Below are positions 1 through 64,000 of a DNA stretch of 64,000 nucleotides, piece after piece. Within the stretch, counting starts at the first letter, position 1; each line of letters starts with the position of its first letter. Position numbers and translations under genes: made by a program. The DNA comes from Anaerotruncus massiliensis (ex Togo et al. 2026). Its GTDB lineage: Bacteria; Bacillota; Clostridia; Oscillospirales; Ruminococcaceae. The stretch is taken from positions 2,108,541 to 2,172,540 of the forward strand of contig NZ_LT962687.1 in the NCBI RefSeq assembly GCF_900199635.1. The letters run 5' to 3'. The notes under the pieces were generated by a model. The model saw only the letters and a program-made list of their open reading frames with translations, was not told where the DNA came from and did no database searches.

Positions 1-462
1 CTCTTCCCCCACCTGACGGTGACCGGGAACATCACGATGGCCCCGCTCGACCGGAAAAAGCTCGACAAGCCCGCCGCGGAAAAGAAGGCGCGCGAGCTGC
101 TCGAGCGGGTGGGCCTCGCGGACAAGGCGGACGCCTACCCGGCGCAGCTTTCGGGCGGGCAGCAGCAGCGGGTGGCGATCGCCCGCGCGCTGGCGATGGA
201 CCCGGACATCATGCTCTTCGACGAGCCGACCTCCGCGCTCGACCCCGAGATGGTCGGCGAGGTGCTCGCGGTCATGCGCCAACTGGCCGACGCGGGCATG
301 ACGATGGTGGTCGTCACCCACGAGATGGGCTTTGCCCGCGAGGTCGCCGACCGGGTGATCTTCATGGACGGCGGCGTGATCGTCGAGCAGGGCACCCCCG
401 AGGAGATCTTCGGCCATCCGCGCGAGCAGCGCACGATCGATTTCCTCAACAAGGTCCTGTAG
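1..462 (+). CDS. Polar amino acid ABC transporter ATP-binding protein (5' end missing)
   Basis: C-terminal part of an ABC ATPase that enters from the left edge; the reading frame is open from base 1 ([10 protein letters not shown], the segment just after the Q-loop). The signature LSGGQQQR, Walker [15 protein letters not shown] and switch histidine [10 protein letters not shown] are all present. The sequence is closest in character to GlnQ/HisP-type importers of polar amino acids, where the ATPase drives a membrane permease fed by a binding protein. The Walker A motif and the partner genes lie outside the window. The stop TAG is followed about 90 bp later by a bidirectional terminator. Confidence 0.9.
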
Positions 463-551
463 CTTCCGCCGCCCTCCAAAATTGCCCGCCTTTTCAATGG
501 GGCGGCTGGATCCTGAGAAGCGCTTTTTGGTTCTTTTTCCAGGAAAAAAAC

Positions 552-580
552 GGGACCGGTACCCAACGGGTACCGGTCCC
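552..580. terminator. Bidirectional intrinsic terminator
   Basis: Perfect 13-bp stem (GGGACCGGTACCC, loop AAC) flanked by a T-run on one side and an A-run on the other. It sits between the convergent ABC ATPase and TetR genes and can serve both. Confidence 0.85.
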
Positions 581-594
581 TCCTGTTTTTCCCG

Positions 595-1176
595 CTATTC
601 CCCCGGGCGCATCGCCCTCATGAAGGCGCCGATGAGCTTGTCGCACATCGCCTCCATGCTGTAGGCGCCGTCCCGCAGGCACCAGTCGTAGATGAGCCCG
701 CGCAGCTGGATGTCGAGCATCTGGGAAAGCTCGGTGCAGGCGATCGCGCCGGTGATCTCCCCCCGCTCCTGCCCCTCGTGGACATACTGGTTGAGCAGCT
801 TGACGTACCGGCGGCTTTCACTCGTCAAAAACTTCGGCCCCCGCGTCACGAGCTGGGTGGAATAGATCTCGGTGATGATCTGGCGGCTGAGCTTGAGCTC
901 CATGTTCTTGCAGACGAACCGGCAGAGCGCCACGATGCGGTCGGCGCTCGGCATGACGGGCGGGCACTGGGCCGCCCACGCGTCGTAGTCGTTGTCGAAC
1001 TTGTCGGGCAGCGCCGAAAGCAGCTCGTCCTTCGCGGAAAAATAGTGGTAGAACGCGCCCTTGGAGGTGCCGGTCGCGGCGATGATCTCGTCGACCGACA
1101 CGTTTTCATAGCCCTTCTCGTCGAAGAGCCGCCACGCGGCCTCCGCGATGCGTTCCCGGACTTCCGTCTTTGCCAT
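595..1176 (-). CDS. TetR/AcrR family transcriptional regulator
   Basis: 193-residue regulator. Residues about 9-55 form the TetR helix-turn-helix (AEAAWRLFDEKGYENVSVDE, then ATGTSKGAFYHYFSAKDELL); the rest is an all-helical ligand-binding and dimer domain. The ATG at 1176 is chosen because GGGAGGGAAGG lies just upstream; a longer frame upstream has no ribosome site. The family usually represses neighbouring or own genes and releases DNA on ligand binding. The effector and targets cannot be read from sequence; the YczE-like gene next door is a possible target. Confidence 0.88.
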   Translation of the reverse strand: MAKTEVRERIAEAAWRLFDEKGYENVSVDEIIAATGTSKGAFYHYFSAKDELLSALPDKFDNDYDAWAAQCPPVMPSADRIVALCRFVCKNMELKLSRQIITEIYSTQLVTRGPKFLTSESRRYVKLLNQYVHEGQERGEITGAIACTELSQMLDIQLRGLIYDWCLRDGAYSMEAMCDKLIGAFMRAMRPGE

Positions 1177-1245
1177 CGGCCTTCCCTCCCCGTCTGGTTT
1201 CATTTTATACCAACCGCCGCCCGCGCGCAAGGGGGCCCCGGCTCA

Positions 1246-1272
1246 AAAGCGCGCGCCCCCGAGGGGGCGCGC
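1246..1272 (-). terminator. Terminator of the YczE-like gene
   Basis: Perfect 10-bp stem GCGCGCCCCC/GGGGGCGCGC with a 2-nt loop, followed by TTTT when read on the minus strand. Confidence 0.7.
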
Positions 1273-1281
1273 GGCGGATCG

Positions 1282-1923
1282 CTATTTCCTGCGGCAGGCC
1301 CCGCGCTCCCGCAGGATGCGCAGCTGGTCGTCGAGGTAGACCTGCGGCACTGACTTGATGTCGAAGTGGACGAGGTCGAAGGTGAGGTTCATGAGCGGCC
1401 CGGTGACGAGCGCCACGATGACGGTGGCGACGCCGAACCGCCCGCCGAGCAGGGTGCCCGCCAAAATGGCGGAGAGCTCGAGCCCGCTCTTGGTGAACCG
1501 CACTGACCAGCCCGTCCGGCGGACGATGCCGATCATGAGCCCCTCGCGGGGACCGGCCCCCAGCCCCGCCCCCACATAGAAGTAGGTGGCGACGTTGAGC
1601 ACCATGAGCCCGCAGGCCACCATCAGCAGCTTCTGCGAAAGGTTTTGGGCCGCGGGGATCAGATGATGCGCCTGGATGACGTCGACGATCGGGCCGGTGA
1701 TGACCAGGTCGAGGATGTTCCCCAGCCCGATGCGGATACCCATCCGCCAGTTGACCGCCAGCAGCACGACCGAGACGCCCAGCACCGCGGCCCCCAGCGA
1801 GATGCCCAGCGTGTGGGAGAGGCCGTCGCTCAGGACGTCCCACGGGGCCATGCCGATGCCCGACTGCGCGAACACGACGATGCCCACCGCGTAGAGCAGC
1901 AGTCCCACCAGCAGTTTGGACAT
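1282..1923 (-). CDS. YczE/YitT-like integral membrane protein
   Basis: 213 residues with about five hydrophobic segments. It resembles the YczE/YyaS/YitT group (N-terminal LLYAVGIVVFAQSGIGMAPWD, and a central GAGLGAGPREGLMIG). The molecular function of the group is not established. The ATG at 1923 lacks a close ribosome site: the GGAGG lies about 29 nt upstream, but 8 nt before an in-frame ATC at 1944, so the true start may be a rare ATC adding seven residues. A terminator follows the gene. Confidence 0.75.
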   Translation of the reverse strand: MSKLLVGLLLYAVGIVVFAQSGIGMAPWDVLSDGLSHTLGISLGAAVLGVSVVLLAVNWRMGIRIGLGNILDLVITGPIVDVIQAHHLIPAAQNLSQKLLMVACGLMVLNVATYFYVGAGLGAGPREGLMIGIVRRTGWSVRFTKSGLELSAILAGTLLGGRFGVATVIVALVTGPLMNLTFDLVHFDIKSVPQVYLDDQLRILRERGACRRK

Positions 1924-1990
1924 GGATTTTACCGTGATATTGATGTTGTCAGCCTCCCTCTCCCCGGACGTTCTGATACGCGCGGGAGGT

Positions 1991-2695
1991 TCAGATCTTT
2001 TTCTTCTTCCTGTAGATCAGGATGCCGACGGCGACCACCAGCACGACGTTCAGCAGCATCTGCAGCGGCAGCGGGATGAACATCGATCCCACCGTCAGGA
2101 TGAGCAGCGCGGAGATGACGCCGAAGGCGCCCAGGTCGGGGCGCTTGAGCATGAAGTTGGTGAACATGATCGCGAAGATCGAGGCGGGCACGTATTTGAA
2201 CGCGTCCTTGACCGACGCGGGCAGCGCGCCGAGCAGCAGGGTCCCGCCGATCGCGCCGAGGGTGACGAAGATCAGGTTGGTGACGATCGAGCCCGCAATG
2301 CCGATCGTCGCCATGAGCTCGCCCTCCTTGGTGCCCGGCTTCACGCCGGTGACCTCCTGCGCGACCATCGCGCAGGGCAGGCGCATGTTGCTGATGTTGC
2401 CGCTCAAAAAGGCCATGTAGCTGCCCGCCGCGCCGAGCACGCCGTAGTAGGAGATCGGCTCGACCACCATCCAGGCGAACCCGGAGGAGACGACGAGCGT
2501 AAAGATGATCGCGATCTCGGCGGGGGTGGGCACGACGCCGTACACCAGCCAGAGGGTGAACGCGGGCACGAACGCCAGCACGAACCCGATGATCAGCGTG
2601 ATGCTCCCGATGCGGATGGAGGGCTTTCCAAACTCCCTTGTGAACTGGTCGTCCGACATGCCCTTGAAATTCGATTCAGTCACTGCACTTTTCAT
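1991..2695 (-). CDS. Membrane protein, partner of the DUF5058-like protein
   Basis: 234 residues with five to six predicted membrane segments and a lysine-rich tail (YRKKKKI). Its start overlaps the end region of the upstream gene with a 4-nt gap, and GGAGGTTGAGGAG precedes the ATG, so the two are translated as a pair. I do not recognise the family. The hydrophobic loop segment near residue 130 (GVKPGTKEGELMATIGIAGS) looks transporter-like. With its partner it probably forms a two-subunit transporter for a substrate or product of the divergent amidohydrolase (inference from context only). Confidence 0.7.
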   Translation of the reverse strand: MKSAVTESNFKGMSDDQFTREFGKPSIRIGSITLIIGFVLAFVPAFTLWLVYGVVPTPAEIAIIFTLVVSSGFAWMVVEPISYYGVLGAAGSYMAFLSGNISNMRLPCAMVAQEVTGVKPGTKEGELMATIGIAGSIVTNLIFVTLGAIGGTLLLGALPASVKDAFKYVPASIFAIMFTNFMLKRPDLGAFGVISALLILTVGSMFIPLPLQMLLNVVLVVAVGILIYRKKKKI

Positions 2696-2699
2696 CTCC

Positions 2700-3407
2700 T
2701 CAACCTCCAATCAGCCAGGCGCAGACCGGCGCGCAGACGATGCCCACGATCATGGCGATGCCCATGTGGTACTCCCGCAGCCAGGGCAGCTTTTTCACCG
2801 TCCTGGAGAGCCCCACCATGCAGAGCGACGCGCTCACGCAGGCGACGATCATCGGCAGCCCGGTCAGGCAGTTTTCCATCGTCATGTAGGACATGATGCC
2901 CAGCATGCTGGCCGTGCTGATCAGGGTCATGAGGTTTTTGTCGTATTTTTCGACCTTGACCTGCACCTTGTTCATCTGTGGGATAAAGACCAGCACGACG
3001 ATCCAGGCCACCGAGAAGAGGCTCATCCCCCACAGGGCGGCGGCGTAGGCGCGGATGCCGAAGTCGGCGGCGCCCAGCGCGCTGCCCACGGCCTGCGCGC
3101 CGAGGCCGGCGTTGATCATTTCGCCCGCGGCGGCGCCCATGACGGAAAGCCGCATCCACGAAACGGGCGACCCGACGGCGGACATGAGTCCCACCATCAT
3201 GATGAAGACCGCGACGGACGGCCCGATGGCCGAGATCATCCCGGCGCGGAAGGCCTTGACGCAGTCGCTCTTGGAGATTCCCATCTTGACGGCGGTGGCG
3301 AACGCCCGGCGGGTATACAGAACCGCCTGGCAGAGCACCAGCAGCACCAGCGGGAAGCAGGATAGCCACATGATCGGGCTGTTTGCTATCGACAGATAAT
3401 CGCTCAT
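2700..3407 (-). CDS. DUF5058-like membrane protein, putative transporter subunit
   Basis: 235 residues, strongly hydrophobic, starting MSDYLSIANSPIMWLSC, a pattern I associate with DUF5058. The substrate is unknown. It is the first gene of a two-gene operon (with the gene at 1991-2695) read from the promoter at 3574-3602. It is divergent to an amidohydrolase from a promoter placed back to back, which suggests uptake of a peptide- or amide-like compound with hydrolysis by the neighbour. Confidence 0.65.
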   Translation of the reverse strand: MSDYLSIANSPIMWLSCFPLVLLVLCQAVLYTRRAFATAVKMGISKSDCVKAFRAGMISAIGPSVAVFIMMVGLMSAVGSPVSWMRLSVMGAAAGEMINAGLGAQAVGSALGAADFGIRAYAAALWGMSLFSVAWIVVLVFIPQMNKVQVKVEKYDKNLMTLISTASMLGIMSYMTMENCLTGLPMIVACVSASLCMVGLSRTVKKLPWLREYHMGIAMIVGIVCAPVCAWLIGG

Positions 3408-3573
3408 TTTTACCGCTCCTCAATTCTTTTGATCCGAAAAACACCTCTGGCGGCCGCTTTTTCTGTGGCCGGCCGCCGGTTCCACCGCCCCCTTACTGAT
3501 TGCCGAACAACAAAATCAAACCGCCCCCCGTTATCGGTACAGACTATAGTTTGTTTTTGCTTTAACGTGTTAA

Positions 3574-3602
3574 ATCATAGCGAATTTAAAGCGATTTGTC
3601 AA
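3574..3602 (-). promoter_or_regulatory. Sigma-A-type promoter of the membrane protein pair
   Basis: TTGACA (3602-3597), 17-nt spacer, TATGAT (3579-3574) on the minus strand. A palindrome TTTAAC-GT-GTTAAA at 3561-3574 overlaps the -10 edge and start site and may be an operator. Confidence 0.75.
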
Positions 3603-3640
3603 GAGCCCGCCGCGTTTTTCCGGAAAATTCATTCCCCGCC

Positions 3641-3669
3641 TTGACTTTTGCGCCCGGGGTTCCTATAAT
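3641..3669 (+). promoter_or_regulatory. Sigma-A-type promoter of the amidohydrolase
   Basis: TTGACT (3641-3646), 17-nt spacer, TATAAT (3664-3669). Only 38 bp separate it from the opposing -35 box. The transcript would carry a leader of about 135 nt. Confidence 0.8.
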
Positions 3670-3701
3670 GGACATCAACAGCCCCCAGGGGCAGCCGAAC
3701 A

Positions 3702-3768
3702 ACAAAGCCGGACAGGAATTCTCCGCATGGGCCGAGCGGCCGATGCGTATTCCGTTTGGGCTTTTTTT
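3702..3768 (+). promoter_or_regulatory. Structured leader / possible attenuator
   Basis: Nested inverted repeats: CGCATGGGCC/GGCCGATGCG (3724-3733, 3738-3747), GGAAT/ATTCC (3715-3719, 3749-3753) and an outer AAAGCC/GGCTTT. They end in seven T residues at 3762-3768, about 44 nt before the start codon. It has the shape of a conditional terminator. No known riboswitch consensus was recognised. Confidence 0.4.
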
Positions 3769-3811
3769 GTTTTCCCGCCGGTGCACAACGCAAACAGAAA
3801 GAAGGATTCTC

Positions 3812-4996
3812 ATGCTGGTACTGAAAAACTGCCGCCTGATCCCGGCGCTTACCGAAGGATACGACCTGCCCGCCGCCGACCTCGTCCTCGACGGGGAGCT
3901 CATCGCGGACATCCGCCCGGCGGGCGGGAGCTACGAGGACGCGCCCGTCCTCGACATGGCGGGCAAAACCGTTCTGCCCGGCCTCTTCGACCTGCACACC
4001 CACCTGCACTCCCTCTCGGGCAACCTGATGGAGAACCAGCTCAAGGATTTCGGCACCTCCTGCTTCGACACCTGCGAATACGCCAATACCTATCTGAAGC
4101 TCGGCTACACCACCGTGCGCGACATGGGCAGCAACAGCCGCTGCGCCATCGCCGTGCGCAACGCGGTGCAGAAGGGCCAGATCACCGGCCCGCGCATCTA
4201 CAGCGCGGGGCTGATGATCTCCCCCAAGGACGCGGGCAACGACGCCTTCAGCCTCATGTACAACGAGGCGGACGGGCGCGAGGCGGTCATCGGCGCGGTG
4301 CGCGAGGAGATCGCGCACGGGTGCGACTTCGTCAAATACATGGTGTCGGGCGCCTTCCTCAACGAGGGCAGCGTGCCGGGCAACCTGATCACGACGGAGG
4401 AGGAGCTGCGCACGGTGGTCGACACCGCGGCGGCCCGCGACAAATACGTGGCCGTCCACTGCCACGGAACCGAGGGCATCAAAATGAGCATCCGCGCGGG
4501 CGTGCACACGATCGAGCACGCCACCCTCATCGACGAGGAGGGCGTCGACATGCTCGTCGGCTCGAAGGACACCTTTCTCGTCCCGACGATCGGCATCTTC
4601 CAGTTCCTCATCGACCTGAGCAAGGCCGACTCGAACGACTGGCGCGCCCTCAAGGCCAAGACCTACCTCCCCCTGCTCCAGCAGAGCCTGCGGACCGCCT
4701 ACAAGGCGGGGCTCAAGTTCGGCTGGGGCACCGACCTGGACATGGGCTCCTACGTGGAGAACCCCGCGCAGGAATTTCTGGTCCGCCGCGACCTGATCGG
4801 CATCTCCAACATCGACCTGCTGCGCCAGGCCACGATCAACAGCGCGGAGATCGCCGGCGCGGCCGACATGACCGGCTCGGTCAGGATCGGCAAATACGCC
4901 GACCTCGTGGTGATCGACGGCAACCCGGACGAGGACATCTCCGTCATGGGCAAGCCCCGCGCGCACGTCTTCAAGGGCGGCGTCCACGTCGGCTGA
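3812..4996 (+). CDS. Metal-dependent amidohydrolase (imidazolonepropionase / Xaa-dipeptidase type)
   Basis: 394 residues. Binuclear amidohydrolase hallmarks in order: HxH in GLFDLHTHLHS, a lysine in FVKYMVSGAF that can be carboxylated, histidines in AVHCHGTEG and HTIEHAT, and the aspartate in GWGTDLDMG. The C-terminal beta-domain ends ADLVVIDGNPDED. Family members hydrolyse Xaa-Pro/Xaa-Arg dipeptides or cyclic amides; the substrate cannot be fixed from sequence. The ATG at 3812 follows AGAAAGAAGGA. The gene is divergent to a putative transporter pair, so import and cleavage may be linked. Confidence 0.85.
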   Translation: MLVLKNCRLIPALTEGYDLPAADLVLDGELIADIRPAGGSYEDAPVLDMAGKTVLPGLFDLHTHLHSLSGNLMENQLKDFGTSCFDTCEYANTYLKLGYTTVRDMGSNSRCAIAVRNAVQKGQITGPRIYSAGLMISPKDAGNDAFSLMYNEADGREAVIGAVREEIAHGCDFVKYMVSGAFLNEGSVPGNLITTEEELRTVVDTAAARDKYVAVHCHGTEGIKMSIRAGVHTIEHATLIDEEGVDMLVGSKDTFLVPTIGIFQFLIDLSKADSNDWRALKAKTYLPLLQQSLRTAYKAGLKFGWGTDLDMGSYVENPAQEFLVRRDLIGISNIDLLRQATINSAEIAGAADMTGSVRIGKYADLVVIDGNPDEDISVMGKPRAHVFKGGVHVG

Positions 4997-5018
4997 GGAG
5001 TTCCCCGGGAACGGCAAA

Positions 5019-5052
5019 AAAGGGCCCCGGTGCTTACGCACCGGGGCCCTTT
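5019..5052. terminator. Bidirectional terminator
   Basis: AAAGGGCCCCGGTGC / GCACCGGGGCCCTTT, perfect 15-bp stem with loop TTAC, between two convergent genes. Confidence 0.9.
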
Positions 5053-5076
5053 CATCACGTTATTTCCGCGCCGGGC

Positions 5077-5646
5077 TCACGCCGCGGCAATCGCCGGCGT
5101 TTTCGCGCCGAGCATCCCCATCAGCAGGTCCACGCAGGCGGTCAGCGAAAAGACAAAATCCACGCCGTAGGAGGGGGCGAGCTGGGAGTACTGCTCGTGC
5201 AGCTCGTTGATCTGCTCGTAGAGCGCGGTGCTGTGGTCGATTTCCGCCGCGTTGGAGATGAGGTCGACCGCGTGCAGCATGCTGCGGCGTCGGTAGCCGT
5301 AGAACTGCATGAGGACTTCATATTTGAAGTGGCCGGCCTTGCTGCCGTCGAACGATTCGGAATGGGCGTAGCAGAAGAAGTCGGACATGAAGTGGCAGAG
5401 GATGCCCAGCTGCTTGCTGTATTCCTCCACCGACATGTTGTCGCCTTCCTTTGACAGGTGTTCCGCGCGCGCCATCACAAGGTCGTAAATGTCCTTTTTA
5501 AAATGCGAGAGCTTGAGCAGGCTCGGCGCAATATCGGGCAGGACGTTCCACCTCACAAAGCTCCCCTTGTCGAGCTCCACGCCGAGATTTTCGGTGAAGT
5601 AGGTGTAGAGGTACCTGCCCATCGTGATGTGCGAAAATAGGTTCAT
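5077..5646 (-). CDS. Zinc-dependent phospholipase C-like protein
   Basis: 189 residues of the zinc-dependent phospholipase C/S1-P1-like alpha-helical fold. It starts NLFSHITMGRYLY and has the histidine/aspartate-rich metal region LGILCHFMSDFFCYAHSESF. No signal peptide is seen, so it is probably cytoplasmic, unlike secreted toxins of the family. ATG 5646 is preferred; an upstream GTG (5655) is possible because neither has a strong ribosome site. It lies 53 nt after the glycosyltransferase gene and may be co-transcribed with it. Confidence 0.75.
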   Translation of the reverse strand: MNLFSHITMGRYLYTYFTENLGVELDKGSFVRWNVLPDIAPSLLKLSHFKKDIYDLVMARAEHLSKEGDNMSVEEYSKQLGILCHFMSDFFCYAHSESFDGSKAGHFKYEVLMQFYGYRRRSMLHAVDLISNAAEIDHSTALYEQINELHEQYSQLAPSYGVDFVFSLTACVDLLMGMLGAKTPAIAAA

Positions 5647-5699
5647 TGGAAACACCGCTTTCTGGTTATTGGGCCCGGGGGCCCTTTATCTGCAAGGCG

Positions 5700-7028
5700 T
5701 CAAGGCGCGCCGCGCTGCGGGTTTGGTCCTGGCGGCGACCCGCGCCACCGTTCGGGCAGCATCGCCCGGAAGGAGCGCGCGAAGCCGTAATGGCCGCGCC
5801 GGTAACAGACGCGCAGCGCAACCCAGGCCGTCGCGAAGTAGAGCAGCAGGTTCACATGGGAGAGCGCGACGACGACCGTGTCGTAGTGGGCGATCCACCC
5901 GGCCTGCTTGTCGGCCGCGAAAATCTGCTGCAATACCAGGAACTGGTTGAGGAACACCATGACCGCCAGCGCCCCGAACGAGGCGAACATCCCGCGGCTG
6001 CGGTGCCGCGCCGCCGCGATGAGCGCCATCACGAGCACGGGGATCTGGTAACGCTCGTGCATACGGGTCGTGAACATGAAGACGGTCTGCATGAAGAGGA
6101 ACCCCATCAGCCAGACGCTCTTTTCGGTGGCCGTGAACCACACGGCCACAAGCAGCGCCAGAGCCGCGGCCAAAAGCAGGGTCGAAAGGTGGTCCGCCTG
6201 GATCAGACCGAGGATTTTCGTGCTGAAATGCTTGTAATTGAGCCCCGCCGACGAATAGAAGTTGAAGGCGTTGAGGCTGGCCCCCTGGTACTGGCCGAAG
6301 CCGCCGAAGTAGATCTCCAGCGGCAGCGCCCAGCCCGAACGCGCCATGAAGGGCAGGAAGACCGCGAGCACCGTGCCCGCTCCCGCCGCCACGGTCCGGA
6401 AAATCCGTCTGGGCGGATAGGAGGTGAGCAGCGCGACCGCGTAGACGGGCGCGAAGTAAAGGGACTGGAACTTCATCAGGCAGGCCAGCGCCATGACGGC
6501 GCCCGACCAGACGGGCCTTCCCTCCTCGAGCAGCAGGAAGGCGAGCACCACCAAAAAGATCATGATGCTGTCCGTCTGCCCCCAGTAGGAGGAGTTGAGG
6601 ATCCCGGCGGGATTGACCGCCCAGATCGCGGCTCCGGCCAGCCCCACGAGCTGCCCCTCCCGCCGCAGCACGCGGTAGAGGAGCGGGATGCACGCGAGGT
6701 CGAACAGCACCTGCCACCCCTTGAGGGCGAGCATCATATAGGGGTCGAAGGCGCGCACCGCGCCGATCCCGAGCAGCTTCCCCGTCAGGAAGAGGGGGAA
6801 GAGAAAAAGGGGCGGATAGTCAAGGTTCCCTATATTGTTATAAGCGCCGAAGAAGTCGTTTGCCACTCCGGTCGACCAGTCCACGTAGAAGCTCAGGTCG
6901 AAATAGTGCACGGTGATATAGGCGACCATCAGCCGCACCAGCGCGGCGAACGCCACCAGCACGGTCAAAAACCAGCGAATCTGCCCGCGTGAGGGACAAA
7001 AGGAAGCGCCCAGTCTTTTTTCATCCAT
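5700..7028 (-). CDS. GT-C fold membrane glycosyltransferase
   Basis: 442 residues with about ten membrane segments. The first extracytoplasmic loop carries DLSFYVDWST and, further on, NLDYPPLF, the acidic-plus-YPP arrangement of GT-C enzymes that use polyprenyl-phosphate sugars; GQTDSI follows. Such enzymes transfer mannose or other sugars to surface glycans or proteins outside the membrane. The acceptor is unknown, and the surface proteins at 24-39 kb are conceivable acceptors. The start follows GGAAG and a matching promoter at 7058-7086. Confidence 0.8.
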   Translation of the reverse strand: MDEKRLGASFCPSRGQIRWFLTVLVAFAALVRLMVAYITVHYFDLSFYVDWSTGVANDFFGAYNNIGNLDYPPLFLFPLFLTGKLLGIGAVRAFDPYMMLALKGWQVLFDLACIPLLYRVLRREGQLVGLAGAAIWAVNPAGILNSSYWGQTDSIMIFLVVLAFLLLEEGRPVWSGAVMALACLMKFQSLYFAPVYAVALLTSYPPRRIFRTVAAGAGTVLAVFLPFMARSGWALPLEIYFGGFGQYQGASLNAFNFYSSAGLNYKHFSTKILGLIQADHLSTLLLAAALALLVAVWFTATEKSVWLMGFLFMQTVFMFTTRMHERYQIPVLVMALIAAARHRSRGMFASFGALAVMVFLNQFLVLQQIFAADKQAGWIAHYDTVVVALSHVNLLLYFATAWVALRVCYRRGHYGFARSFRAMLPERWRGSPPGPNPQRGAP

Positions 7029-7057
7029 CAGTTTACTTCCATTGCAATCAAAATTTT

Positions 7058-7086
7058 ATCATATCGCGCCAAAACTGTCTGTTGAA
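7058..7086 (-). promoter_or_regulatory. Promoter of the GT-C gene
   Basis: GTTGAA on the plus strand (minus-strand -35 TTCAAC), 17-nt spacer, then TATGAT (7063-7058), about 30 nt before the start codon. Confidence 0.6.
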
Positions 7087-7138
7087 GGTGTGAAAATTTT
7101 GTAAACTTTCCACATTTCCGTCGTTTTGTATAAATTTC

Positions 7139-7690
7139 CTACGAAAAATAGCAGTCAATTAGGAAGTTTTGCTCATCCCCTGCGGACAGTTCCTTGCGTT
7201 CCACCCGCGAAAAATATCCGTTTTCCCGCAACAGCTGTGCGAACGCCCCGGCGGATTTCCCGTCCGGGGCCGTGCAGGAGATGGTCAGCACCCGTCCGCC
7301 CGCGTCGCAGTCGAAATCCAAAATCGTCGCGCCCGCGTCCTCCGCCGCGTCTAGCAGCGCGGAAAACTGGGAGAGGTGCCGGCGCGGGGAGACCTCCATG
7401 TTGGTCACGACCCCCGCCATCGAATTGATATACTTCATGAGCAGCTCGGATTTCACCGGATCGCTCAGAATCTGCGAAAGCCGCCCCTCCTCGCCGGGCG
7501 TTGCGATCGCCGCGACGAGGCTGCTGCGCATGAGCTCCCCGCGCATATCCGCCGCGCGGGAGGCGAGCAGCATCCCCGCGGCCACGACGGCGGCCAGCGC
7601 CGCGAAAGCCACCGCCGCGGCCGCGGCGCGGCTCCGCCCGCCGTCCAGCATGCGGGACAGCCTGTGCGCGACCTTCTCCTTACTCAGCAT
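7139..7690 (-). CDS. PilN-like single-span membrane protein
   Basis: 183 residues: a basic cytoplasmic start, one membrane span at about 22-44, then an extracytoplasmic domain. The C-terminal half (LLDAAEDAGATILDFDCDAG to FLIDCYFS) resembles the periplasmic domain of PilN/fimbrial assembly proteins, though no other pilus genes are visible. The ATG overlaps the stop of the VanY gene (ATGCTGAGTAA), so translation is coupled. The function is uncertain; a role in a cell-envelope complex is inferred. Confidence 0.55.
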   Translation of the reverse strand: MLSKEKVAHRLSRMLDGGRSRAAAAAVAFAALAAVVAAGMLLASRAADMRGELMRSSLVAAIATPGEEGRLSQILSDPVKSELLMKYINSMAGVVTNMEVSPRRHLSQFSALLDAAEDAGATILDFDCDAGGRVLTISCTAPDGKSAGAFAQLLRENGYFSRVERKELSAGDEQNFLIDCYFS

Positions 7691-8423
7691 ACGTCTCCCC
7701 CGCCACTCCGAGATATTCCTCCAGCGAGACGCCGCGTTCAGTGATCTCCCGCGCCGCGCGCTTTCCAACATACCGGAAATGCCACGGCTCGTAGGTGATC
7801 CCGGTGATCTCCGTCTTGTCCTCCGGGTAACGCAGGATGAACCCGTACTCGGGCGCGTGCGCCGCGAGCCATTTGGCGGCCTGCGTTTCGGCAAAGCCGT
7901 GGTTGAGCATCTGGTAGCCGGGGGTCACGATGTCGGCCGCCAGCCCCGTCTCATGCTCGCTCGTGCCGGGAGGGGCGATCCACTGGGAGGTCACCTCGAC
8001 CGCCTCCTCCTCGCTCAGGCCCAGCGAGATATACTCCTGCACCTTGTTGTTGAAATTCTGCCGCTGGCGCTCGGTCCCCCGGTAGGCGGAGACGACCATC
8101 AGGTCGACCCCCTGCGCGGCCGCGTCGTAGAGCATCCACAGCATCGAGCCCGCCGCATCCGCATCCATCTGGTAAGCGCCGCTCACCGGATAGAGTTCGG
8201 GCGTGTAGTCGTCCGGGACGGGGTTTTCCGCGTTCACAAGCAGCAGGTTCTCCAATTCGCCCACCTCTTTGCGGGGGAGCATCGTGGGTTCCGGCATGGC
8301 GCCCTCCTCTTCCGGAGCGGATGAAACGCTCTCTTCCGGCGCGGGACCGCGCGCGGTGCAGCCGCTCAAAATCAGCAGCGCCGCCAGTAAAAGCGCCGTC
8401 CCGGCTTTCCATAATCGTTTCAT
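7680..8423 (-). CDS. VanY-type D-alanyl-D-alanine carboxypeptidase lipoprotein (peptidase M15B)
   Basis: 247 residues. A lipobox LLILSGC places the mature cysteine at residue 22, followed by a Pro/Glu-rich linker. The M15B zinc centre is complete: SAYRGTERQ, then SEHETGLAADI (His and Asp ligands), then EPWHFRYVG (catalytic Glu and His ligand). It trims the terminal D-Ala from peptidoglycan stem peptides outside the membrane. There are no vancomycin-resistance partners nearby, so a housekeeping cell-wall role is likely. It is translationally coupled to the PilN-like gene. Confidence 0.9.
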   Translation of the reverse strand: MKRLWKAGTALLLAALLILSGCTARGPAPEESVSSAPEEEGAMPEPTMLPRKEVGELENLLLVNAENPVPDDYTPELYPVSGAYQMDADAAGSMLWMLYDAAAQGVDLMVVSAYRGTERQRQNFNNKVQEYISLGLSEEEAVEVTSQWIAPPGTSEHETGLAADIVTPGYQMLNHGFAETQAAKWLAAHAPEYGFILRYPEDKTEITGITYEPWHFRYVGKRAAREITERGVSLEEYLGVAGETYAE

Positions 8424-8556
8424 TCTATGCCTCCCATGCCTGTTCGTATGTTCCGGCGCGCCGTCCCGCGGCGGGCGCCCGTTCCCCGCCCGAACTCAAC
8501 GTTTGGACGGGGCGCAGGAAGAATTGTTCTAGATATCTCCGCCCGCGTCTTTCGCA

Positions 8557-9090
8557 CACCTCACGGAGCGCGCCTGTGGCGGTTGTCCGCGCCGCGCCTG
8601 AGCCCAACATTTTGAAGGGGTCCGGGGGAACCTTTTTCAAAAGCTGCAGGCCCGTTCCCCGGCCGCGTCTCACGGGGCGCGCCTGCGGCGGTTGTCCGCG
8701 CCACGCCTGAACCCAACATTTTGAAGGGGTCCGGGGGAACCTTTTTCAAAAGTTGCAGGCCCGTTCCCCGGCTGCGCCTCACGGGGCGCGCCTGCGGCGA
8801 TTGTCCGCGCCGCGCCAGAGCCCAACATTTTGAAGGGGTCCGGGGGAACCTTTTTCAAAGGTTGCAGGCCCGTACCCCCGGCCGCGTCTCACGGGGCGCG
8901 CCTGCGGCGGTTGTCCGCGCCACGCCTGAACCCAACGTTTTGAAGGGGTCCAGGGGAAACTTTTTCAAAGGTTGCAGGCCCGTACCCCCGGCCGCGTCTC
9001 ACGGGGCGCGCCTGCGGCGGTTGTCCGCGCCACGCCTGAACCCAACATTTTGAAGGGGTCCAGGGGAAACTTTTTCAAAAGTTTCCCCTG
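8557..9090. repeat. Tandem repeat, about 109-110 bp unit, five copies
   Basis: The phrase CCCAACATTTTGAAGGGG recurs at 8603, 8712, 8821, 8931 (one change) and 9041, giving periods of 109, 109, 110 and 110. Each unit also carries GGGGGAACCTTTTTCAAAAG and a GC-rich GCGCGCCTGCGGCGGTTGTC part. The last copy ends in a full palindrome at 9060-9090 (CCAGGGGAAACTTTT, TCA, then its complement). Open frames in the array are by-products: the period is not a multiple of three. This fills the gap between rsmE and the VanY gene. Confidence 0.9.
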
Positions 9091-9111
9091 GTAGTATCTG
9101 CCGCGTCCGTC

Positions 9112-9837
9112 TCAAATATCCCCCGCCTCATAAAGGATGGCGGTGATGGCGGCAAGGGGCGCGGTCTCGCAGCGCAGGATGCGGCTGCCGAGCGAAAGGG
9201 TGAGCAGGCCGTTCCCGGCGGCGAAAGCCGCCTCGGAGGGCTCGAAGCCGCCCTCGCTTCCGACCATAATCGAAACCTCCCCGCCGAGTCGGCGGGAGAG
9301 CACGCTTTTCAGGCTTTCGTCGGCATTCTCATAAAAAAAGATGCCCAGCGGCGATTCCTTCATACGCGCGACTGCCTCCTCGAAGCCGACAAGCGGTTCG
9401 ACGGGCGGCACCCGGCCGCGGCCGCACTGCTTGGCGGCCTCGAGCGCGATGCGGTTGAGGCGTTCGAGCTTCTTTTTCATCGACTTTTCATCGGGCCGGG
9501 AAACGCACCGGCGGGTCAGCACGGGCACGATCCGCCCGACGCCGAGCTCGACCGCCTTCTGCACGATCATTTCGAGCTTATCCCCCTTGGGCAGCGCCTG
9601 ATAGAGGGTGATCTCCACCCCCGGCTCCCCGGCGGAGGGGGCGACCGCCTCCACCCGCAGGTCCACCCGCCCGGGATCGACCGCCTCGACGACGCACTGG
9701 TAGTCGTGCCCGGCGCTGTCGCAGACGGTGAGCGGCTCGCCGGGCTTCATGCGCAGGGAGAGCGCGATGTGGCGCGCGTCCTCGCCGGTGATGACAGCGG
9801 ACCGCCCGTCCACCTCGCCGGTAAAAAACCGGGGCAT
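9112..9837 (-). CDS. rsmE: 16S rRNA m3U1498 methyltransferase
   Basis: 241 residues, normal for RsmE. An N-terminal PUA-like part (MPRFFTGEVDGRSAVITGED) is followed by a SPOUT methyltransferase with the knot motif MVGSEGGFEPSEAAF and LSLGSRILRCETA, where S-adenosylmethionine binds. It methylates U1498 of 16S rRNA in the 30S subunit. It starts 4 nt after the prmA stop, so the two form an operon. Confidence 0.95.
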   Translation of the reverse strand: MPRFFTGEVDGRSAVITGEDARHIALSLRMKPGEPLTVCDSAGHDYQCVVEAVDPGRVDLRVEAVAPSAGEPGVEITLYQALPKGDKLEMIVQKAVELGVGRIVPVLTRRCVSRPDEKSMKKKLERLNRIALEAAKQCGRGRVPPVEPLVGFEEAVARMKESPLGIFFYENADESLKSVLSRRLGGEVSIMVGSEGGFEPSEAAFAAGNGLLTLSLGSRILRCETAPLAAITAILYEAGDI

Positions 9838-9841
9838 TCCG

Positions 9842-10762
9842 CTACCCCCTCACGGCGGCCAGCGCGACCCAGCCGCCCGATTCGCGCCGGTCGGCGAGGC
9901 GGTAGCCCGCCCCTTCGAGGGCGGACACGACGTCCGCCTCCCGCGTGTCGATGATACCCGACGCGATGAACACGCCGCCCGGCTCGAGGAACCGCCCGAG
10001 GTCGGGGATGAGGCGCAGGATGACGTCCGCGACGATGTTCGCGGTCACGACCGCGAACCGCCCGTCCACCCTGTCCGCGAGGTCGCCCGCCAAAAAGGCC
10101 GCCCGGTCCCCGACGCCGTTGGCGGCGGCGTTTTCCTTCGCGACCCGCACGGCCACCTCGTCGATGTCCACGCCGACGGCCGAATCCGCGCCGAGCAGCA
10201 GCGCCGCCACGGCGAGGATGCCGCTGCCGGTGCCGACGTCAAGCAGCTTCACGCCGGGCGCCGCGTATTTTTCAAGCAGCTGCATGCACAGCCGCGTCGT
10301 ATCGTGGGTGCCGGTGCCGAACGCCATGCCGGGGTCCATCGTGAGCACGACCTCGCCGGGCGCCGGTGCGTAGTCCTCCCACGAAGGGCAGACGACCAGC
10401 CGCTCCCCCACCCTGGTGGGGAAGTAATATTTCTTCCAGGCGGTGGCCCAGTCCTCCTCGTCGACCTTGTCCGTCTCGACCGAGAAGGGCACCCCCTCCG
10501 CCTCCAGCCGCTCCCGCAGGTAGGAGACCGCCTCGAGCGGGCTCTCGCCGGGGGAGATGTAGAGGTGGATGACCGCGTGGGTACGGTCGCGCTCCAGAAG
10601 CTCCTGCTCGATCAGGTCGACGTGCGCGATCTGCGGGGCGAGCTCCTCGATGTCGCTGTAGTCCTCGATATAGATGCCATAGGGCACCACCATGTTGGCG
10701 ACCGCCTCGGCGGTTTCGATGCGCTCGACGGGCACCTTCAGTTTCACTTCGCTGTACTGCAT
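9842..10762 (-). CDS. prmA: Ribosomal protein L11 methyltransferase
   Basis: 306 residues. The C-terminal class I methyltransferase domain has the S-adenosylmethionine motif LLDVGTGSGILAVAALLLGA and the NIVADVIL motif. The N-terminal part is the L11-binding domain. It trimethylates L11. Downstream of dnaJ and directly upstream of rsmE, a frequent arrangement in Firmicutes. ATG follows GGAGGAGCGGC. Confidence 0.95.
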   Translation of the reverse strand: MQYSEVKLKVPVERIETAEAVANMVVPYGIYIEDYSDIEELAPQIAHVDLIEQELLERDRTHAVIHLYISPGESPLEAVSYLRERLEAEGVPFSVETDKVDEEDWATAWKKYYFPTRVGERLVVCPSWEDYAPAPGEVVLTMDPGMAFGTGTHDTTRLCMQLLEKYAAPGVKLLDVGTGSGILAVAALLLGADSAVGVDIDEVAVRVAKENAAANGVGDRAAFLAGDLADRVDGRFAVVTANIVADVILRLIPDLGRFLEPGGVFIASGIIDTREADVVSALEGAGYRLADRRESGGWVALAAVRG

Positions 10763-10805
10763 GCCGCTCCTCCTTGTCCTAGTACGCTAATGTTTAATTA
10801 TACAA

Positions 10806-10836
10806 CAAAACCGCCCCCATAGAAAGGGCGGTTTTG
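10806..10836. terminator. Terminator after dnaJ
   Basis: CAAAACCGCCC / GGGCGGTTTTG stem with TTTTG on both strands. A TATAAT on the minus strand just beyond it may start a separate prmA transcript. Confidence 0.75.
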
Positions 10837-10846
10837 TAAACAATTC

Positions 10847-12007
10847 TTATTTCATCGCATCCTTGAGCTTGTCAAAAAAGCTCTTGCGCTTTTCATAGTT
10901 GCGGTCGCTCGACAGGTCCTCGAACTTTTTGAGCGCGTCCTTCTGCTTGGCGTTCAGGTTGCGCGGGACCTCGATGTTGACCTTGACGTACTGGTCGCCG
11001 CGCCCGCGCCCGTTCACGTAGGGGATGCCCTTGTTGCGCAGGCGGAAGACGGTGCCCGACTGGGTGCCCTCGGGGACGTTGTACTTGACCTTGCCGTCGA
11101 TGGTGGGCACGACGATCTCGTCCCCGAGCACCGCCTGGGTGAAGGTGATCGGGATGTCGCACCACACGTCGAAGCCGTCGCGCTCGAAGAGGGTGTCCGG
11201 GCGCAGCGTGACCATGATGTTCACATCGCCCGACGGCCCGCCGTTGAGCCCCTCGTCGCCCTGCCCGCGCAGCACGAAGGTCTGCCCGTCGTCGATGCCG
11301 GCGGGGACGGAGACCTCCAGTGTGCGGGTGTGGCGCACGCGGCCCATGCCGCGGCAGTCGCCGCACGGCTCCTTGACGATCTTGCCCTTGCCCGAGCACT
11401 TGGTGCAGGTGCGGGTGGTCTGGATGACGCCGATGGGGGTGCGCTGCTGGACCTTCACCTGACCGGTGCCGCCGCACTCGGGGCAGGTCTCGGGGGAGGT
11501 GCCCTTTTTGGCGCCGGAGCCGCCGCAGGTCTCGCATTTTTCAAGCCGCTGGACCGTGATCTGCTGCTTGCAGCCCTTGGCCGCCTCCATGAAGGAGAGG
11601 CCGACCGTCACGTTGATGTCGTTGCCGCGGATCGGGGCGTTGGGGTTGCGCGGCCGGGAGGAGCCGCCGCCGAATCCGCCGAATCCGCCGCCGAAGAAGC
11701 TCTCGAAGATGTCCCCGACGTCGAAGCCGCCGAAGCCCCCTCCGAAGCCGCCCGCCCCGGCGCCCGCGCCGTAGCTCGGGTCGACGCCCGCGTGGCCGAA
11801 CTGGTCGTACCGCTGGCGCTTGGTGGAGTCGCTGAGCACCTCGTAGGCCTCGTTGACCTCCTTGAATTTGGCCTCGGCGGTCTTGTCCCCCGGGTTCATA
11901 TCGGGATGGTACTGTTTGGCGAGCTTGCGGTACGCCTTTTTGAGGTCGTCCGCGGAGGCGTCCTTCGAGACGCCCAGTACGTCATAATAATCCCGTTTAT
12001 CAGCCAA
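10847..12007 (-). CDS. dnaJ: Chaperone DnaJ
   Basis: 386 residues, full length. The J-domain has HPD at about 34-36, then a Gly/Phe-rich linker (65-115), four zinc-binding repeats ([32 protein letters not shown]) and the two client-binding beta-domains. It delivers unfolded clients to DnaK and stimulates its ATPase. The start codon is TTG (12007) after GAGGTGAGGG. It is last in the hrcA-grpE-dnaK-dnaJ group. Confidence 0.97.
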
Positions 12008-12058
12008 TTGCCCTCACCTCTGCTTTCCGCTCCCATGTCACCGGAACGGCTGTTTCAC

Positions 12059-12095
12059 GCGGCAAGGCGAGAGGCCCCGCCCCCCGCCTTGCCGC
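12059..12095. other. Hairpin between dnaK and dnaJ
   Basis: GCGGCAAGGCG / CGCCTTGCCGC, perfect 11-bp arms around a 15-nt GC-rich loop, with no T-run in the minus direction. Such an element could set the dnaK:dnaJ ratio by RNA processing or stability (inference). Confidence 0.5.
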
Positions 12096-12112
12096 AGACT
12101 TTTTCCATTGTA

Positions 12113-13960
<1,848 letters not shown>

Positions 13961-14055
13961 GATAAAAGCCCTCCAGATCTATTAAACTTAGTTTTTACGA
14001 AAGGGATATCGTTTCGCGGCTCTCCCGCGGAATCGTCTGAACCTGATTTGCGCCG

Positions 14056-14589
14056 TCAGTTGGCGACCTTGACCATCGCGTGCCGGATGATCCGGTCCCC
14101 GAGCTTGTAACCCTTCTGGAACACCTCGACGATGACGCCCGCCTCGGCGTCCTCGTCCTCCACGTGCATGACCGCGTTGTGGAAGTCGGGGCTGAAGACG
14201 TCGCCCGCCGCGCCGAACTCCTCGACGCCGAGCTTGGCGAAAACGTCCTTAAAGTTTTGCAGGATCATCTCGACGCCCTTTTTGAATTCGGCGTCGGTGC
14301 AGGGCGCCGCGAGCGCCCGCTCGATCGTGTCCACGACCGGCAAAAACTGCGCGACCGCGGCGGCGGTGGCCTGCGGGTAGATCGCTTCCTTCTCCCGGAC
14401 GCTCCGCTTGCGGAAGTTGTCGTATTCCGCCATCGTGCGAAGCAGCTTGTCGTTCAGGGAATCGACCTGCTCCCTGAGGAGTTCGGCCTCGCTCTTTTCG
14501 GGAGCGGTCTGTTCCGCCTCCTGCGCGGGGGCCTCCTCCCGCTCCTGCGGCTCCGCCTGCGGGGCCGTGTCCTTCGTCTCTTCTGCCAA
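14056..14589 (-). CDS. grpE: Nucleotide exchange factor GrpE
   Basis: 177 residues: an acidic Gln/Glu-rich start, a long coiled coil (AELLREQVDSLNDKLLRTMA), then the beta-domain with LGVEEFGAAGDVFSPDFHNA and the closing LGDRIIRHAMVKV. It releases ADP from DnaK. The start appears to be TTG at 14589. It sits between hrcA and dnaK. Confidence 0.96.
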   Translation of the reverse strand: MAEETKDTAPQAEPQEREEAPAQEAEQTAPEKSEAELLREQVDSLNDKLLRTMAEYDNFRKRSVREKEAIYPQATAAAVAQFLPVVDTIERALAAPCTDAEFKKGVEMILQNFKDVFAKLGVEEFGAAGDVFSPDFHNAVMHVEDEDAEAGVIVEVFQKGYKLGDRIIRHAMVKVAN

Positions 14590-14617
14590 ATCTGCTCACA
14601 ACCTATCTCTGTTATTG

Positions 14618-15646
14618 TTATTCCTGCTCAAACGTCTCCGCAAGGAGCTTTCCCAGCGTTTTGGAGAAATACTCGATGTGCGGGATGATCTTCGCGTAAT
14701 CCATGCGCACCGGCCCGATCACGCCGATCGCGCCCGAATTCTGCTCGCCGATCTTGTAGCGCGTGACGACCACCGAGGTGTCCGCCAGCTCGCTCTGGGG
14801 GTTCTCCTTGCCGATCGTGATAAAGACCGCGTCGCTTTTGGAGGCGAGCACCCCGAGGAGCTGTTCACGGTTGTTCATCGTCAGCAGCAGGTCGCGGGCG
14901 ATGTCGGAGAACTCCTTGTAGCCCAGCAGGTTGACGCTGCCGGAGGTGTAAAACTGCCCCTCGTTGATCTCGCGGCAGAGCTCGTACACGGTGGCGAGCA
15001 CCGGGACGAAGAGGGTGGAGTAGTCGCCGAGGGTCACGGCGATCGAGTTGATGTACCACTGGGAGATGTCCGAAACCGATTTGCCGACCAGGCGGCCGTT
15101 GCAGAACTGGTTGAGAAATTCGACGATCTCGGTGGTCAGCCCGAAGTCGACGCGGCAGACCTTGTTTTTGATGACGCCGTTGGTCGCGATGACCAGCACG
15201 ACGACGGTCCGCGCGCCCGCAGGGACGATCTCGACCCGCTTGACCTGCACCGTCTTGGGGGTGATGGTGGTCGAGACGGTCGCGCACTTGGTGTAGTCGG
15301 CGAGGGCCTCGGCCGCGTCCTCCAGGAGCCTGTCGGGATCGGGGTCGCGCACGTTGAAAAGCGCGTCGATCTCGCGCTGCTCCTCCTCCGAGAGGGGCTG
15401 GCAGTGCATGAGCTGGTCGACGTAGATGCGGTAGCCCAGATGGGAGGGCACCCGCCCCGCCGAGGTGTGGGGCTGTTCGAGCAGCCCCATGTCGAAGAGC
15501 GCCGCCATATCGTTGCGGATGGTGGCGGAGGACACCTGGAAGTCAAGCTTCCGGGCGACCGTCTTGGATCCGACGGGCTCCCCCGTCTCGATATAGGTTT
15601 CGACGATGGCCGTCAGGACCTTCAGTTTTCGAATGTCGAGCTTCAC
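14618..15646 (-). CDS. hrcA: Heat-inducible transcription repressor HrcA
   Basis: 342 residues: an N-terminal winged helix (LKVLTAIVETYIETGEPVGS) then the GAF-like dimerisation domain, ending GIIGPVRMDYAKIIPHIEY-like (here GVIGPVRMDY). It represses the heat-shock group by binding CIRCE; GroEL keeps it active in known systems. The GTG at 15646 is preferred because GAGG lies 8 nt upstream; a GTG three codons earlier is possible. First gene of the operon, with two CIRCE elements upstream. Confidence 0.96.
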   Translation of the reverse strand: MKLDIRKLKVLTAIVETYIETGEPVGSKTVARKLDFQVSSATIRNDMAALFDMGLLEQPHTSAGRVPSHLGYRIYVDQLMHCQPLSEEEQREIDALFNVRDPDPDRLLEDAAEALADYTKCATVSTTITPKTVQVKRVEIVPAGARTVVVLVIATNGVIKNKVCRVDFGLTTEIVEFLNQFCNGRLVGKSVSDISQWYINSIAVTLGDYSTLFVPVLATVYELCREINEGQFYTSGSVNLLGYKEFSDIARDLLLTMNNREQLLGVLASKSDAVFITIGKENPQSELADTSVVVTRYKIGEQNSGAIGVIGPVRMDYAKIIPHIEYFSKTLGKLLAETFEQE

Positions 15647-15685
15647 CGTTCCCACCTCACATTCCCGTTCCCGGCGAAGGGCTCT

Positions 15686-15712
15686 TTAGCACTCATTATT
15701 TACGAGTGCCAA
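15686..15712. promoter_or_regulatory. CIRCE operator 1
   Basis: TTAGCACTC, nine bases, GAGTGCCAA: one mismatch to the TTAGCACTC-N9-GAGTGCTAA consensus bound by HrcA. It lies just downstream of the predicted start site, so bound HrcA would block transcription. Confidence 0.95.
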
Positions 15713-15719
15713 CAACTAT

Positions 15720-15747
15720 AATGTACCACACTTTTCTGCAAAGTCAA
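15720..15747 (-). promoter_or_regulatory. Promoter of hrcA-grpE-dnaK-dnaJ
   Basis: TTGACT (15747-15742), 16-nt spacer, TACATT (15725-15720) on the minus strand, between the two CIRCE elements. Confidence 0.7.
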
Positions 15748-15775
15748 GGGAATTCACGAAATGTTTACAGAATTT

Positions 15776-15802
15776 CTAGCACTCTATATATGAGAATGCT
15801 AA
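15776..15802. promoter_or_regulatory. CIRCE operator 2
   Basis: CTAGCACTC, nine bases, GAATGCTAA: two mismatches to consensus. It is about 90 bp upstream of operator 1, on the far side of the promoter. Confidence 0.85.
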
Positions 15803-15845
15803 TTATGTAAATTATGTACAAACTTTAAAAAATTCATTGTACATA

Positions 15846-15874
15846 TTGACATTGCTTCCATTTTGTAGTTTAAT
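15846..15874 (+). promoter_or_regulatory. Promoter of the HPr-like gene
   Basis: TTGACA (15846-15851), 17-nt spacer, TTTAAT (15869-15874). AAGGAGG precedes the start codon. Confidence 0.8.
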
Positions 15875-15929
15875 AGGGACAGAGAGAGAATCAACCATTT
15901 CACAACCGACAACATAAGGAGGTTTTATC

Positions 15930-16151
15930 ATGATCATCAAAGACGTTATGCTTCACTCCGCGGAGGACCTCCGCCAGTTCATGTATCTTGCCATGCAGTC
16001 GTCCGAGGACATCGGCGTGCACACCACCGACGGCAAGATCGCGGACGCGAAATCGATCCTCGGCCTGATGGCGCTCGACTACAACAAGCCCGTCAAGGTC
16101 GTCACCGAGGACAGCCACTTCATCAAGCAGATCGAAAAGTGGGCGGTCTAA
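15930..16151 (+). CDS. HPr-family protein lacking the catalytic histidine
   Basis: 73 residues of HPr fold. The segment ADAKSILGLMALD keeps the regulatory serine (Ser42, equivalent to HPr Ser46). The active-site Gly-Ile-His-Ala-Arg-Pro segment is missing; by alignment the phosphorylated His is replaced near Asp13. It therefore cannot carry phosphate in the PTS as HPr does, and could act like Crh, an HPr-like regulator phosphorylated only on serine (inference). It is a single gene with a strong promoter and its own terminator, divergent to hrcA. Confidence 0.8.
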   Translation: MIIKDVMLHSAEDLRQFMYLAMQSSEDIGVHTTDGKIADAKSILGLMALDYNKPVKVVTEDSHFIKQIEKWAV

Positions 16152-16226
16152 GGTATCCCCGCCTCACGGACGAGGGCCGGCGGCCCTCCCCGCGTACCCC
16201 CGCCCGATCAATGCATCCCGCAATAA

Positions 16227-16252
16227 AGCGGCCGCCTTTGGCGGCCGCTATT
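16227..16252 (+). terminator. Terminator of the HPr-like gene
   Basis: AGCGGCCGCC / GGCGGCCGCT with a TTT loop, followed by ATTTGTTT. Confidence 0.75.
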
Positions 16253-17164
16253 TGTTTGCCGCCGAGTGGCGGAGCTTGTCGGTAGTCGACCGACAGCGAC
16301 CCCTTAGGTTTACCGCTCATCGAGCGGCGCAGTTTGTCGGTGGTCGCTCGGCGAGCGGCGGAGCTACCGGGTCCCGCCCCGGCGGGCGGCCCTATTTCTT
16401 GGCCGCCCAAGAAATAGGGGAAAGAAACCGCAGGGGGCCTGGGCGGCCTGCCCGGGCTGCGCCCGGAGCGCGCTACGCGCGACGGCCGCTCGCGGGCGCT
16501 CCGCCCCGCGGCCCCGGCTTGAGTCCGCTGCGCGGACCCGGCCCTGCGGGCCGGATTCTCTATCAGGATGGCCTGCGGCCAAATCCCTGCGACCCCAGCG
16601 CCGCCTCCGGTTGGCCTTCGGCCAAAGTCGGCGGCGCCCCGTCACGGATAAACGGACAAGTGTACAGCATCCCGCCCGCCGCCGCGCCGCGGGCGCAATG
16701 CCTCTGCCCGAGAATCCCCGGAACCGTACCGGTAGTTCCCATAGGGGAGGCACGGCCGCTTTTGCGTGGCGCGTAGCGCCCACGGGGAGGCGGAAAACTG
16801 CGCGGCTTCGCCGCGCACGCGGGCAAGGCGCGCGAACGCCCGGAACGGGCGTTGTTTTCCGCCGTATGGTTTTGGCGAGCCATCCGGCTTCGGCCGTTGG
16901 GAGCGCCCGCAACCTGAATTGAGCCTTCAGCTGGTGCACCCGTGGGGAGTGACGGTAACTTGCGGGTTCTGGCAAGGTACTCCAGGGGATCCCTAAGGGG
17001 GCGGCGGAGCCCCCTTAGGCGTCCTTCTTTGGGTACTTTCTTTGACGCAAAGAAAGTACCCCGCCTGCCGGGGCGGGACCCGGCAATCTTCGCCGCCGAA
17101 GGCGGCACATCTGAAGCGCCCCGGAGGGGCGCGCAAAAAGCCCCGCCGGGCGCAGCGCGGCAAA
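16253..17164. other. GC-rich non-coding stretch with strong palindromes
   Basis: About 900 bp with no convincing gene: long open frames on both strands are arginine/proline-rich and carry no domain or ribosome site. It contains three near-perfect hairpins: 16388-16417 (CCCTATTTCTTGG arms), 16992-17019 (CCTAAGGGGG arms) and 17031-17061 (GGGTACTTTCTTTG arms). There are also degenerate direct repeats of GAGYGGCGSAGYTTGTCGGT near 16263, 16323 and 16353, and many short palindromes. It lies beside a serine recombinase and may be a remnant or target of a mobile element. Confidence 0.55.
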
Positions 17165-17767
17165 TCAGCTCTCCCCCGTCTGCTTGCGGCGGCGGTAGAT
17201 GGTCGAGCGGCTGACGCCGCACAGCTTGGCGATCTCGGCGGCGGTCAGCTCCTTGCGCTGCCACTGGCAGAGCAGCTCGTCGAAGTGGTTGGGCAGCGAC
17301 TTATGGGGCCGGCCGAACTCGACCCCGCGCGCCTTGGCGGCTGCGATCCCCTCGGCCTGGCGGCGGCGGATGTTCTCCCGCTCGTTCTGGGCGACGAAGG
17401 AGAGGAGCTGGAGCACCAGGTCGCTGATGAAGGTGCCGAGCAGGTCGCGGCTCTGGCTGGTGTCGAGCAGCGGCATGTCGAGCACGCGAATGTCGGCGCC
17501 CTTCTTTTTGGTGATGTTGCGCCACTCCTCCATGATCTCCTGGTAGTTGCGGCCCAGCCGGTCGATGCTTTTAACGACGAGCATATCCCCTTTTTTGAGC
17601 TTCCGGTAGAGCTTGCGGTAGGCGGGACGGTTGAAGTCCTTGCCGCTCTGTTTATCCACAAAGAGGAATTCCGGGCGCACCCGGGCCTCCGCCAGCGCGA
17701 TGAGCTGGCGGTCTTCGTTCTGGTCCCGGGTCGACACCCGCGCGTATCCGAATATACGTGTCTCCAA
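17165..17767 (-). CDS. Serine recombinase (resolvase/invertase family)
   Basis: 200 residues. The catalytic domain has the nucleophile segment FGYARVSTRDQN, LFVDKQSGKDFNRP and the conserved SIDRLGRNY. The C-terminal helix-turn-helix is LTAAEIAKLCGVSRSTIYRR. Small members of this family resolve cointegrates or invert DNA segments by a 2-bp staggered cut with a phosphoserine intermediate. The start is TTG 17767 after GGAGGAGGGAAGG. No transposase accompanies it, so it is a stand-alone recombinase next to palindrome-rich DNA. Confidence 0.9.
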   Translation of the reverse strand: METRIFGYARVSTRDQNEDRQLIALAEARVRPEFLFVDKQSGKDFNRPAYRKLYRKLKKGDMLVVKSIDRLGRNYQEIMEEWRNITKKKGADIRVLDMPLLDTSQSRDLLGTFISDLVLQLLSFVAQNERENIRRRQAEGIAAAKARGVEFGRPHKSLPNHFDELLCQWQRKELTAAEIAKLCGVSRSTIYRRRKQTGES

Positions 17768-17945
17768 AAATCCTTCCCTCCTCCGGCGCGGATACGCCGG
17801 CGACATCTCCCTGAAAACGTGTCATAAGGTAGTATCACCGGGAAGCCCGATAAAACACCCGCCGCCCGCTTCTTTCCCGCCCCATACGCCCGTCCGGGCG
17901 GCGGGAGCGGGTGCAAATCCTGTTAAATCTGACAGAATCAGGGCA

Positions 17946-18129
17946 GTAAAACCCAAAGCGGCTCCAAACCGGGTTTTGGTTTGGAGCCGCTTTGACAACA
18001 ATATCCTTTTCAATTGTACCAGGACGCGGGGCCGGGCATGGATTTCTGTCGGCAAGCATGACGCTCGTTACCATAATGTCTCCGTCGGATACCCGTTCTC
18101 TTTGGTTTCACTATCATTCAACGATTGTA
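17946..18129 (-). ncRNA. Possible small RNA between zwf and the recombinase
   Basis: A promoter at 18164-18136 points away from zwf, and 140-180 nt later a perfect 17-bp hairpin (17954-17970 with 17978-17994) is followed by TTTT on the minus strand. The only frame inside is 35 codons without a good ribosome site. It is therefore either a small RNA or an independent transcript ending before the recombinase. No known RNA family was recognised. The rest of 17768-18179 holds nothing else clear. Confidence 0.4.
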
Positions 18130-18135
18130 CTGCCT

Positions 18136-18164
18136 ATTATATAGGACTCCCCCGCGATTTGCAA
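18136..18164 (-). promoter_or_regulatory. Strong promoter downstream of zwf
   Basis: TTGCAA (18164-18159), 17-nt spacer, TATAAT (18141-18136) on the minus strand. Confidence 0.65.
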
Positions 18165-18179
18165 GACCGGGCTTTCCGC

Positions 18180-19564
<1,385 letters not shown>

Positions 19565-19568
<4 letters not shown>

Positions 19569-20980
19569 AGTCCCTTCCCCCATTCGTGGTGGAAGCTGCC
19601 TTCCCGGTCGGTGCGCAGGAAGGTGTGCGCGCCGAACCAGTCGCGCTGCGCCTGGATGAGGTTCGCGCCGACATGCGCACCCCGGAAGGCGTCGAGATAG
19701 GAGACGGCGGCGGTCATCGCGGGCAGCGGCAGCCCGGAGGCGATCCCCGCCCCTGCGGCGGCGCGCAGGCTCCGCTGGTTATCGGCGACCCGCGCGCGGA
19801 AGAATTCGTCCAGCATGAGGTTTTCGAGCCCCGGGTCCCGCCGGTAGGCGGCGGTGATGTCGTCGAGGAAGGCGGCCTGGATGATGCACCCGGCGCGGAA
19901 GATCGACGCGATCTCCCCGAGCCTCAGGTCCCAGCCGTACCGCCCGGACGCGTCGCGCAGCAGCGCGAAGCCCTGCGCGTAGGCGGCGATCTTCGCGGCG
20001 TAGAGCCCCTCGCGCACCTGCTCGGCAAAGGCTTCCCGGTCCCCCGCCCGCGCCGGCTCCGGACCGGGCAGCAGCTTCGCGGCCGCGGCGCGCTCCTCCA
20101 GCCGGTTGGAGAGGATGCGGGCGTTGCAGGCGGCGGTGATCATCGAGAGGTCCACCCCCTGCCTGAGCGCCTCGATGCTCGCCCAGCGGCCGGTGCCCTT
20201 CTGGGCGGCGCTGTCGACGATCCGGTCGATGAGCTCCCCCTCCGCCAGGTCGTCCCGTTCGCGGAAAACGCCCGCCGTGATGCCGACCAGGAAGCTGCGC
20301 AGCTCCCCCTCGTTCCAGCGTGCGAAGACGTCCGCCAGCTCCCGGTTGGAAAAGCCCCCCACATGCCTGAGCAGCAGGTAGCTCTCCGCGATGAGCTGCA
20401 TGTCGGCGTATTCGATGCCGTTGTGCACCATCTTGACGTAGTGCCCCGCGCCGTCCGGGCCGATGTAGGCGCAGCAGGGCTCTCCCGCCGCGCGCGCGGC
20501 CACCGCCTCCAGCACCGGGCGCACGAGCGGGTATGCCTGCTCGTCGCCGCCCGGCATGATCGAGGGGCCGTGCCGCGCGCCCTCCTCGCCGCCCGAGACG
20601 CCCACGCCGAAGTAGACGATCCCCTTCTTTTCGAGCGCGGCCTGCCGCCGCCGGGTGTCCTCGAAGAAGGAGTTGCCCCCGTCGAGGAGGATGTCCCCCT
20701 CCTCGAGCAGCGGCTCCAGCTGCCCGATAACCGCGTCGACCGGCGAACCGGCCTGGATCATCAGCATGACCCTGCGGGGCCGTCTGAGGGCCGCCACGAG
20801 CTCCTGGAGGCTGTAGAAGGGGGAGAGGTTCTCATGCGGGTGTTCCCGCATCACCTGTTCGGTCACCTCGCGGCTGCGGTTGTAGCCCGCCACCCGGAAG
20901 CCGTGGTCCGCCATGTTGAGCGCGAGGCTCCGGCCCATCACCGAAAGCCCCACCATTCCGATGTCAAAAAGCGCCTGCAT
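19565..20980 (-). CDS. gnd: 6-phosphogluconate dehydrogenase (decarboxylating)
   Basis: 471 residues, the long dimeric form. N-terminal nucleotide fold IGMVGLSVMGRSLALNMADHG, then LLDGGNSFFEDTRRR, GVSGGEEGARHGPSIMPGG, and the catalytic GAGHYVKMVHNGIEYADMQ (Lys and Asn/His). It converts 6-phosphogluconate to ribulose 5-phosphate, CO2 and NAD(P)H. Its start overlaps the pgl end by 17 bp. Confidence 0.95.
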
Positions 20981-22004
20981 CCGTCATCCATCCTTTCCCG
21001 CCGCCCCCCGGGGCGGCCTGAGCGTCTTCATTCGGGGCGTCGAGCACAACCGCCACCCCTTCGCACGCGTCCACGCGCGCGCATTCCTTTCCGATGAGCC
21101 CCGTCTCCCGGTCGACCGCGAAGCACACAAGCCCGCCCGCGTTCCGGTTCGCCGCGAGCAGGAACCGCCCGTCGGGGGAGAGCAGGATGTCGCGCGGGTG
21201 GTCGCCTCCGCAGGGCGCGCGCTGGATCACCCGCGTGCGCGTCCCCCGGGCTTCGAGCACGGCGATCACGTTTTCCCCCCGCACCGAGACGTAGAGGAAC
21301 CGCTCGTCGTTCGAGAGCCGCACGGCCGCCGCCTCGCTCCCCTCCCGCGCGCCGGGCGGCAGCAGCGGCTCGGCCCCGGCCGGGACGAACCCCTCCGGTC
21401 CCGCCTCGAAGCTGTAGAGCGTATTGTCCCCCTGCGCCGCCACGAAAAGCCGCTCCCCCGCCCGGTCGAACACCCCGTGGCGCGGCCCGCTCCCCTTCGG
21501 GAAGGGGACGCTCCCCGCGGGGGCCAGGCTCTCCCGGTCGAAGAGGCGGATCTCGTCGAGGTTCATGCAGGGCACAAGCAGGAACCGCCCCCGCGCCAGC
21601 ACCTGGTGGCAGCCGGCCCCCGGGGCGATCTCGATCCGCTTTTCAAAGAGCGGCGCGTCCGCCTCCAGCCGGTAGACGGTCACCGTCCCCTCGTGGAAGT
21701 TCGCGCCGTAGACCCGGTCCCCGTCAAAGGCGGTATAACAGCCGGGCGTCATCTCGCAGAGGTATTCGACGACGCAGGGCCCGCCGGAGACGCGCAGGTC
21801 GGCGAGGCAGAGCCCCGCGCGGCTGCCCCGCCGCACCGGAGCGGCGAGCAGGCCGTCCCGCAGCGCGAGGTATTTGGCGTCGGGCGCCTCAAGGAGGAGC
21901 TCGGGCGCGGTGAGCGCGCCCGTCTCCCCGTCGAAGGAGAAGCGGAAAACGCCGCGGCTGCGCGGCGAATCGTAGGTGCCGAGATATCCCGTGAGAATTG
22001 CCAT
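20964..22004 (-). CDS. pgl: 6-phosphogluconolactonase, beta-propeller type
   Basis: 346 residues of the seven-bladed lactonase family (YbhE-like). It has repeated blade ends such as LVPCMNLDEIRLFD, RHGVFDRAGERLFVAAQ, and HPRDILLSPDGRFLLAANRN near the C-terminus. It hydrolyses 6-phosphogluconolactone. ATG 22004 is preferred; the frame extends ten codons further without a better ribosome site. First gene of the pgl-gnd-zwf operon, behind two tandem promoters. Confidence 0.88.
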   Translation of the reverse strand: MAILTGYLGTYDSPRSRGVFRFSFDGETGALTAPELLLEAPDAKYLALRDGLLAAPVRRGSRAGLCLADLRVSGGPCVVEYLCEMTPGCYTAFDGDRVYGANFHEGTVTVYRLEADAPLFEKRIEIAPGAGCHQVLARGRFLLVPCMNLDEIRLFDRESLAPAGSVPFPKGSGPRHGVFDRAGERLFVAAQGDNTLYSFEAGPEGFVPAGAEPLLPPGAREGSEAAAVRLSNDERFLYVSVRGENVIAVLEARGTRTRVIQRAPCGGDHPRDILLSPDGRFLLAANRNAGGLVCFAVDRETGLIGKECARVDACEGVAVVLDAPNEDAQAAPGGGGKGWMTDAGAF

Positions 22005-22103
22005 ACCCGTCTCCTTTCCGTCTGTCACAAGCATGCCGCGGGGCCCGCCGGTTTATGCGCGTCCGCGGAATCGAAAACGATAACTGATACTGTTTACTTT
22101 TCT

Positions 22104-22132
22104 ATCATATGCCGCGCCGCCCCGGTTGTCAA
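22104..22132 (-). promoter_or_regulatory. Proximal promoter of pgl-gnd-zwf
   Basis: TTGACA (22132-22127), 17-nt spacer, TATGAT (22109-22104) on the minus strand. Confidence 0.75.
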
Positions 22133-22171
22133 GGGGAAGCACGTGCGGACATCCGGAAAATTCCATTCTCC

Positions 22172-22206
22172 AACTGTAATAATATCATTTACAGTTCAAA
22201 TGTCAA
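22172..22206 (-). promoter_or_regulatory. Distal promoter with operator-like palindrome
   Basis: TTGACA (22206-22201), 17-nt spacer, ATTATT (22183-22178). The palindrome AACTGTAA-N9-TTACAGTT (22172-22196) covers spacer and -10, as a repressor site would. The cognate regulator is unknown. Confidence 0.55.
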
Positions 22207-22235
22207 CCCCTTTTCCCGCAGACGCCCGCGAAAAA

Positions 22236-22265
22236 GCCCCGGGACCGCCAAGGCGGTCCCGGGGC
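22236..22265 (-). terminator. Terminator of mgtE
   Basis: GCCCCGGGACCGCC / GGCGGTCCCGGGGC with a 2-nt loop, followed by TTTTT on the minus strand. Confidence 0.9.
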
Positions 22266-22277
22266 GCGCGTGGTCCG

Positions 22278-23627
22278 TCAGAGGCCGAGCAGCGCCTGCG
22301 CCACCGAAAAATAGATGACGAGCGCGAACGCGTCCACGATCGTGGTGATGAGGGGAGCGGCCATGATGGCGGGGTCGGCTTTGAGCATCCGCGCGGCCAT
22401 CGGGAGCACGCCGCCGATCGTCTTGGCCATGACGACGGTGGCAAAAAGGGCGAGCGCGACGGTCAGCGCAAGGGCGGGGCTTCCGGGATGGGTGATCAGC
22501 AGCCGCGCGAAGTTGACGGCGGAGAGCGCCGCGCCGACGACGAGGCTGACCCGCAGCTCCTTCCACAGCACCTGGAAGAAGTCGGCGGGCCCGATGTCGC
22601 CGACGGCCATGCCGCGGATGACCAGCGTGCTCGACTGGCTGCCCGCGTTGCCCCCCGTGTCGGTGAGCATGGGGATGAAGGTGACGAGCAGCGGCATGGC
22701 GGCGAAGGCGGCCTCATAACGCCCGAGGATGCCGCCGGTGATCATGCCCGAAACCATGAGCACGAGCAGCCAGACGATGCGGTTTTTCGCGAGGGTAAAG
22801 ACGCCGGTGCGCAGGTAGGGACGCTCGGAGGGGACGATGGCGGCCATCTTCTCGAAGTCCTCGGTGGCCTCCTCCTCCATGACGTCCATCACGTCGTCGA
22901 CGGTGACGATGCCGACCAGGCGGTTTTCCCGGTCGACCACCGGCATTGAGATGAAGTCGTACTTCATCATCCGCTGGACGGCCTCCTCCCGGTCCTCGGT
23001 CGTCTCGGCGGTGATCACGTCGGGCTCCATCAGCGCGCCGATCGTCTCGTCGTCCTGGGCGAGCAGCAGGTCCTTGACGGTCACGACCCCTTCGAGCAGA
23101 CGCCGGTCGTCGATCACGTAGCAGGTGTAGATCAGCTCGCTGTCCTCGCCGGTGCGCCGGATGCGCTTGATCGCGTCCTGCACGGTCATCGACTTGCGCA
23201 GGTCGATGAACTCCGCCGTCATGATGCTGCCGACCGAGTTCTCGGGATAGTTGAGGAACTGGTTGATGAGGCTGCGGGTCTCGGGCGCCGCGCTTTTGAG
23301 CACCCGCTTCACAACGCTGGCGGGCAGCTCCTCGAGCATGTCGACCGCGTCGTCCACGAAGAGGTCCTCCACGATGGCGGAGAGCTCCTTGTCGGTGATC
23401 GACCCGACGATCACCTGCTGGGTCTCGGGCGGCAGGTTGGAAAAGACCTCCGCCGCCAGCTCCTTGGGCAGCGTGCGGAAGGCGAGGGTCGCCTTTTCCT
23501 GCGGAAGCCGCTCGATGAAGTCGGCGATGTCCACCTCGTTTTCCTCGGCGAGCGCGGCGCGCAGGCTGCGGTAATCGCGGTTTTCAAGGTACCCCATGAG
23601 CAGGTCGAAATCGTATTCCATTTCCAT
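22278..23627 (-). CDS. mgtE: Magnesium transporter MgtE
   Basis: 449 residues. The cytosolic N domain (helical repeats, to about 125) is followed by two CBS domains (about 130-250; MKYDFISMPVVDRENRLVGI) and a five-helix membrane part with LTDTGGNAGSQSSTLVIRG. It is a Mg2+-gated channel: Mg2+ binding to the N/CBS domains closes it. ATG 23627 follows AGGAGGATGAACC. A leader of about 260 nt with an intrinsic terminator suggests RNA-level control, as is usual for this gene. Confidence 0.95.
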   Translation of the reverse strand: MEMEYDFDLLMGYLENRDYRSLRAALAEENEVDIADFIERLPQEKATLAFRTLPKELAAEVFSNLPPETQQVIVGSITDKELSAIVEDLFVDDAVDMLEELPASVVKRVLKSAAPETRSLINQFLNYPENSVGSIMTAEFIDLRKSMTVQDAIKRIRRTGEDSELIYTCYVIDDRRLLEGVVTVKDLLLAQDDETIGALMEPDVITAETTEDREEAVQRMMKYDFISMPVVDRENRLVGIVTVDDVMDVMEEEATEDFEKMAAIVPSERPYLRTGVFTLAKNRIVWLLVLMVSGMITGGILGRYEAAFAAMPLLVTFIPMLTDTGGNAGSQSSTLVIRGMAVGDIGPADFFQVLWKELRVSLVVGAALSAVNFARLLITHPGSPALALTVALALFATVVMAKTIGGVLPMAARMLKADPAIMAAPLITTIVDAFALVIYFSVAQALLGL

Positions 23628-23682
23628 TGGTTCATCCTCCTGTCTGCTTTCGTTACAGCGAGGAAGCCCCAAACAGACAAAA

Positions 23683-23842
23683 CCGCACGGGGACCCCGGC
23701 CAAACCCGGCGCCCCCGTACGGCGATATTCCTGCGGGATGCTATCTGCGGGAAAAATCAGGCGGAAACGCGGTTTTCCCGGCCCGCAACGGAACGTCGCT
23801 GTCTATTTTGGTACTTCGGCCGCAGTTATCCACTGATTTTTC
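23683..23842 (-). promoter_or_regulatory. Structured mgtE leader with intrinsic terminator (candidate riboswitch)
   Basis: On the minus strand, GAAAAATCAG (plus 23833-23842) pairs perfectly with CTGATTTTTC (plus 23751-23760). They enclose a 72-nt domain with inner hairpins (GCGACG/CGTTGC, GGAAA/TTTCC). Next comes a hairpin at 23722-23683 (CCGTACGGGG / CCCCGTGCGG) followed by TTTTGTCTGTTT. The arrangement is aptamer then terminator then gene. I do not see the conserved segments of the M-box (ykoK) class. Confidence 0.5.
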
Positions 23843-23893
23843 CTCCTTTTTTGCTCAATTCGGCGATTTTTTCTGCAAAAATCCCCTAATACG

Positions 23894-23922
23894 AGAATAG
23901 CACTTTTTCACGCCCGTTTCAA
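23894..23922 (-). promoter_or_regulatory. Promoter of mgtE
   Basis: TTGAAA (23922-23917), 17-nt spacer, TATTCT (23899-23894) on the minus strand, about 260 nt before the start codon. Confidence 0.55.
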
Positions 23923-23968
23923 CCGGTTTTCACCGTTTTATTTGCATTATTGAAAGATCCAAGAAAAA

Positions 23969-24002
23969 GCCGGCCCCGCTTTCCGGAGAAAGCGGAACCG
24001 GC
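23969..24002 (-). terminator. Terminator of the surface-protein operon
   Basis: GCCGGTTCCGCTTTC / GAAAGCGGGGCCGGC stem with a 4-nt loop, then TTTTTC on the minus strand. Confidence 0.85.
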
Positions 24003-24016
24003 AGGGAAACGCATGG

Positions 24017-24502
24017 TTACGGGTCCTGTTTCCGCCGCGCGCAGAGCGCGGCGGCCGCGCCCGACGACGCGAGCAGCGCAAAGAGCAGCGCGGGCGGCAG
24101 GGAGCCGTCGCCCGTGTCGGGGATCGGCGAGACCGGGATGGGGATCTCCTCGATGATCTTCACGTCGAGCGGGACGAGAGGGCGCAGGATGCCGCCGGAA
24201 TCGCCCGAACCGCCGCCCGAGCTCCCGCCGCCCGAGGGCGCCTTTTCAATCGTGAGGAAAAAGGCGGTCGAGGCCTGGAGCCTGCCGTCCTCGCCGAGCG
24301 TGAAATCGCCCGGGTCCCCCACCTCGGTGCCCGAGGGGCTGCCGGTCTCCTCCTCCGGAGTGCCCGCCCGGCCGGCGGCCGCCGGAAGGGACGGATCGAT
24401 CACCTCTCCCGTATCGTCCGGCGCGGCCAGCGCCGTCACGCCGGGAAGCAGCAGGCAGAGGCTCAGGAGACACCCCGCAAGCAGCCTGATCATTCGTTTC
24501 AT
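24017..24502 (-). CDS. Secreted protein with a C-terminal sortase-type anchor (IPDTG)
   Basis: 161 residues: signal peptide (about 1-27, ending TALAA), a Pro/Gly/Ser-rich low-complexity middle with a GGGSSGGGSGDSGG linker, then the wall-sorting pattern IPDTGD, a hydrophobic stretch (PPALLFALLASSGAAAALC) and an ARRK tail. IPDTG is a variant of LPXTG. No sortase gene lies in the window. The GGGAGGG ribosome site supports the ATG. Last gene of the surface operon; its role may be a small wall-linked adaptor for the secreted partners (inference). Confidence 0.75.
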   Translation of the reverse strand: MKRMIRLLAGCLLSLCLLLPGVTALAAPDDTGEVIDPSLPAAAGRAGTPEEETGSPSGTEVGDPGDFTLGEDGRLQASTAFFLTIEKAPSGGGSSGGGSGDSGGILRPLVPLDVKIIEEIPIPVSPIPDTGDGSLPPALLFALLASSGAAAALCARRKQDP

Positions 24503-24518
24503 TCTGGTCCCTCCCCTG

Positions 24519-25067
24519 TCAGTTTAAAACCGTGATGGTCATTTTGGCGCCCGCCGAACCGACGTACTCCTCCGTTTCGAGTGCGTAGGCGTTGAAGACC
24601 GCGGTCGCGAGATATTCGCCCTTTTCCAGTTCCACGTCGAGCTTTGCCGACTGGATGTGGTGGTTGGGCTCGATGAGCCCCGTCTGGTAAATCAGCTCGC
24701 CCGTGTCGTCCAGCGTGATCTGCACCTGCATGAGGTACTGGTTGCCCGGCACGTTTTCGATCTGGAGCGGTCCTTCCGCCTTCCCGTTCGTAAAGGTGGG
24801 CGTGGTGTTGATCGAAATGTTGAACATCCCCTCGTCCACCACCCGGTTGAGCTCGGCGATGATCTCTTCCTCCGTCTTGTTTTCCAGTTGCCCGGCCAGC
24901 GCGGCCGTATCCCGCACCATGCCGGACGGCCCCGCCTTCGGGGTCCGCAGCAGGATGACCAGCAGGACGACCAGCGCCGCCGCCAGCAGCACGCAGGCCG
25001 CCAGCAGCAGCTTTTTGCCGCCGTCCGTCCGGGCTTCGGCCCTCTCGGGCGTCTTTTGCTCTTCCAT
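24519..25067 (-). CDS. Membrane-anchored surface protein, paralogue of 26014-26547
   Basis: 182 residues: cytoplasmic start, one span at about 19-41, then an extracellular beta-rich domain. The domain shares IAELNRVVDEGMFNI, IENVPGN and LDDTGE, then YQ, IQ and ATAVF-AYA positions with the 177-residue protein at 26014. I do not recognise a named family. It lies 16 nt upstream of the anchored protein. The paired copies at one locus suggest two subunits or chaperone-like partners of the secreted proteins. Confidence 0.7.
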   Translation of the reverse strand: MEEQKTPERAEARTDGGKKLLLAACVLLAAALVVLLVILLRTPKAGPSGMVRDTAALAGQLENKTEEEIIAELNRVVDEGMFNISINTTPTFTNGKAEGPLQIENVPGNQYLMQVQITLDDTGELIYQTGLIEPNHHIQSAKLDVELEKGEYLATAVFNAYALETEEYVGSAGAKMTITVLN

Positions 25068-25177
25068 ACCTTCGACCGCCTATCCTCTGTTTTTTCTATC
25101 GCAACCGCCCCTGCGGGCGCGTGTATTCTAAATTTGGGGCGCGGGGAAACCCCGCGGGCTTCGGTGGGTATTCTTGT

Positions 25178-25219
25178 AAAAGGGGCCCCGGGCCCCGCGC
25201 GGAAGGCTTCCGCGCGGGG
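25178..25219 (-). terminator. Internal terminator in the surface operon
   Basis: CCCCGCGCGGAA / TTCCGCGCGGGG hairpin (25193-25219), followed by a GGGGCCCGGGGCCCC block and TTTT on the minus strand. It would reduce expression of the last two genes relative to the 214-residue protein. Confidence 0.65.
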
Positions 25220-25267
25220 TTCCCGGAGAAATGTCTCAGGTTAAGTGCAAACAGGATATGAATCCGA

Positions 25268-25912
25268 TTACGCGGCGGCGATCGTGTAGGTGACCTTGAC
25301 GGCCAGCGCGTTGGCAGTGGAATCGCCCTTCGCGACGAAGCACTCGAGCGGGAGCATCTTCTTGACCGGGTCGGTAACGCCTTCCGCCGGGGCGTTGACA
25401 GTCCAGTCGGCGGCGGCCGGGGCGGTGATCTCCTCGTGGACGCTCACGCCGTTGATATAGAGGACTAACTGTTTCGCGGTCAGGTTGTTGTCGCCGGGCT
25501 TGTAGTCCGCAATGTTCAGCTTGCCGGCGGTCAGGGTCGGGCTGCCGATCGAGGTCGGGGCCTTCAGCGTCCAGCCGTTCTGGCCCGCGGATGTGATGTT
25601 CGTCACCTTGACGGCGATCTTGCCCTTATTCTCGATGCGGTACTCGGTCGGCTCTGCGGCGGAACCGTCGGCGCCGTAGCCGTACATGGCGACGGAGAGC
25701 GGAATCGAGACGTTGATCTGGGAGTTCAGATCGGGGTTGGTCGCGTCTTTATCGACCGTGAGGTTGAACGAGGTGTCCGCGCTGTACTTACCGTCCGCAT
25801 CCGGGCTAATCTGCGTGGGGTCCGCCACGCTGGTTTCGCCGGCAGCGAAAGCGGTGATGCTCAGGGTCAGAACGATGGATACCGCGAGAAGAACTGCTAA
25901 CATTTTTTTCAT
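25268..25912 (-). CDS. Small secreted protein sharing the C-terminal domain of the giant surface protein
   Basis: 214 residues with a signal peptide ending AFAAGE (about 1-24). The mature part is one beta-rich domain with YGYGADGSAAEPTEYRI and an ending of FVAKGDSTANALAVKVTYTI. The same landmarks (YGYGADGSVAVPTNYGI and IAKGEDSTTGKQLAQVTYTV) close the 3540-residue protein. The shared module may be an assembly or attachment domain. It has a strong AGGAGG ribosome site and a terminator behind it, so probably a highly made subunit. The family is unknown to me. Confidence 0.75.
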   Translation of the reverse strand: MKKMLAVLLAVSIVLTLSITAFAAGETSVADPTQISPDADGKYSADTSFNLTVDKDATNPDLNSQINVSIPLSVAMYGYGADGSAAEPTEYRIENKGKIAVKVTNITSAGQNGWTLKAPTSIGSPTLTAGKLNIADYKPGDNNLTAKQLVLYINGVSVHEEITAPAAADWTVNAPAEGVTDPVKKMLPLECFVAKGDSTANALAVKVTYTIAAA

Positions 25913-26013
25913 GATTTTTGACCTCCTGATGTTGATATGATATGGGTTTTATAATGACGTTTGATGAATGACCGTTTCGCTCGCATTCCCCCTTCTGCCG
26001 ATACGCGGCCGCC

Positions 26014-26547
26014 TCAGCCTCCCACTTCCAGTTGGATCTTTGCGGCCGCCTGGCCGACGCGGGTGTGCGCCTCATCCTGAGCGTAGGCGGTAAATACCGC
26101 GGTTGCGTAATAGAAACCCTCGGGCAGCTCCTCGTCGAGCCTGATTTTCTGTATGTATTGGCCCGGCTTGATGCCCTTGGATTGGTAAACGGTTTCCCCG
26201 GTGTCGTCCAAAACGATTGACACCGTCATGTTGTAGCGGTTTCCCGGGACATTCTCGATGTTCGCGACGCCCTCGCCCTTTGCGTCCGGGAAGGTGATGT
26301 AGGAATTGATCGCGATGTTGAACATGCCTTCGTCCACCACCCGGTTGAGCTCGGCGATGACCTCCTCCTCGCTCTTTCCCGGCAGCGCGCCGGTCAGCGC
26401 GCTCACGTCAAAGAAGCTGTCCTGCCGGTGGCTGCTGCGCCACCAGAAAAATCCCGCAGCCGCTGCCGCGACCAGAACAACCGCGATTCCCGCGGCAAGC
26501 CATGCGCGTCCCCGCTTTTTCCGCGGGGCGCTTTCGGTCTCGTTCAT
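26014..26547 (-). CDS. Membrane-anchored surface protein, paralogue of 24519-25067
   Basis: 177 residues: a basic start (RKKRGR), one span at about 16-36, then an extracellular domain with IAELNRVVDEGMFNIAIN, IENVPGNRYNM and VLDDTGETVYQ. It is clearly homologous to the protein at 24519-25067. Its ATG is 14 nt after the stop of the giant gene with GAGGAGGTGATGTGA upstream, so the two are co-translated. Confidence 0.7.
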   Translation of the reverse strand: MNETESAPRKKRGRAWLAAGIAVVLVAAAAAGFFWWRSSHRQDSFFDVSALTGALPGKSEEEVIAELNRVVDEGMFNIAINSYITFPDAKGEGVANIENVPGNRYNMTVSIVLDDTGETVYQSKGIKPGQYIQKIRLDEELPEGFYYATAVFTAYAQDEAHTRVGQAAAKIQLEVGG

Positions 26548-26561
26548 TTCACATCACCTCC

Positions 26562-29500
26562 TCAGCTCACGCTCTCGGGCGAAATGCCCACCGTATAGGT
26601 CACCTGGGCGAGCTGCTTCCCGGTCGTGCTGTCCTCGCCCTTGGCGATGTAGCTCTCGATCGCGATCGGGTAGGAGACCCACGCCCCCTCGGACGCCGCG
26701 CCCGCGATCGCCCAGCCGGTGAAGTCCGCGCCCGCCATCCAGCTTCCGCCCGCGGAAGCGGTCGTGATCTGCTGGTCCGCCAGCCGCAGGGTCGCCTGCC
26801 CGTGGGACATCTGGTTCTTGTTGACGAGGTAGGTCCTGTCCGCGCCGTCCACGAAGGAGGAGGGGTCCATGAGCCGGAAGCCCGAAGCGGCCTCCGCCGA
26901 GAGCCCCGTCACCTTGATCGGGAAGTTGGAGCCGTTCTGGATGCCGTAGTTCGTCGGGACCGCCACCGAACCGTCCGCGCCGTAGCCGTAGGACTGGACG
27001 GTGAGCGGCAGGGTCGCGTTGATCGCCGCGGGCTGCATCAGGAATTTGACCTCGGCGGAGCTTTCGGCTTTTTTCGTCTCCGTGCCGCCGTCCAGCAGCG
27101 ACAGGTTCATGCCCAGTGTGCCGGTGTGTCGCTCCGCGATCGCATTGGCGTTATATACCTCTATTTTGAAAGGATGTGCCTCATTGGCCGCCACGTCGAC
27201 CGACATTTGTGTATCGCCCGGACTGACGCTCATGTATTGGGTACCGTCATGCCGCATAAACGCAATGTTCTTCATGGCGTCTTCGCTGCCCCAGGTGGTC
27301 CGATATATCTGGGGATTGACATAATTGGTGGTTCCCCAGTCGATAGTAAATCCATCGTCCGGGGTATACTGGTAGCTTCCCACCCCCAGCTTCATGGCCT
27401 TGTTATAACCACTGCGCACCGTGAAGGTCGCCGCGTCGTTGGGAACCATCGACGCCAACTCGACCGAAGTGGTCAGCGCGTCGTTTCCGGCGCTGTAGGC
27501 GAGCTCCCAGAGGGAGAGCACCGCCGGGTCGCTGAGCAGGGTTTCCGCGGAGTCGCCGGTCCCATACACCGCCTCGACCTGGTATTCGCCCGCGCCGTCG
27601 GCAAGCGTCGGCGTGAAGGAAACCGTCACGGTATTGGGGTCGCCGGCGGCGGGTAACGCCAGGATCGCACCGGCCACATAGGCGTTCTTCGTCTTATTGA
27701 AGATGCGGTAGCCCGTCGGGGTGTCGCCCGCCGTCGTGATTGTGAAGGACGCCGGGGTTCCCAGCTTCACGAAGGCGTCTTCGGGCTGGGCTGTGATCGA
27801 GCGCGGATAGCCGAGCTCAATGACCTTTTTGTCCGAGGCCCGAATGACGAACGCGAATGTGTGGTACTCGGCGTGCGCCAACGAGAATTTGCCAAGCTGG
27901 TCGGTCGCGTCGTTCGTCACGCTTGAATCAAAGACGACAATCGGGCGGCCGAGATAGCAGTCTCCCCCATCCAGGGCCACGGGGATGCTCGCGCCGGAGG
28001 GCAGGTTCGCCGTGACATTGATCTGTGTTTTGCCGCCCAGGAAAATCTCCTGGCCCTCCCCGAAGCTCAGGTCGGACGAGCCGTTCAACGTCAGGGAGCG
28101 GGTCGACGTGGAGGTCATACAGATTCCGCCACCGCCGCCTCCGCTGTTGCCCGAGAAGGACCCGCCGTTCATTTCGAAGCCGATAAGCGCGTAGATCCCC
28201 CCGCCGAGCGTCGCTGTGTTGTTCTCATAGGTGCAGCGGTTCAGCGTGGTCGTTTGGGAAAAGTTTTGCATATACACGCCGCCGCCGTTTCCCGAGGCTG
28301 TGTTGTTGGAGAAAACGGTATTGCTGATCTCGTGCTTGCCCGAGGACAGATACAGGCCCGCACCGTTCGGCGCGGTGTTTTCGGACAGCGTCGAGCCGGT
28401 CATCGCAAGCGTTCCACTGACATAGACTCCGCCGCCGTTATATGTGCCGTTCAGCCCCGCCTCACAGTTTGAAACCTCCGCGTTTGTAATGGTGCAGGTA
28501 CCGCCGTTGACAAAGACGCCGCCGCCGTTGAGATCCGCCGTACACTTGGTTACGAGGCTTCCGGCGTTCATCACCACTGTTCCGGCGCCGTAGTTGTATA
28601 CTCCTCCGCCTGCGCCGTCGGTGCTGTTATTTTGGAGTACCGCGCCCTCATTCATCATGAGGGTCCCGCCCGCTGAAATGTTGATGAGTTCATGTGCCTT
28701 AATCCCGGGTGCGATCACGGAAGTTTTGCCCGAAGTGATCGCGTAGCGGTGGCCGTCGATCGTGATGTTTTCGAGCGTCAGGGTGCCGCCGTCCACGATC
28801 GAGAAGAGTGACACGCCATTTTTCAGCGCCTCAAAACCTGTCGGCGGATTGGTGGGCTTGGAGTAGCGCCGGATGGTCACCGGAGCTCCCGCGTCATAGG
28901 TCGCGCCGCCGACATAGCAGTACCTGCCGCTGAGCTCGACAGACGAGTCGACCGTCACGGTATTGACGATATAGAGGGTGTTCGCGTTATTGGATTTCAT
29001 CTTCTCATAGGCCTTGCCCAGCGTCTTGACCGCCTGCGCCGGGCTTACGCCCGTCCGCGTATCAAGGCCGTTGACCCCGTCGAGATAGACCGCGCCCTTG
29101 GCCGCGAGCACCAGGTTATTGCCGCTCGCGTTCAGGTAGAAGGCCGCCGTCACCGCCTCGCTGAGGGTGTATTTCGGCGTTTCCACCGCCGCCGTCGGCG
29201 TTGAGGAGTAGGCCACCACGGCACGGTTTTCCTTGGCGCTCGCGCTGTCGATGCCGATCGTCAGCGCGGTGTTCCCAATCGTATTGCCCGGCACGCTGAT
29301 GACCTTGCCCGTGCCGTTCAGGTAGACCTCTCCCGCGATCGACGGGCCGCCGCTGAGATTGAGCGCCGAGCCGCTGTGGTGGATTGCCGCGCCCTGCGGC
29401 GCCTTCATGTTCGCGATCGTGCCGCCGGTCATCGTCAGAATTCCCGTGCCGCTCGTCGCCACCGCGCCGCCGTTTCCGGAGGCGTTGTTGTTATCCTTGA

Positions 29501-32500
29501 GCACCGCGCCGCTCTGGACGGACACGGTTCCGCCGCTGATCGAGATCAGCGGGGCCGCCGCCGTCACGGCCGGGGCCTGGACGGTCTCCTTGCCCTGCGT
29601 GACCGCGGCGCTGTGGCCGTCGACCGTGAGGCCCTCGGCGAGCGTCAGCGTACCGCCCGTGACGTTGATGAGGGTACCCGTATTGCTTCCCGTCGTGAAG
29701 GCGGCCGGTTTGGAGTACCGTTTGATCGTCACCGGGCCGCCCGCGTTATAGGTCGTGCTGCTCTCGGTGTAGCTCCGGCCGAGCGTGATCGTGCCGCTGA
29801 CTGTAACCGGGTTCACCACGTAGATGGTTCCGCCGCCTGTGCCCGCCAGCTTCTGGTATGCCTCGCCCAACGTCTTGACCGCCTTGGAGGGTTCCGTACC
29901 GTCGCCGCTCGCGGCGCTGCGGGTTCCGTCGACGTAGATGCCGCCCTTCTCCTGGAGTTCGAAGACCTTGGTATCCGTACTTCTGCGGGCGAGCTTATAG
30001 AGCGGCGCGACGTCGTCCGAAAGGGTGTATTTCGCCAGCTCGGTATTGAGATTCAAGCTGGTGGGCGCGGTGGTGTAGGTCACGACCGCGCGCGCCGCCG
30101 CCGCGTCGTCCATGTCGAGGCTGAGCGCGGTCCCCGCGCTGCCGGCGACGCCGACGGTCTTGCCCGTGCCGAGATAGACCTCTCCCGAGACGGTCGCCGC
30201 AGATTTCACGTTGAAGGTCCCGTTTTGGTAAACCGCGCCGCCCTGCTTCGCGGCCGTATTGGCTATGGTGCCCGCGTTCAGGTTGAAGGCGCCGCTGTCG
30301 ATGCGCACCGCGCCGCCGTTTCCGGAGGTGCTGTTGTTTTGCAGCGTCGTGCCGGCATTCATATTCACCGTGCCGCCGTTCAACCGGATGATCGAGCCCG
30401 TCGCCGTAAAGTCGATGTCCTGACTGTGGCGGCCTTCGATCGTGATCGTGCCGAGGTTCAGCGTTGCGCCGGTGGGCACGACGACCATATCCCCGTAATA
30501 GGGATCGAATTCGTCCTTGCCCGCGACCGAGAACCCGGAGTAACGGCGCAGGGACTTGCCGGTGGGCAGGGTCCAGCTCTCCGTGCCGCTGACGGTCACG
30601 GGGCCGGAGATGTAGATCGCCGTGCTGCCGGAAGTCAGGGCAGCCGAAGCGGCCGCAAAGTTATTGAACGCCTTGTCGGGCGTGCTGCCGTCCCCGGACG
30701 CCGTCTTGGTTCCATCGAGGAAGACAATGCTCTGCAGGACGATGTTCTTTCCATCCTCGCCGAGGATGGAACCGGATTTGGATGTGTAGAAATTCTTCAG
30801 ATATGCCGTTACGCTTGAAAGTTCCGAACCGTCCGGCTTGACCACGACGCCCCCGGACTTAAACGAATCGGCCAGACTGACCTCATACTGCCGGGACGTC
30901 TGGGAGATCAGGCGTGAAACCTGAAGCGGATAAGAGGTTCCTGACAGATAGATGTCGCCCGAAATATCGGCTCCGCCGCCCTGTAGCTCGAAGCCCGGGC
31001 TTGCGACGTAGACCCCCGCGCCGTTTCCGCCGGAACTGACGGTATTGTCAGTAACAGCGCCGCGCACCGCGACGAACTCCGCATTGCTTCCGGTCAGATA
31101 AACGCCGCCGCCATATTGGGCAGTGTTTCCGGTAATCCGCGTGCCATTGAACTCTGCCTTCGTGTAGTCGTTCAGGCAGATTCCGCCGCCGCCATAGGCG
31201 GTCGTGGTGCCCTTCGCGGTATTGCCCGAGATGGTTCCACCGTTCAGCTGGATATTGCCGATGGCGCCGGAACTCCCCGCGGCCGCGTAGATGCCGCCGC
31301 CGCTGCGCGCCGCGTCGTTTCCGGAAATTGTTCCGCCGTTGAGCGTGATTCCCGCACCCTTTACAAGGGAAACGCCGCCGCCGCCCGAAGTCGCCGTGGT
31401 TCCATTCGCGTGGTTATTCGAAATGGTGCCGCCGGAGATGGTGAGGGACGCCGTTGCGTCGCCCACGCAGATGCCTCCGCCCGAAGCCGCGGTCTCGTTG
31501 CCGTAAATCTTGCCGCCGGTCATATCGAATTTCGCATTTTTGCCCAGGTAAATGCCGCCGCCGCCATTGCTGCTGGCGCTTCCGGTTGCGTTGTTGTTAT
31601 AGATTTCAGCGGCGCCGCTTACCTTAAAAGAGTCGATCCCCGTGGAGGCGGACGTCTGAAGATAGACGCCTGCCCCCTGGGTAGCCCGGTTCCCGTAAAT
31701 CTTCGTGCCGTCTCCCAGCGTGATTTTTAACGCGCTGGTGTCCTCGGAGGATGTCGTTGTGTTGTATGCCTGGATGCCGGGACCGTAGTTATAAGAAATC
31801 TGGCCGCCGGTGATTTCGACGGTGCCGCCGCTTGCGTAAACCCCGCCGGCGGGGTTCGCATCCGTGAAGCTGTCCCCGCCGACCTTCGCGTCACCGCTCA
31901 TCTGAAAAGTCCCGCCGCTGACGGAAACGCCGCGTCCGCTCTTATTGGCCGAAATCTGGCCGCCGCTCATGTTGAAGGTCCCGCTGGAAACGATCACGCT
32001 GCCGTTCGTCGACGAATAAGCGGAATTGTTTGTGATTTTGGCCGAACCGCTCATATTGAACGTTGATTTATAACTAAGGGAAACCGCCGCATCAGAATAA
32101 CCCGTACCCTTTGAATTCTGGATGACGCCGCCGCTCATCGTGAAGGTTCCGCTCCTGACCTGTACCCCTCCGGCATTTCCATCGAGGGTCCCGCTTGTCA
32201 TGACACATTTGGCGGAATCGCCGTAAACCACAACACCAAATTCTTTGTTGTTGGAGATGGTGCCCCCGGAGATATTGAGGGTCCCTGTCCCATCTTCATA
32301 TTGCTTGGGGACCCCCACGCCGCACCCATTGTTGTTGGTGACGACGGCGCCGCTGTTGAGGTTCATGGTCCCGCTCTTTATGTAAACAATGGAATCCGTC
32401 GAGCTGGTGAACGCGCTGGCATTTCCGTCGAGTGTAATATTTCCCAAAGTAAGGGTGCCGCCGGTCACCTTGAAGAAGGGCTGCGTATAGCCCTGCGCAC

Positions 32501-35500
32501 GCTGCAGGACCGGCGTCCATGTCGCGCCGTCGTTATTCGTTACAGCGGTCGTCGACCAGGACTGCGATCCCGAGCTGATCTCCACCGGCGCCCGGCAGAA
32601 AAGAATTTTTGCGCCGGACTGCTTGGACTTCAGCAGTGTCAAGGCACGGCTCAGGGACTTGACCGCCGTGTCTACGCTTTCGCCGTCCGCGGTGTCGTCG
32701 CCGTCTCCCGCCAGATAGATGTTCAGCCCCCCGGCGACAATATTGGGAGATTCCCCGCGCAGCGTCAGGCTTTGCTTGCTGGCGGTGCTGAGCGGGAAGA
32801 GCGACAGGTAACTTGCCGCGTCGGCTGTTCCCGCCAGGCCCTGCACCACCGTCTTGCCGACAAATGTGTCGGGGAGGGCAAGGGTATATTTATTGGTACC
32901 GGTCAGAGCGCCTGTAAGGACGATCGGCCGCTCCGTATTCTGTAGCGAAACGCCCGACGAAACAGACGGACTTCCTGCCATCTTCAGGGTACCGCTGACC
33001 AGCAATCCGGCCGTGCCGGCGGTCGCCGTGTTGGTTCCAATGCTGGCCGAACCGCTCATGGCAAAGGTCCCGGCTGTTGTCGCGTCGCCGTAGACGTACA
33101 CGCCGCCGACACTCGTGGCCTTGTTGCTGTAGATGCTGCCGCCCGACATGTTGAAGACCCCGGTTCCTTCCACACTGACGCCGCCGGTATCCCTCTTGTT
33201 TAATTCTTCTTCTGATGCCGTGTTGCTGTAGATGCTGCCGCCCGTCATGTTGATGGTGCCGCCGCTCTGGCGGATCGCACCAAAAAACAGGGCTGAATTG
33301 CCGGAAATGTTGCCGCCGGAGAGATTGCAGACGCCGCCGGAGACGTAGACCGTCTGCTGTCCGTTCGTACTACCGATTCCGATAATTGCCTTATTGTTGG
33401 TAATCGAAGCGCTTGACTGCAGCGTAAAAGTCCCGTCCTGCACCCAGAGAGCGCATCCACCAGAAGAGGACTCCTTATTAAGGATGTTGTTTGTCAGTTT
33501 GCTGCCGCTTGCCATGGTCAGGCTCCCGCCCGATACCACCACGGCAGGGCCGGTTTTCGTGTCGTGGTTTTGCAGCGTGACCCCGGTTCCCAAGGTCACC
33601 GACCCGCCGGACATCGTGAGCAGCCCCGTCTGGCTTCCGGTATTTTTTGCGGAGCCGTACAGGCCGTCAAACGTTACGTTTTGGAGCGTAATGCTCCCCG
33701 CCTGCCCTTCCACCAGGGGACCGATCTCCAAGTCATTCATCATCAGCCTCTGGAGCGTCGCGCCGCCGAAGTCGACCGTCCCTTCGTCGGTGAGGACCTT
33801 CACCGTGCTGCAGACGTAGACGATCTTGTCGTCGTCGCTGCCAAGGCCGGTTACCTTCTGCGCCGCCGCGCCCAACGTCCTTACCGCTGTGGCGGGGGTC
33901 AGGCCGTCCCGGCTGTCGTCGCCGGACGAGCCATCCACGTAGACGCCCGAGCCGACCAGAATCAGGTTGTTGCCCGACGGACCGATCGAATATTTTCCTT
34001 CCGCGTCCACAAAATTCGACGCGCAGTCTGCCACGCTGGAGAGGTCTCCCGCCGGTACGACGACAACACTTCCAGAGCCAAAGTATGGTACTCCACTGTA
34101 ATTGCTGCCCGGCTGAAGGTTGTACACCTTCCCGGCGGCCGGCTTTGCCAGAAGGTTTACAACCGCGCCGTTATCGCCCAGATAAATTTTTCCGTTGATC
34201 ACGGCTTTTGTCGGGTCAAATTGAAATCCCGTTCCCGCTACGTTCACCGCATTCCCTGACGTGGAAGTAATCGTACCGCCAATTGCCTTAAAAGTCGCGG
34301 TGGAGTACGATCCACTGACATAAACGCCGTTTGCACTGGTTGAGGAGGCTGTGGTGAGGGACCCTCCTTCCATCACAAACGCTGCGTTGGTCGTGATGTA
34401 TACCCCCCATTTGCATCCGCTTATCGACGCGTTCCCGGACATGGTAAACGTGGTGCCCTCGCCGCTGACATATAGGCCATCCGTATACATGCCGCCGGCA
34501 ATTTCGCCGCCGTCCATCGACAATGTGGAACCGGCCCCGCTCGCTTTGACAGCATAGCAGGATGAAGAGCCCCACTTGCGGAACGTGGTGCCTCCATGGA
34601 TGGTCACGGAACCGCCTTCAACAAGAACGATGTTATTGCTCACAGACGCGCCGTCCAGAATGATGTCCTGAAGTGTCAGGCTTCCGGTACTCGATACGCT
34701 GATCATGTCTCCGGTCAGGGAATCGCGCGTTACGACCACGCCTTCCGGATAACCGGAGGACGTCGGGAAGGACCAGGTTGCAGCTGTAGTAACCGGGATC
34801 GGCTTGGTTCCGGTGATACGGATTTCCTTGAGCTGGGTGTCCCTAATCAGCTGGCTTGCCCTTGCGAAGGTCTTTACCGGACGGGAAGAAAGGTCTCCGT
34901 CGTTGCTGTCTGAGCCGTCCGCCGAGAGGTAGACGGCTTTATCCGCATAGTCCGCCAGCTTATATGCTTCGATGTATTTTGTGGTGCCCCGCGCGCGCAG
35001 GCCCCATCCGGTATTGTTATCGATCGAGATTTCAAAGCAGGTTGCCGCATCCGCGGCTGTGAGGGAGGAAGCGGTCACCTGGACCACATCAAAAGGATTC
35101 GTGCCGCTCACGTGCTCGTCGGAAACGCTGAGGCGATAGAGCGCACCGTCGTTTGGTTTCCCACTGAGCTGGAGCAGCTTGGTGGAACCTTTTTCGAAAC
35201 GGATGGCGGCATCGTTGAGCATCTCCACGTCGGCGCCAAAGATGAGCTGGCCGCTGCTGGTAACGCGAATCATTTCGCCGGCACCGTCGAGTTTCAGGTT
35301 GGTAAATTGGACTACCTTATCCGGTCCGATGCCAAAGATTGGGTTCGTATGCCCGAAACGCTTGATCGTTGCATTTTTCCCATTGAACGAGAAGGACGAC
35401 GCCTCACCCGTTCCAATTGTCCACTGTGCCATATTGTGGATGATACCGTTGTCCTGTATAAGCTCGATCGCTTTTGTGAGCGTCTGGACAGGCTTATCCT

Positions 35501-37184
35501 TGGAGCCGTCTCCGGTCGTATCGTTACCGCCGGGAACTTCCACCCCATCCACAGTGGTGCTGGATGCGTTGGGGTTCCAGTAAGCTTCCGCCAGCGTCCC
35601 CGTGATCGCAAGCGGTTCAGGCGCGTCCAGGGACATCGTGGTCAGCAGGTTTTCGCCGCGGAACGCCTTGACGGTGTACACCCCGTCCGCACTCGCGGGC
35701 ACGGCGGTGCTCGCCTCCGTCACCTCCGACGGGGCGTTTTCTTCGTGGCCGTCTTCTTCGCCGCTCTTGACCGTCACATCCTCCACGGGCAGCTCCACCG
35801 CTTCCCCCTCCGCGGGCTCCGCGCTCCGCGACCGGGCCATTGCCCGCACCGCCGGCACGAACTCCACCGTGAACCGCTCCGTCCCCGGATAGGTCGACGC
35901 CATCGCCACCTCGTACTGTCCATTGCTTCCCGGCGCGATCTCCGCCGTCAGCTCTCCCAGCGAGGTCACTTCCACTTCCGTGTAGAAGGAGCGCTCCTCC
36001 AGCGGCCCCTCGCTGTCATAGATCCGGATAACATACGTCCCGTTCTTCGTCACCGTGAACTTCCGCTGGAACCGGAACGGCTCCCCTTCCCCGTTCACCG
36101 TCACCCTGCCCTCGCTCATCGTCTCGTCCGTGCTCGACGAATCAGAGCTCGCGGCCTCCGAACCGGAATCATCTGAGTTCACATCGGAACCCGCATTTTC
36201 AGAACCGGTATCCTCCGGGCCCGTCCCGGAAGAGGACGCGGCCTCGCTCTCCCCGCCCGGCGCGGGATTCTCCGAACTGCTCCCATCCGGGGCCGGGGCC
36301 TTCTCCTCCCCGGTGCTCGTATCCGCCGTCGGGTCCTCCGGCTTGCTCTCCTGTTTTGACTCCGCTGTGCTGCTCTCCGGTTTCGGCTCCGACACGCCGC
36401 TCTCCGGCAACGGCACGATCTCCTCCGCCGTGATCTCCGCCGACAGCACCCGCACCAGATTGATCCGCGCGCTTGCCGCAGCCTCTGCAAGTTCACTGAT
36501 GGGATTCGACGAGTCCTCCGCCCCGCCGGGTTTGCCGTTCTCCTCCGGTTTTCCGCTCTCCGGCGTCTCCTCCGGTTTGCTCTCTTCGCTCGATGCACTC
36601 TCTTCCGGAGCGCTGCTCACTTCCGGAACGCTGCTCGCTTCCGAGCTTGCCGCTTCCGAGCTTGTGGATTCCTCCGGGACGCTCGAAGCTTCCGAACCGT
36701 TCTCCTCCGGGCCGGAAGCCTCGGACGAAGCCGCCTCCGGATCCCCCGTGACCTTCTCCGCGCCCTCCGTGGCGCCCTCGGCCTTTCCGCCGTCCTTCGC
36801 CTCGATATGTAAGTTCCGCGTGAAGGGGAAGGTCGACACCGCCGTGATCTCCACCGCGAGGCCGTCCTCCGTGAAGACCTCCTCCTGCGTCGCCGTCAGG
36901 CTGTATTCGTCCGTGCTCCCCTTGTCGTCCTCGTTGTGGCGGCGCTCCTCGGACGGGCTTTCGCCGCTTGCGGACCCGCTCTCAGGAGGCTGTTCCCCAT
37001 CCGGTTTGCTCTCCTCCGCGGGCGCGGCTTCGCTCGCCGGCGCGCTCCCCTCTTCAGAAGCTCCCCCGACGATATCCTCCGCGTATGTAAAGACCGGGAT
37101 CGTACTCATCAGCATCAGCACCGCCAAAAGCAGCGCCGTATGCTTTCTCCAACCCATTCTCTTTTCCCATCCCTGCGACTTCAT
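26562..37184 (-). CDS. Giant secreted beta-helix surface protein (3540 residues)
   Basis: Signal peptide at about 10-36. Residues 37-370 are Ser/Glu/Pro-rich and disordered. From about 530 come seven blocks that open with a Y-[VL]-D-G type motif and AVKTL (near 532, 750, 1080, 1490, 2153, 2414, 2697). Each is followed by right-handed beta-helix rungs rich in MSGG, ISGN and GGGIY, like polymorphic-membrane-protein repeats. An Ig-like region lies at about 3130-3225, and the C-terminal domain with YGYGADGS at about 3370-3540. There is no LPXTG or transmembrane tail, so retention must use another partner. Probably an adhesin or a glycan-binding shell (inference). The ATG follows GGAGGGAATCAGGA. 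Confidence 0.85.
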   Translation of the reverse strand: MKSQGWEKRMGWRKHTALLLAVLMLMSTIPVFTYAEDIVGGASEEGSAPASEAAPAEESKPDGEQPPESGSASGESPSEERRHNEDDKGSTDEYSLTATQEEVFTEDGLAVEITAVSTFPFTRNLHIEAKDGGKAEGATEGAEKVTGDPEAASSEASGPEENGSEASSVPEESTSSEAASSEASSVPEVSSAPEESASSEESKPEETPESGKPEENGKPGGAEDSSNPISELAEAAASARINLVRVLSAEITAEEIVPLPESGVSEPKPESSTAESKQESKPEDPTADTSTGEEKAPAPDGSSSENPAPGGESEAASSSGTGPEDTGSENAGSDVNSDDSGSEAASSDSSSTDETMSEGRVTVNGEGEPFRFQRKFTVTKNGTYVIRIYDSEGPLEERSFYTEVEVTSLGELTAEIAPGSNGQYEVAMASTYPGTERFTVEFVPAVRAMARSRSAEPAEGEAVELPVEDVTVKSGEEDGHEENAPSEVTEASTAVPASADGVYTVKAFRGENLLTTMSLDAPEPLAITGTLAEAYWNPNASSTTVDGVEVPGGNDTTGDGSKDKPVQTLTKAIELIQDNGIIHNMAQWTIGTGEASSFSFNGKNATIKRFGHTNPIFGIGPDKVVQFTNLKLDGAGEMIRVTSSGQLIFGADVEMLNDAAIRFEKGSTKLLQLSGKPNDGALYRLSVSDEHVSGTNPFDVVQVTASSLTAADAATCFEISIDNNTGWGLRARGTTKYIEAYKLADYADKAVYLSADGSDSNDGDLSSRPVKTFARASQLIRDTQLKEIRITGTKPIPVTTAATWSFPTSSGYPEGVVVTRDSLTGDMISVSSTGSLTLQDIILDGASVSNNIVLVEGGSVTIHGGTTFRKWGSSSCYAVKASGAGSTLSMDGGEIAGGMYTDGLYVSGEGTTFTMSGNASISGCKWGVYITTNAAFVMEGGSLTTASSTSANGVYVSGSYSTATFKAIGGTITSTSGNAVNVAGTGFQFDPTKAVINGKIYLGDNGAVVNLLAKPAAGKVYNLQPGSNYSGVPYFGSGSVVVVPAGDLSSVADCASNFVDAEGKYSIGPSGNNLILVGSGVYVDGSSGDDSRDGLTPATAVRTLGAAAQKVTGLGSDDDKIVYVCSTVKVLTDEGTVDFGGATLQRLMMNDLEIGPLVEGQAGSITLQNVTFDGLYGSAKNTGSQTGLLTMSGGSVTLGTGVTLQNHDTKTGPAVVVSGGSLTMASGSKLTNNILNKESSSGGCALWVQDGTFTLQSSASITNNKAIIGIGSTNGQQTVYVSGGVCNLSGGNISGNSALFFGAIRQSGGTINMTGGSIYSNTASEEELNKRDTGGVSVEGTGVFNMSGGSIYSNKATSVGGVYVYGDATTAGTFAMSGSASIGTNTATAGTAGLLVSGTLKMAGSPSVSSGVSLQNTERPIVLTGALTGTNKYTLALPDTFVGKTVVQGLAGTADAASYLSLFPLSTASKQSLTLRGESPNIVAGGLNIYLAGDGDDTADGESVDTAVKSLSRALTLLKSKQSGAKILFCRAPVEISSGSQSWSTTAVTNNDGATWTPVLQRAQGYTQPFFKVTGGTLTLGNITLDGNASAFTSSTDSIVYIKSGTMNLNSGAVVTNNNGCGVGVPKQYEDGTGTLNISGGTISNNKEFGVVVYGDSAKCVMTSGTLDGNAGGVQVRSGTFTMSGGVIQNSKGTGYSDAAVSLSYKSTFNMSGSAKITNNSAYSSTNGSVIVSSGTFNMSGGQISANKSGRGVSVSGGTFQMSGDAKVGGDSFTDANPAGGVYASGGTVEITGGQISYNYGPGIQAYNTTTSSEDTSALKITLGDGTKIYGNRATQGAGVYLQTSASTGIDSFKVSGAAEIYNNNATGSASSNGGGGIYLGKNAKFDMTGGKIYGNETAASGGGICVGDATASLTISGGTISNNHANGTTATSGGGGVSLVKGAGITLNGGTISGNDAARSGGGIYAAAGSSGAIGNIQLNGGTISGNTAKGTTTAYGGGGICLNDYTKAEFNGTRITGNTAQYGGGVYLTGSNAEFVAVRGAVTDNTVSSGGNGAGVYVASPGFELQGGGADISGDIYLSGTSYPLQVSRLISQTSRQYEVSLADSFKSGGVVVKPDGSELSSVTAYLKNFYTSKSGSILGEDGKNIVLQSIVFLDGTKTASGDGSTPDKAFNNFAAASAALTSGSTAIYISGPVTVSGTESWTLPTGKSLRRYSGFSVAGKDEFDPYYGDMVVVPTGATLNLGTITIEGRHSQDIDFTATGSIIRLNGGTVNMNAGTTLQNNSTSGNGGAVRIDSGAFNLNAGTIANTAAKQGGAVYQNGTFNVKSAATVSGEVYLGTGKTVGVAGSAGTALSLDMDDAAAARAVVTYTTAPTSLNLNTELAKYTLSDDVAPLYKLARRSTDTKVFELQEKGGIYVDGTRSAASGDGTEPSKAVKTLGEAYQKLAGTGGGTIYVVNPVTVSGTITLGRSYTESSTTYNAGGPVTIKRYSKPAAFTTGSNTGTLINVTGGTLTLAEGLTVDGHSAAVTQGKETVQAPAVTAAAPLISISGGTVSVQSGAVLKDNNNASGNGGAVATSGTGILTMTGGTIANMKAPQGAAIHHSGSALNLSGGPSIAGEVYLNGTGKVISVPGNTIGNTALTIGIDSASAKENRAVVAYSSTPTAAVETPKYTLSEAVTAAFYLNASGNNLVLAAKGAVYLDGVNGLDTRTGVSPAQAVKTLGKAYEKMKSNNANTLYIVNTVTVDSSVELSGRYCYVGGATYDAGAPVTIRRYSKPTNPPTGFEALKNGVSLFSIVDGGTLTLENITIDGHRYAITSGKTSVIAPGIKAHELINISAGGTLMMNEGAVLQNNSTDGAGGGVYNYGAGTVVMNAGSLVTKCTADLNGGGVFVNGGTCTITNAEVSNCEAGLNGTYNGGGVYVSGTLAMTGSTLSENTAPNGAGLYLSSGKHEISNTVFSNNTASGNGGGVYMQNFSQTTTLNRCTYENNTATLGGGIYALIGFEMNGGSFSGNSGGGGGGICMTSTSTRSLTLNGSSDLSFGEGQEIFLGGKTQINVTANLPSGASIPVALDGGDCYLGRPIVVFDSSVTNDATDQLGKFSLAHAEYHTFAFVIRASDKKVIELGYPRSITAQPEDAFVKLGTPASFTITTAGDTPTGYRIFNKTKNAYVAGAILALPAAGDPNTVTVSFTPTLADGAGEYQVEAVYGTGDSAETLLSDPAVLSLWELAYSAGNDALTTSVELASMVPNDAATFTVRSGYNKAMKLGVGSYQYTPDDGFTIDWGTTNYVNPQIYRTTWGSEDAMKNIAFMRHDGTQYMSVSPGDTQMSVDVAANEAHPFKIEVYNANAIAERHTGTLGMNLSLLDGGTETKKAESSAEVKFLMQPAAINATLPLTVQSYGYGADGSVAVPTNYGIQNGSNFPIKVTGLSAEAASGFRLMDPSSFVDGADRTYLVNKNQMSHGQATLRLADQQITTASAGGSWMAGADFTGWAIAGAASEGAWVSYPIAIESYIAKGEDSTTGKQLAQVTYTVGISPESVS

Positions 37185-37219
37185 TCCTGATTCCCTCCAT
37201 GCCTTAACGATTCCATATT

Positions 37220-37756
37220 TTAAACAGACGTTTGATTCTCAGGTTCCAAATCCAGCGCGCTCTCCAAAAGGTAGCTGAGCTCCAGCACGCTTCGGAACTT
37301 CCGTTCCTCCTTCGCCTCCAGCCAGCGGACCGTTCCCTGCCAGCTGCTGTTCTGCCGTGCGTACACATGCACCGAAAAGGTCGCGCAACTGCCCCAGCCT
37401 TCCTGCATCACCCGTTCGTTCCATGGCTGTTCCAGCCGGGGGAGCAGGTCCTCTTTCATCTGATGGTAGCGCCTGATTCCATTCTTCCCAAAGGATCTGA
37501 GCGCGGTGTCCCGCTGGGGGAATGCCAAATGGTCCAGCAGGACGTCCAATTTCATGACCAGGTCGTGGAACCCGGTAAACGGAATCTTTTCCGCAAAACA
37601 ACCGTTATGCAATTCACCCTGAACGATTCTCAGGGGAACGGCCTCCGTAAGGCCTCCGCCGCCCGAACGGCGGCGAACCACACACTCTGAAATCGTATTG
37701 ACGTTAACGATCGTCACCGGGATGTTGCCGGAATACTGTCTGATCGCGGCTTTCAT
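37220..37756 (-). CDS. Conserved hypothetical protein heading the surface operon
   Basis: 178 residues, no signal peptide or membrane span, so cytoplasmic. The C-terminal part reads FSVHVYARQNSSWQGTVRWL, then KFRSVLELSYLLESAL, a pattern I recall from small clostridial proteins of unknown function. It begins 35 nt upstream of the giant gene in the same direction, with GGAGGG before its ATG and a promoter at 37922-37894. A regulatory or assembly role for the surface locus is possible but not shown. Confidence 0.65.
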   Translation of the reverse strand: MKAAIRQYSGNIPVTIVNVNTISECVVRRRSGGGGLTEAVPLRIVQGELHNGCFAEKIPFTGFHDLVMKLDVLLDHLAFPQRDTALRSFGKNGIRRYHQMKEDLLPRLEQPWNERVMQEGWGSCATFSVHVYARQNSSWQGTVRWLEAKEERKFRSVLELSYLLESALDLEPENQTSV

Positions 37757-37893
37757 CCGCCCGCCCTCCGTTCGTTACCGCTTATAAGTCCCAAAGATGT
37801 CACAAAAGGTACACGATATGAAATAGGTGGAATTCCCAGTAAAATATTTTTAGTTCTGAATAATATTAGTATATATAGGAAAATACTGTTAAA

Positions 37894-37922
37894 AGTATAG
37901 CACACAAAGCTCCAGATTACAA
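37894..37922 (-). promoter_or_regulatory. Promoter of the surface operon
   Basis: TTGTAA (37922-37917), 17-nt spacer, TATACT (37899-37894) on the minus strand, in a strikingly AT-rich stretch (37800-38080). Confidence 0.7.
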
Positions 37923-37952
37923 TAGAAATTGTTCATAAAATCTTAAAATTTC

Positions 37953-37981
37953 TTGACTAATTGGGTCACAAAAAGTGTACT
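37953..37981 (+). promoter_or_regulatory. Promoter reading toward the collagen-like gene
   Basis: TTGACT (37953-37958), 17-nt spacer, TGTACT (37976-37981). Divergent to the surface-operon promoter, about 30 bp away. Confidence 0.5.
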
Positions 37982-37987
37982 TTTTGA

Positions 37988-38129
37988 GAATTTTTCCAAC
38001 TGTCCCCAAGAAGAACAAAATGCCCAAATGCGCTTTGTAATTTATTTTTCATTTTCCAATTTAGAATCTTTAAAATTTGTGACCAAAAGGCCGCGCGAAA
38101 ACCCAAAAAGTTTTTGCGCGGCCTTTTTT
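37988..38129 (+). ncRNA. Possible small RNA, about 140 nt
   Basis: Bounded by the promoter at 37953-37981 and a strong terminator (38085-38127, AAAAGGCCGCGC / GCGCGGCCTTTT, then TTTTTT). The inside is AT-rich; the one frame (from 37953) runs into the terminator and lacks a ribosome site. No RNA family recognised. Confidence 0.35.
38085..38129. terminator. Strong bidirectional terminator
   Basis: 12-bp stem extended by A/T pairs, with T-runs on both strands. Confidence 0.85.
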
Positions 38130-38531
38130 GCGGGATTCCGCCCTTGATTACGCACCCGTTTCCCTGAAATTCGTATAAAATCAAATGGGATTTAATCCCT
38201 GAAAAGGATATCCCCGAGGCCCGCAAAACCGTCCGCGGGCGGTATCCGCGGACCCGCCTCCAGTCACAGCGCCGCCGCGGGTCGCCGGGAACGAGTGAAA
38301 AAACGGGCGCAAAACCGAATCCGGAGAGCAAAATGGACAGCCGCAAAACAATTGGTCCCTTTTGGGGGTTTTTACTTTTTCCGGGGGAGCCCGAACGCGG
38401 TTAAAAGCGAATGGAATCCACCGAAATCCATTCGGCATTTTTGACCGGGCGGAGGCCAGAACGGCATCCCCCCTCCCTGAATAAAATGGAGAGAGAATAT
38501 TGGGATTTTTCCCTGAAAAGGATGAACGCAT
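38130..38531. other. Upstream region of the collagen-like gene with a duplicated motif
   Basis: No gene seen. GGGATTTAATCCCTGAAAAG (from about 38187) recurs as GGGATTTTTCCCTGAAAAG (from about 38501, just before the start codon). Both are followed by GAT. The repeat includes a small palindrome and the ribosome site, so the first copy may be the relic of a deleted or duplicated gene start. Confidence 0.5.
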
Positions 38532-39929
38532 ATGACAACCGAACGTTCAAACGAATGTCGCCGTCCCCGCTGCGGCCGGCCCTCCTGCTGCTGCGGTCCC
38601 ACGGGGCCAGCCGGTCCCGCGGGACCCATGGGGCCAGCCGGACCCACGGGACCACGGGGAAATACCGGACCCGCCGGGCCTGTGGGGCAGCCGGGCATGC
38701 AGGGACCCACGGGTCCGATGGGGCCCATGGGGCTTCCCGGCTTGACCGGGCCCACCGGGCCCACCGGGAACACGGGAGTGGCCGGCCCGCAGGGGAACAC
38801 CGGGACGACCGGGCCGGCGGGGCCCACCGGCGCCACGGGGCCCGCAGGCCAGCCAGGGCTTCAAGGGCCCACGGGCCCGATGGGGCCCATGGGGCTTCCC
38901 GGCTTGACCGGGCCCACCGGGCCCACCGGGAACACGGGAGTGGCCGGCCCACAGGGGAACACCGGAGCGACCGGGCCGGCGGGACCCGCCGGCGCCACCG
39001 GACCAGCTGGTCCGCAGGGACCCGTCGGCGCGCAGGGGCCCATCGGCGCGCAGGGCGTCACGGGACCTGCGGGTACAACCGGACCGGCAGGTCCGCAGGG
39101 ACCCACCGGAAACACGGGCGCGGCGGGGCCTGCGGGCGGTCCCGGCCCCACGGGGCCCACGGGCGCGGCAGGCGTTTCTGTGACAGGTCCAACCGGGCCT
39201 GCCGGCGTCACAGGAGCCACCGGCGCGACGGGCGCCACAGGCGGCACCGGTCCCACAGGCCCCACGGGCGCGGCAGGTGCCTCTGTGACAGGTCCAACCG
39301 GGCCAACCGGGCCTGCCGGCGTCACAGGAGCCACCGGCGCGACGGGCGCCACAGGCGGCACCGGTCCCACAGGCCCCACAGGCGCGGCAGGCGCTTCTGT
39401 GACAGGCCCGGCCGGACCCACCGGAGCCACGGGACCTACGGGAGAAGCAGGTCCCACAGGTGCGACAGGGCCGACAGGTGCGACGGGACCGACCGGGCCG
39501 GTCATCGGCGCGGCGGCTTCCCTTTCGAGTCACGACGCACAGACCTTCAACGGGCCCAACTACGGTCTGGTCACCTTCGACCAGACGGGCAGCCTGCACA
39601 ATTTTTCCCTTTCCAACAACCGCCAGAATCTCATTGCCGGGATCGCGGGGCTCTATCTGATCGAATACGGCGTACGCGCGACGACGGGTACGCCGGGGTA
39701 CTGCACCGTCTCCTTTACGCCCGGCGGGTACGACGTGGCCGGGCGGGTCCCGCTCACGGCGAACACGATGGTGGGCGGCTCGATCATCAGCCGGCTGGGC
39801 GCGCAGACATGGGTGGGCCTGCACGTCGCAGCCACCGACAACAACACCCCCGTATCCCTCCCCGCTACGCCCGATTACCGCAACGCCTACCTGACGATCA
39901 CGCGCATCGGCCCCTACCCCGACGCCTGA
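38532..39929 (+). CDS. Collagen-like surface/exosporium protein (BclA type)
   Basis: 465 residues. The Cys-rich start ([20 protein letters not shown]) leads into about 300 residues of Gly-X-Y, mostly GPTGPT and GATGAT with Thr in Y. The register is broken by three G(V/A)SVTG inserts. The C-terminal 130 residues form a globular domain of the C1q/TNF-like jelly-roll kind ([20 protein letters not shown]). In known Firmicutes such proteins trimerise and form hair-like naps on spores, with O-glycans on the Thr residues. Internal repeats of 162 bp and 114 bp show tandem expansion. Sporulation-specific expression is inferred, not shown. Confidence 0.88.
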
Positions 39930-39945
39930 CCGCCGCAACCGTCGC

Positions 39946-39978
39946 AACCGGGGCCGCGGGAACCCCGCGGCCCCGGTT
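39946..39978 (+). terminator. Hairpin after the collagen-like gene
   Basis: AACCGGGGCCGCGGG / CCCGCGGCCCCGGTT, perfect 15-bp stem with loop AAC; no T-run follows, so termination is uncertain. Confidence 0.5.
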
Positions 39979-40081
39979 CCCGGCAGCGGGAGCGGACCGG
40001 TATGGAGTGTTTTCACATTGCCAGCGCCCGCTATGCATGATAAAATGGAAACGGTGATTTTCAAGGAACGGGGAGGATGTC

Positions 40082-41407
40082 ATGCAGCTGCAGGGAAAAC
40101 GATTGCTTTTGGTGGGGTTCACCCTCTTTTCAATGTTCTTCGGGGCGGGGAATCTGATCTTCCCGCCCTTTCTCGGCGCGCAGGCCGGGACAAGCACCTG
40201 GCCCGCCATGGCCGGGTTCGCGCTCAGCGCCATCGGCTTCCCCATCCTCGGGGTGGTCGCCGTGGCGCGGTCGGGCGGGCTCTCCCGGCTGGCCGGGCGG
40301 GTGCATCCGCGCTTTGCAGCCGTCTATACGATGCTCATCTATCTTTCCATCGGGCCCTGCCTCGCCATTCCCCGCACCGCCAGCACCTCCTTTGAAATGG
40401 CCGTCTCCCCCTTCCTCCCGCCGGACGCACCGTTCGGGCTCCTTCAGTTCGGCTACTCCGCCCTCTTCTTCGGCGTGGCGCTCCTGCTCGCCCTCAAGCC
40501 GGAAAAGCTCACCGACCGGTTGGGCAAGGTCCTCTGTCCCACCCTGCTGCTGCTCATCCTCGTCATCTTTCTGGGCTGCGCCCTGCGGCCCCCGGGCGGG
40601 TACGGCGCGGTGACGGACGCGTACGCGTCCAACCCCGCGGTGCAGGGGTTTCTCGTCGGTTACCAGACGATGGACACGATCGCCGCGCTCAACTTCGGCA
40701 TCGTCATCGCCCTCAACATCCGCGCAGGCGGCGTTAAGGACGACGGCGCCGTCGTGCGCGGCACCGTCCGTGCCGGCTGGCTCGCCGGCGCTGTCCTGCT
40801 GGCCGTCTACGCCATGCTCGCCCATATCGGCGCCCTTTCGGGGAGCGCGTTCCCCGGCAGCCAAAACGGCGCGGAGGCCCTCACCCGGCTCGTCTCCGCC
40901 CTCTTCGGACCCTTTGGGAGCGTGTTGCTCGCCGCCGTCTTCGTCATCGCCTGCCTCAACACCTGCATCGGCCTCATCAGCTGCTGCAGCGAGTACTTCC
41001 ACGAGTTGTTCCCGCGCGTCTCCTATCGCTGGTGGGCACTCTTCTTTGCGCTCATGAGCATGGCGATCGCCAACCTCGGCCTCAACCAGATCCTCGCCGT
41101 CTCGGTTCCCGTGCTCGGCGCGATCTATCCGGTGGCGATCGTGCTCATCCTGCTCTCCTTTTTCCACCGCTGGATCGCTCCGCTCGGGAAGATCTATCCC
41201 GTCTCCATCCTCTTCACCGCGACCGCCAGCGTGCTCTACGCGCTCGCGGACGCCCATCTCGCCATCCCCGTCCTCACCCCCGCGATGAAGAGCATCCCCC
41301 TCGCGGGGCTTGGGCTCGGCTGGGTGCCGCCCGCCGCCGCGGGCATCCTGCTCGGGGCGCTGCTCTCGCTCGCACCGGGGAAAAAGGGCGGAAAAGGGGC
41401 CGCATGA
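40082..41407 (+). CDS. brnQ: Branched-chain amino acid carrier BrnQ
   Basis: 441 residues with about twelve membrane segments. The family start is clear (GFTLFSMFFGAGNLIFPPFLG), followed by YTMLIYLSIGPCLAIPRTAS and GYQTMDTIAALNFGIVI. It imports Leu, Ile and Val by Na+ or H+ symport. ATG follows GGGGAGGATGTC. Single gene with a terminator at 41444-41482. Confidence 0.93.
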   Translation: MQLQGKRLLLVGFTLFSMFFGAGNLIFPPFLGAQAGTSTWPAMAGFALSAIGFPILGVVAVARSGGLSRLAGRVHPRFAAVYTMLIYLSIGPCLAIPRTASTSFEMAVSPFLPPDAPFGLLQFGYSALFFGVALLLALKPEKLTDRLGKVLCPTLLLLILVIFLGCALRPPGGYGAVTDAYASNPAVQGFLVGYQTMDTIAALNFGIVIALNIRAGGVKDDGAVVRGTVRAGWLAGAVLLAVYAMLAHIGALSGSAFPGSQNGAEALTRLVSALFGPFGSVLLAAVFVIACLNTCIGLISCCSEYFHELFPRVSYRWWALFFALMSMAIANLGLNQILAVSVPVLGAIYPVAIVLILLSFFHRWIAPLGKIYPVSILFTATASVLYALADAHLAIPVLTPAMKSIPLAGLGLGWVPPAAAGILLGALLSLAPGKKGGKGAA

Positions 41408-41443
41408 CGCGGTCCCCGTGCGGCCTGCGTGAAACGGAAAAGA

Positions 41444-41482
41444 CCCCCGGGCGACTGAATACAGTCGCCCGGGGGCCTTTTT
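41444..41482. terminator. Terminator of brnQ, abutting tRNA-Leu
   Basis: CCCCCGGGCGACTG / CAGTCGCCCGGGGG with loop AATA, then CCTTTTT. It also ends the convergent tRNA transcript. Confidence 0.9.
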
Positions 41483-41568
41483 GGTGCCGGTAGCCGGGGT
41501 CGAACCGGCACGGTATCGCTACCAACGGATTTTGAGTCCGTCACGTCTGCCAATTCCATCATACCGGC
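41482..41568 (-). tRNA. tRNA-Leu (anticodon CAA)
   Basis: 87 nt with encoded CCA. Acceptor GCCGGTA/TACCGGC, anticodon stem ACGGA/TCCGT with loop CTCAAAA (anticodon CAA, reads UUG), a long class II variable arm and T-arm CCGGTTCGACCCCGG. Confidence 0.95.
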
Positions 41569-41580
41569 GGATACGAGGAT

Positions 41581-41609
41581 AGTATAGCAAATCCGCGCAG
41601 AAAAGGCAA
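41581..41609 (-). promoter_or_regulatory. Promoter of tRNA-Leu
   Basis: TTGCCT (41609-41604), 17-nt spacer, TATACT (41586-41581) on the minus strand. Confidence 0.75.
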
Positions 41610-41696
41610 GAGCGCATTGGCGTTTTTTCGCACGTAACAGCTGTATGTTACGTATGTACATCTTTCATATTTTGTTTTCTTGCCGCGGATTTTCTC

Positions 41697-41725
41697 TTGC
41701 CTTTGTGAAAAGCACATGTTATAAT
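41697..41725 (+). promoter_or_regulatory. Promoter of a short transcript
   Basis: TTGCCT (41697-41702), 17-nt spacer, TATAAT (41720-41725). Confidence 0.7.
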
Positions 41726-41731
41726 AGCTAA

Positions 41732-41872
41732 AAAGTATGCGGAACACACTGTGCAAGTTGCCGGTAGCGCCGTAATGATCAAGGTTATCCGCGGGCTCGG
41801 GCTTTGGGGAAACGGTTTTGAGTTCTCGCCGGAATAACAAAAGGGACGGTTCTTGGAACCGTCCCCTTTTTT
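41732..41872 (+). ncRNA. Candidate small RNA, about 140 nt
   Basis: Starts behind a good promoter and ends in a textbook terminator (GGGACGGTTC, TTG, GAACCGTCCC, then TTTTTT at 41843-41872). No reading frame with a ribosome site. The 5' GCGGAAC can pair with an internal GTTATCCGC, and the middle can fold further. No match recalled to 6S, SRP, tmRNA or T-box sequences. Confidence 0.5.
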
Positions 41873-41961
41873 ATCCGTTTTCTCACCGCGCCCGGGCGGC
41901 GCGCCCCTCCCCGAGCGGGGAAAAGCCGGAGGACGGCTGATTGATCAGCCGTCCTCCGCTT

Positions 41962-43002
41962 CTATTCCACAACGATCGCGGCCGCCCGGCGTTCGACCGC
42001 CTCGCCGATCACGGCCGCGCTTGGCAAAACGTCCTTCAAGCGGCGCAGCAGTTCGTCCGCTTGCGCTTTCGGCACCGCGAGCAGCAGGCCGCCCGACGTC
42101 TGCGGATCGGCAAGCAGGTCGCGCAGCACGCGCGGCACCCCCGCGCCGTAGGCGGCGCGCTCCCCGACATAGTCGCGGTTGGCGTAGGCCCCGGCGGGCA
42201 GGATGCCCATCTCGGCCAAATCCGCCGCGCCCTCCAGCAGGGGGAGCTCCCCGGAAAAGAGCCGGACTGTGACGCCCGAGCCCTCCGCCATCTCGAACGC
42301 GTGCCCAAGCAGGCCGAAGCCGGTCACGTCGGTGCAGGCGCTCACCGGGAAGTCCGCCGCGATCTCCGCCGCCGCGCGGTTGAGCGCGGACATCGACGCG
42401 ATCGCCGGGGCGAACGCCTCGGGCGTGATGAGCTCCGCCTTCGCGGCGGTGTTGAGCACGCCCACCCCAAGGGGCTTGGTGAGAATCAGCAGGTCGCCCG
42501 GCCGCGCGCCGGCATTCGCGAGGATCCTGCGCGGATCGACGAAGCCGCTGACGCAGAGGCCGTATTTGGGCTCGTTGTCCTGGATCGTGTGCCCGCCCGC
42601 GAGCGCCGCGCCCGCCTCGCGCACCTTGTCCGCGCCGCCCGCCAGAATCGCCCGCACCGTCTCCTGCGGCAGGCAGGAGGGGTAACAGAGCAGGTTCATC
42701 GCGAGCTTCGGGACGGCGCCCATCGCGTAGATGTCCGAGAGGGCGTTGGCCGCCGCGATCTGCCCGAAGGCGTAGGGATCGTCCACCACCGGCGGGAAGA
42801 AATCGACCGTCTGCACAAGCGCGAGCTCGTCGCTGATGCGGTAGACACAGGCGTCGTCGCTGGTGTCGAAGCCGACCAGCAGGTTTTCATCGTGGAACTT
42901 TGGTAAGCCGCACAGAACCTGTGCGAGGACCCCCGGTCCGACTTTGGCCGCTCAACCGGCCGTGGAGGTCATTTGGGTGAGCCGTTTTTCCTGTTCCGCC
43001 AC
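41962..43002 (-). CDS. selD: Selenide,water dikinase, a selenoprotein with Sec17
   Basis: 346 residues if the in-frame TGA at 42954-42952 is read as selenocysteine. The frame is open on both sides of it: LTQMTSTAG-Sec-AAKVGPGVLAQVL upstream and DTSDDACVYRISDE, VQTVDFFPPVVDDPY downstream. Sec falls at residue 17, the catalytic Cys/Sec position of SelD, and Lys20 follows. A 7-bp hairpin CGCACAG-GTT-CTGTGCG at 42909-42925 can serve as the SECIS element. The GTG start 43002 follows GGGAGG at 8 nt. SelD makes selenophosphate from selenide and ATP, for selenocysteine and for labile-selenium hydroxylases. Automatic calling would start falsely after the TGA. Confidence 0.93.
42909..42925 (-). promoter_or_regulatory. 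Putative SECIS hairpin of selD
   Basis: Perfect 7-bp stem with GTT loop, starting 26 nt after the UGA codon; the loop region AGGTTCT resembles the G/U apical loop bound by SelB. Confidence 0.55.
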
Positions 43003-43100
43003 GATGCGAGCCTCCCTTCCGTGCGATTTCCCGTATCCCGCGCCCGGGGATGGTAAATCCTGCCGGGTTGTGCTATCATGGATCTATCGGGATTATCTAT

Positions 43101-43129
43101 AGCATAGCCCACTTTGCCTAAAAAAACAA
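43101..43129 (-). promoter_or_regulatory. Probable promoter of selD
   Basis: TTGTTT (43129-43124), 17-nt spacer, TATGCT (43106-43101) on the minus strand. Two ATCTAT copies (43082, 43095) lie just downstream. Confidence 0.5.
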
Positions 43130-43139
43130 GCCTCAAAGG

Positions 43140-43168
43140 ATGACTTTTGGGGCGGATTTTGGTATAAT
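43140..43168 (+). promoter_or_regulatory. Promoter of lysR-yqeC-yqeB-xdhC
   Basis: ATGACT, 17-nt spacer, TGG-TATAAT (43163-43168) with an extended -10. Confidence 0.65.
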
Positions 43169-43206
43169 GGATGAAAAGTCGGACTTTTCCGAAGGGAGGC
43201 GGGCGG

Positions 43207-44139
43207 TTGGATTTTAAACAGCTCGAGGCGTTTTCCGCCGTGGTGAGCCTCGGCAGCTTCTCCCGCGCGGGGGAGCGGCTCTTCCTCACCCAGCCGACGA
43301 TCAGCGCACACATCCGCTCCCTTGAGCGGGAGCTCGGGGTGCAGCTCGTCGTGCGCACCACCAAGGAGGTCTACCCCTCCGAGGAGGGCAAGCGGCTCTA
43401 CGCCTACGCGCAGAAGCTGCTCCGCCTGCGGGACGACGCGATCGCCGCCGTCACCTCCTCCGCCCCGCCCGTCGGCGGGATCGTCACCGTCGCCGCGTCG
43501 AGCATCCCGGCCCAGTACGTCCTGCCCGGAGCGGCCGCCGCTTTCGGCCGCACCCATCCCGACGCGGCGGTGCGCAGTCTCCGCTGTGACAGCGCCGCCG
43601 TCGTCCGGCAGGTCGCGGAGGGGACCGCCGACCTCGGCATGACCGGCACCGCGATCCCCTCCCCGCGCTGCGTCTTCCACGACCTGTGCGGCGACGAGCT
43701 CGTCGTCGTCACCCCCAACACTGAACGCTACCAGGCGCTGCCGCGGGAGGGCTTTCCCCGCTCGCTGCTGCTGCGGGAGAAGTTCATCCAGCGGGAGGCC
43801 GGGTCAGGAACCCGCCGCGAGTTCGAGCGGTTCCTCGAGGAGATCGGGGTCTCGCCCGAACGGCTGAAGGTCGCCGCCGAGATGGACGACCCCGAGGCGA
43901 TCAAGCGCGCCGTGTCCCAGGGTCTGGGGATCTCCATTCTCTCCCGACGCGCCGCCGCCGATTTTGAGCGGTTCGGGCTGCTGCTCGCCTTCCCGCTCGA
44001 GGGGGGCGCGCTCGGGCGGCGGCTCTACCTCGTTCAGCGCAGGGACGGCCGCCTCTCCCCCGCCGCGCGCGCGCTGGCGGAATTTCTGCTCGGGCAGTTC
44101 CGGGACGCCGAAGGAGGGAAACCGTATGGAGCTCTCTGA
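43207..44139 (+). CDS. LysR-family regulator, selenium-metabolism type
   Basis: 310 residues with TTG start (43207) after AGGGAGG. N-terminal winged helix DFKQLEAFSAVVSLGSFSRA, LTQPTISAHIRSLERELG; then the periplasmic-binding-like effector domain. Divergent to selD and first in an operon with yqeC, yqeB and xdhC, the position of the LysR regulators associated with selenium genes. The effector (selenium, molybdate or purine) is not known. Confidence 0.85.
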   Translation: MDFKQLEAFSAVVSLGSFSRAGERLFLTQPTISAHIRSLERELGVQLVVRTTKEVYPSEEGKRLYAYAQKLLRLRDDAIAAVTSSAPPVGGIVTVAASSIPAQYVLPGAAAAFGRTHPDAAVRSLRCDSAAVVRQVAEGTADLGMTGTAIPSPRCVFHDLCGDELVVVTPNTERYQALPREGFPRSLLLREKFIQREAGSGTRREFERFLEEIGVSPERLKVAAEMDDPEAIKRAVSQGLGISILSRRAAADFERFGLLLAFPLEGGALGRRLYLVQRRDGRLSPAARALAEFLLGQFRDAEGGKPYGAL

Positions 44140-44842
44140 ACGGCTGGGGCTCTGCCCCGGGCGGGAACGGATCGTGTCCATCGTGGGCGCGGGGGGCAAG
44201 ACCACCCTCATGTACGCGCTCGCCGGGGAATATGCGCGGCGGGGGCTGCGCGTGGGCGCGGGGACGACCACCCACATCCTGCGCCCCGCGGCAGACGGCC
44301 GCGTCGCGGTCGTCTGCGACGGCGATCCCGGCGCGCTGGAACGGGCGCTCGCGGGCGGGCGGATCGCCGTTGCCGGCACGCCGGCGCGGGGCGCCCCCGG
44401 GAAACTCGCCGCGCCCGCGCCCGAGACGCTCGCGTGGCTCGCGGCGCACACCGACGCGCTCTTCCTCGAGGCGGACGGCTCCCGGCGGCTGCCGGTGAAG
44501 TTTCCGAACTCCACCGAGCCGGTCATCCCGGAGGGGACCGGCCGGGTGATCGCCGTGGCGGGGCTGTCGGCGCTCGGCAGGCCGTTCGACGAGGTCTGCC
44601 ACCGCGCCCCGCTCGCGCGGGAGGCACTCGGCATCCCGGAGGGGGCCTCCGTGACCCCCGGGATCATCGCCCGGCTGCTGCTCGCGGGCTACGGGAGGTT
44701 TTCCCCCACCGTGCTGCTCAACCAGGCGGACACCCCCGCCCTGCGGGAACAGGGGGAGCAAGCCGCCGCCCTGCTCCGTGCGGGCGGCATTGAAAAAGTA
44801 CTCATTCTTTCGCTCAGACAGGAGGCGGAAATCACATGCTGA
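44126..44842 (+). CDS. yqeC: Selenium-dependent hydroxylase accessory protein YqeC
   Basis: 238 residues with a P-loop near the N-terminus (ERIVSIVGAGGKTTLMYALA) and DALFLEADGSRRLPVKFPN. It is known only by co-occurrence with selenium-dependent molybdenum hydroxylases; a nucleotide-driven maturation role is inferred. Overlaps the lysR end by 14 bp, with AAGGAGGGAAACCGT before its ATG. Confidence 0.88.
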   Translation: MELSERLGLCPGRERIVSIVGAGGKTTLMYALAGEYARRGLRVGAGTTTHILRPAADGRVAVVCDGDPGALERALAGGRIAVAGTPARGAPGKLAAPAPETLAWLAAHTDALFLEADGSRRLPVKFPNSTEPVIPEGTGRVIAVAGLSALGRPFDEVCHRAPLAREALGIPEGASVTPGIIARLLLAGYGRFSPTVLLNQADTPALREQGEQAAALLRAGGIEKVLILSLRQEAEITC

Positions 44843-45627
44843 TCTTCATCAAGGGCGCGGGCGACCTCGCCACCGGCGTGGCCTGGCGGCTGCACAACTG
44901 CGGCTTCCAGGTCGTCATGACCGACATCGCCCGGCCCACCGCCGTGCGCTGCACCGTCGCGTTTTCCCGCGCGGTCTATGAGGGCGCGGCCGAGATCGAA
45001 GGGGTGACGGCGCGGCTCGCGCGCGACCCCGCCGACGCGCTGCGGATCACCGGGGAGGGCGAAATCGCGGTGCTCGTCGACCCCGAGGCGGCCGCGATCG
45101 AAATGCTGCGGCCCCCCGTCGTCATCGACGCGGTGCTCGCCAAGCGCAACCTCGGCACCAGAATCACCGACGCGCCCGTTGTGATCGCGCTCGGCCCCGG
45201 TTTCACCGCCGGCGCGGACTGCCACGCGGTCGTCGAGACCAAGCGGGGGCACTATCTCGGCCGCGTGATCTACGCGGGAAGCGCGATCGCCAACACCGGC
45301 GTGCCCGGCGACATCGGCGGCTACACCTCCGAGCGGATCATCCGCGCGCCCGCCGACGGCCCCTTCGCCCCCGCGGCAAGGATCGGGCAGCTCGTGCGGG
45401 CGGGCGACGTCGTCGCGCGTGTGGAGGGGGAACCGGTGCGCGCCCTGATCGACGGGGTCGTGCGCGGCATGCTGCCCGAGGGGACCCCGGTGACGCGCGG
45501 GATGAAGTCGGGCGACATCGACCCGCGCGGCATCGTGGAATACTGTCACACCATTTCCGACAAGGCGCGCGCCATCGCGGGCGGCGCGCTGGAGGCGGTC
45601 CTGCACCTGAGGGGAGGGGTCCTGTGA
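44836..45627 (+). CDS. yqeB: EF2563-family selenium-dependent molybdenum hydroxylase system protein (YqeB)
   Basis: 263 residues: an N-terminal nucleotide-like fold (MLIFIKGAGDLATGVAWRLH), IALGPGFTAGADCHAVVETKRGH (shown in part), and NTGVPGDIGGYTSERI. The family is defined by linkage to selenium-dependent molybdenum hydroxylases, and its exact reaction is unknown. It overlaps yqeC by 7 bp and xdhC by 4 bp. Confidence 0.88.
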   Translation: MLIFIKGAGDLATGVAWRLHNCGFQVVMTDIARPTAVRCTVAFSRAVYEGAAEIEGVTARLARDPADALRITGEGEIAVLVDPEAAAIEMLRPPVVIDAVLAKRNLGTRITDAPVVIALGPGFTAGADCHAVVETKRGHYLGRVIYAGSAIANTGVPGDIGGYTSERIIRAPADGPFAPAARIGQLVRAGDVVARVEGEPVRALIDGVVRGMLPEGTPVTRGMKSGDIDPRGIVEYCHTISDKARAIAGGALEAVLHLRGGVL

Positions 45628-46658
45628 ACCGGGTATTTTTCCGCACGCTCGCCGACATCCTCGACGCGGGCGGCAGCGCCGACCTGCTGACCATCCTCGC
45701 GGGGGAACGGGAGGGACGCGCGCTCACCGCCCAGAAGGCGCTCGTGACGGCGGACGGCCTCGTCCCCTATGACGAGGGGCTGCGCGGGCTGTGGGAGGAG
45801 CTGACGGCCGCCCTGCCGGGCGGCGACCGGCCGCTCTCCGCCGAGGTCCTCGGCGTGCGCCTGCTCGCCGAGCGGTTGAGCGCGCGGCGTCAGCTCATCA
45901 TCTGCGGCGGCGGGCACATCGCGAAGCCGCTGGCGGAGATCGGCTCCCTGCTCGACTTTGACGTGACGGTGATCGACGACCGGGAGGAGTTCGCCAACCG
46001 CGAGCGTTTCCCGCGCGCCGGCCAGGTGCTCTGCATGCCCTTCGCGCAGGCGATGGAGGCGGTCCCCTACACCGACGGCAGCTACTTCGTCATCATCACC
46101 CGGGGGCACGCGGACGACCGCCTCTGCCTCGAACGCATCCTCCCCCGCCGCTTCGCCTACTGCGGCATGATCGGCAGCCGTAAAAAGGTCGCCGTGGTCA
46201 TGGAGCAGATGGAGCGGGAGGGGTATACCAGGGAACAGCTCGCGCGGGTCCATTCCCCGATCGGTCTGCGCATCGGGGCCGAAACCCCCGCCGAGATCGC
46301 CGTGTGCATCGCGGCCGAGATCATCCAGGTGGGCAGCGGGCTGTCGGCGGGCAGCGTCAGCCGCGAGGGACTCGAATGCCTCGCGCGGGGGGAACCGATG
46401 ATGCTCGCCACCATCATCGAGAAGCGCGGCTCCGCGCCGCGCGGCACCGGCTCCAAGCTGCTGGCCGACGGAAAGGGCGCGCTCTACGGCACGATCGGCG
46501 GCGGCGCCGCCGAGGCGCGGGTGGTCGCCTCCGCGCCCGAGGTCCTCGCGTCGGGCGCGCCGCGCGTCGTCCTCTGCGACATGACCAACAACGACGCGCG
46601 CCAGGCGGGCATGGTGTGCGGCGGCACCGTCGAGGTGCTGCTCGACCCCATCCTCTGA
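45624..46658 (+). CDS. XdhC-family molybdenum hydroxylase maturation factor
   Basis: 344 residues. A central Rossmann part (QLIICGGGHIAKPLAEIGSL, VIDDREEFANRERFP, YFVIITRGHADDRLCLE, YCGMIGSRKK) and a C-terminal XdhC/CoxI domain (MLATIIEKRGSAPRGTGSKL). XdhC proteins bind the molybdenum cofactor, mediate its sulfuration and insert it into XDH. Here selenium could replace sulfur (inference). GTG start overlaps the yqeB stop (GTGA). Confidence 0.88.
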   Translation: MNRVFFRTLADILDAGGSADLLTILAGEREGRALTAQKALVTADGLVPYDEGLRGLWEELTAALPGGDRPLSAEVLGVRLLAERLSARRQLIICGGGHIAKPLAEIGSLLDFDVTVIDDREEFANRERFPRAGQVLCMPFAQAMEAVPYTDGSYFVIITRGHADDRLCLERILPRRFAYCGMIGSRKKVAVVMEQMEREGYTREQLARVHSPIGLRIGAETPAEIAVCIAAEIIQVGSGLSAGSVSREGLECLARGEPMMLATIIEKRGSAPRGTGSKLLADGKGALYGTIGGGAAEARVVASAPEVLASGAPRVVLCDMTNNDARQAGMVCGGTVEVLLDPIL

Positions 46659-46856
46659 CCGCTTTCCATCGCCGGGACACAATAACAGCCGCAGCAGGGC
46701 CGCGCTCGGGGCGAAATGCCGCGAGGCCTGGCCCGAGGTGTGCTCCAGCTGCCCGCCGGACGGGCTGGGGGAGGACGCGTCCAGCCACCCCGTCTGCTGC
46801 GATCCCCTGCTGAAGGGCAACGTGGACGTCACCGCTTGAACGGAAAAACAATCAAA

Positions 46857-46884
46857 AAACAGCCGCCTCCGGGCGGCTGTTTTT
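46857..46884. terminator. Bidirectional terminator
   Basis: ACAGCCGCC / GGCGGCTGT with loop TCCG, flanked by A- and T-runs. It ends the lysR-xdhC operon and the opposing regulator gene. The preceding 46659-46856 contains no convincing gene. Confidence 0.85.
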
Positions 46885-46885
46885 C

Positions 46886-47263
46886 TTATTCCTGTTCGGT
46901 CTTTTCCGGTTCCTCAACCGGCTTCCAGTCCCTTAGCGCATTGAGCGTCGAAGATACCACACGCAGAAAAAGGGACTTCCGCCACGGCTCCATGGTGCTG
47001 CTGATCCCCCGCAGGTGGCGGAATTCATCGTACTGCTCGGGGAGGATGTCCACCTCGTCTATCCGGAAGAGCTCCGCCGGAGAAAGCCCCAGCGCCATGG
47101 CAATGCTGTCGAGCGATTCGATCGACGGGTTGGCGACCATCCGTTCGATCCTGCTGATGTAGGACGCGCTGGTATAAGCCTTCGACGCCAGTTCCTCCTG
47201 CGTCAGGCCGCGCTGCTGTCTGTAGAATTTGAGGTTCTTTGCTACGATTTCAATCGTTCTCAA
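46886..47263 (-). CDS. XRE-family helix-turn-helix regulator
   Basis: 125 residues. The HTH occupies about 9-64 (YRQQRGLTQEELASKAYTSA, SYISRIERMVANPSIESLDS); the rest is a short helical tail. TTG start after GGAGGG. A 14-bp palindrome TATAGTGCACTATA at 47392-47405 upstream is a plausible operator. Divergent to a small ribbon-helix-helix gene. Confidence 0.85.
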   Translation of the reverse strand: MRTIEIVAKNLKFYRQQRGLTQEELASKAYTSASYISRIERMVANPSIESLDSIAMALGLSPAELFRIDEVDILPEQYDEFRHLRGISSTMEPWRKSLFLRVVSSTLNALRDWKPVEEPEKTEQE

Positions 47264-47283
47264 AGCACTCCCTCCATACCTTT

Positions 47284-47312
47284 ATCATAAGCAGGTATGA
47301 AATATTTTCCAA
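47284..47312 (-). promoter_or_regulatory. Promoter of the XRE regulator
   Basis: TTGGAA (47312-47307), 17-nt spacer, TATGAT (47289-47284) on the minus strand; start site about 10 nt before the ribosome site. Confidence 0.65.
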
Positions 47313-47482
47313 TGACCTCATAATCCTAGCCGTATTATCCTGATTTTCCAATCGTTTTTTACCGTTTCGTGACGCCTTTTTTATTTTAATGTATAGTGCA
47401 CTATATTTCAATAAACGGATCTGTGCAAATTTCAAAAATATTTTCGTCTAAAATGCCGATTCCCTGTTACGATCAGTAAACA

Positions 47483-47511
47483 TTGTAATAATGTTCTATA
47501 ATTGCTATAAT
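47483..47511 (+). promoter_or_regulatory. Promoter of the small RHH gene pair
   Basis: TTGTAA, 17-nt spacer, TATAAT (47506-47511), about 18 nt before the ATG. Confidence 0.75.
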
Positions 47512-47529
47512 ATTGAAGGGGTCGGTCTC

Positions 47530-47715
47530 ATGGCTTACAACGAAGCGAGCAAAAACGCCACGATGAAATACCAGCGGGAGAATCTGGAACAGATCCGCTT
47601 CTGGGCGCCCAAGGGTTATAAGGACAAAATCAAAGCTCATGCCGCGGGCCGCGGCATGAGCATGGCGGAGTATCTCAAAAAACTGATCGACGAGGATATG
47701 CATCATGAACCGTAA
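47530..47715 (+). CDS. Small Arc-type ribbon-helix-helix protein
   Basis: 61 residues; the C-terminal two-thirds (IRFWAPKGYKDKIKAHAAGR, then SMAEYLKKLIDED) fit the ribbon-helix-helix fold used by Arc and antitoxin DNA-binding domains. ATG follows GAAGGGG. It overlaps the next small gene by 11 bp. Confidence 0.7.
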   Translation: MAYNEASKNATMKYQRENLEQIRFWAPKGYKDKIKAHAAGRGMSMAEYLKKLIDEDMHHEP

Positions 47716-47863
47716 AGTCATCCAGGCCTTCTGGGTCGTCGCGATCCTGCTGCTCGCCGCCAGCTTCTTCGTTGCCGGCGTCCCCGGCTCGGTCCTGACG
47801 GTCGGCGCGATAGCCTTCGCCATCGCCGCGCTTGTCGTCACCCTCGCGGGCCGGAACAAATAG
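47705..47863 (+). CDS. Small two-span membrane protein
   Basis: 52 residues: MNRKVIQAFWVVAILLLAAS, a VPGS turn, a second hydrophobic span, then AGRNK. It begins inside the end of the RHH gene in another frame, so the pair is co-translated. Size and arrangement allow a toxin-like or regulatory membrane peptide, but no family is recognised. It ends before the terminator at 47879-47914. Confidence 0.6.
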   Translation: MNRKVIQAFWVVAILLLAASFFVAGVPGSVLTVGAIAFAIAALVVTLAGRNK

Positions 47864-47878
47864 AGGCTTCATCAAACA

Positions 47879-47914
47879 AATCCCCGTGCGGACGAGGCGT
47901 CCGCACGGGGATTT
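47879..47914. terminator. Bidirectional terminator between tRNA-Sec and the small gene pair
   Basis: TCCCCGTGCGGAC / GTCCGCACGGGGA with loop GAGGC, bordered by A-run and T-run. Confidence 0.9.
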
Positions 47915-47920
47915 TCATTT

Positions 47921-48017
47921 TGGCGGGGGCGTGTGAGAATCGAACTCACCCGGACGGCTCTGCGCCGCCCACACCGGTTTTGAAGACCGGGAGGCACACC
48001 GGCGCCCATCCGCCCCC
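47921..48017 (-). tRNA. selC: tRNA-Sec (anticodon UCA)
   Basis: 97 nt with encoded CCA. Long acceptor (GGGGGCG/CGCCCCC), anticodon stem CCGGT/ACCGG with loop CTTCAAA (anticodon TCA), a long variable arm and T-arm GTGAGTTCGATTCTCAC. It reads UGA. It lies 56 nt behind selB in the same direction and ends in the terminator at 47879-47914, so it may be co-transcribed with selA-selB. Confidence 0.95.
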
Positions 48018-48072
48018 ATATCCGCGCGGCAAAACGCCGCGCGTTTTTTTGTCCGCGCAGGTAACCGGCCCG

Positions 48073-49938
48073 TCACTCCCGCAGGAGATGCGCGTCCCCC
48101 TCCCTGCGGGTGAAGCCGTCGGCGTCCATCCGCTCGAGCAGCGCCTGCGCGTACCGCCGGGAGGTTCCAAGCGCGTCGCGCAACCCGGAGAGCGTGACGC
48201 TTCCCCGCTCCCCGGCGACATTGCGGGCCGTTTCCCGGGCGCTCTCCCACGCCGCGCGGGTGAAGCAGAGTCCCGGCGCGGCCTCGACCAGTTCGCCCGC
48301 CTCGAGCAGCAGATCAAACACCCGCCCGGCGGGCACGGACGGCGGAAATTCCGCGAGCGCCGCCGCCCGGTCGGGCGGCGCGCAGGGCTCGCGCGCATAG
48401 AGAGCGAGCAGCTCCGCGGCGGTACGGCGATAGAGTTCCGTCCCCTCCGGCGCAAAGCCGGGCAGCGAGAGCGCGTCCCCCGCGCGGGAGACGGCGCCCT
48501 CCTCCGCGAACCACTCGGGCAGTCCGCCGGGAAACCGTTCCCGCAGCAGGTTAAGCGGCATCCCCCGGTCGAGGGGATGCGCCCCGTGATAATCCGCAAG
48601 GACGCCGAGCAGCTCCTCCCGCAGGCGGGCGAGTGTCCCGGGCGTCAGGGCGAGCCGGCCCGCGCACCGGATTTCCCCGTCCGCGAGCAGGCCCTCCCAC
48701 GCGGTGGAAAATTCCGCGTCCGAGAGAAAAAAGAGCCGCTCCCGCGCCTGTTCCCGCGTCATCGGCTCTTCGGCGAGGTCGGAACGCAGGCGGCCGCGCG
48801 CGTCCGCCCCGTCGTAACATTGTAACCGTGCGAGCACGGCGCTGTCAAGCCGTCTGTGGCGGCGGGCGGGGATGTCGAGCACCACGCCGCCCCCCACCGT
48901 CTCAACGGGCGAATAGAACCGCACGACGAACCGGTCTCCCGGGCGGACCGCGACCGGCTGCTCGAGCAGCAGCTGGGCATAGCCGCTCTCGCCCGGCGCC
49001 AGGGCCTCCCGGTCGAGCAGACGCGCGCGGCAAAGGACGCAGGCGGTGCCGAGCGCGAGGTGCAGCCGCTGGTTGTGGGTGATCGCGCGGGCGGAGGCGG
49101 GGTGCGCGGCCAGCCGCACGTCGAGCAGCGCGTTTGCGCGCGCGGACGGTGCGGCCGCCAGCGCGTCGCCGCGCGCGAGCGAGCCGGGTTCCGCCCCGGC
49201 CAGGTTGACGGCGACGCGCTGGCCCGCAAAGGCGGCCGCGGCCTCGCGGCCGCAGCTTTGCAGGCCGCGCACCCGCACGCGGGCTCCGCCGGGGCTGACG
49301 GTCAGCAGGTCGCCGGGGCGCACCTGCCCGTCAAGCGCGGTCCCGGTCACGACGGCGCCGAAGCCGCGGACGGTAAACGCCCGGTCCACCGGCAGGAAAA
49401 AGGGACGGTCGATATTCCCGGGCGGGAGCTCCGCGGCTTCCTCCGCGAGCAGGGCGCGCAGCACGTCGAGGCCCTCCCCCGTTTGGGCGGAGGTCTCCAC
49501 GACCGGCGCGCCCTCCAGAAAGCTGCCCCGCACAGCTTCGGCGATCTCCTCCCGCGCGAGCGCGCGGGTCTCCCCATCCGCGAGGTCGCATCTGGACAGC
49601 ACGACCACGCCGCGCGGCACGCCGAGCAGCGACAAAATGACAAGGTGCTCCCGCGTCTGGGGCATGACCCCCTCGTCCGCGGCAACCACCAGCAGCGCGA
49701 GGTCGATCCCGCCCGCACCCGCGAGCATGTTCTTGACAAAATGCTCGTGGCCGGGCACGTCGACGATGTCGGCGTGGACCTCCCCCGGCAGTTCCATCCA
49801 CGCAAAGCCGAGGTCGACCGTCAGGCCCCGGCGCTTCTCCTCCGCGAGCCGGTCGGCGTCGATGCCGGTGAGCGCGCGCACGAGCGCCGTCTTGCCGTGG
49901 TCGACGTGGCCCGCCGTGCCGATCACGATCCGCTTCAC
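48073..49938 (-). CDS. selB: Selenocysteine-specific elongation factor SelB
   Basis: 621 residues. GTPase domain: G1 [13 protein letters not shown]3 [15 protein letters not shown], and [11 protein letters not shown]-Tu-like beta-domains follow, then C-terminal winged helices (from about 440) that bind SECIS hairpins. It brings Sec-tRNA(Sec) to the ribosome at UGA. GTG 49938 overlaps the selA stop (GTGA) and gives the usual MKRIVIG start; a GTG three codons upstream is also possible. Confidence 0.95.
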
Positions 49939-51332
49939 GGTCCGCACCCGGCCTTCACCGCCTCCGCCGCCGGTGCAAGCTCCTCCGGCAGCATCGTCGA
50001 AACGTCGAGCAGCAGCCTGCCCTCCGATATGCGCGCGACAACGGGGGCCGGCGCGGCGCGCAGCCGCGCGGCAAGCGCGTCCGCGCCGAAAGCGCGCGCC
50101 GTCACCGCGACCGCGGATCCCTTGAGGAGCTGTCCCGGCGCGCAGCCGCCCCCCACCGGGCGTTCTGTGGGGACGACCTCGCAGGCGCAGTCCGCGCCCA
50201 GCCGCGCGATCATTCCGCAGAGTTCCTCGGCGCGCGCCCGCAGGGTTTCGGGCGGGGCGCAGAGCATCCGGAGCGCCGGGATCTCCCGCTTCGCGCGGGC
50301 CGGGTCCGCGTAACTCTCCAGCGTCGCGGCCAGCGCCGCGAGGGAGAGCTTGTCGATGCGCAGGGCGCGCGCCAGCGGGTGGCGGCGCATCCGTTCGATC
50401 AGCGTGGCCCTCCCGACGAGGATGCCCGCCTGCGGGCCGCCGAGCAGCTTGTCCCCTGAGAAGCAGACGACATCCGCGCCCTCCCGCAGTGTCTGCGGGA
50501 CGGTCGGCTCGCCGGGAAAGGGGTACTCCCCCGCCTCCAGCAGCGCACCGCTCCCCAAATCCACGACGAGCGGGATCTCCCGCCTCTTCGCGAGAGACGC
50601 GAGCTCCCCGACCGACGCCGACGCGGTGAACCCGACGACGCGGAAGTTGCTCGTATGCACCTTCAAAAGCGCGGCCACATCCCCTTCGGCGCAGGCCGCC
50701 TCATAGTCCCCGGGACCGGTGCGGTTGGTGGAGCCGACTTCCCTGAGCCGGGCGCCGCTCTGCTCCAAAATGTCGTGGATGCGAAAGCCGTCCCCGATCT
50801 CCACGAGCTCCCCGCGCGATACGGCGACCTCCCGCCCGCGCGCCAGCGCGGCCAGCGCGAGCAGCACCGCCGCCGCGTTGTTGTTGACGACGAGCGCGTC
50901 CCCGCACCCGCAGAAGTCCTTCAGCAGAGGCTCCACATGCGCGCCGCGGCTGCCCCGCTCCCCCGTTTCGAGGTCATATTCCAGGTCGCAGCAGCCCGCC
51001 GCGTCGCCCACCGCGCTGCGGGCCGCGTCCGAGAGGGGCGCGCGCCCCAGATTGGTGTGCAGCGCCACGCCCGTCGCGTTGACGAGGCGGCGCAGGCGCG
51101 GGAAACCCGCGCTGCGCAGCCGTTCGAGAACGACTGCGCACAGCAGGGACGGCGGCGGCACCGCGAGGCATTCGCCCCGCAGGACCGACGCGCGCACCGC
51201 GTCGAGCTCGGCGCGCACCGCGCCGAGCGCCGCCGCCCGCCCCTGCTGCTGCGCCGCCCGGGCGAGCCCGGGCTCCCGGAGCAGCTCGTCCACCTGCGGG
51301 ATCGCCCGCAGCAGCGCCGTCCTGTCCTCCAT
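49935..51332 (-). CDS. selA: L-seryl-tRNA(Sec) selenium transferase SelA
   Basis: 465 residues. PLP-dependent fold with the lysine in [20 protein letters not shown] and the [20 protein letters not shown] segment. It converts Ser-tRNA(Sec) to Sec-tRNA(Sec) using selenophosphate. ATG 51332 follows GGAGGGCGCGGT and lies 11 nt behind the cysteine desulfurase-like gene. Confidence 0.96.
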
Positions 51333-51343
51333 ACCGCGCCCTC

Positions 51344-52495
51344 CTATCCGTTCAGGATGCGCCCGATCGCGTCGGACGCGTAATCGATCTCTTCCTCCGT
51401 GTTCCCATACCCGAAGGAGAACCGCACCGTCCCCTGCGGGTAGGTCCCGAGCGTCCGGTGCGCGTTGGGGGCGCAGTGCAGGCCGCAGCGGGTCATGACG
51501 CCGTATTCGCTGTCGAGGCGGAAGGCGATCTCCGCGTTGTCCCGCCCGGGGAAATCGAGCGAGACAACCGCCGTGCGCCCCTCCGCCGTCCGGGGACCGG
51601 CGACGCGGATGCGTCCGTCCTCCGCCACCGCCGCGAGGAACCGCGCGGTCAGCGCCCGTTCCCACGCGCGGATGACATCGATCCCCGTCTCCTCCAGGAA
51701 ACCGAGCGCCGCGTGCAGGCCGTAGATGCCCGGCAGGTTCAAGGTTCCCGCCTCGAACCGGTCTGGCAGCAGCGCGGGCACCGTCTCGAGGTGGGAAAAG
51801 CTGCCCGTCCCGCCAGAAATAAGCGGGTCCAGCTCCTTCTCAAAGGCGTCGGTGACGAGGAATCCCCCCGTTCCCTGCGGTCCGAGCAGCCCCTTGTGCC
51901 CGGTGAACGCGAGCGCGTCGATGCCCATCGGGCCCATGTCGACAGGTTCCATCCCGGCGGTCTGCGCGCAGTCGACGATAAAGCGCAGGCCATGCGCGCG
52001 GCAGAACGCGCCGACCTGCGCGACCGGCTGGATGGTGCCCGCGACGTTGGACGCGTGGGTCAGGACGACGGCGCGGGTGCTGGGACGGACGAGTCCGTCG
52101 AGCGCGTCCAGACAGAGGGCCCCCTCCCCGTCGCAAGGGATGCGGTCGAACGCCACGCCCGTCTGTGAAAGCTGCACGAGCGGGCGCATGACCGCGTTGT
52201 GCTCCACCGCGCTCACGAGGACGTGGTCTCCGGGGCACAGGAAGCCCTTGAGGATCATGTTGAGCGCCTCGGTGACGTTGAGGGTGAAGATGACGTTGCG
52301 CGGGTCGGGGCCGCCCAGCAGGGCGCAAAGCCGCTCACGCGCGGCAAGCACCGTCCCGGCGGCTTCGTAGGCGGAGGCGTAGCCGCCGCGGCCCACATTG
52401 CTGCCGACCCGTTCCATATACGCCACCATCGCGGACACGACCTCGGGCGGCTTGGGAAAGGAGGTCGCCGCGTGGTCGAAATATACTTTTTGCAT
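51344..52495 (-). CDS. Cysteine desulfurase-like PLP enzyme (EF2568 family)
   Basis: 383 residues, aminotransferase class V. Start YFDHAATSFPKPPEV, PLP lysine Lys201 in AFTGHKGLLGPQGTGG, and a C-terminal TRCGLHCAPNAHRTLG with the candidate nucleophilic cysteine. It matches the family found in selenium clusters rather than NifS/IscS of Fe-S assembly. It could release selenium from selenocysteine, or supply persulfide/perselenide to SelD or the hydroxylase (inference). First in the operon with selA, selB and tRNA-Sec. Confidence 0.88.
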   Translation of the reverse strand: MQKVYFDHAATSFPKPPEVVSAMVAYMERVGSNVGRGGYASAYEAAGTVLAARERLCALLGGPDPRNVIFTLNVTEALNMILKGFLCPGDHVLVSAVEHNAVMRPLVQLSQTGVAFDRIPCDGEGALCLDALDGLVRPSTRAVVLTHASNVAGTIQPVAQVGAFCRAHGLRFIVDCAQTAGMEPVDMGPMGIDALAFTGHKGLLGPQGTGGFLVTDAFEKELDPLISGGTGSFSHLETVPALLPDRFEAGTLNLPGIYGLHAALGFLEETGIDVIRAWERALTARFLAAVAEDGRIRVAGPRTAEGRTAVVSLDFPGRDNAEIAFRLDSEYGVMTRCGLHCAPNAHRTLGTYPQGTVRFSFGYGNTEEEIDYASDAIGRILNG

Positions 52496-52561
52496 CTCCT
52501 GGGGCCTCCTTTGCAGATTCTGGCTTCTATTGTACGCCACTTTTTCCTCCCGCGCCATATA

Positions 52562-52578
52562 TATAGATGATATCTATA
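52562..52578. promoter_or_regulatory. Palindrome between divergent selenium operons
   Basis: TATAGAT-GAT-ATCTATA, 7-bp arms, between the desulfurase-selA operon and yedE. A TATAAT at 52631-52636 (with TTCCAT 17 nt upstream) probably starts yedE transcription. Confidence 0.5.
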
Positions 52579-52682
52579 AATACCGTCGGTTTATTCAAAA
52601 TCGCAATTTCCATATGCCAAATATTTGTACTATAATAACAAAGGAAACGCATGCGAATCAAATCTGCTTTGAGGTGTTGGCA

Positions 52683-53807
52683 TTGAAGGAAAAACGTAAA
52701 ATCATCCTCGCCGGCGTGGTCATCGGCGTCATCGCCGCCGCGCTCGTCTGGTTCGGGAACCCCAAAAACATGGGCTTCTGCATCGCCTGCTTCATCCGCG
52801 ACACCGCCGGTGCGGTCGGGATGCACCAAGCGGCGGTCGTCCAGTACATCCGCCCTGAAATCATCGGCCTCGTGCTCGGCGCGCTCATCGTCTCGGCCGT
52901 GAAGAAGGAGTTCCTCCCCCGCGGCGGCTCCTCCCCGATGACCCGCTTCGTGCTCGGCGCGTTCGTCATGATCACCGCGCTTGTCTTCCTCGGCTGCCCG
53001 CTGCGCATGGTCCTGCGGATCGCCGGCGGCGACCTCAACGCCATCGTCGGGCTCGTCGGCTTCGCCATCGGCATCCTCTGCGGCGTGCAGTTTCTCAAAC
53101 GCGGCTACAGCCTGAAGCGCACCTACACCCTGCCCGCCGTCGACGGCGTCTGGCTGTCGGTCGTCCAGGTCGCCCTCTTCGGCCTGCTCTGCGCCGCGCC
53201 CGCGTTCATCCTCTTCAGCGAAAAGGGCCCTGGCTCGATGCACGCCCCCATCTGGATCTCCCTCATCGCCGGGCTGGTCGTCGGCGCGCTCGCGCAGCGC
53301 ATCCGGCTGTGCATGGTCGGCGGCATCCGCGACGTCCTGCTCTTTCAGGACTGGACGCTGCTCTCCGGCTTTGTGGCCATTCTTGTCGCCGCGCTCGCCG
53401 GGAACCTGGTTCTCAACGCCGTGTTCGGCGGCTACTTCAGCCTCGGCTTCATGGGCCAGCCGGTCGCCCACATCGACGGCGTCTGGAACTTCCTCTCGAT
53501 GGCCGCGGTCGGGCTCGGCTCGGTCATGCTGGGCGGCTGCCCGCTCCGTCAGCTCATCCTCGCGGGCGAGGGCAACTCCGATTCCGCCGTCACCGTCGCC
53601 GGCTATTTCGTCGGCGCGGCGTTCGCGCACAATTTCGGCCTCGCCTCCGCCGCCACCGCCGTGGCCGAGGACGGCGCCATCACTGGCGGCCCCACCGCCG
53701 CGGGGAAACTCTTTACCGTCATCGCACTCATCGTCCTGTTCGTCGTCGCCTTCCTCAATACGAAAGCCACGGCCGCAGCAGGCGTAAAAGAGCCCCAGCG
53801 GGCATAG
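52683..53807 (+). CDS. yedE: YedE-family selenium transporter
   Basis: 374 residues with ten or so membrane segments. Conserved cysteine segments: NPKNMGFCIACFIRD, two GCPLR copies (one after LVFLG, one after VMLGG) and RLCMVGGIRD, as in YeeE/YedE proteins. Proposed to import a selenium species; the chemistry is not proven. TTG start 52683 with GAGG 8 nt upstream. Heads the operon with the YedF-like and DUF3343 genes. Confidence 0.9.
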   Translation: MKEKRKIILAGVVIGVIAAALVWFGNPKNMGFCIACFIRDTAGAVGMHQAAVVQYIRPEIIGLVLGALIVSAVKKEFLPRGGSSPMTRFVLGAFVMITALVFLGCPLRMVLRIAGGDLNAIVGLVGFAIGILCGVQFLKRGYSLKRTYTLPAVDGVWLSVVQVALFGLLCAAPAFILFSEKGPGSMHAPIWISLIAGLVVGALAQRIRLCMVGGIRDVLLFQDWTLLSGFVAILVAALAGNLVLNAVFGGYFSLGFMGQPVAHIDGVWNFLSMAAVGLGSVMLGGCPLRQLILAGEGNSDSAVTVAGYFVGAAFAHNFGLASAATAVAEDGAITGGPTAAGKLFTVIALIVLFVVAFLNTKATAAAGVKEPQRA

Positions 53808-53821
53808 AAGGAGGAATCATC

Positions 53822-54031
53822 ATGGCACAGACCATCGACGCGCGCGGGCTCTCCTGCCCGCAGCCGGTCGTCCTGACAAAAAACGCGCTTGACAAGGCCC
53901 CCTCCTCCTGCGAGGTGCTGGTGGACAATCCCACCGCGCGGGAGAACGTCACCCGTTACGCCGAACGCGCGGGCTACCGCGTCTCCGTCTCGGCGGATGG
54001 AGAGGACTACCGCCTGACCCTCGTGAAATAG
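53822..54031 (+). CDS. YedF-like SirA/TusA-domain protein
   Basis: 69 residues, only the TusA/SirA fold: MAQTIDARGLSCPQPVVLTK with the CPxP motif cysteine that carries persulfide (or perselenide) in the family. The longer YedF has a second domain that is absent here. AAGGAGG ribosome site. Likely a selenium or sulfur shuttle linked to YedE. Confidence 0.85.
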   Translation: MAQTIDARGLSCPQPVVLTKNALDKAPSSCEVLVDNPTARENVTRYAERAGYRVSVSADGEDYRLTLVK

Positions 54032-54065
54032 CAGCCCCACATTGACCGCCGGGAGGGAACCGCCT

Positions 54066-54302
54066 TTGCAGTATATCGCAACCTTTTTCACCCACTATGA
54101 CGCGGTCCGGTTCGCGGGCGACCTGCGCGGGCAGGGGATCGCGGTGCAGCTTTCCCCCGTGCCTCGGAGCCTGAGCTCCTCCTGCGGGACCTGCGCCCGC
54201 TTCGCCTATGAAGGCGATCCGCGGGAGTTGGACCGCGCGGGGCTTGAGCAGCTCGTGCGGACGGACTCCGGCCGCTACCTTCCGGCCATCGACAACCGAT
54301 AA
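54066..54302 (+). CDS. DUF3343 protein, putative Se/S carrier
   Basis: 78 residues, TTG start after GGGAGGG. It has a ferredoxin-like pattern (YIATFFTHYDAVRFAGDLRG) and a cysteine pair SSSCGTCARF. DUF3343 genes travel with yedE/yedF in selenium-using anaerobes. Function not established. Confidence 0.8.
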   Translation: MQYIATFFTHYDAVRFAGDLRGQGIAVQLSPVPRSLSSSCGTCARFAYEGDPRELDRAGLEQLVRTDSGRYLPAIDNR

Positions 54303-54334
54303 CCCGTCACTCCAATCCGCATATCCTACCACAC

Positions 54335-54364
54335 AAAAGGGCCGCCCCGCGGGGCGGCCCTTTT
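54335..54364 (+). terminator. Terminator of yedE-yedF-DUF3343
   Basis: AAAAGGGCCGCCCC / GGGGCGGCCCTTTT palindrome. Confidence 0.9.
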
Positions 54365-54418
54365 GTCCTCTCCGGAACCCCGCCGCTTCGGGAAGGGCCC
54401 CACCTGAATCAAATGTTC

Positions 54419-54474
54419 TTTGCCGCTTTCTTGAAAGAAAGCGGCAAAAGAAAACGCCGCCCTTTCGGGCGGCG
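54419..54474 (-). terminator. Terminator of arcC plus an adjoining palindrome
   Basis: CGCCGCCC / GGGCGGCG (54455-54474) is followed on the minus strand by TTTTCTTTT. Next to it lies a perfect 14-bp palindrome TTTGCCGCTTTCTT / AAGAAAGCGGCAAA (54419-54448) of the same type as those at 16.4 and 17.0 kb. Confidence 0.7.
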
Positions 54475-54569
54475 GTTCTTTTCCACATCTCTCTCGAAAA
54501 CGCGGGCCGCCCGCGGGGGCAAGAATCCCGCGGGCGGCAAGAAGGAGGGTATCAACAGATGGAGCGAAG

Positions 54570-55505
54570 TCAGCGAATGATGGTGCCGGTCTTTCCGGCG
54601 ATGCCGTCCTTGGCCTTTTCCAGCAGAGTGATCAGCGCGTAGCGCTCCGGCTTGGACTCGGCGAACTGGAGGGCGGCCTGCACCTTCGGGAGCATCGAGC
54701 CGGGAGCGAAGTGGCCCTCGGAGATGAGCTGCCGGGCGCGTTCGGGGGTGAGCTCGTCAAGCCACTCCTGGTTGGGCTTTCCGAAGTTGATGGCGACCTT
54801 TTCGACCGCCGTGAGGATGATCAGGCAATCCGCGTCGACCGACTCGGCCAGGCGCGCGCTGCAGAAGTCCTTGTCGATGACGGCGGGCACGCCCTTGAGA
54901 TGGTTGCCCTCCGTCTCCATGACGGGGATGCCACCGCCACCCGCCGCGACGACCACCTGCCCCGCGTTGACGAGGGTGCGGATCGTCTCGATCTCGACGA
55001 TGTGCTGCGGGCGGGGGGAGGCCACGACGCGGCGCCAGCCGCGCCCCGCGTCCTCCATGACGGTGTAGCCCTTTTCCGCGGCCAGCTTTTTGGCGGCCTC
55101 TTCGGTCATAAAGCTGCCGATCGGCTTGGTCGGCTTCTTGAAGGCGGGGTCCTCCGGATCGACGACGACCTGGGTGATGAGCGTCGAAACGGGCTTGTGG
55201 ATGCCGCGGTCGAGCAGCTCCTCCCGCAGGGCGTTTTGCAGGTCGTAGCCGATGTAGCCCTGGCTCATCGCGCCGCACACCGACAGCGGGATCGGGTACT
55301 GCTTGGGATCGACCGCGTTGAGGGAGGCCATCGCCTTCTGGATCATCCCGACCTGCGGGCCGTTGCCGTGGGAGATGACGACCTCGTGTCCCTCTTCGAT
55401 CAAATCGACGATCGCCTTGGAGGTCTGTTTGACCGCGATCATCTGTTCGGGCAGGTTGTTGCCGAGCGCGTTACCGCCCAGAGCGATGACGATTCTCTTT
55501 CCCAT
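54570..55505 (-). CDS. arcC: Carbamate kinase
   Basis: 311 residues. IVIALGGNALGNN at the start, EVVISHGNGPQVGMIQ, and AAGGGGIPVMETEG. It transfers phosphate from carbamoyl phosphate to ADP, giving ATP, CO2 and ammonia. No arginine deiminase or ordinary ornithine carbamoyltransferase is nearby; the neighbour is YgeW, so carbamoyl phosphate probably comes from purine-derived ureido compounds. Confidence 0.95.
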   Translation of the reverse strand: MGKRIVIALGGNALGNNLPEQMIAVKQTSKAIVDLIEEGHEVVISHGNGPQVGMIQKAMASLNAVDPKQYPIPLSVCGAMSQGYIGYDLQNALREELLDRGIHKPVSTLITQVVVDPEDPAFKKPTKPIGSFMTEEAAKKLAAEKGYTVMEDAGRGWRRVVASPRPQHIVEIETIRTLVNAGQVVVAAGGGGIPVMETEGNHLKGVPAVIDKDFCSARLAESVDADCLIILTAVEKVAINFGKPNQEWLDELTPERARQLISEGHFAPGSMLPKVQAALQFAESKPERYALITLLEKAKDGIAGKTGTIIR

Positions 55506-55641
55506 ACCAAATTACCACCTTTTCATAATATCGGCTCAAACCGGCGGCGCCGGCAGATTGTGACGTCGGTCCCGGGAAGCGCGCTCCCCGGGACGCCGCA
55601 AAGGCGGAATCCGTACCGCTGCGGGCGGGGCTGCGCGCCGT

Positions 55642-56838
55642 TTACTTGGTCCAGCGGGGGGTGCCGCGCTCCTCGAGCGCCTTGAGGACCGCCTGCGGGT
55701 CCTTGACCTTCGAGAGGAAGATCATCGCCGCGATGACGTAGGGCTTGAAGGAGGCCTCCTTATAGAGCGGGGTGCGGTAGCGGTCGAACACCGAGGCCTC
55801 GACCTCGCCGTCCTCGCAGGAGACGCCGTTGATGTCGGCGGGCAGGCAGTGCAGGTAGAGCGCCTTGCCGTCCTTCGTGGTCTTCATGAGCTCCTCGGTG
55901 CAGCACCAGTCCTTGTGGTTGGCGTTCTGCGCGAGCAGCTCCTTTTCGAGCTTCTTGATGCCTTCCGAGTCGCCCTCGCCGTAGAGGTTGGTGCGCTTTT
56001 CCATGGCGGCGAAGGGCGCCCAGCTCTTCGGGTAGACGATGTCCGCGTCCTGGAAGGCGTCGGCCATCGAGTTGGTCTTGCGGTAGGTGCCGCCCGACGC
56101 GGCGGCGTTCTTCTTGGCGACCTCCTCGACCTCGGGCATGACCTCGTAGCCCTCGGGATGTGCCAGCACGACGTCCATGCCGAAGCGGGTCATCAGGCCG
56201 ATGACGCCCTGCGGCACCGAGAGGGGCTTGCCGTAGGAGGGGCTGTAGGCCCAGGTCATCGCGACCTTTTTGCCCTTGAGGTTCTCCACGCCGCCGAAGT
56301 GGTGGATGATGTGGAGCATATCCGCCATGCACTGGGTCGGGTGGTCGATGTCGCACTGGAGGTTGACCAGGGTCGGGATCTGCTCGAGCACGCCGTCCTG
56401 ATAGCCCTCGCGGACCGATTTGGAGACCTCGTGCATGTAGGCGTTGCCCTTGCCGATGTACATGTCGTCGCGGATGCCGATGACATCCGCCATGAAGGAG
56501 ATCATGTTCGCCGTCTCGCGGACGGTCTCGCCGTGCGCGATCTGGGATTTGCCCTCGTCAAGGTCCTGCACCTCGAGGCCCAGCAGGTTGCAGGCGGAGG
56601 CGAAGGAGAAGCGGGTGCGGGTGGAGTTGTCGCGGAAGAGGGAGATGCCCAGCCCGCTCTCGAAAATCTTCGTGGAGATGTTCTGCTCGCGCATGTAGCG
56701 CAGCGCGTCGGCGATGGTGAAGACCGCCTCGAGCTCGTCGTCCGTCTTCTCCCAGGTAAGGAAGAAGTCGTTCATGTACATCTCTTTGAAGTTGAGTTTG
56801 TTGAGTTTATCGATATAGGCCTGTAATTTCTGATCCAT
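55642..56838 (-). CDS. ygeW: Knotted carbamoyltransferase YgeW
   Basis: 398 residues. The carbamoyl-phosphate site is LFRDNSTRTRFSFASACNLL; also DIDHPTQCMADMLHI and LHCLPADINGVSCEDGE. It belongs to the ornithine/aspartate carbamoyltransferase superfamily, but its own substrate differs from ornithine and is not settled. Own promoter at 56960-56932; followed by arcC. In gut purine-degrading clusters it produces carbamoyl phosphate for ArcC. Confidence 0.92.
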   Translation of the reverse strand: MDQKLQAYIDKLNKLNFKEMYMNDFFLTWEKTDDELEAVFTIADALRYMREQNISTKIFESGLGISLFRDNSTRTRFSFASACNLLGLEVQDLDEGKSQIAHGETVRETANMISFMADVIGIRDDMYIGKGNAYMHEVSKSVREGYQDGVLEQIPTLVNLQCDIDHPTQCMADMLHIIHHFGGVENLKGKKVAMTWAYSPSYGKPLSVPQGVIGLMTRFGMDVVLAHPEGYEVMPEVEEVAKKNAAASGGTYRKTNSMADAFQDADIVYPKSWAPFAAMEKRTNLYGEGDSEGIKKLEKELLAQNANHKDWCCTEELMKTTKDGKALYLHCLPADINGVSCEDGEVEASVFDRYRTPLYKEASFKPYVIAAMIFLSKVKDPQAVLKALEERGTPRWTK

Positions 56839-56931
56839 GGCTGTAACTCCTTCACAAATGTTTACTGATTTTGAATGGTTTTCAGAAATCGGCCAATCCT
56901 ATATGCAATTTTAACGAATATCTTCCCTTAC

Positions 56932-56960
56932 AGCATACATGAATTGGCGATTGATTGCAA
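56932..56960 (-). promoter_or_regulatory. Promoter of ygeW-arcC
   Basis: TTGCAA (56960-56955), 17-nt spacer, TATGCT (56937-56932) on the minus strand. Confidence 0.65.
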
Positions 56961-57049
56961 GTTCTCCGGCTGTATTTGTTTGATTCCGCCGTAAATTTGT
57001 GCATTTTCACTCCGAAGCGGCAGGTGCAAAACCCAAAATTCCTTGTGAT

Positions 57050-58360
57050 TTATTCACAATAGCAGGTGGGCAGCGCCGCATAAACCGCCGCGCAGCGGAC
57101 GAGATCGTCCTTCCAGGTCATCTCGTTGGGGGCGTGCGCCTGCGCCTCGGCGCCCGGGCCGAACCCGATGCAGGGGATTCCGTTGCGGCCCATGATCGAC
57201 ACGCCGTTGGTCGAGAAGGTCCACTTGTCGGTCAGCGGGCGGGCCTTGCGCATCTCCTCGTTGGCGGGCACGCCCACGCGGCTGTCGCCGTAGAGGCCCT
57301 TGTAGGCCGTTTCCATCGCCCTGGTGACCTTGTGGTCCTCGGGGATGACCCAGGTCGGGAAGTAGCACTCGATCGGGTAGACGCAGCCGGTGTAGCTCGG
57401 CCGGTCGTACTGGTACATCGAGACCTTCACGTCGCCGCCGTACTTTTTGACGGCCGGCAGGTTCCGGATTTCCTCGAGGCAGCTCTCCCACGTCTCGCCC
57501 GCGGTCATGCGGCGGTCGAGCGACACGGCGCAGGAATCCGCCACCGCGCAGCGCGACGGCGAGGTGAAGAAGATCTCCGACACCGTCACGGTGCCGCGCC
57601 CGAGGAAGCGGGCTTCCTTCCACTCGGGGTTGTACGCCTCGTCGAGCATCTTGACGAGGCCCTTGATCTCCGTGCCGGCGGCCGCGTCGTTCTCGTTGAG
57701 GGCGCGCACGTCCTGGAGGATGTCGGCCATCTTGTAGATCGCGTTGTCGCCGCGCTCGGGCGCCGAGCCGTGGCAGGAGACGCCCTTGACGTCGATGCGG
57801 ATCTCCATGCGGCCCCGCTGCCCGCGGTAGATGCCGCCGTCGGTCGGCTCGGTGGAGACGACGAACGCGGGACGGACGTGGTCCTCTTTGACGATGTACT
57901 CCCAGCAGAGGCCGTCGCAGTCCTCCTCCTGCACCGTGCCGGTGACGAGGACCCTGTATTTGTCGTTCAGCAGGCCGAGGTCCTTCATGATCTTCGCGCC
58001 GTAGACCGCGGACACGATGCCGCCCATCTGGTCGGAGGTGCCGCGGCCGCCGATCTCGAGGTCGTTCTCATAGCCCTCGTAGGGGTCGAAGTTCCAGTTG
58101 TCGCGGTTGCCGACGCCCACCGTGTCGATGTGCGCGTCGAACCCGATCAGGGTTTCGCCCGCGCCCATATAGCCGAGCACGTTGCCCATCGGGTCGATGA
58201 CCACCTCGTCGAACCCGACCTTCTCCATCTCCTCCTTGATGCGCAGGATGTGGCCCTTTTCGCCGCAGCTCTCGCCCGGGATCGCCACCAGATCCCGCAG
58301 GAACCTGGTCATGTCCGCGCGGTAGCCCTGCGCCGCCTCTTTGATCTTGCTGAAATCCAT
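57050..58360 (-). CDS. ygeY: YgeY-family M20 hydrolase (selenium-linked)
   Basis: 436 residues, peptidase M20 fold. Metal sites: [16 protein letters not shown] (His/Asp), [11 protein letters not shown] (Asp), [11 protein letters not shown] (Glu-Glu), STEPTDGG (Glu/Asp), and a C-terminal [11 protein letters not shown] (His). It is annotated as a selenium-metabolism-linked hydrolase and acts on an amide or ureido intermediate in purine breakdown. ATG follows AAGGAGGAAACG; 181 nt behind ygeX. Confidence 0.92.
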
Positions 58361-58486
58361 CGTCGTTTCCTCCTTATAGATTACGGTATCACACGTACAG
58401 AACATCGGGACGCTTTTTTCTCTTGTAAAAAAGCTTTGCAAAAAATACGCCTGAAGGATGAGGCTTCTTGCGCCCTGCGGGGCCGC

Positions 58487-58531
58487 GCCGGGGCTCCGCC
58501 CCGGCACCCCGCCGCCTTTTGAAAAAAGGCG
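58487..58531. repeat. REP-like double hairpin between ygeX and ygeY
   Basis: GCCGGGGC-TCC-GCCCCGGC (58487-58505) followed by CGCCTTTT-GAA-AAAAGGCG (58513-58531). The second shares the CTTTT/AAAAG core of the 8.6-9.1 kb repeat. It could cause partial termination or stabilise the ygeX message. Confidence 0.6.
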
Positions 58532-58541
58532 GGCGAAAACT

Positions 58542-59759
58542 TTAACCTTGATAGGACGGGTTCGCGCCGTTCCACACGACCTTCCGGTAGTTCTCCGGGT
58601 CGGTGTCCCCCTCGGTGGAGAAGATCAGCACCTTCGAGTCCTTCCCGAGCCCGATCGCCTCGCGCAGCTCGCGGTAGGTGTTGTCCTCCATCAGCGCCGC
58701 CGCCAGCCCCATGCCGACCGCGCCGCTCTCCCCCGAGACGACCTGCGGGTCGCCCTTGCAGGGTGCGCCGAGCATCCGCATCCCCTTGGCCGCGACCCAG
58801 TCGGGGCAGGAGACGAAAAAGCCCGCGTGGTTGCGCAGGATCTCCCACGAGATCGTGTTCGGCTCGCCGCACGCGAGCCCCGCCATGATCGTCTGTAAAT
58901 CGCCGCCCACGATGCGCGGCTTGCCGTCCGCCGCGACCGCGCCCTTATAGAGGCAGTCGGCGGCCTGCGCCTCCATGACGACCGTTGTCGGAGGATTCTC
59001 CGGGAAGAGGTTTGCAAAGTAGCCCTGGACCGCGCCCGCCAGCGAACCGACGCCCGCCTGGATGAAGATGTGGGTCGGACGGTCGACGCCCGCCTCGCGG
59101 AGCTGCTCGGCCGCCTCCGACGCCATCGTGCCGTAGCCCTGCATGATCCACGCCGGAATCTCCTCGTAGCCCTCCCACGCGGTGTCCTGCACGACCACCC
59201 CGCGCGGGGTCGCGGCGGCTTCCGCCGCCGCCATGCGCACGCAGTCGTCATAGTTGACCTCTTCGATCGTCACCTGCGCGCCCTCTCTGGCGATGTTGTC
59301 GAAGCGGGTTTTGGTGCTCCCCTTCGGCATATGGACCACAGCCTTCTGCCCGAGCTTGTTGGCCGCCCACGCGACGCCCCGCCCGTGGTTGCCGTCGGTC
59401 GCAGTGAAGAAGGTCGCCTGCCCGAATTCCTCCCGCAGCTTTTGGGAGGTGAGGTAGTCGTAGGTCATCTCCGAGACGTCCCGGCCGAGCTCTCCGGCGA
59501 TATAGCGCGCCATCGCGAACGACCCGCCCAGCACCTTGAAGGCGTTGAGGCCGAAGCGGTAGGACTCATCCTTGACGAAGAACCCGCCCAACCCGAGCTG
59601 CGCCGCCATCCGGTCCAGCCGCGCCAGCGGCGTCACCGAATACTGCGGGAAGCTCTGGTGGAATCTGCGCGCCTTCGCCACATTCTCGAGCGCCATGACC
59701 GACAGCTCCCGGTCGTCCCCCTTCGGCATCCGGTTCGCCGCCCATTTGATCTGTTCCAT
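58542..59759 (-). CDS. ygeX: Diaminopropionate ammonia-lyase
   Basis: 405 residues, fold-type II PLP enzyme with Lys75 in [29 protein letters not shown] and a Gly-rich phosphate loop near [10 protein letters not shown]. It cleaves 2,3-diaminopropionate to pyruvate and two ammonia. In anaerobic urate degradation this compound is a late intermediate, so the enzyme links purines to central carbon metabolism. GGAGGAG ribosome site. Confidence 0.94.
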
Positions 59760-59821
59760 GCTCTGCTCTCCTCCTGTTAAAACGGTCTTCCGGGGCAAGT
59801 ATGACTTTTGTTCTTAACCCC

Positions 59822-59849
59822 ATCATAGCACAGGAAAAATGCAAGTCAA
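59822..59849 (-). promoter_or_regulatory. Promoter of ygeX-ygeY
   Basis: TTGACT (59849-59844), 16-nt spacer, TATGAT (59827-59822) on the minus strand. An ATAGAT overlaps its upstream edge. Confidence 0.7.
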
Positions 59850-60008
59850 TAGATTTTCTTAAAAAAATTTGTTTTACCTAAAAATTTTTTAGAATTTGTC
59901 GAAATTGACTATTGCTTTTCCACCATCGGCATGATAAACTTAGGGTGGATTTATAAAAGTATTACTTATTTTTCGGCATTCAGCGGAATTCGGATGGAGG
60001 ACGGTACG

Positions 60009-62573
60009 ATGGTTACAATGACGGTCAACGGCAGACAGGTGGTCTCCGAAAAGGACGAAAAGCTCCTCACCTTCCTGCGCGAGACGCTCGGGCTCACCTC
60101 GGTGAAAAACGGCTGCTCGGAGGGCGCCTGCGGCACCTGCATGATCCTCGTGGACGGCAGGGCCACCAAGGCCTGCGTGCTCAAAACCTCCAAATGCGCC
60201 GGGAAATCGATCGTCACCTGCGAGGGGCTCACCCCCCGCGAGCGGGATGTCTACGCCTACGCCTTCACCAGCTGCGGCGCGGTCCAGTGCGGCTTCTGCA
60301 CCCCCGGCATGGTCATGAGCGCCAAGGGCCTCCTCGACGCCGTGCCCGACCCGACCCGCGCGCAGGTCAAGGAGGCGCTCAAAAACAACATCTGCCGCTG
60401 CACCGGCTACAAAAAGATCGAGGAGGCGGTGCTGCTGGCCGCGAAGCTCCTCCGTGAGGGTACCTCCGCCCCCGCCTGCACCTTCACCGGCAGGGTGGGC
60501 GAAAACCTGCCCCGCGTCGACGCGCCCGCCAAGACGGTGGGCGACGCGGAATATGTCGACGACATGCGCGTCGAGGGGCTCTGCTTCGGCAGCGCCGTGC
60601 GCAGCGCTTATCCGCGCGCGCGGGTCCTCTCGATCGACGCGACCGAGGCGCGGGCGCTGCCCGGCGTCGTCGCCCTGCTCACCGCCGACGACCTGCCCGG
60701 GAACCCCAAGGTCGGCCATCTCAAGAAGGATTACGACGTGCTCATCCCCGTCGGCGGGATCACCCACTTTCTCGGGGACGCGGTCGCGCTCGTCGCAGCC
60801 GAGGACCGTGAGACGCTCGAACGGGCGAAGGCCCTCGTCAGGGTGGAATACGAGGAGCTGCCCGGCGTCTTCTCCCCCGCCGAGGCGATGGCCCCCGGCG
60901 CGCCGCTCGTACACGAGGAAACTCCCGGCAACCTGCTCGCCCACGAGCATCTGGTGCGCGGAAACGCCGACGAGGCGATCAGCCGCTCCAAATATGTGGT
61001 GACCACCCATTATTCCACCCCGCCGACCGAGCACGCCTTCCTCGAGACCGAGACGGCGCTCGCGATGCCCGACGGGGACGGAGTCGTCATCTATTCGGCG
61101 GACCAGGGCATCTACCAGACCAAGAAGGAGTGCGCCGAGGCGACCGGCCTGCCGCCCGAAAAGGTGCGGGTCGTCGCCAGGATGGTGGGCGGCGGCTTCG
61201 GCGGCAAGGAGGACATGAGCGTCCAGCACCACGCCGCCCTGCTCGCGCTGGCGGCCAAACGCCCCGTCAAGGTCGCGCTGACCCGGAAGGAGAGCATCCT
61301 CATCCATCCCAAGCGGCACGCCTTTGAGATGGAGTTCACGACCGCCTGCGACGAAAACGGTTATCTCACCGCGATGAAGGCGACGCTTATTTCCGACACG
61401 GGCGCCTACGCCTCGCTGGGCGGGCCGGTGCTCCAGCGCGCCTGCACCCACGCGGCGGGCCCCTATAACTACCAGGACATTGAGATTGACGGCAAGGCCT
61501 ACTACACCAATAACCCCCCCGCGGGCGCCTTCCGCGGCTTCGGCGTGACGCAGAGCTGCTTTGCCACCGAGTGCAACCTCAACCTGCTCGCCGAAAAGGC
61601 GGGCATCTCCCCGTGGGAGATCCGCTACCGCAACGCCATCCGGCCCGGGCAGGTGCTCCCCAACGGCCAGATCGCCGACGAGACGACCGCCGCCGTCGAG
61701 ACGCTGATGGCTGTGAAGCCCTACTACGACGCGCACCCCAGGGCTGGCATCGCCTGCGCGATCAAGAACAGCGGCCTCGGCGTGGGCATCCCCGACACGG
61801 GGCGCTGCCGCCTGCTCGTAAGGGACGGCCGGGTGCAGATCCACACCTCCGCCGCCTGCATCGGGCAGGGCATGGGCACCGTCGTCACCCAGATCGTCTG
61901 CGACGTGACCGGGCTCCCCCTCGAGCGGGTGGCCTACCAGACCCCCGACACCGCCCTCGCGCCCGACGCCGGCAACACGACCGCCTCCCGCCAGACCCTC
62001 TTCACCGGAGAGGCCGCGCGGCAGGCCGCGCTCCAACTGAAAGCCGCGCTCGCGGATTCCTCCCTCGGCGCGCTCGAGGGCCGGGAATTTTCCGCGGAAT
62101 ACCTCGGCGTGACCGATAAGCTGGGCTCCGACAAGCCCAACCCCGTCAGCCACGTCGCCTACGGCTACGCGACCCATCTCGTCGACCTCGACGAGAACGG
62201 CCGCATCCGCAAGGTGATCGCCGCGCACGACGTCGGCCAGGCGATCAACCCGGTGAGCGTCGAGGGGCAGATCGAGGGCGGCGTGGTCATGAGCCTCGGC
62301 TACGCGCTCACCGAGGACTACCCGCTCGACCACGGCAGGCCCACCGCCAAGTTCGGCACCCTCGGGCTCTTCAAGGCGACCGACACCCCCGACGTCGAGG
62401 CGGTCATCGTCGAGGGGCCCGCCAAATCCGAGCTCGCACGCGGCGCCAAGGGCATCGGCGAGATCGCTTCGATCCCGACCGCGCCCGCCGTCCAGCTGGC
62501 CTACTACAACTTCGACGGCAAATTCCGCACCCGGCTCCCGCTCGAGGACACCCCCTACAGCCGCAAAAAATAA
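60009..62573 (+). CDS. xdhD: Selenium-dependent xanthine dehydrogenase-type molybdenum hydroxylase (no FAD domain)
   Basis: 854 residues. The N-terminal part carries both [2Fe-2S] clusters: Cys36, 41, 44, 56 (CSEGACGTC) and Cys94, 97, 129, 131 (CGFCTPG, CRCTGY). The molybdenum-cofactor part follows, with GGGFGGKED, GAFRGFGVTQ and the catalytic glutamate in AKGIGEIASIPTAPA. The FAD domain of classical XDH is missing, so electrons must leave to a partner or ferredoxin. Neighbouring yqeB, yqeC, xdhC and selD support a labile selenium ligand. Substrate probably a purine. ATG 60009 with GGAGG upstream. Confidence 0.88.
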   Translation: MVTMTVNGRQVVSEKDEKLLTFLRETLGLTSVKNGCSEGACGTCMILVDGRATKACVLKTSKCAGKSIVTCEGLTPRERDVYAYAFTSCGAVQCGFCTPGMVMSAKGLLDAVPDPTRAQVKEALKNNICRCTGYKKIEEAVLLAAKLLREGTSAPACTFTGRVGENLPRVDAPAKTVGDAEYVDDMRVEGLCFGSAVRSAYPRARVLSIDATEARALPGVVALLTADDLPGNPKVGHLKKDYDVLIPVGGITHFLGDAVALVAAEDRETLERAKALVRVEYEELPGVFSPAEAMAPGAPLVHEETPGNLLAHEHLVRGNADEAISRSKYVVTTHYSTPPTEHAFLETETALAMPDGDGVVIYSADQGIYQTKKECAEATGLPPEKVRVVARMVGGGFGGKEDMSVQHHAALLALAAKRPVKVALTRKESILIHPKRHAFEMEFTTACDENGYLTAMKATLISDTGAYASLGGPVLQRACTHAAGPYNYQDIEIDGKAYYTNNPPAGAFRGFGVTQSCFATECNLNLLAEKAGISPWEIRYRNAIRPGQVLPNGQIADETTAAVETLMAVKPYYDAHPRAGIACAIKNSGLGVGIPDTGRCRLLVRDGRVQIHTSAACIGQGMGTVVTQIVCDVTGLPLERVAYQTPDTALAPDAGNTTASRQTLFTGEAARQAALQLKAALADSSLGALEGREFSAEYLGVTDKLGSDKPNPVSHVAYGYATHLVDLDENGRIRKVIAAHDVGQAINPVSVEGQIEGGVVMSLGYALTEDYPLDHGRPTAKFGTLGLFKATDTPDVEAVIVEGPAKSELARGAKGIGEIASIPTAPAVQLAYYNFDGKFRTRLPLEDTPYSRKK

Positions 62574-62625
62574 AACGCGCCGCAGGGCGCGGGAAGGCCC
62601 CGCCCCGCCCGGCTCTGCCGGGCGG

Positions 62626-62668
62626 AAGCCGCCGCAGGCGGCTTTGCGAAACAACGAAGTTGTTTCGC
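62626..62668 (+). terminator. Tandem hairpins after xdhD
   Basis: AAGCCGCC-GCA-GGCGGCTT (62626-62644) and GCGAAACAAC-GAA-GTTGTTTCGC (62646-62668). There is no clear T-run; the second overlaps the next promoter's -35. Confidence 0.5.
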
Positions 62669-62688
62669 GGGCGGGGCCGTGGTATACT
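62660..62688 (+). promoter_or_regulatory. Promoter of the MocA-like gene
   Basis: TTGTTT (62660-62665), 17-nt spacer, TGG-TATACT (62683-62688), extended -10. Confidence 0.7.
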
Positions 62689-62737
62689 GTCAGCAGAGAG
62701 GCCGGCAAAAACGCCGGCGGCAGAAGGAGGGCGCGAT

Positions 62738-63334
62738 ATGGGCGACGCGCGGAAACTGGCGTGCATCTTCCTGGCCTCGGGCCGTTCGACGCGTTTTCGC
62801 GACAACAAGCTGCTCGCCGATTTCGGCGGCCGCCCGATGGCCGACGTGGTGCTCGGCAACTTCCCCGGCGAGCTGTTCCAGCAGGTAATCGTCGTCACCC
62901 GCTACCCGCAGGTGGCGGTGTCCGCCGCGCTGCTCGGCTATTCGGTGGTGGAAAACGACGACACGACGGGCGACATGGCGGTCACCATCCGCAAGGGGCT
63001 TGCGGCGGTCGACCCGGAAGCCGTCGGCTGCATGTTTTCGGTCTGCGACCAGCCGCTGCTCACCGCGCGGAGCATCGGGGCGCTGCGCGCCGAATTTTTG
63101 GCGCACCCCGGTTCGATCGCCGCGCTCGGCCACCGTGGCAAGCGCGGCAACCCGGTCTTTTTCCCGCGCGCCCTCTTCGGCGAACTGGCGGCGCTGCCGC
63201 CGGGCAAATCGGGCGGCGCGGTGATCGCCGCGCACCCGGAGCTGCTGCGCGTCGTCGAGGCGGCCAACCGCCGCGAGCTGCTCGACGTGGACTACCGGGG
63301 CGACCTCGATGCGATCGCAAAGATGGAACCGTAA
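62738..63334 (+). CDS. MocA/MobA-like molybdopterin nucleotidyltransferase
   Basis: 198 residues, NTP-transferase fold: ACIFLASGRSTRFRDNKLLA at the N-terminus (loop and lysine), MFSVCDQPLLTARSI (metal-binding Asp region) and RGKRGNPVFFPRALF. It probably makes molybdopterin cytosine dinucleotide for the adjacent hydroxylase. AGAAGGAGGG ribosome site and own promoter; terminator behind. Confidence 0.88.
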   Translation: MGDARKLACIFLASGRSTRFRDNKLLADFGGRPMADVVLGNFPGELFQQVIVVTRYPQVAVSAALLGYSVVENDDTTGDMAVTIRKGLAAVDPEAVGCMFSVCDQPLLTARSIGALRAEFLAHPGSIAALGHRGKRGNPVFFPRALFGELAALPPGKSGGAVIAAHPELLRVVEAANRRELLDVDYRGDLDAIAKMEP

Positions 63335-63340
63335 CGGATA

Positions 63341-63382
63341 AAAAAAGGAGGAGGCCCCCGGCCGGGGGCCTCCTCCTTTTTT
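63341..63382. terminator. Bidirectional terminator
   Basis: Perfect 20-bp palindromic arms, AAAAAAGGAGGAGGCCCCCG with its complement and a 2-nt centre, between convergent genes. Confidence 0.95.
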
Positions 63383-63399
63383 ATGTGTCATCAGTGTCA

Positions 63400-64000
63400 T
63401 CAATAGTATTCGCTCACGCCGCGCGCGACAAAGGTTCCCAGTCCCTCTTTGACCGGCTCTCCGTTTTCCGCCGCGAGCTCGCCGCGCAGGAAAACCGCCT
63501 TCGCGCGGCCCCGCGCCGCCATCCCCTCATAGGGGGTGTAGTCGCAGTTTTGGTGCTGGGTCTCGGCGGAGATCGTCCAGCGGGCGGCGGGGTCCCACAC
63601 CACGATGTCCGCGTCGCCGCCCACCGAGATCGCCCCCTTGCGCGGGTACATGCCGAAGAGCCGCGCCGTGTGCTCCGAAAGCAGCGCCGCCATCTGGTTT
63701 TCCGTCATCCGCCCGGCGGCGACCCCCGCCGTATAGACCGCCGCGGGCCGGTGCTCGATGCCGGGCAGGCCGTTGGGGATTTTGCTGAAATCGTTCTGGC
63801 CCAAATCCTTCTGGCCCGCGTAGTTGTAGCTGCAATGGTCGGTGGAGATCGAGTCGATCTCGCCGTTTCGGATCGCCTCCCACAGCGCCGCCTGGTCATC
63901 GAGGCTTCTGAGCGGCGGCGAGCAGACGTATTTCGCCCCCTTGAAGCCGGGCGCGTCATACCGGCTCCCGTCGAGGACGAGGTACTGCGGGCAGGTCTCG
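63400..64000 (-). CDS. Hydantoinase/dihydropyrimidinase-type amidohydrolase (5' end missing)
   Basis: C-terminal 199 residues; the frame is open to the window edge. It has ETCPQYL, CSPPLRS, the metal-binding aspartate in IDSISTDHCSY, and the closing domain GDADIVVWDPAARWTISA. It belongs to the cyclic amidohydrolases that open hydantoin or dihydropyrimidine rings. Next to the XDH-type hydroxylase and Yge genes it is the likely HyuA-like ring-opening step of purine catabolism (inference from context). Confidence 0.85.
   Translation of the reverse strand, partial: ETCPQYLVLDGSRYDAPGFKGAKYVCSPPLRSLDDQAALWEAIRNGEIDSISTDHCSYNYAGQKDLGQNDFSKIPNGLPGIEHRPAAVYTAGVAAGRMTENQMAALLSEHTARLFGMYPRKGAISVGGDADIVVWDPAARWTISAETQHQNCDYTPYEGMAARGRAKAVFLRGELAAENGEPVKEGLGTFVARGVSEYY

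Follow-up and report, generated by a model that had tools for sequence, protein, structure and literature searches.

Chaperone-usher pili (Fim, Pap, Caf1, CFA/I) consist of an acceptor-only tip, a shaft of subunits that are both acceptor and donor, and a donor-bearing terminator; they are Gram-negative structures, with an outer-membrane usher and a periplasmic chaperone. In the Gram-positive Bacillus subtilis, TasA and TapA form a donor-strand filament in which residues of the TasA N-terminus recur in TapA (AFHDI / AFNDI) and segment 44-57 of TapA, when secreted, suffices for biofilm, and the portions of the source used here describe neither a sortase anchor nor a giant cargo (PMC10151520). 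The WxL/Csc clusters comprise CscA, a DUF916-DUF3324 protein ('WxLIP'), CscB, a small WxL protein, CscC, a large WxL protein, and CscD, a short LPxTG protein. The excerpts on which we draw propose that the short CscD peptides anchor other Csc proteins via 'as yet unknown interactions' (PMC1534035, section 12), report an AlphaFold2 prediction in which the WxL sandwich is completed by a strand from WxLIP, the membrane partner (PMC10599100), and place 99% of Firmicutes WxL sequences in Bacilli (PMC9772566).

The locus presented here lies in a window of 64,000 nucleotides, the whole stretch of Anaerotruncus massiliensis DNA that was analysed. The first-pass annotation knew no named system of this composition, which is nearly right: WxL/Csc clusters match the set by type of protein, as excerpted from PMC1534035, but no shared family was established. 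Both have a small domain-only protein together with a large protein bearing that domain C-terminally (annotated as pectate-lyase-like in the WxL/Csc clusters L241 and L243), a membrane-anchored partner, a short sortase-anchored protein and several loci per genome. The genes and the sites that flank them, the latter being consensus matches and not proof of transcription, are as follows.

37894..37922, minus strand: promoter-like site, TTGTAA (-35, at 37922), 17-nt spacer, TATACT (ends at 37894); consensus scan only
37220-37756, minus strand: P0001, 178 aa, cytoplasmic, with RQNSSWQGT; accessory, probably outside the assembly
26562-37184, minus strand: P0002 (GIANT), 3540 aa
26014-26547, minus strand: P0003 (TM1), 177 aa, an N-terminal membrane span and one extracellular domain
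25268-25912, minus strand: P0004 (SEC), 214 aa, secreted, single domain
24519-25067, minus strand: P0005 (TM2), 182 aa, paralogue of TM1
24017-24502, minus strand: P0006 (ANC), 161 aa, IPDTG
23969..24002, minus strand: intrinsic-terminator-like site, 15-bp stem then TTTTT; consensus scan only

The earlier picture of six same-strand genes running from one promoter, with two paralogous single-span proteins, a small secreted protein and a small IPDTG-anchored one, was borne out: all six ORFs lie on the minus strand, the consensus scans place a promoter-like site just 5' and a terminator-like site just 3' of them, TM1 and TM2 share 58% identity over 129 residues, and both small proteins are present. 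Two further copies of the core order GIANT - TM1 - SEC - TM2 - ANC lie in the genome, on G000:C7 around 1.18 Mb and 2.30 Mb, so that the arrangement is not due to chance; the operon of six genes is real, and with these two it makes three paralogous copies.

Beyond this genome, the core is present in further Clostridia and in Coriobacteriia, among which Adlercreutzia murintestinalis has 20 TM-family matches, and, in reduced form, on Enterococcus megaplasmids. Because an SEC profile search of the bacterial family was drowned in signal-peptide matches, the census was built on the TM family. A TM gene stands on both sides of SEC in 36 of 49 small SEC genes, in stretches that were chosen for TM matches and where the vicinity of TM and SEC is therefore partly by design; in 29 of these 36 the gene directly upstream codes for more than 600 aa, in 29 the product directly downstream is secreted or anchored, and 23 show both. 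Start codons were left uncurated in the multi-locus comparisons. No TM relative was found in viral contigs, the one 'phage' match (MT837548) resembling, by eye, a ParB/Rep-type mobile-element contig. The co-occurrence check suggested in the first-pass annotation thus found the gene set in recurrent order outside this genome, and in the searches made the small proteins did not fall into well-known unrelated systems. A description of this system was not found among the titles and abstract starts listed from the open-licence literature.

The cytoplasmic RQNSSWQGT protein, which had been counted in the assembly, was removed from it. P0001 matches no Pfam or NCBIfam family over its cut-off; a relative is present in locus B (63%) and none was found in locus C, so that two of the three local copies hold the gene. 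Matches to the P0001 family occur in 42 of the 247 genomes of the bacterial family, the own genome alone having six, and outside the latter the nearest to a TM match, among the matches listed, is about 70 kb away (G051); a P0001 relative and a TM gene share a contig in four genomes, 70 kb or more apart. Being missing from one local copy and having relatives distant from TM genes, P0001 is not part of the core.

P0002 is, as first described, a giant secreted beta-helix protein lacking a wall anchor: it matches Pfam Beta_helix (E 1.9e-11, 6 stretches) and, barely over the cut-off of 15, NCBIfam POMP_repeat (16.7 bits), and no sorting signal was seen at its C-terminus. The protein is formed by a signal peptide, a Ser/Glu/Pro-rich stretch, seven modules that by eye each open with a DG..P.kAVkTL-type motif, the beta-helix and a C-terminal SEC-like domain. 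The paralogues in the genome are 3679 and 3566 aa long (42-44% identity over aligned parts). By its blastp match, the C-terminal domain is a homologue of SEC, the small secreted protein.

26586..27059, minus strand: SEC-like C-terminal domain of P0002, residues 3376-3533; HMM 4e-25, blastp to P0004 3e-14

Such a domain was detected in 11 of 28 upstream giants by a full search at E 1e-3, leaving 17 of 28 where none was detectable, and in 18 of 28 when the search was confined to the last 260 residues. The segment preceding it in P0002 scores only 11 against the own SEC strand, and the pre-domain segments of 11 giants gave no locus match (14.3 vs 12.5; 1,760/20,000), with the exception of one (L011) that has a strand-like segment matching its own SEC with a score of 29. 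We propose that the SEC-like domain of the giant represents an acceptor devoid of a donor strand.

The new observation made here is that ANC copies the N-terminal strand of the SEC of its own locus.

25748..25780, minus strand: SEC strand (proposed donor), residues 45-55, ADTSFNLTVDK; permutation test; equivalent residues of a homologue at pLDDT < 50
24242..24274, minus strand: ANC strand, residues 77-87, ASTAFFLTIEK; near-copy of the own-locus SEC strand
24110..24124, minus strand: IPDTG sorting motif of ANC (LPXTG-type); Gram_pos_anchor matched only below its cut-off

In P0006 the strand follows the signal peptide and a linker, and precedes a Gly-rich linker and the sorting signal. Over 29 SEC/ANC pairs with 27 distinct ANC, the repeat stands soon after the ANC signal peptide, and the mean best 12-mer score was 28.5 for the own locus against 19.8 (sd 0.87) for permuted pairs, with 0 of 20,000 permutations as good; since loci within one genome are related, these counts are not exact probabilities. 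Thirty pairs had qualified, of which L199 was dropped (no anchor pattern), and L214, where the SEC segment landed on the signal peptide, was kept unchanged. A control segment inside the SEC domain showed no locus matching (18.07 vs 18.06; 9,972/20,000), and the linker before the strand showed some (27/20,000). The own ANC was best in six of seven loci of A. murintestinalis (2/20,000), in all three loci of the window's genome (3,273/20,000, a test that three loci cannot bring to significance), and in none of the six of genome G799, though the strand is visible there by eye. A strand motif built by leaving out the tested locus passed a shuffle test (p <= 0.05) in the N-terminal regions of 14 of 29 ANC, failed in 15, and recovered the strand of P0006 (p 0.027); for 26 of the 29 its best site fell within positions 9-74 of 130, and in L193, L213 and L015 it differed from the strand read by eye. 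Among 23 giant N-termini, one reached the same threshold. No locus match to the SEC strand was seen for TM1, TM2 or the giant N-termini, nor for the TM ectodomains (TM2 17.2 vs 17.7; TM1 18.2 vs 17.8); a TM segment around MFNISI is similar across loci.

The rest of ANC varies. The three of the window's genome have 161 aa with IPDTG, 165 aa with IPNTG and 235 aa with LPNTG, and those of the other loci among the 29 have 668-2492 aa. An LPXTG-like motif is present in 23 of 29; L011 and L016 have a membrane tail only, and L015 (counted twice), L020 and L208 have neither. InlB-B repeats were over cut-off in all three ANC scanned, and no ANC was assigned to 9 of 39 SEC genes with a downstream TM gene. 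The last gene of the Enterococcus set, of 80-81 aa, encodes scarcely more than strand, linker and sorting signal; there the strand is seen by eye and went unrecognised by the motif model, and the proteins had no recognisable signal peptide.

SEC was modelled with AF2. The single-sequence model of P0004 had a pLDDT of 33, and that of the L016 homologue, from an 18-sequence alignment, a pLDDT of 74 and a pTM of 0.70. In the latter, residues 1-20, which hold the strand and are poorly covered by the alignment, fall below 50 and the remainder is folded; this is consistent with, and not proof of, a strand that does not pack in its own fold. A Foldseek search with the SEC model gave a best E of 0.014, none at E <= 0.001, and weak TM-scores of 0.13-0.37. 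By title, 26 of the 50 PDB matches listed are chaperone-usher pilins, and the TasA fibre (8aur, rank 48, E 0.71) and an archaeal thread are also among them, none being significant. PDB sequence searches gave one weak match for P0004 (a Fab, E 0.084) and none for P0005. Over cut-off, family matches were confined to Beta_helix and POMP_repeat (giant), InlB-B (ANC) and, for flanking genes, further families of Pfam; the TM and SEC members scanned gave no convincing match in either Pfam or NCBIfam, and matches of TM to EIAV_GP90 (best single-member E 0.0012) and of one SEC-type member to VP4 haemagglutinin (E 0.00037) were taken as chance.

The proposed acceptor and donor logic is that of chaperone-usher pili, and as in donor-strand systems a partner, here ANC, bears a strand that matches the one in SEC of its own locus, genome G799 (0/6) being the exception. 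ANC relates to SEC as TapA does to TasA; no sequence match to TasA or TapA turned up. Wall anchoring of one component by an LPXTG-type signal is shared with sortase-assembled pili (Spa, Ebp). No sortase was matched among the six proteins, the three PF04203 sortase-family matches lying elsewhere in the contig, near 0.41 Mb (two) and 1.10 Mb (one), and SEC has no sorting signal, so that covalent polymerisation is not indicated; a sortase pilus was rejected on these two grounds.

Filing the locus as WxL was likewise rejected for want of matches to the WxL domain and WxLIP. P0002 and P0004 gave no match to the WxL domain (PF13731), which was also absent from 18 SEC or giant-domain members (8 families matched in all); the Enterococcus plasmids do have PF13731 matches, at loci other than this set. 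SEC aligned with WxL in hhalign at probabilities of 0.1 and 1.2, and PF11797, sought as a mark of a DUF916-DUF3324 protein, was absent from the own genome (0/1) and from the 25 families listed out of the 41 that 16 TM members matched. Full-length TM aligned with WxLIP at a probability of 27.6 through the membrane helix only, and the TM ectodomain (81 of 114 TM sequences) with HBD at 1.7 (P 0.029, 56 columns). From these alignments homology of TM or SEC to WxL or WxLIP is not established, and a distant kinship of TM is neither shown nor excluded. A TM protein has a single extracellular domain, with its span at the N-terminus, and TM proteins are often paired around SEC, whereas WxLIP has two domains and a C-terminal span, and the range of the gene set differs from the Bacilli-centred one of WxL. 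Strand copying has an analogue in WxL clusters: in 12 pairs, with 9-mers and orthologous clusters included, the short protein scored 21.6 against the N-terminal segment of the small WxL protein compared with 17.7 by permutation (28/20,000), counting the L241 short protein, which has no sorting signal, and a Vagococcus one that is not LPXTG. In L241 and L243, which have several small WxL proteins, one was picked after the likeness had been seen, and a 'hypothetical' WxL-like one was taken in L245; the control segment gave 4,661/20,000, and the own partner ranked first in 2 of 12.

We propose, at about even chances, a surface assembly whose parts are linked through donor strands and which is fixed to the cell wall. 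In it, the beta-sandwich of SEC would be incomplete and its N-terminal strand free; we infer that this strand inserts, in trans, into a groove on the next SEC-type domain, whether that belongs to a second SEC or is the C-terminal one of the giant. ANC would offer the near-copy of this strand without the SEC domain, the LPXTG-type signal that it has in this genome being linked to peptidoglycan by a sortase encoded elsewhere. As the strand is found in SEC and ANC, and the SEC domain in SEC and the giant, the giant may act mainly as acceptor at the outer end, SEC as both acceptor and donor, a connector or a repeating unit in a presumed number of copies, and ANC as donor only at the wall. TM1 and TM2 may hold or chaperone SEC and the giant as they leave the translocon, and the beta-helix of the giant would be the displayed part, presumably binding a ligand. 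The suggestion in the first-pass annotation that small partners hold or polymerise the giant fits the conserved order and the ANC copy of the SEC strand, for an assembly that we conjecture and that no longer includes P0001.

Somewhat unlikely, though to be taken seriously, is a non-polymeric WxL-like complex in which the strands of SEC and ANC dock singly on a common partner, the TM ectodomain or the C-terminal domain of the giant, so that a compact complex of wall and membrane displays one giant without a filament. The composition by protein type, the predicted completion of the WxL sandwich by a WxLIP strand (PMC10599100, as excerpted) and the single SEC gene in most loci examined suit it; the TM ectodomains, however, have no locus-specific match to the SEC strand, although likeness to the strand is not required of an acceptor groove, and the retention of the strand in SEC as well as in ANC suits chaining.

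The shared strand could instead be a signal for export, processing or modification that the TM proteins read and that SEC and ANC need for release or placement. Its position a short way behind the signal peptide of SEC and of ANC, the TM genes flanking SEC and the missing locus matching in genome G799 agree with such a reading, which we nevertheless consider improbable: the strand differs between loci of one genome and yet is matched within the locus (6/7 in A. murintestinalis), giants with signal peptides, in the copies read, rarely have the N-terminal motif (1/23), and the TM segment around MFNISI is alike across loci. That the similarity is a duplication remnant, ANC having captured the 5' end of the SEC gene with no joint function, appears very improbable. 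The similarity does reach slightly into the preceding linker; but in nine hand-picked SEC/ANC pairs the same codon is used at only 29 of 63 identical residues, which counts against recent DNA copying, and the match recurs in Clostridia, Coriobacteriia and (by eye) Enterococcus, and analogously in WxL clusters, whose proteins belong to different families.

Returning to donor-strand joining, its fullest form would be a Gram-positive appendage of a class not described before, namely a fibre of donor strands with a peptidoglycan-bound donor base and a giant beta-helix at its outer end, present in Clostridia, Coriobacteriia and Enterococcus, with loci keyed by their own strands and WxL clusters using the same wall-strand principle with different proteins; we advance this tentatively, as somewhat short of probable. 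If loci are keyed in this way, a genome with many of them could make several fibres in parallel that cannot be exchanged for one another. The strand copying in WxL clusters suggests a testable role for short LPXTG proteins, and the proposal that the CscD peptides are wall-bound donor strands would bear on how CscD anchors the other Csc proteins. TM and SEC represent two recurrent families that could be named and annotated. If the proposal is true, it would show by what mechanism Clostridia and Coriobacteriia attach very large surface proteins that lack an anchor, with strand-keyed specificity among the paralogous loci of one cell.

The six genes of the window operon lie where the first-pass annotation had placed them, as reading of the open reading frames confirms, and consensus scans show a promoter-like site before them (37922-37894) and a terminator-like hairpin after them (24002-23969). 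The cytoplasmic RQNSSWQGT protein P0001 is followed by a cassette of a beta-helix surface protein (GIANT, P0002), two paralogous single-span proteins (TM1, P0003; TM2, P0005), a small secreted protein (SEC, P0004) and a small wall-anchored protein (ANC, P0006). The 3540-residue GIANT comprises a signal peptide, a low-complexity stretch and beta-helix repeats; it matches Pfam Beta_helix, with POMP_repeat barely above the cut-off, and by eye no sorting signal is visible in its sequence. Residues 3376-3533 are homologous to SEC (blastp 3e-14, HMM 4e-25). Three other features of the window were noted:

8560-9083: 110-bp unit in tandem, 4.8 copies, 93% matches
38532-39929: 465-aa collagen-repeat protein (Pfam Collagen 4.6e-39) with internal tandem repeats, divergent neighbour of the cassette
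47921-51665, - strand: grouped selenocysteine genes (tRNA-Sec, SelB-like and SelA-like ORFs)

A search of the organism's own genome with TM2 returned seven TM-family genes, six of them paired at three sites and the seventh standing alone. The window cassette (locus A) is thereby accompanied by two further copies:

Locus B: giant 3679 aa, TM1 176, SEC 218, TM2 182, ANC 165 (IPNTG), with a cytoplasmic gene 63% identical to P0001
Locus C: giant 3566 aa, TM1 182, SEC, TM2 173, ANC 235 (LPNTG)

Identity among the copies is 42-44% for the giants (aligned parts), 31-37% for SEC and 81% for TM2 of A and B. No cytoplasmic gene was found on reading the locus C region. The cytoplasmic gene is accessory: the P0001 family has matches in 42/247 genomes, with six in its own, and among the matches listed four other genomes carry P0001 and TM on one contig, the nearest pair lying about 70 kb apart.

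At E <= 0.001 the TM family is matched in 121/396 genomes of the same bacterial family, many matches being weak, in 24/391 genomes drawn from the class (five of the 24 being the own genome and own family) and in 30/138 genomes of Eggerthellaceae (phylum Actinomycetota), where Adlercreutzia murintestinalis has 20 matches in a 2.0-Mb genome and another genome 24. In seven of nine further A. murintestinalis stretches read (L191-L199) TM and SEC stand in TM-SEC-TM order, the remaining two being short contigs. Contigs with a whole or partial cassette include Oscillospiraceae, Clostridia, Clostridiales, Eubacteriaceae and Syntrophomonadaceae MAGs, Gordonibacter and Adlercreutzia. Among the matches listed, the window's genus is represented by seven further genomes with one or two TM matches each, so the full cassette looks patchy. 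A tblastn plasmid search matched six Enterococcus megaplasmids, and in the two that were read the large protein, TM and SEC are all annotated as hypothetical. The order on E. gilvus pCR1A is large protein (761 aa), TM, SEC and LPXTG protein (80 aa); that of E. raffinosus pCX012922 is the same, but TM and SEC are separated by an insertion element:

L223:8465-9694: IS110 transposase gene, separating TM from SEC in E. raffinosus

Versions of two or three genes (TM and SEC) adjoin ParB- and Rep-like genes, named by eye, in L128, L129 and L225, which suggests carriage on integrative or conjugative elements. L129 also has a larger SEC-domain protein, and L225 a similar-looking one.

Gene order was counted in 65 stretches, nearly all picked for TM matches and with uncurated start codons, which hold 114 TM genes and, once a 56-aa overlapping fragment is set aside, 49 small SEC genes. 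TM genes flank SEC on both sides in 36/49 and on one side in 13/49. Among the 36, 29 have a protein of >600 aa as their immediate upstream neighbour, 29 have a secreted or anchored one as their immediate downstream neighbour, and 23 have both; contig ends or start-codon calls may account for some missing neighbours. The downstream proteins number 29, of which 27 are distinct, and 23 of the 29 carry an LPXTG-like motif (LAKTG, LARTG, FAQTG, IPDTG and others). Of the other six, those of L011 and L016 end in a membrane tail alone, and those of L015 (which counts twice), L020 and L208 show neither feature. A SEC-like domain was detected in 11/28 upstream giants by full search (E 1e-3) and in 18/28 when the search was limited to the last 260 residues.

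When the N-termini are printed side by side, ANC is seen to carry a repeat of the first SEC strand of its own locus: ADTSFNLTVDK / ASTAFFLTIEK (SEC / ANC) in the window, GKTDFYLNIDK / ASTRFYLRIEN in locus B, ADTQFKVI / ASTQFKVM in locus C, and AKTEVGVF / AKTEVGVF, TNVNIA / TNVNVA and others in Adlercreutzia. Twenty-nine SEC/ANC pairs with 27 distinct ANC were scored, leaving out L199, which also qualified. Their best ungapped 12-mer BLOSUM62 score averages 28.5 within the own locus against 19.8 (sd 0.87) in 20,000 locus permutations, none of which is as high. A control segment of the same length inside the SEC domain gives no locus match (18.07 vs 18.06; 9,972/20,000), and the linker preceding the strand a weaker effect (20.7 vs 18.0; 27/20,000). 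The own ANC is the best match in 6/7 A. murintestinalis loci (2/20,000), in 3/3 loci of the window's genome (3,273/20,000; too few loci) and in 0/6 of genome G799, where by eye all six ANC have a strand of the same type. A leave-one-locus-out motif model, searched over 130 residues, places its best site at ANC positions 9-74 in 26/29, with shuffle p <= 0.05 in 14/29, against 1/23 for the giants' N-termini. Permutation comparison gives no locus match to the SEC strand for the N-termini of TM1, TM2 or giant, nor as a group for the segment preceding the giants' SEC-like domain (14.3 vs 12.5; 1,760/20,000, n=11), L011 with a score of 29 being the exception. Among nine hand-picked strand pairs the codon is shared at 29/63 identical residues. 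The Enterococcus 80-aa protein starts, after the start Met, with NDTIKVTGTLNM, and by eye its SEC has GEIPINGTLGMD; the motif model fails to recognise this strand, and no signal peptide is recognisable upstream in frame of the 80-81-aa LPXTG-type proteins (L224:8999-9241, L223:10624-10869).

An AF2 model of the L016 SEC from an 18-sequence alignment (pLDDT 74, pTM 0.70) shows a folded domain, with residues 1-20, strand included, below pLDDT 50; these low values are consistent with a free strand, or may stem from poor alignment cover in that part. A Foldseek search of the PDB with this SEC model as its one query returned nothing significant (best E 0.014; 351 matches at E <= 10). By title, chaperone-usher pilins (CfaB, FimG, FimA, FimI, PapA, SafA, Caf1, CupE and others) make up 26 of the best 50 of these 351, none significant, and the same 50 include the TasA fibre, the archaeal thread, and TLP-1b and Pyrodictium cannulae, which we take to be donor-strand filaments.

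Csc/WxL clusters, as PMC1534035 describes them by protein type, equal the cassette in composition. At the level of families, a search of the own genome found no PF11797 (for WxLIP, the DUF916-DUF3324 membrane partner), and WxL/WxLIP are absent among the best 25 of 41 families matched by 16 TM members and from all 8 families matched by 18 SEC-type members. In hhalign, SEC against WxL reaches probabilities of 0.1 and 1.2; full TM against WxLIP 27.6, aligned over the membrane helix alone; and the TM ectodomain against HBD 1.7 (P 0.029, 56 columns) with the same motif order. Given these alignments, a remote kinship may exist. True WxL clusters also occur on the Enterococcus plasmids, and in WxL clusters a similar strand copying is seen, the short protein tending to repeat an N-terminal stretch of its small WxL partner (NYDSNGV / NYDSNGV; in E. 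mundtii EVRSVETEGTIGFT / EVRNVTTDGTIEFT), as noted in L241, L242, L243, L246, L248, L249, L251, L255 and L256. Twelve WxL pairs score 21.6 vs 17.7 permuted (sd 1.26; 28/20,000; control 4,661/20,000), own partner first in 2/12, in a 9-mer test that includes orthologous clusters, small WxL of L241 and L243 chosen after the likeness was seen, a 'hypothetical' WxL-like partner in L245, the L241 short protein (no sorting signal) and a Vagococcus one that is not an LPXTG protein. The 102-aa protein at L241:6929-7237, annotated without a sorting signal, resembles the L243 LPXTG protein at its N-terminus. The WxL copying fits two proposals: an N-terminal strand rearrangement in WxL (PMC9772566) and a WxLIP strand predicted to complete WxL (PMC10599100). 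The closest experimental precedent is TasA/TapA, where the TapA N-terminus (AFHDI), a near-copy of that of TasA (AFNDI), is proposed to initiate the filament (PMC10151520).

Taken together, the strand data, the structure and the comparison with known systems favour a donor-strand assembly, to which we give an even chance, in which ANC would hold the assembly to the cell wall, SEC would be the connector and the giant the outer end. The arrangement of SEC, in long fibres or as just one link, is inferred, as are the roles of TM1 and TM2. A literature search of titles and abstract starts returned no description of a wall-bound strand copy for cassette or WxL, and no convincing Pfam or NCBIfam match was obtained for the cassette protein families. 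The composition is already known by type from WxL, and there is a fair chance that the cassette represents a separate class of appendage.
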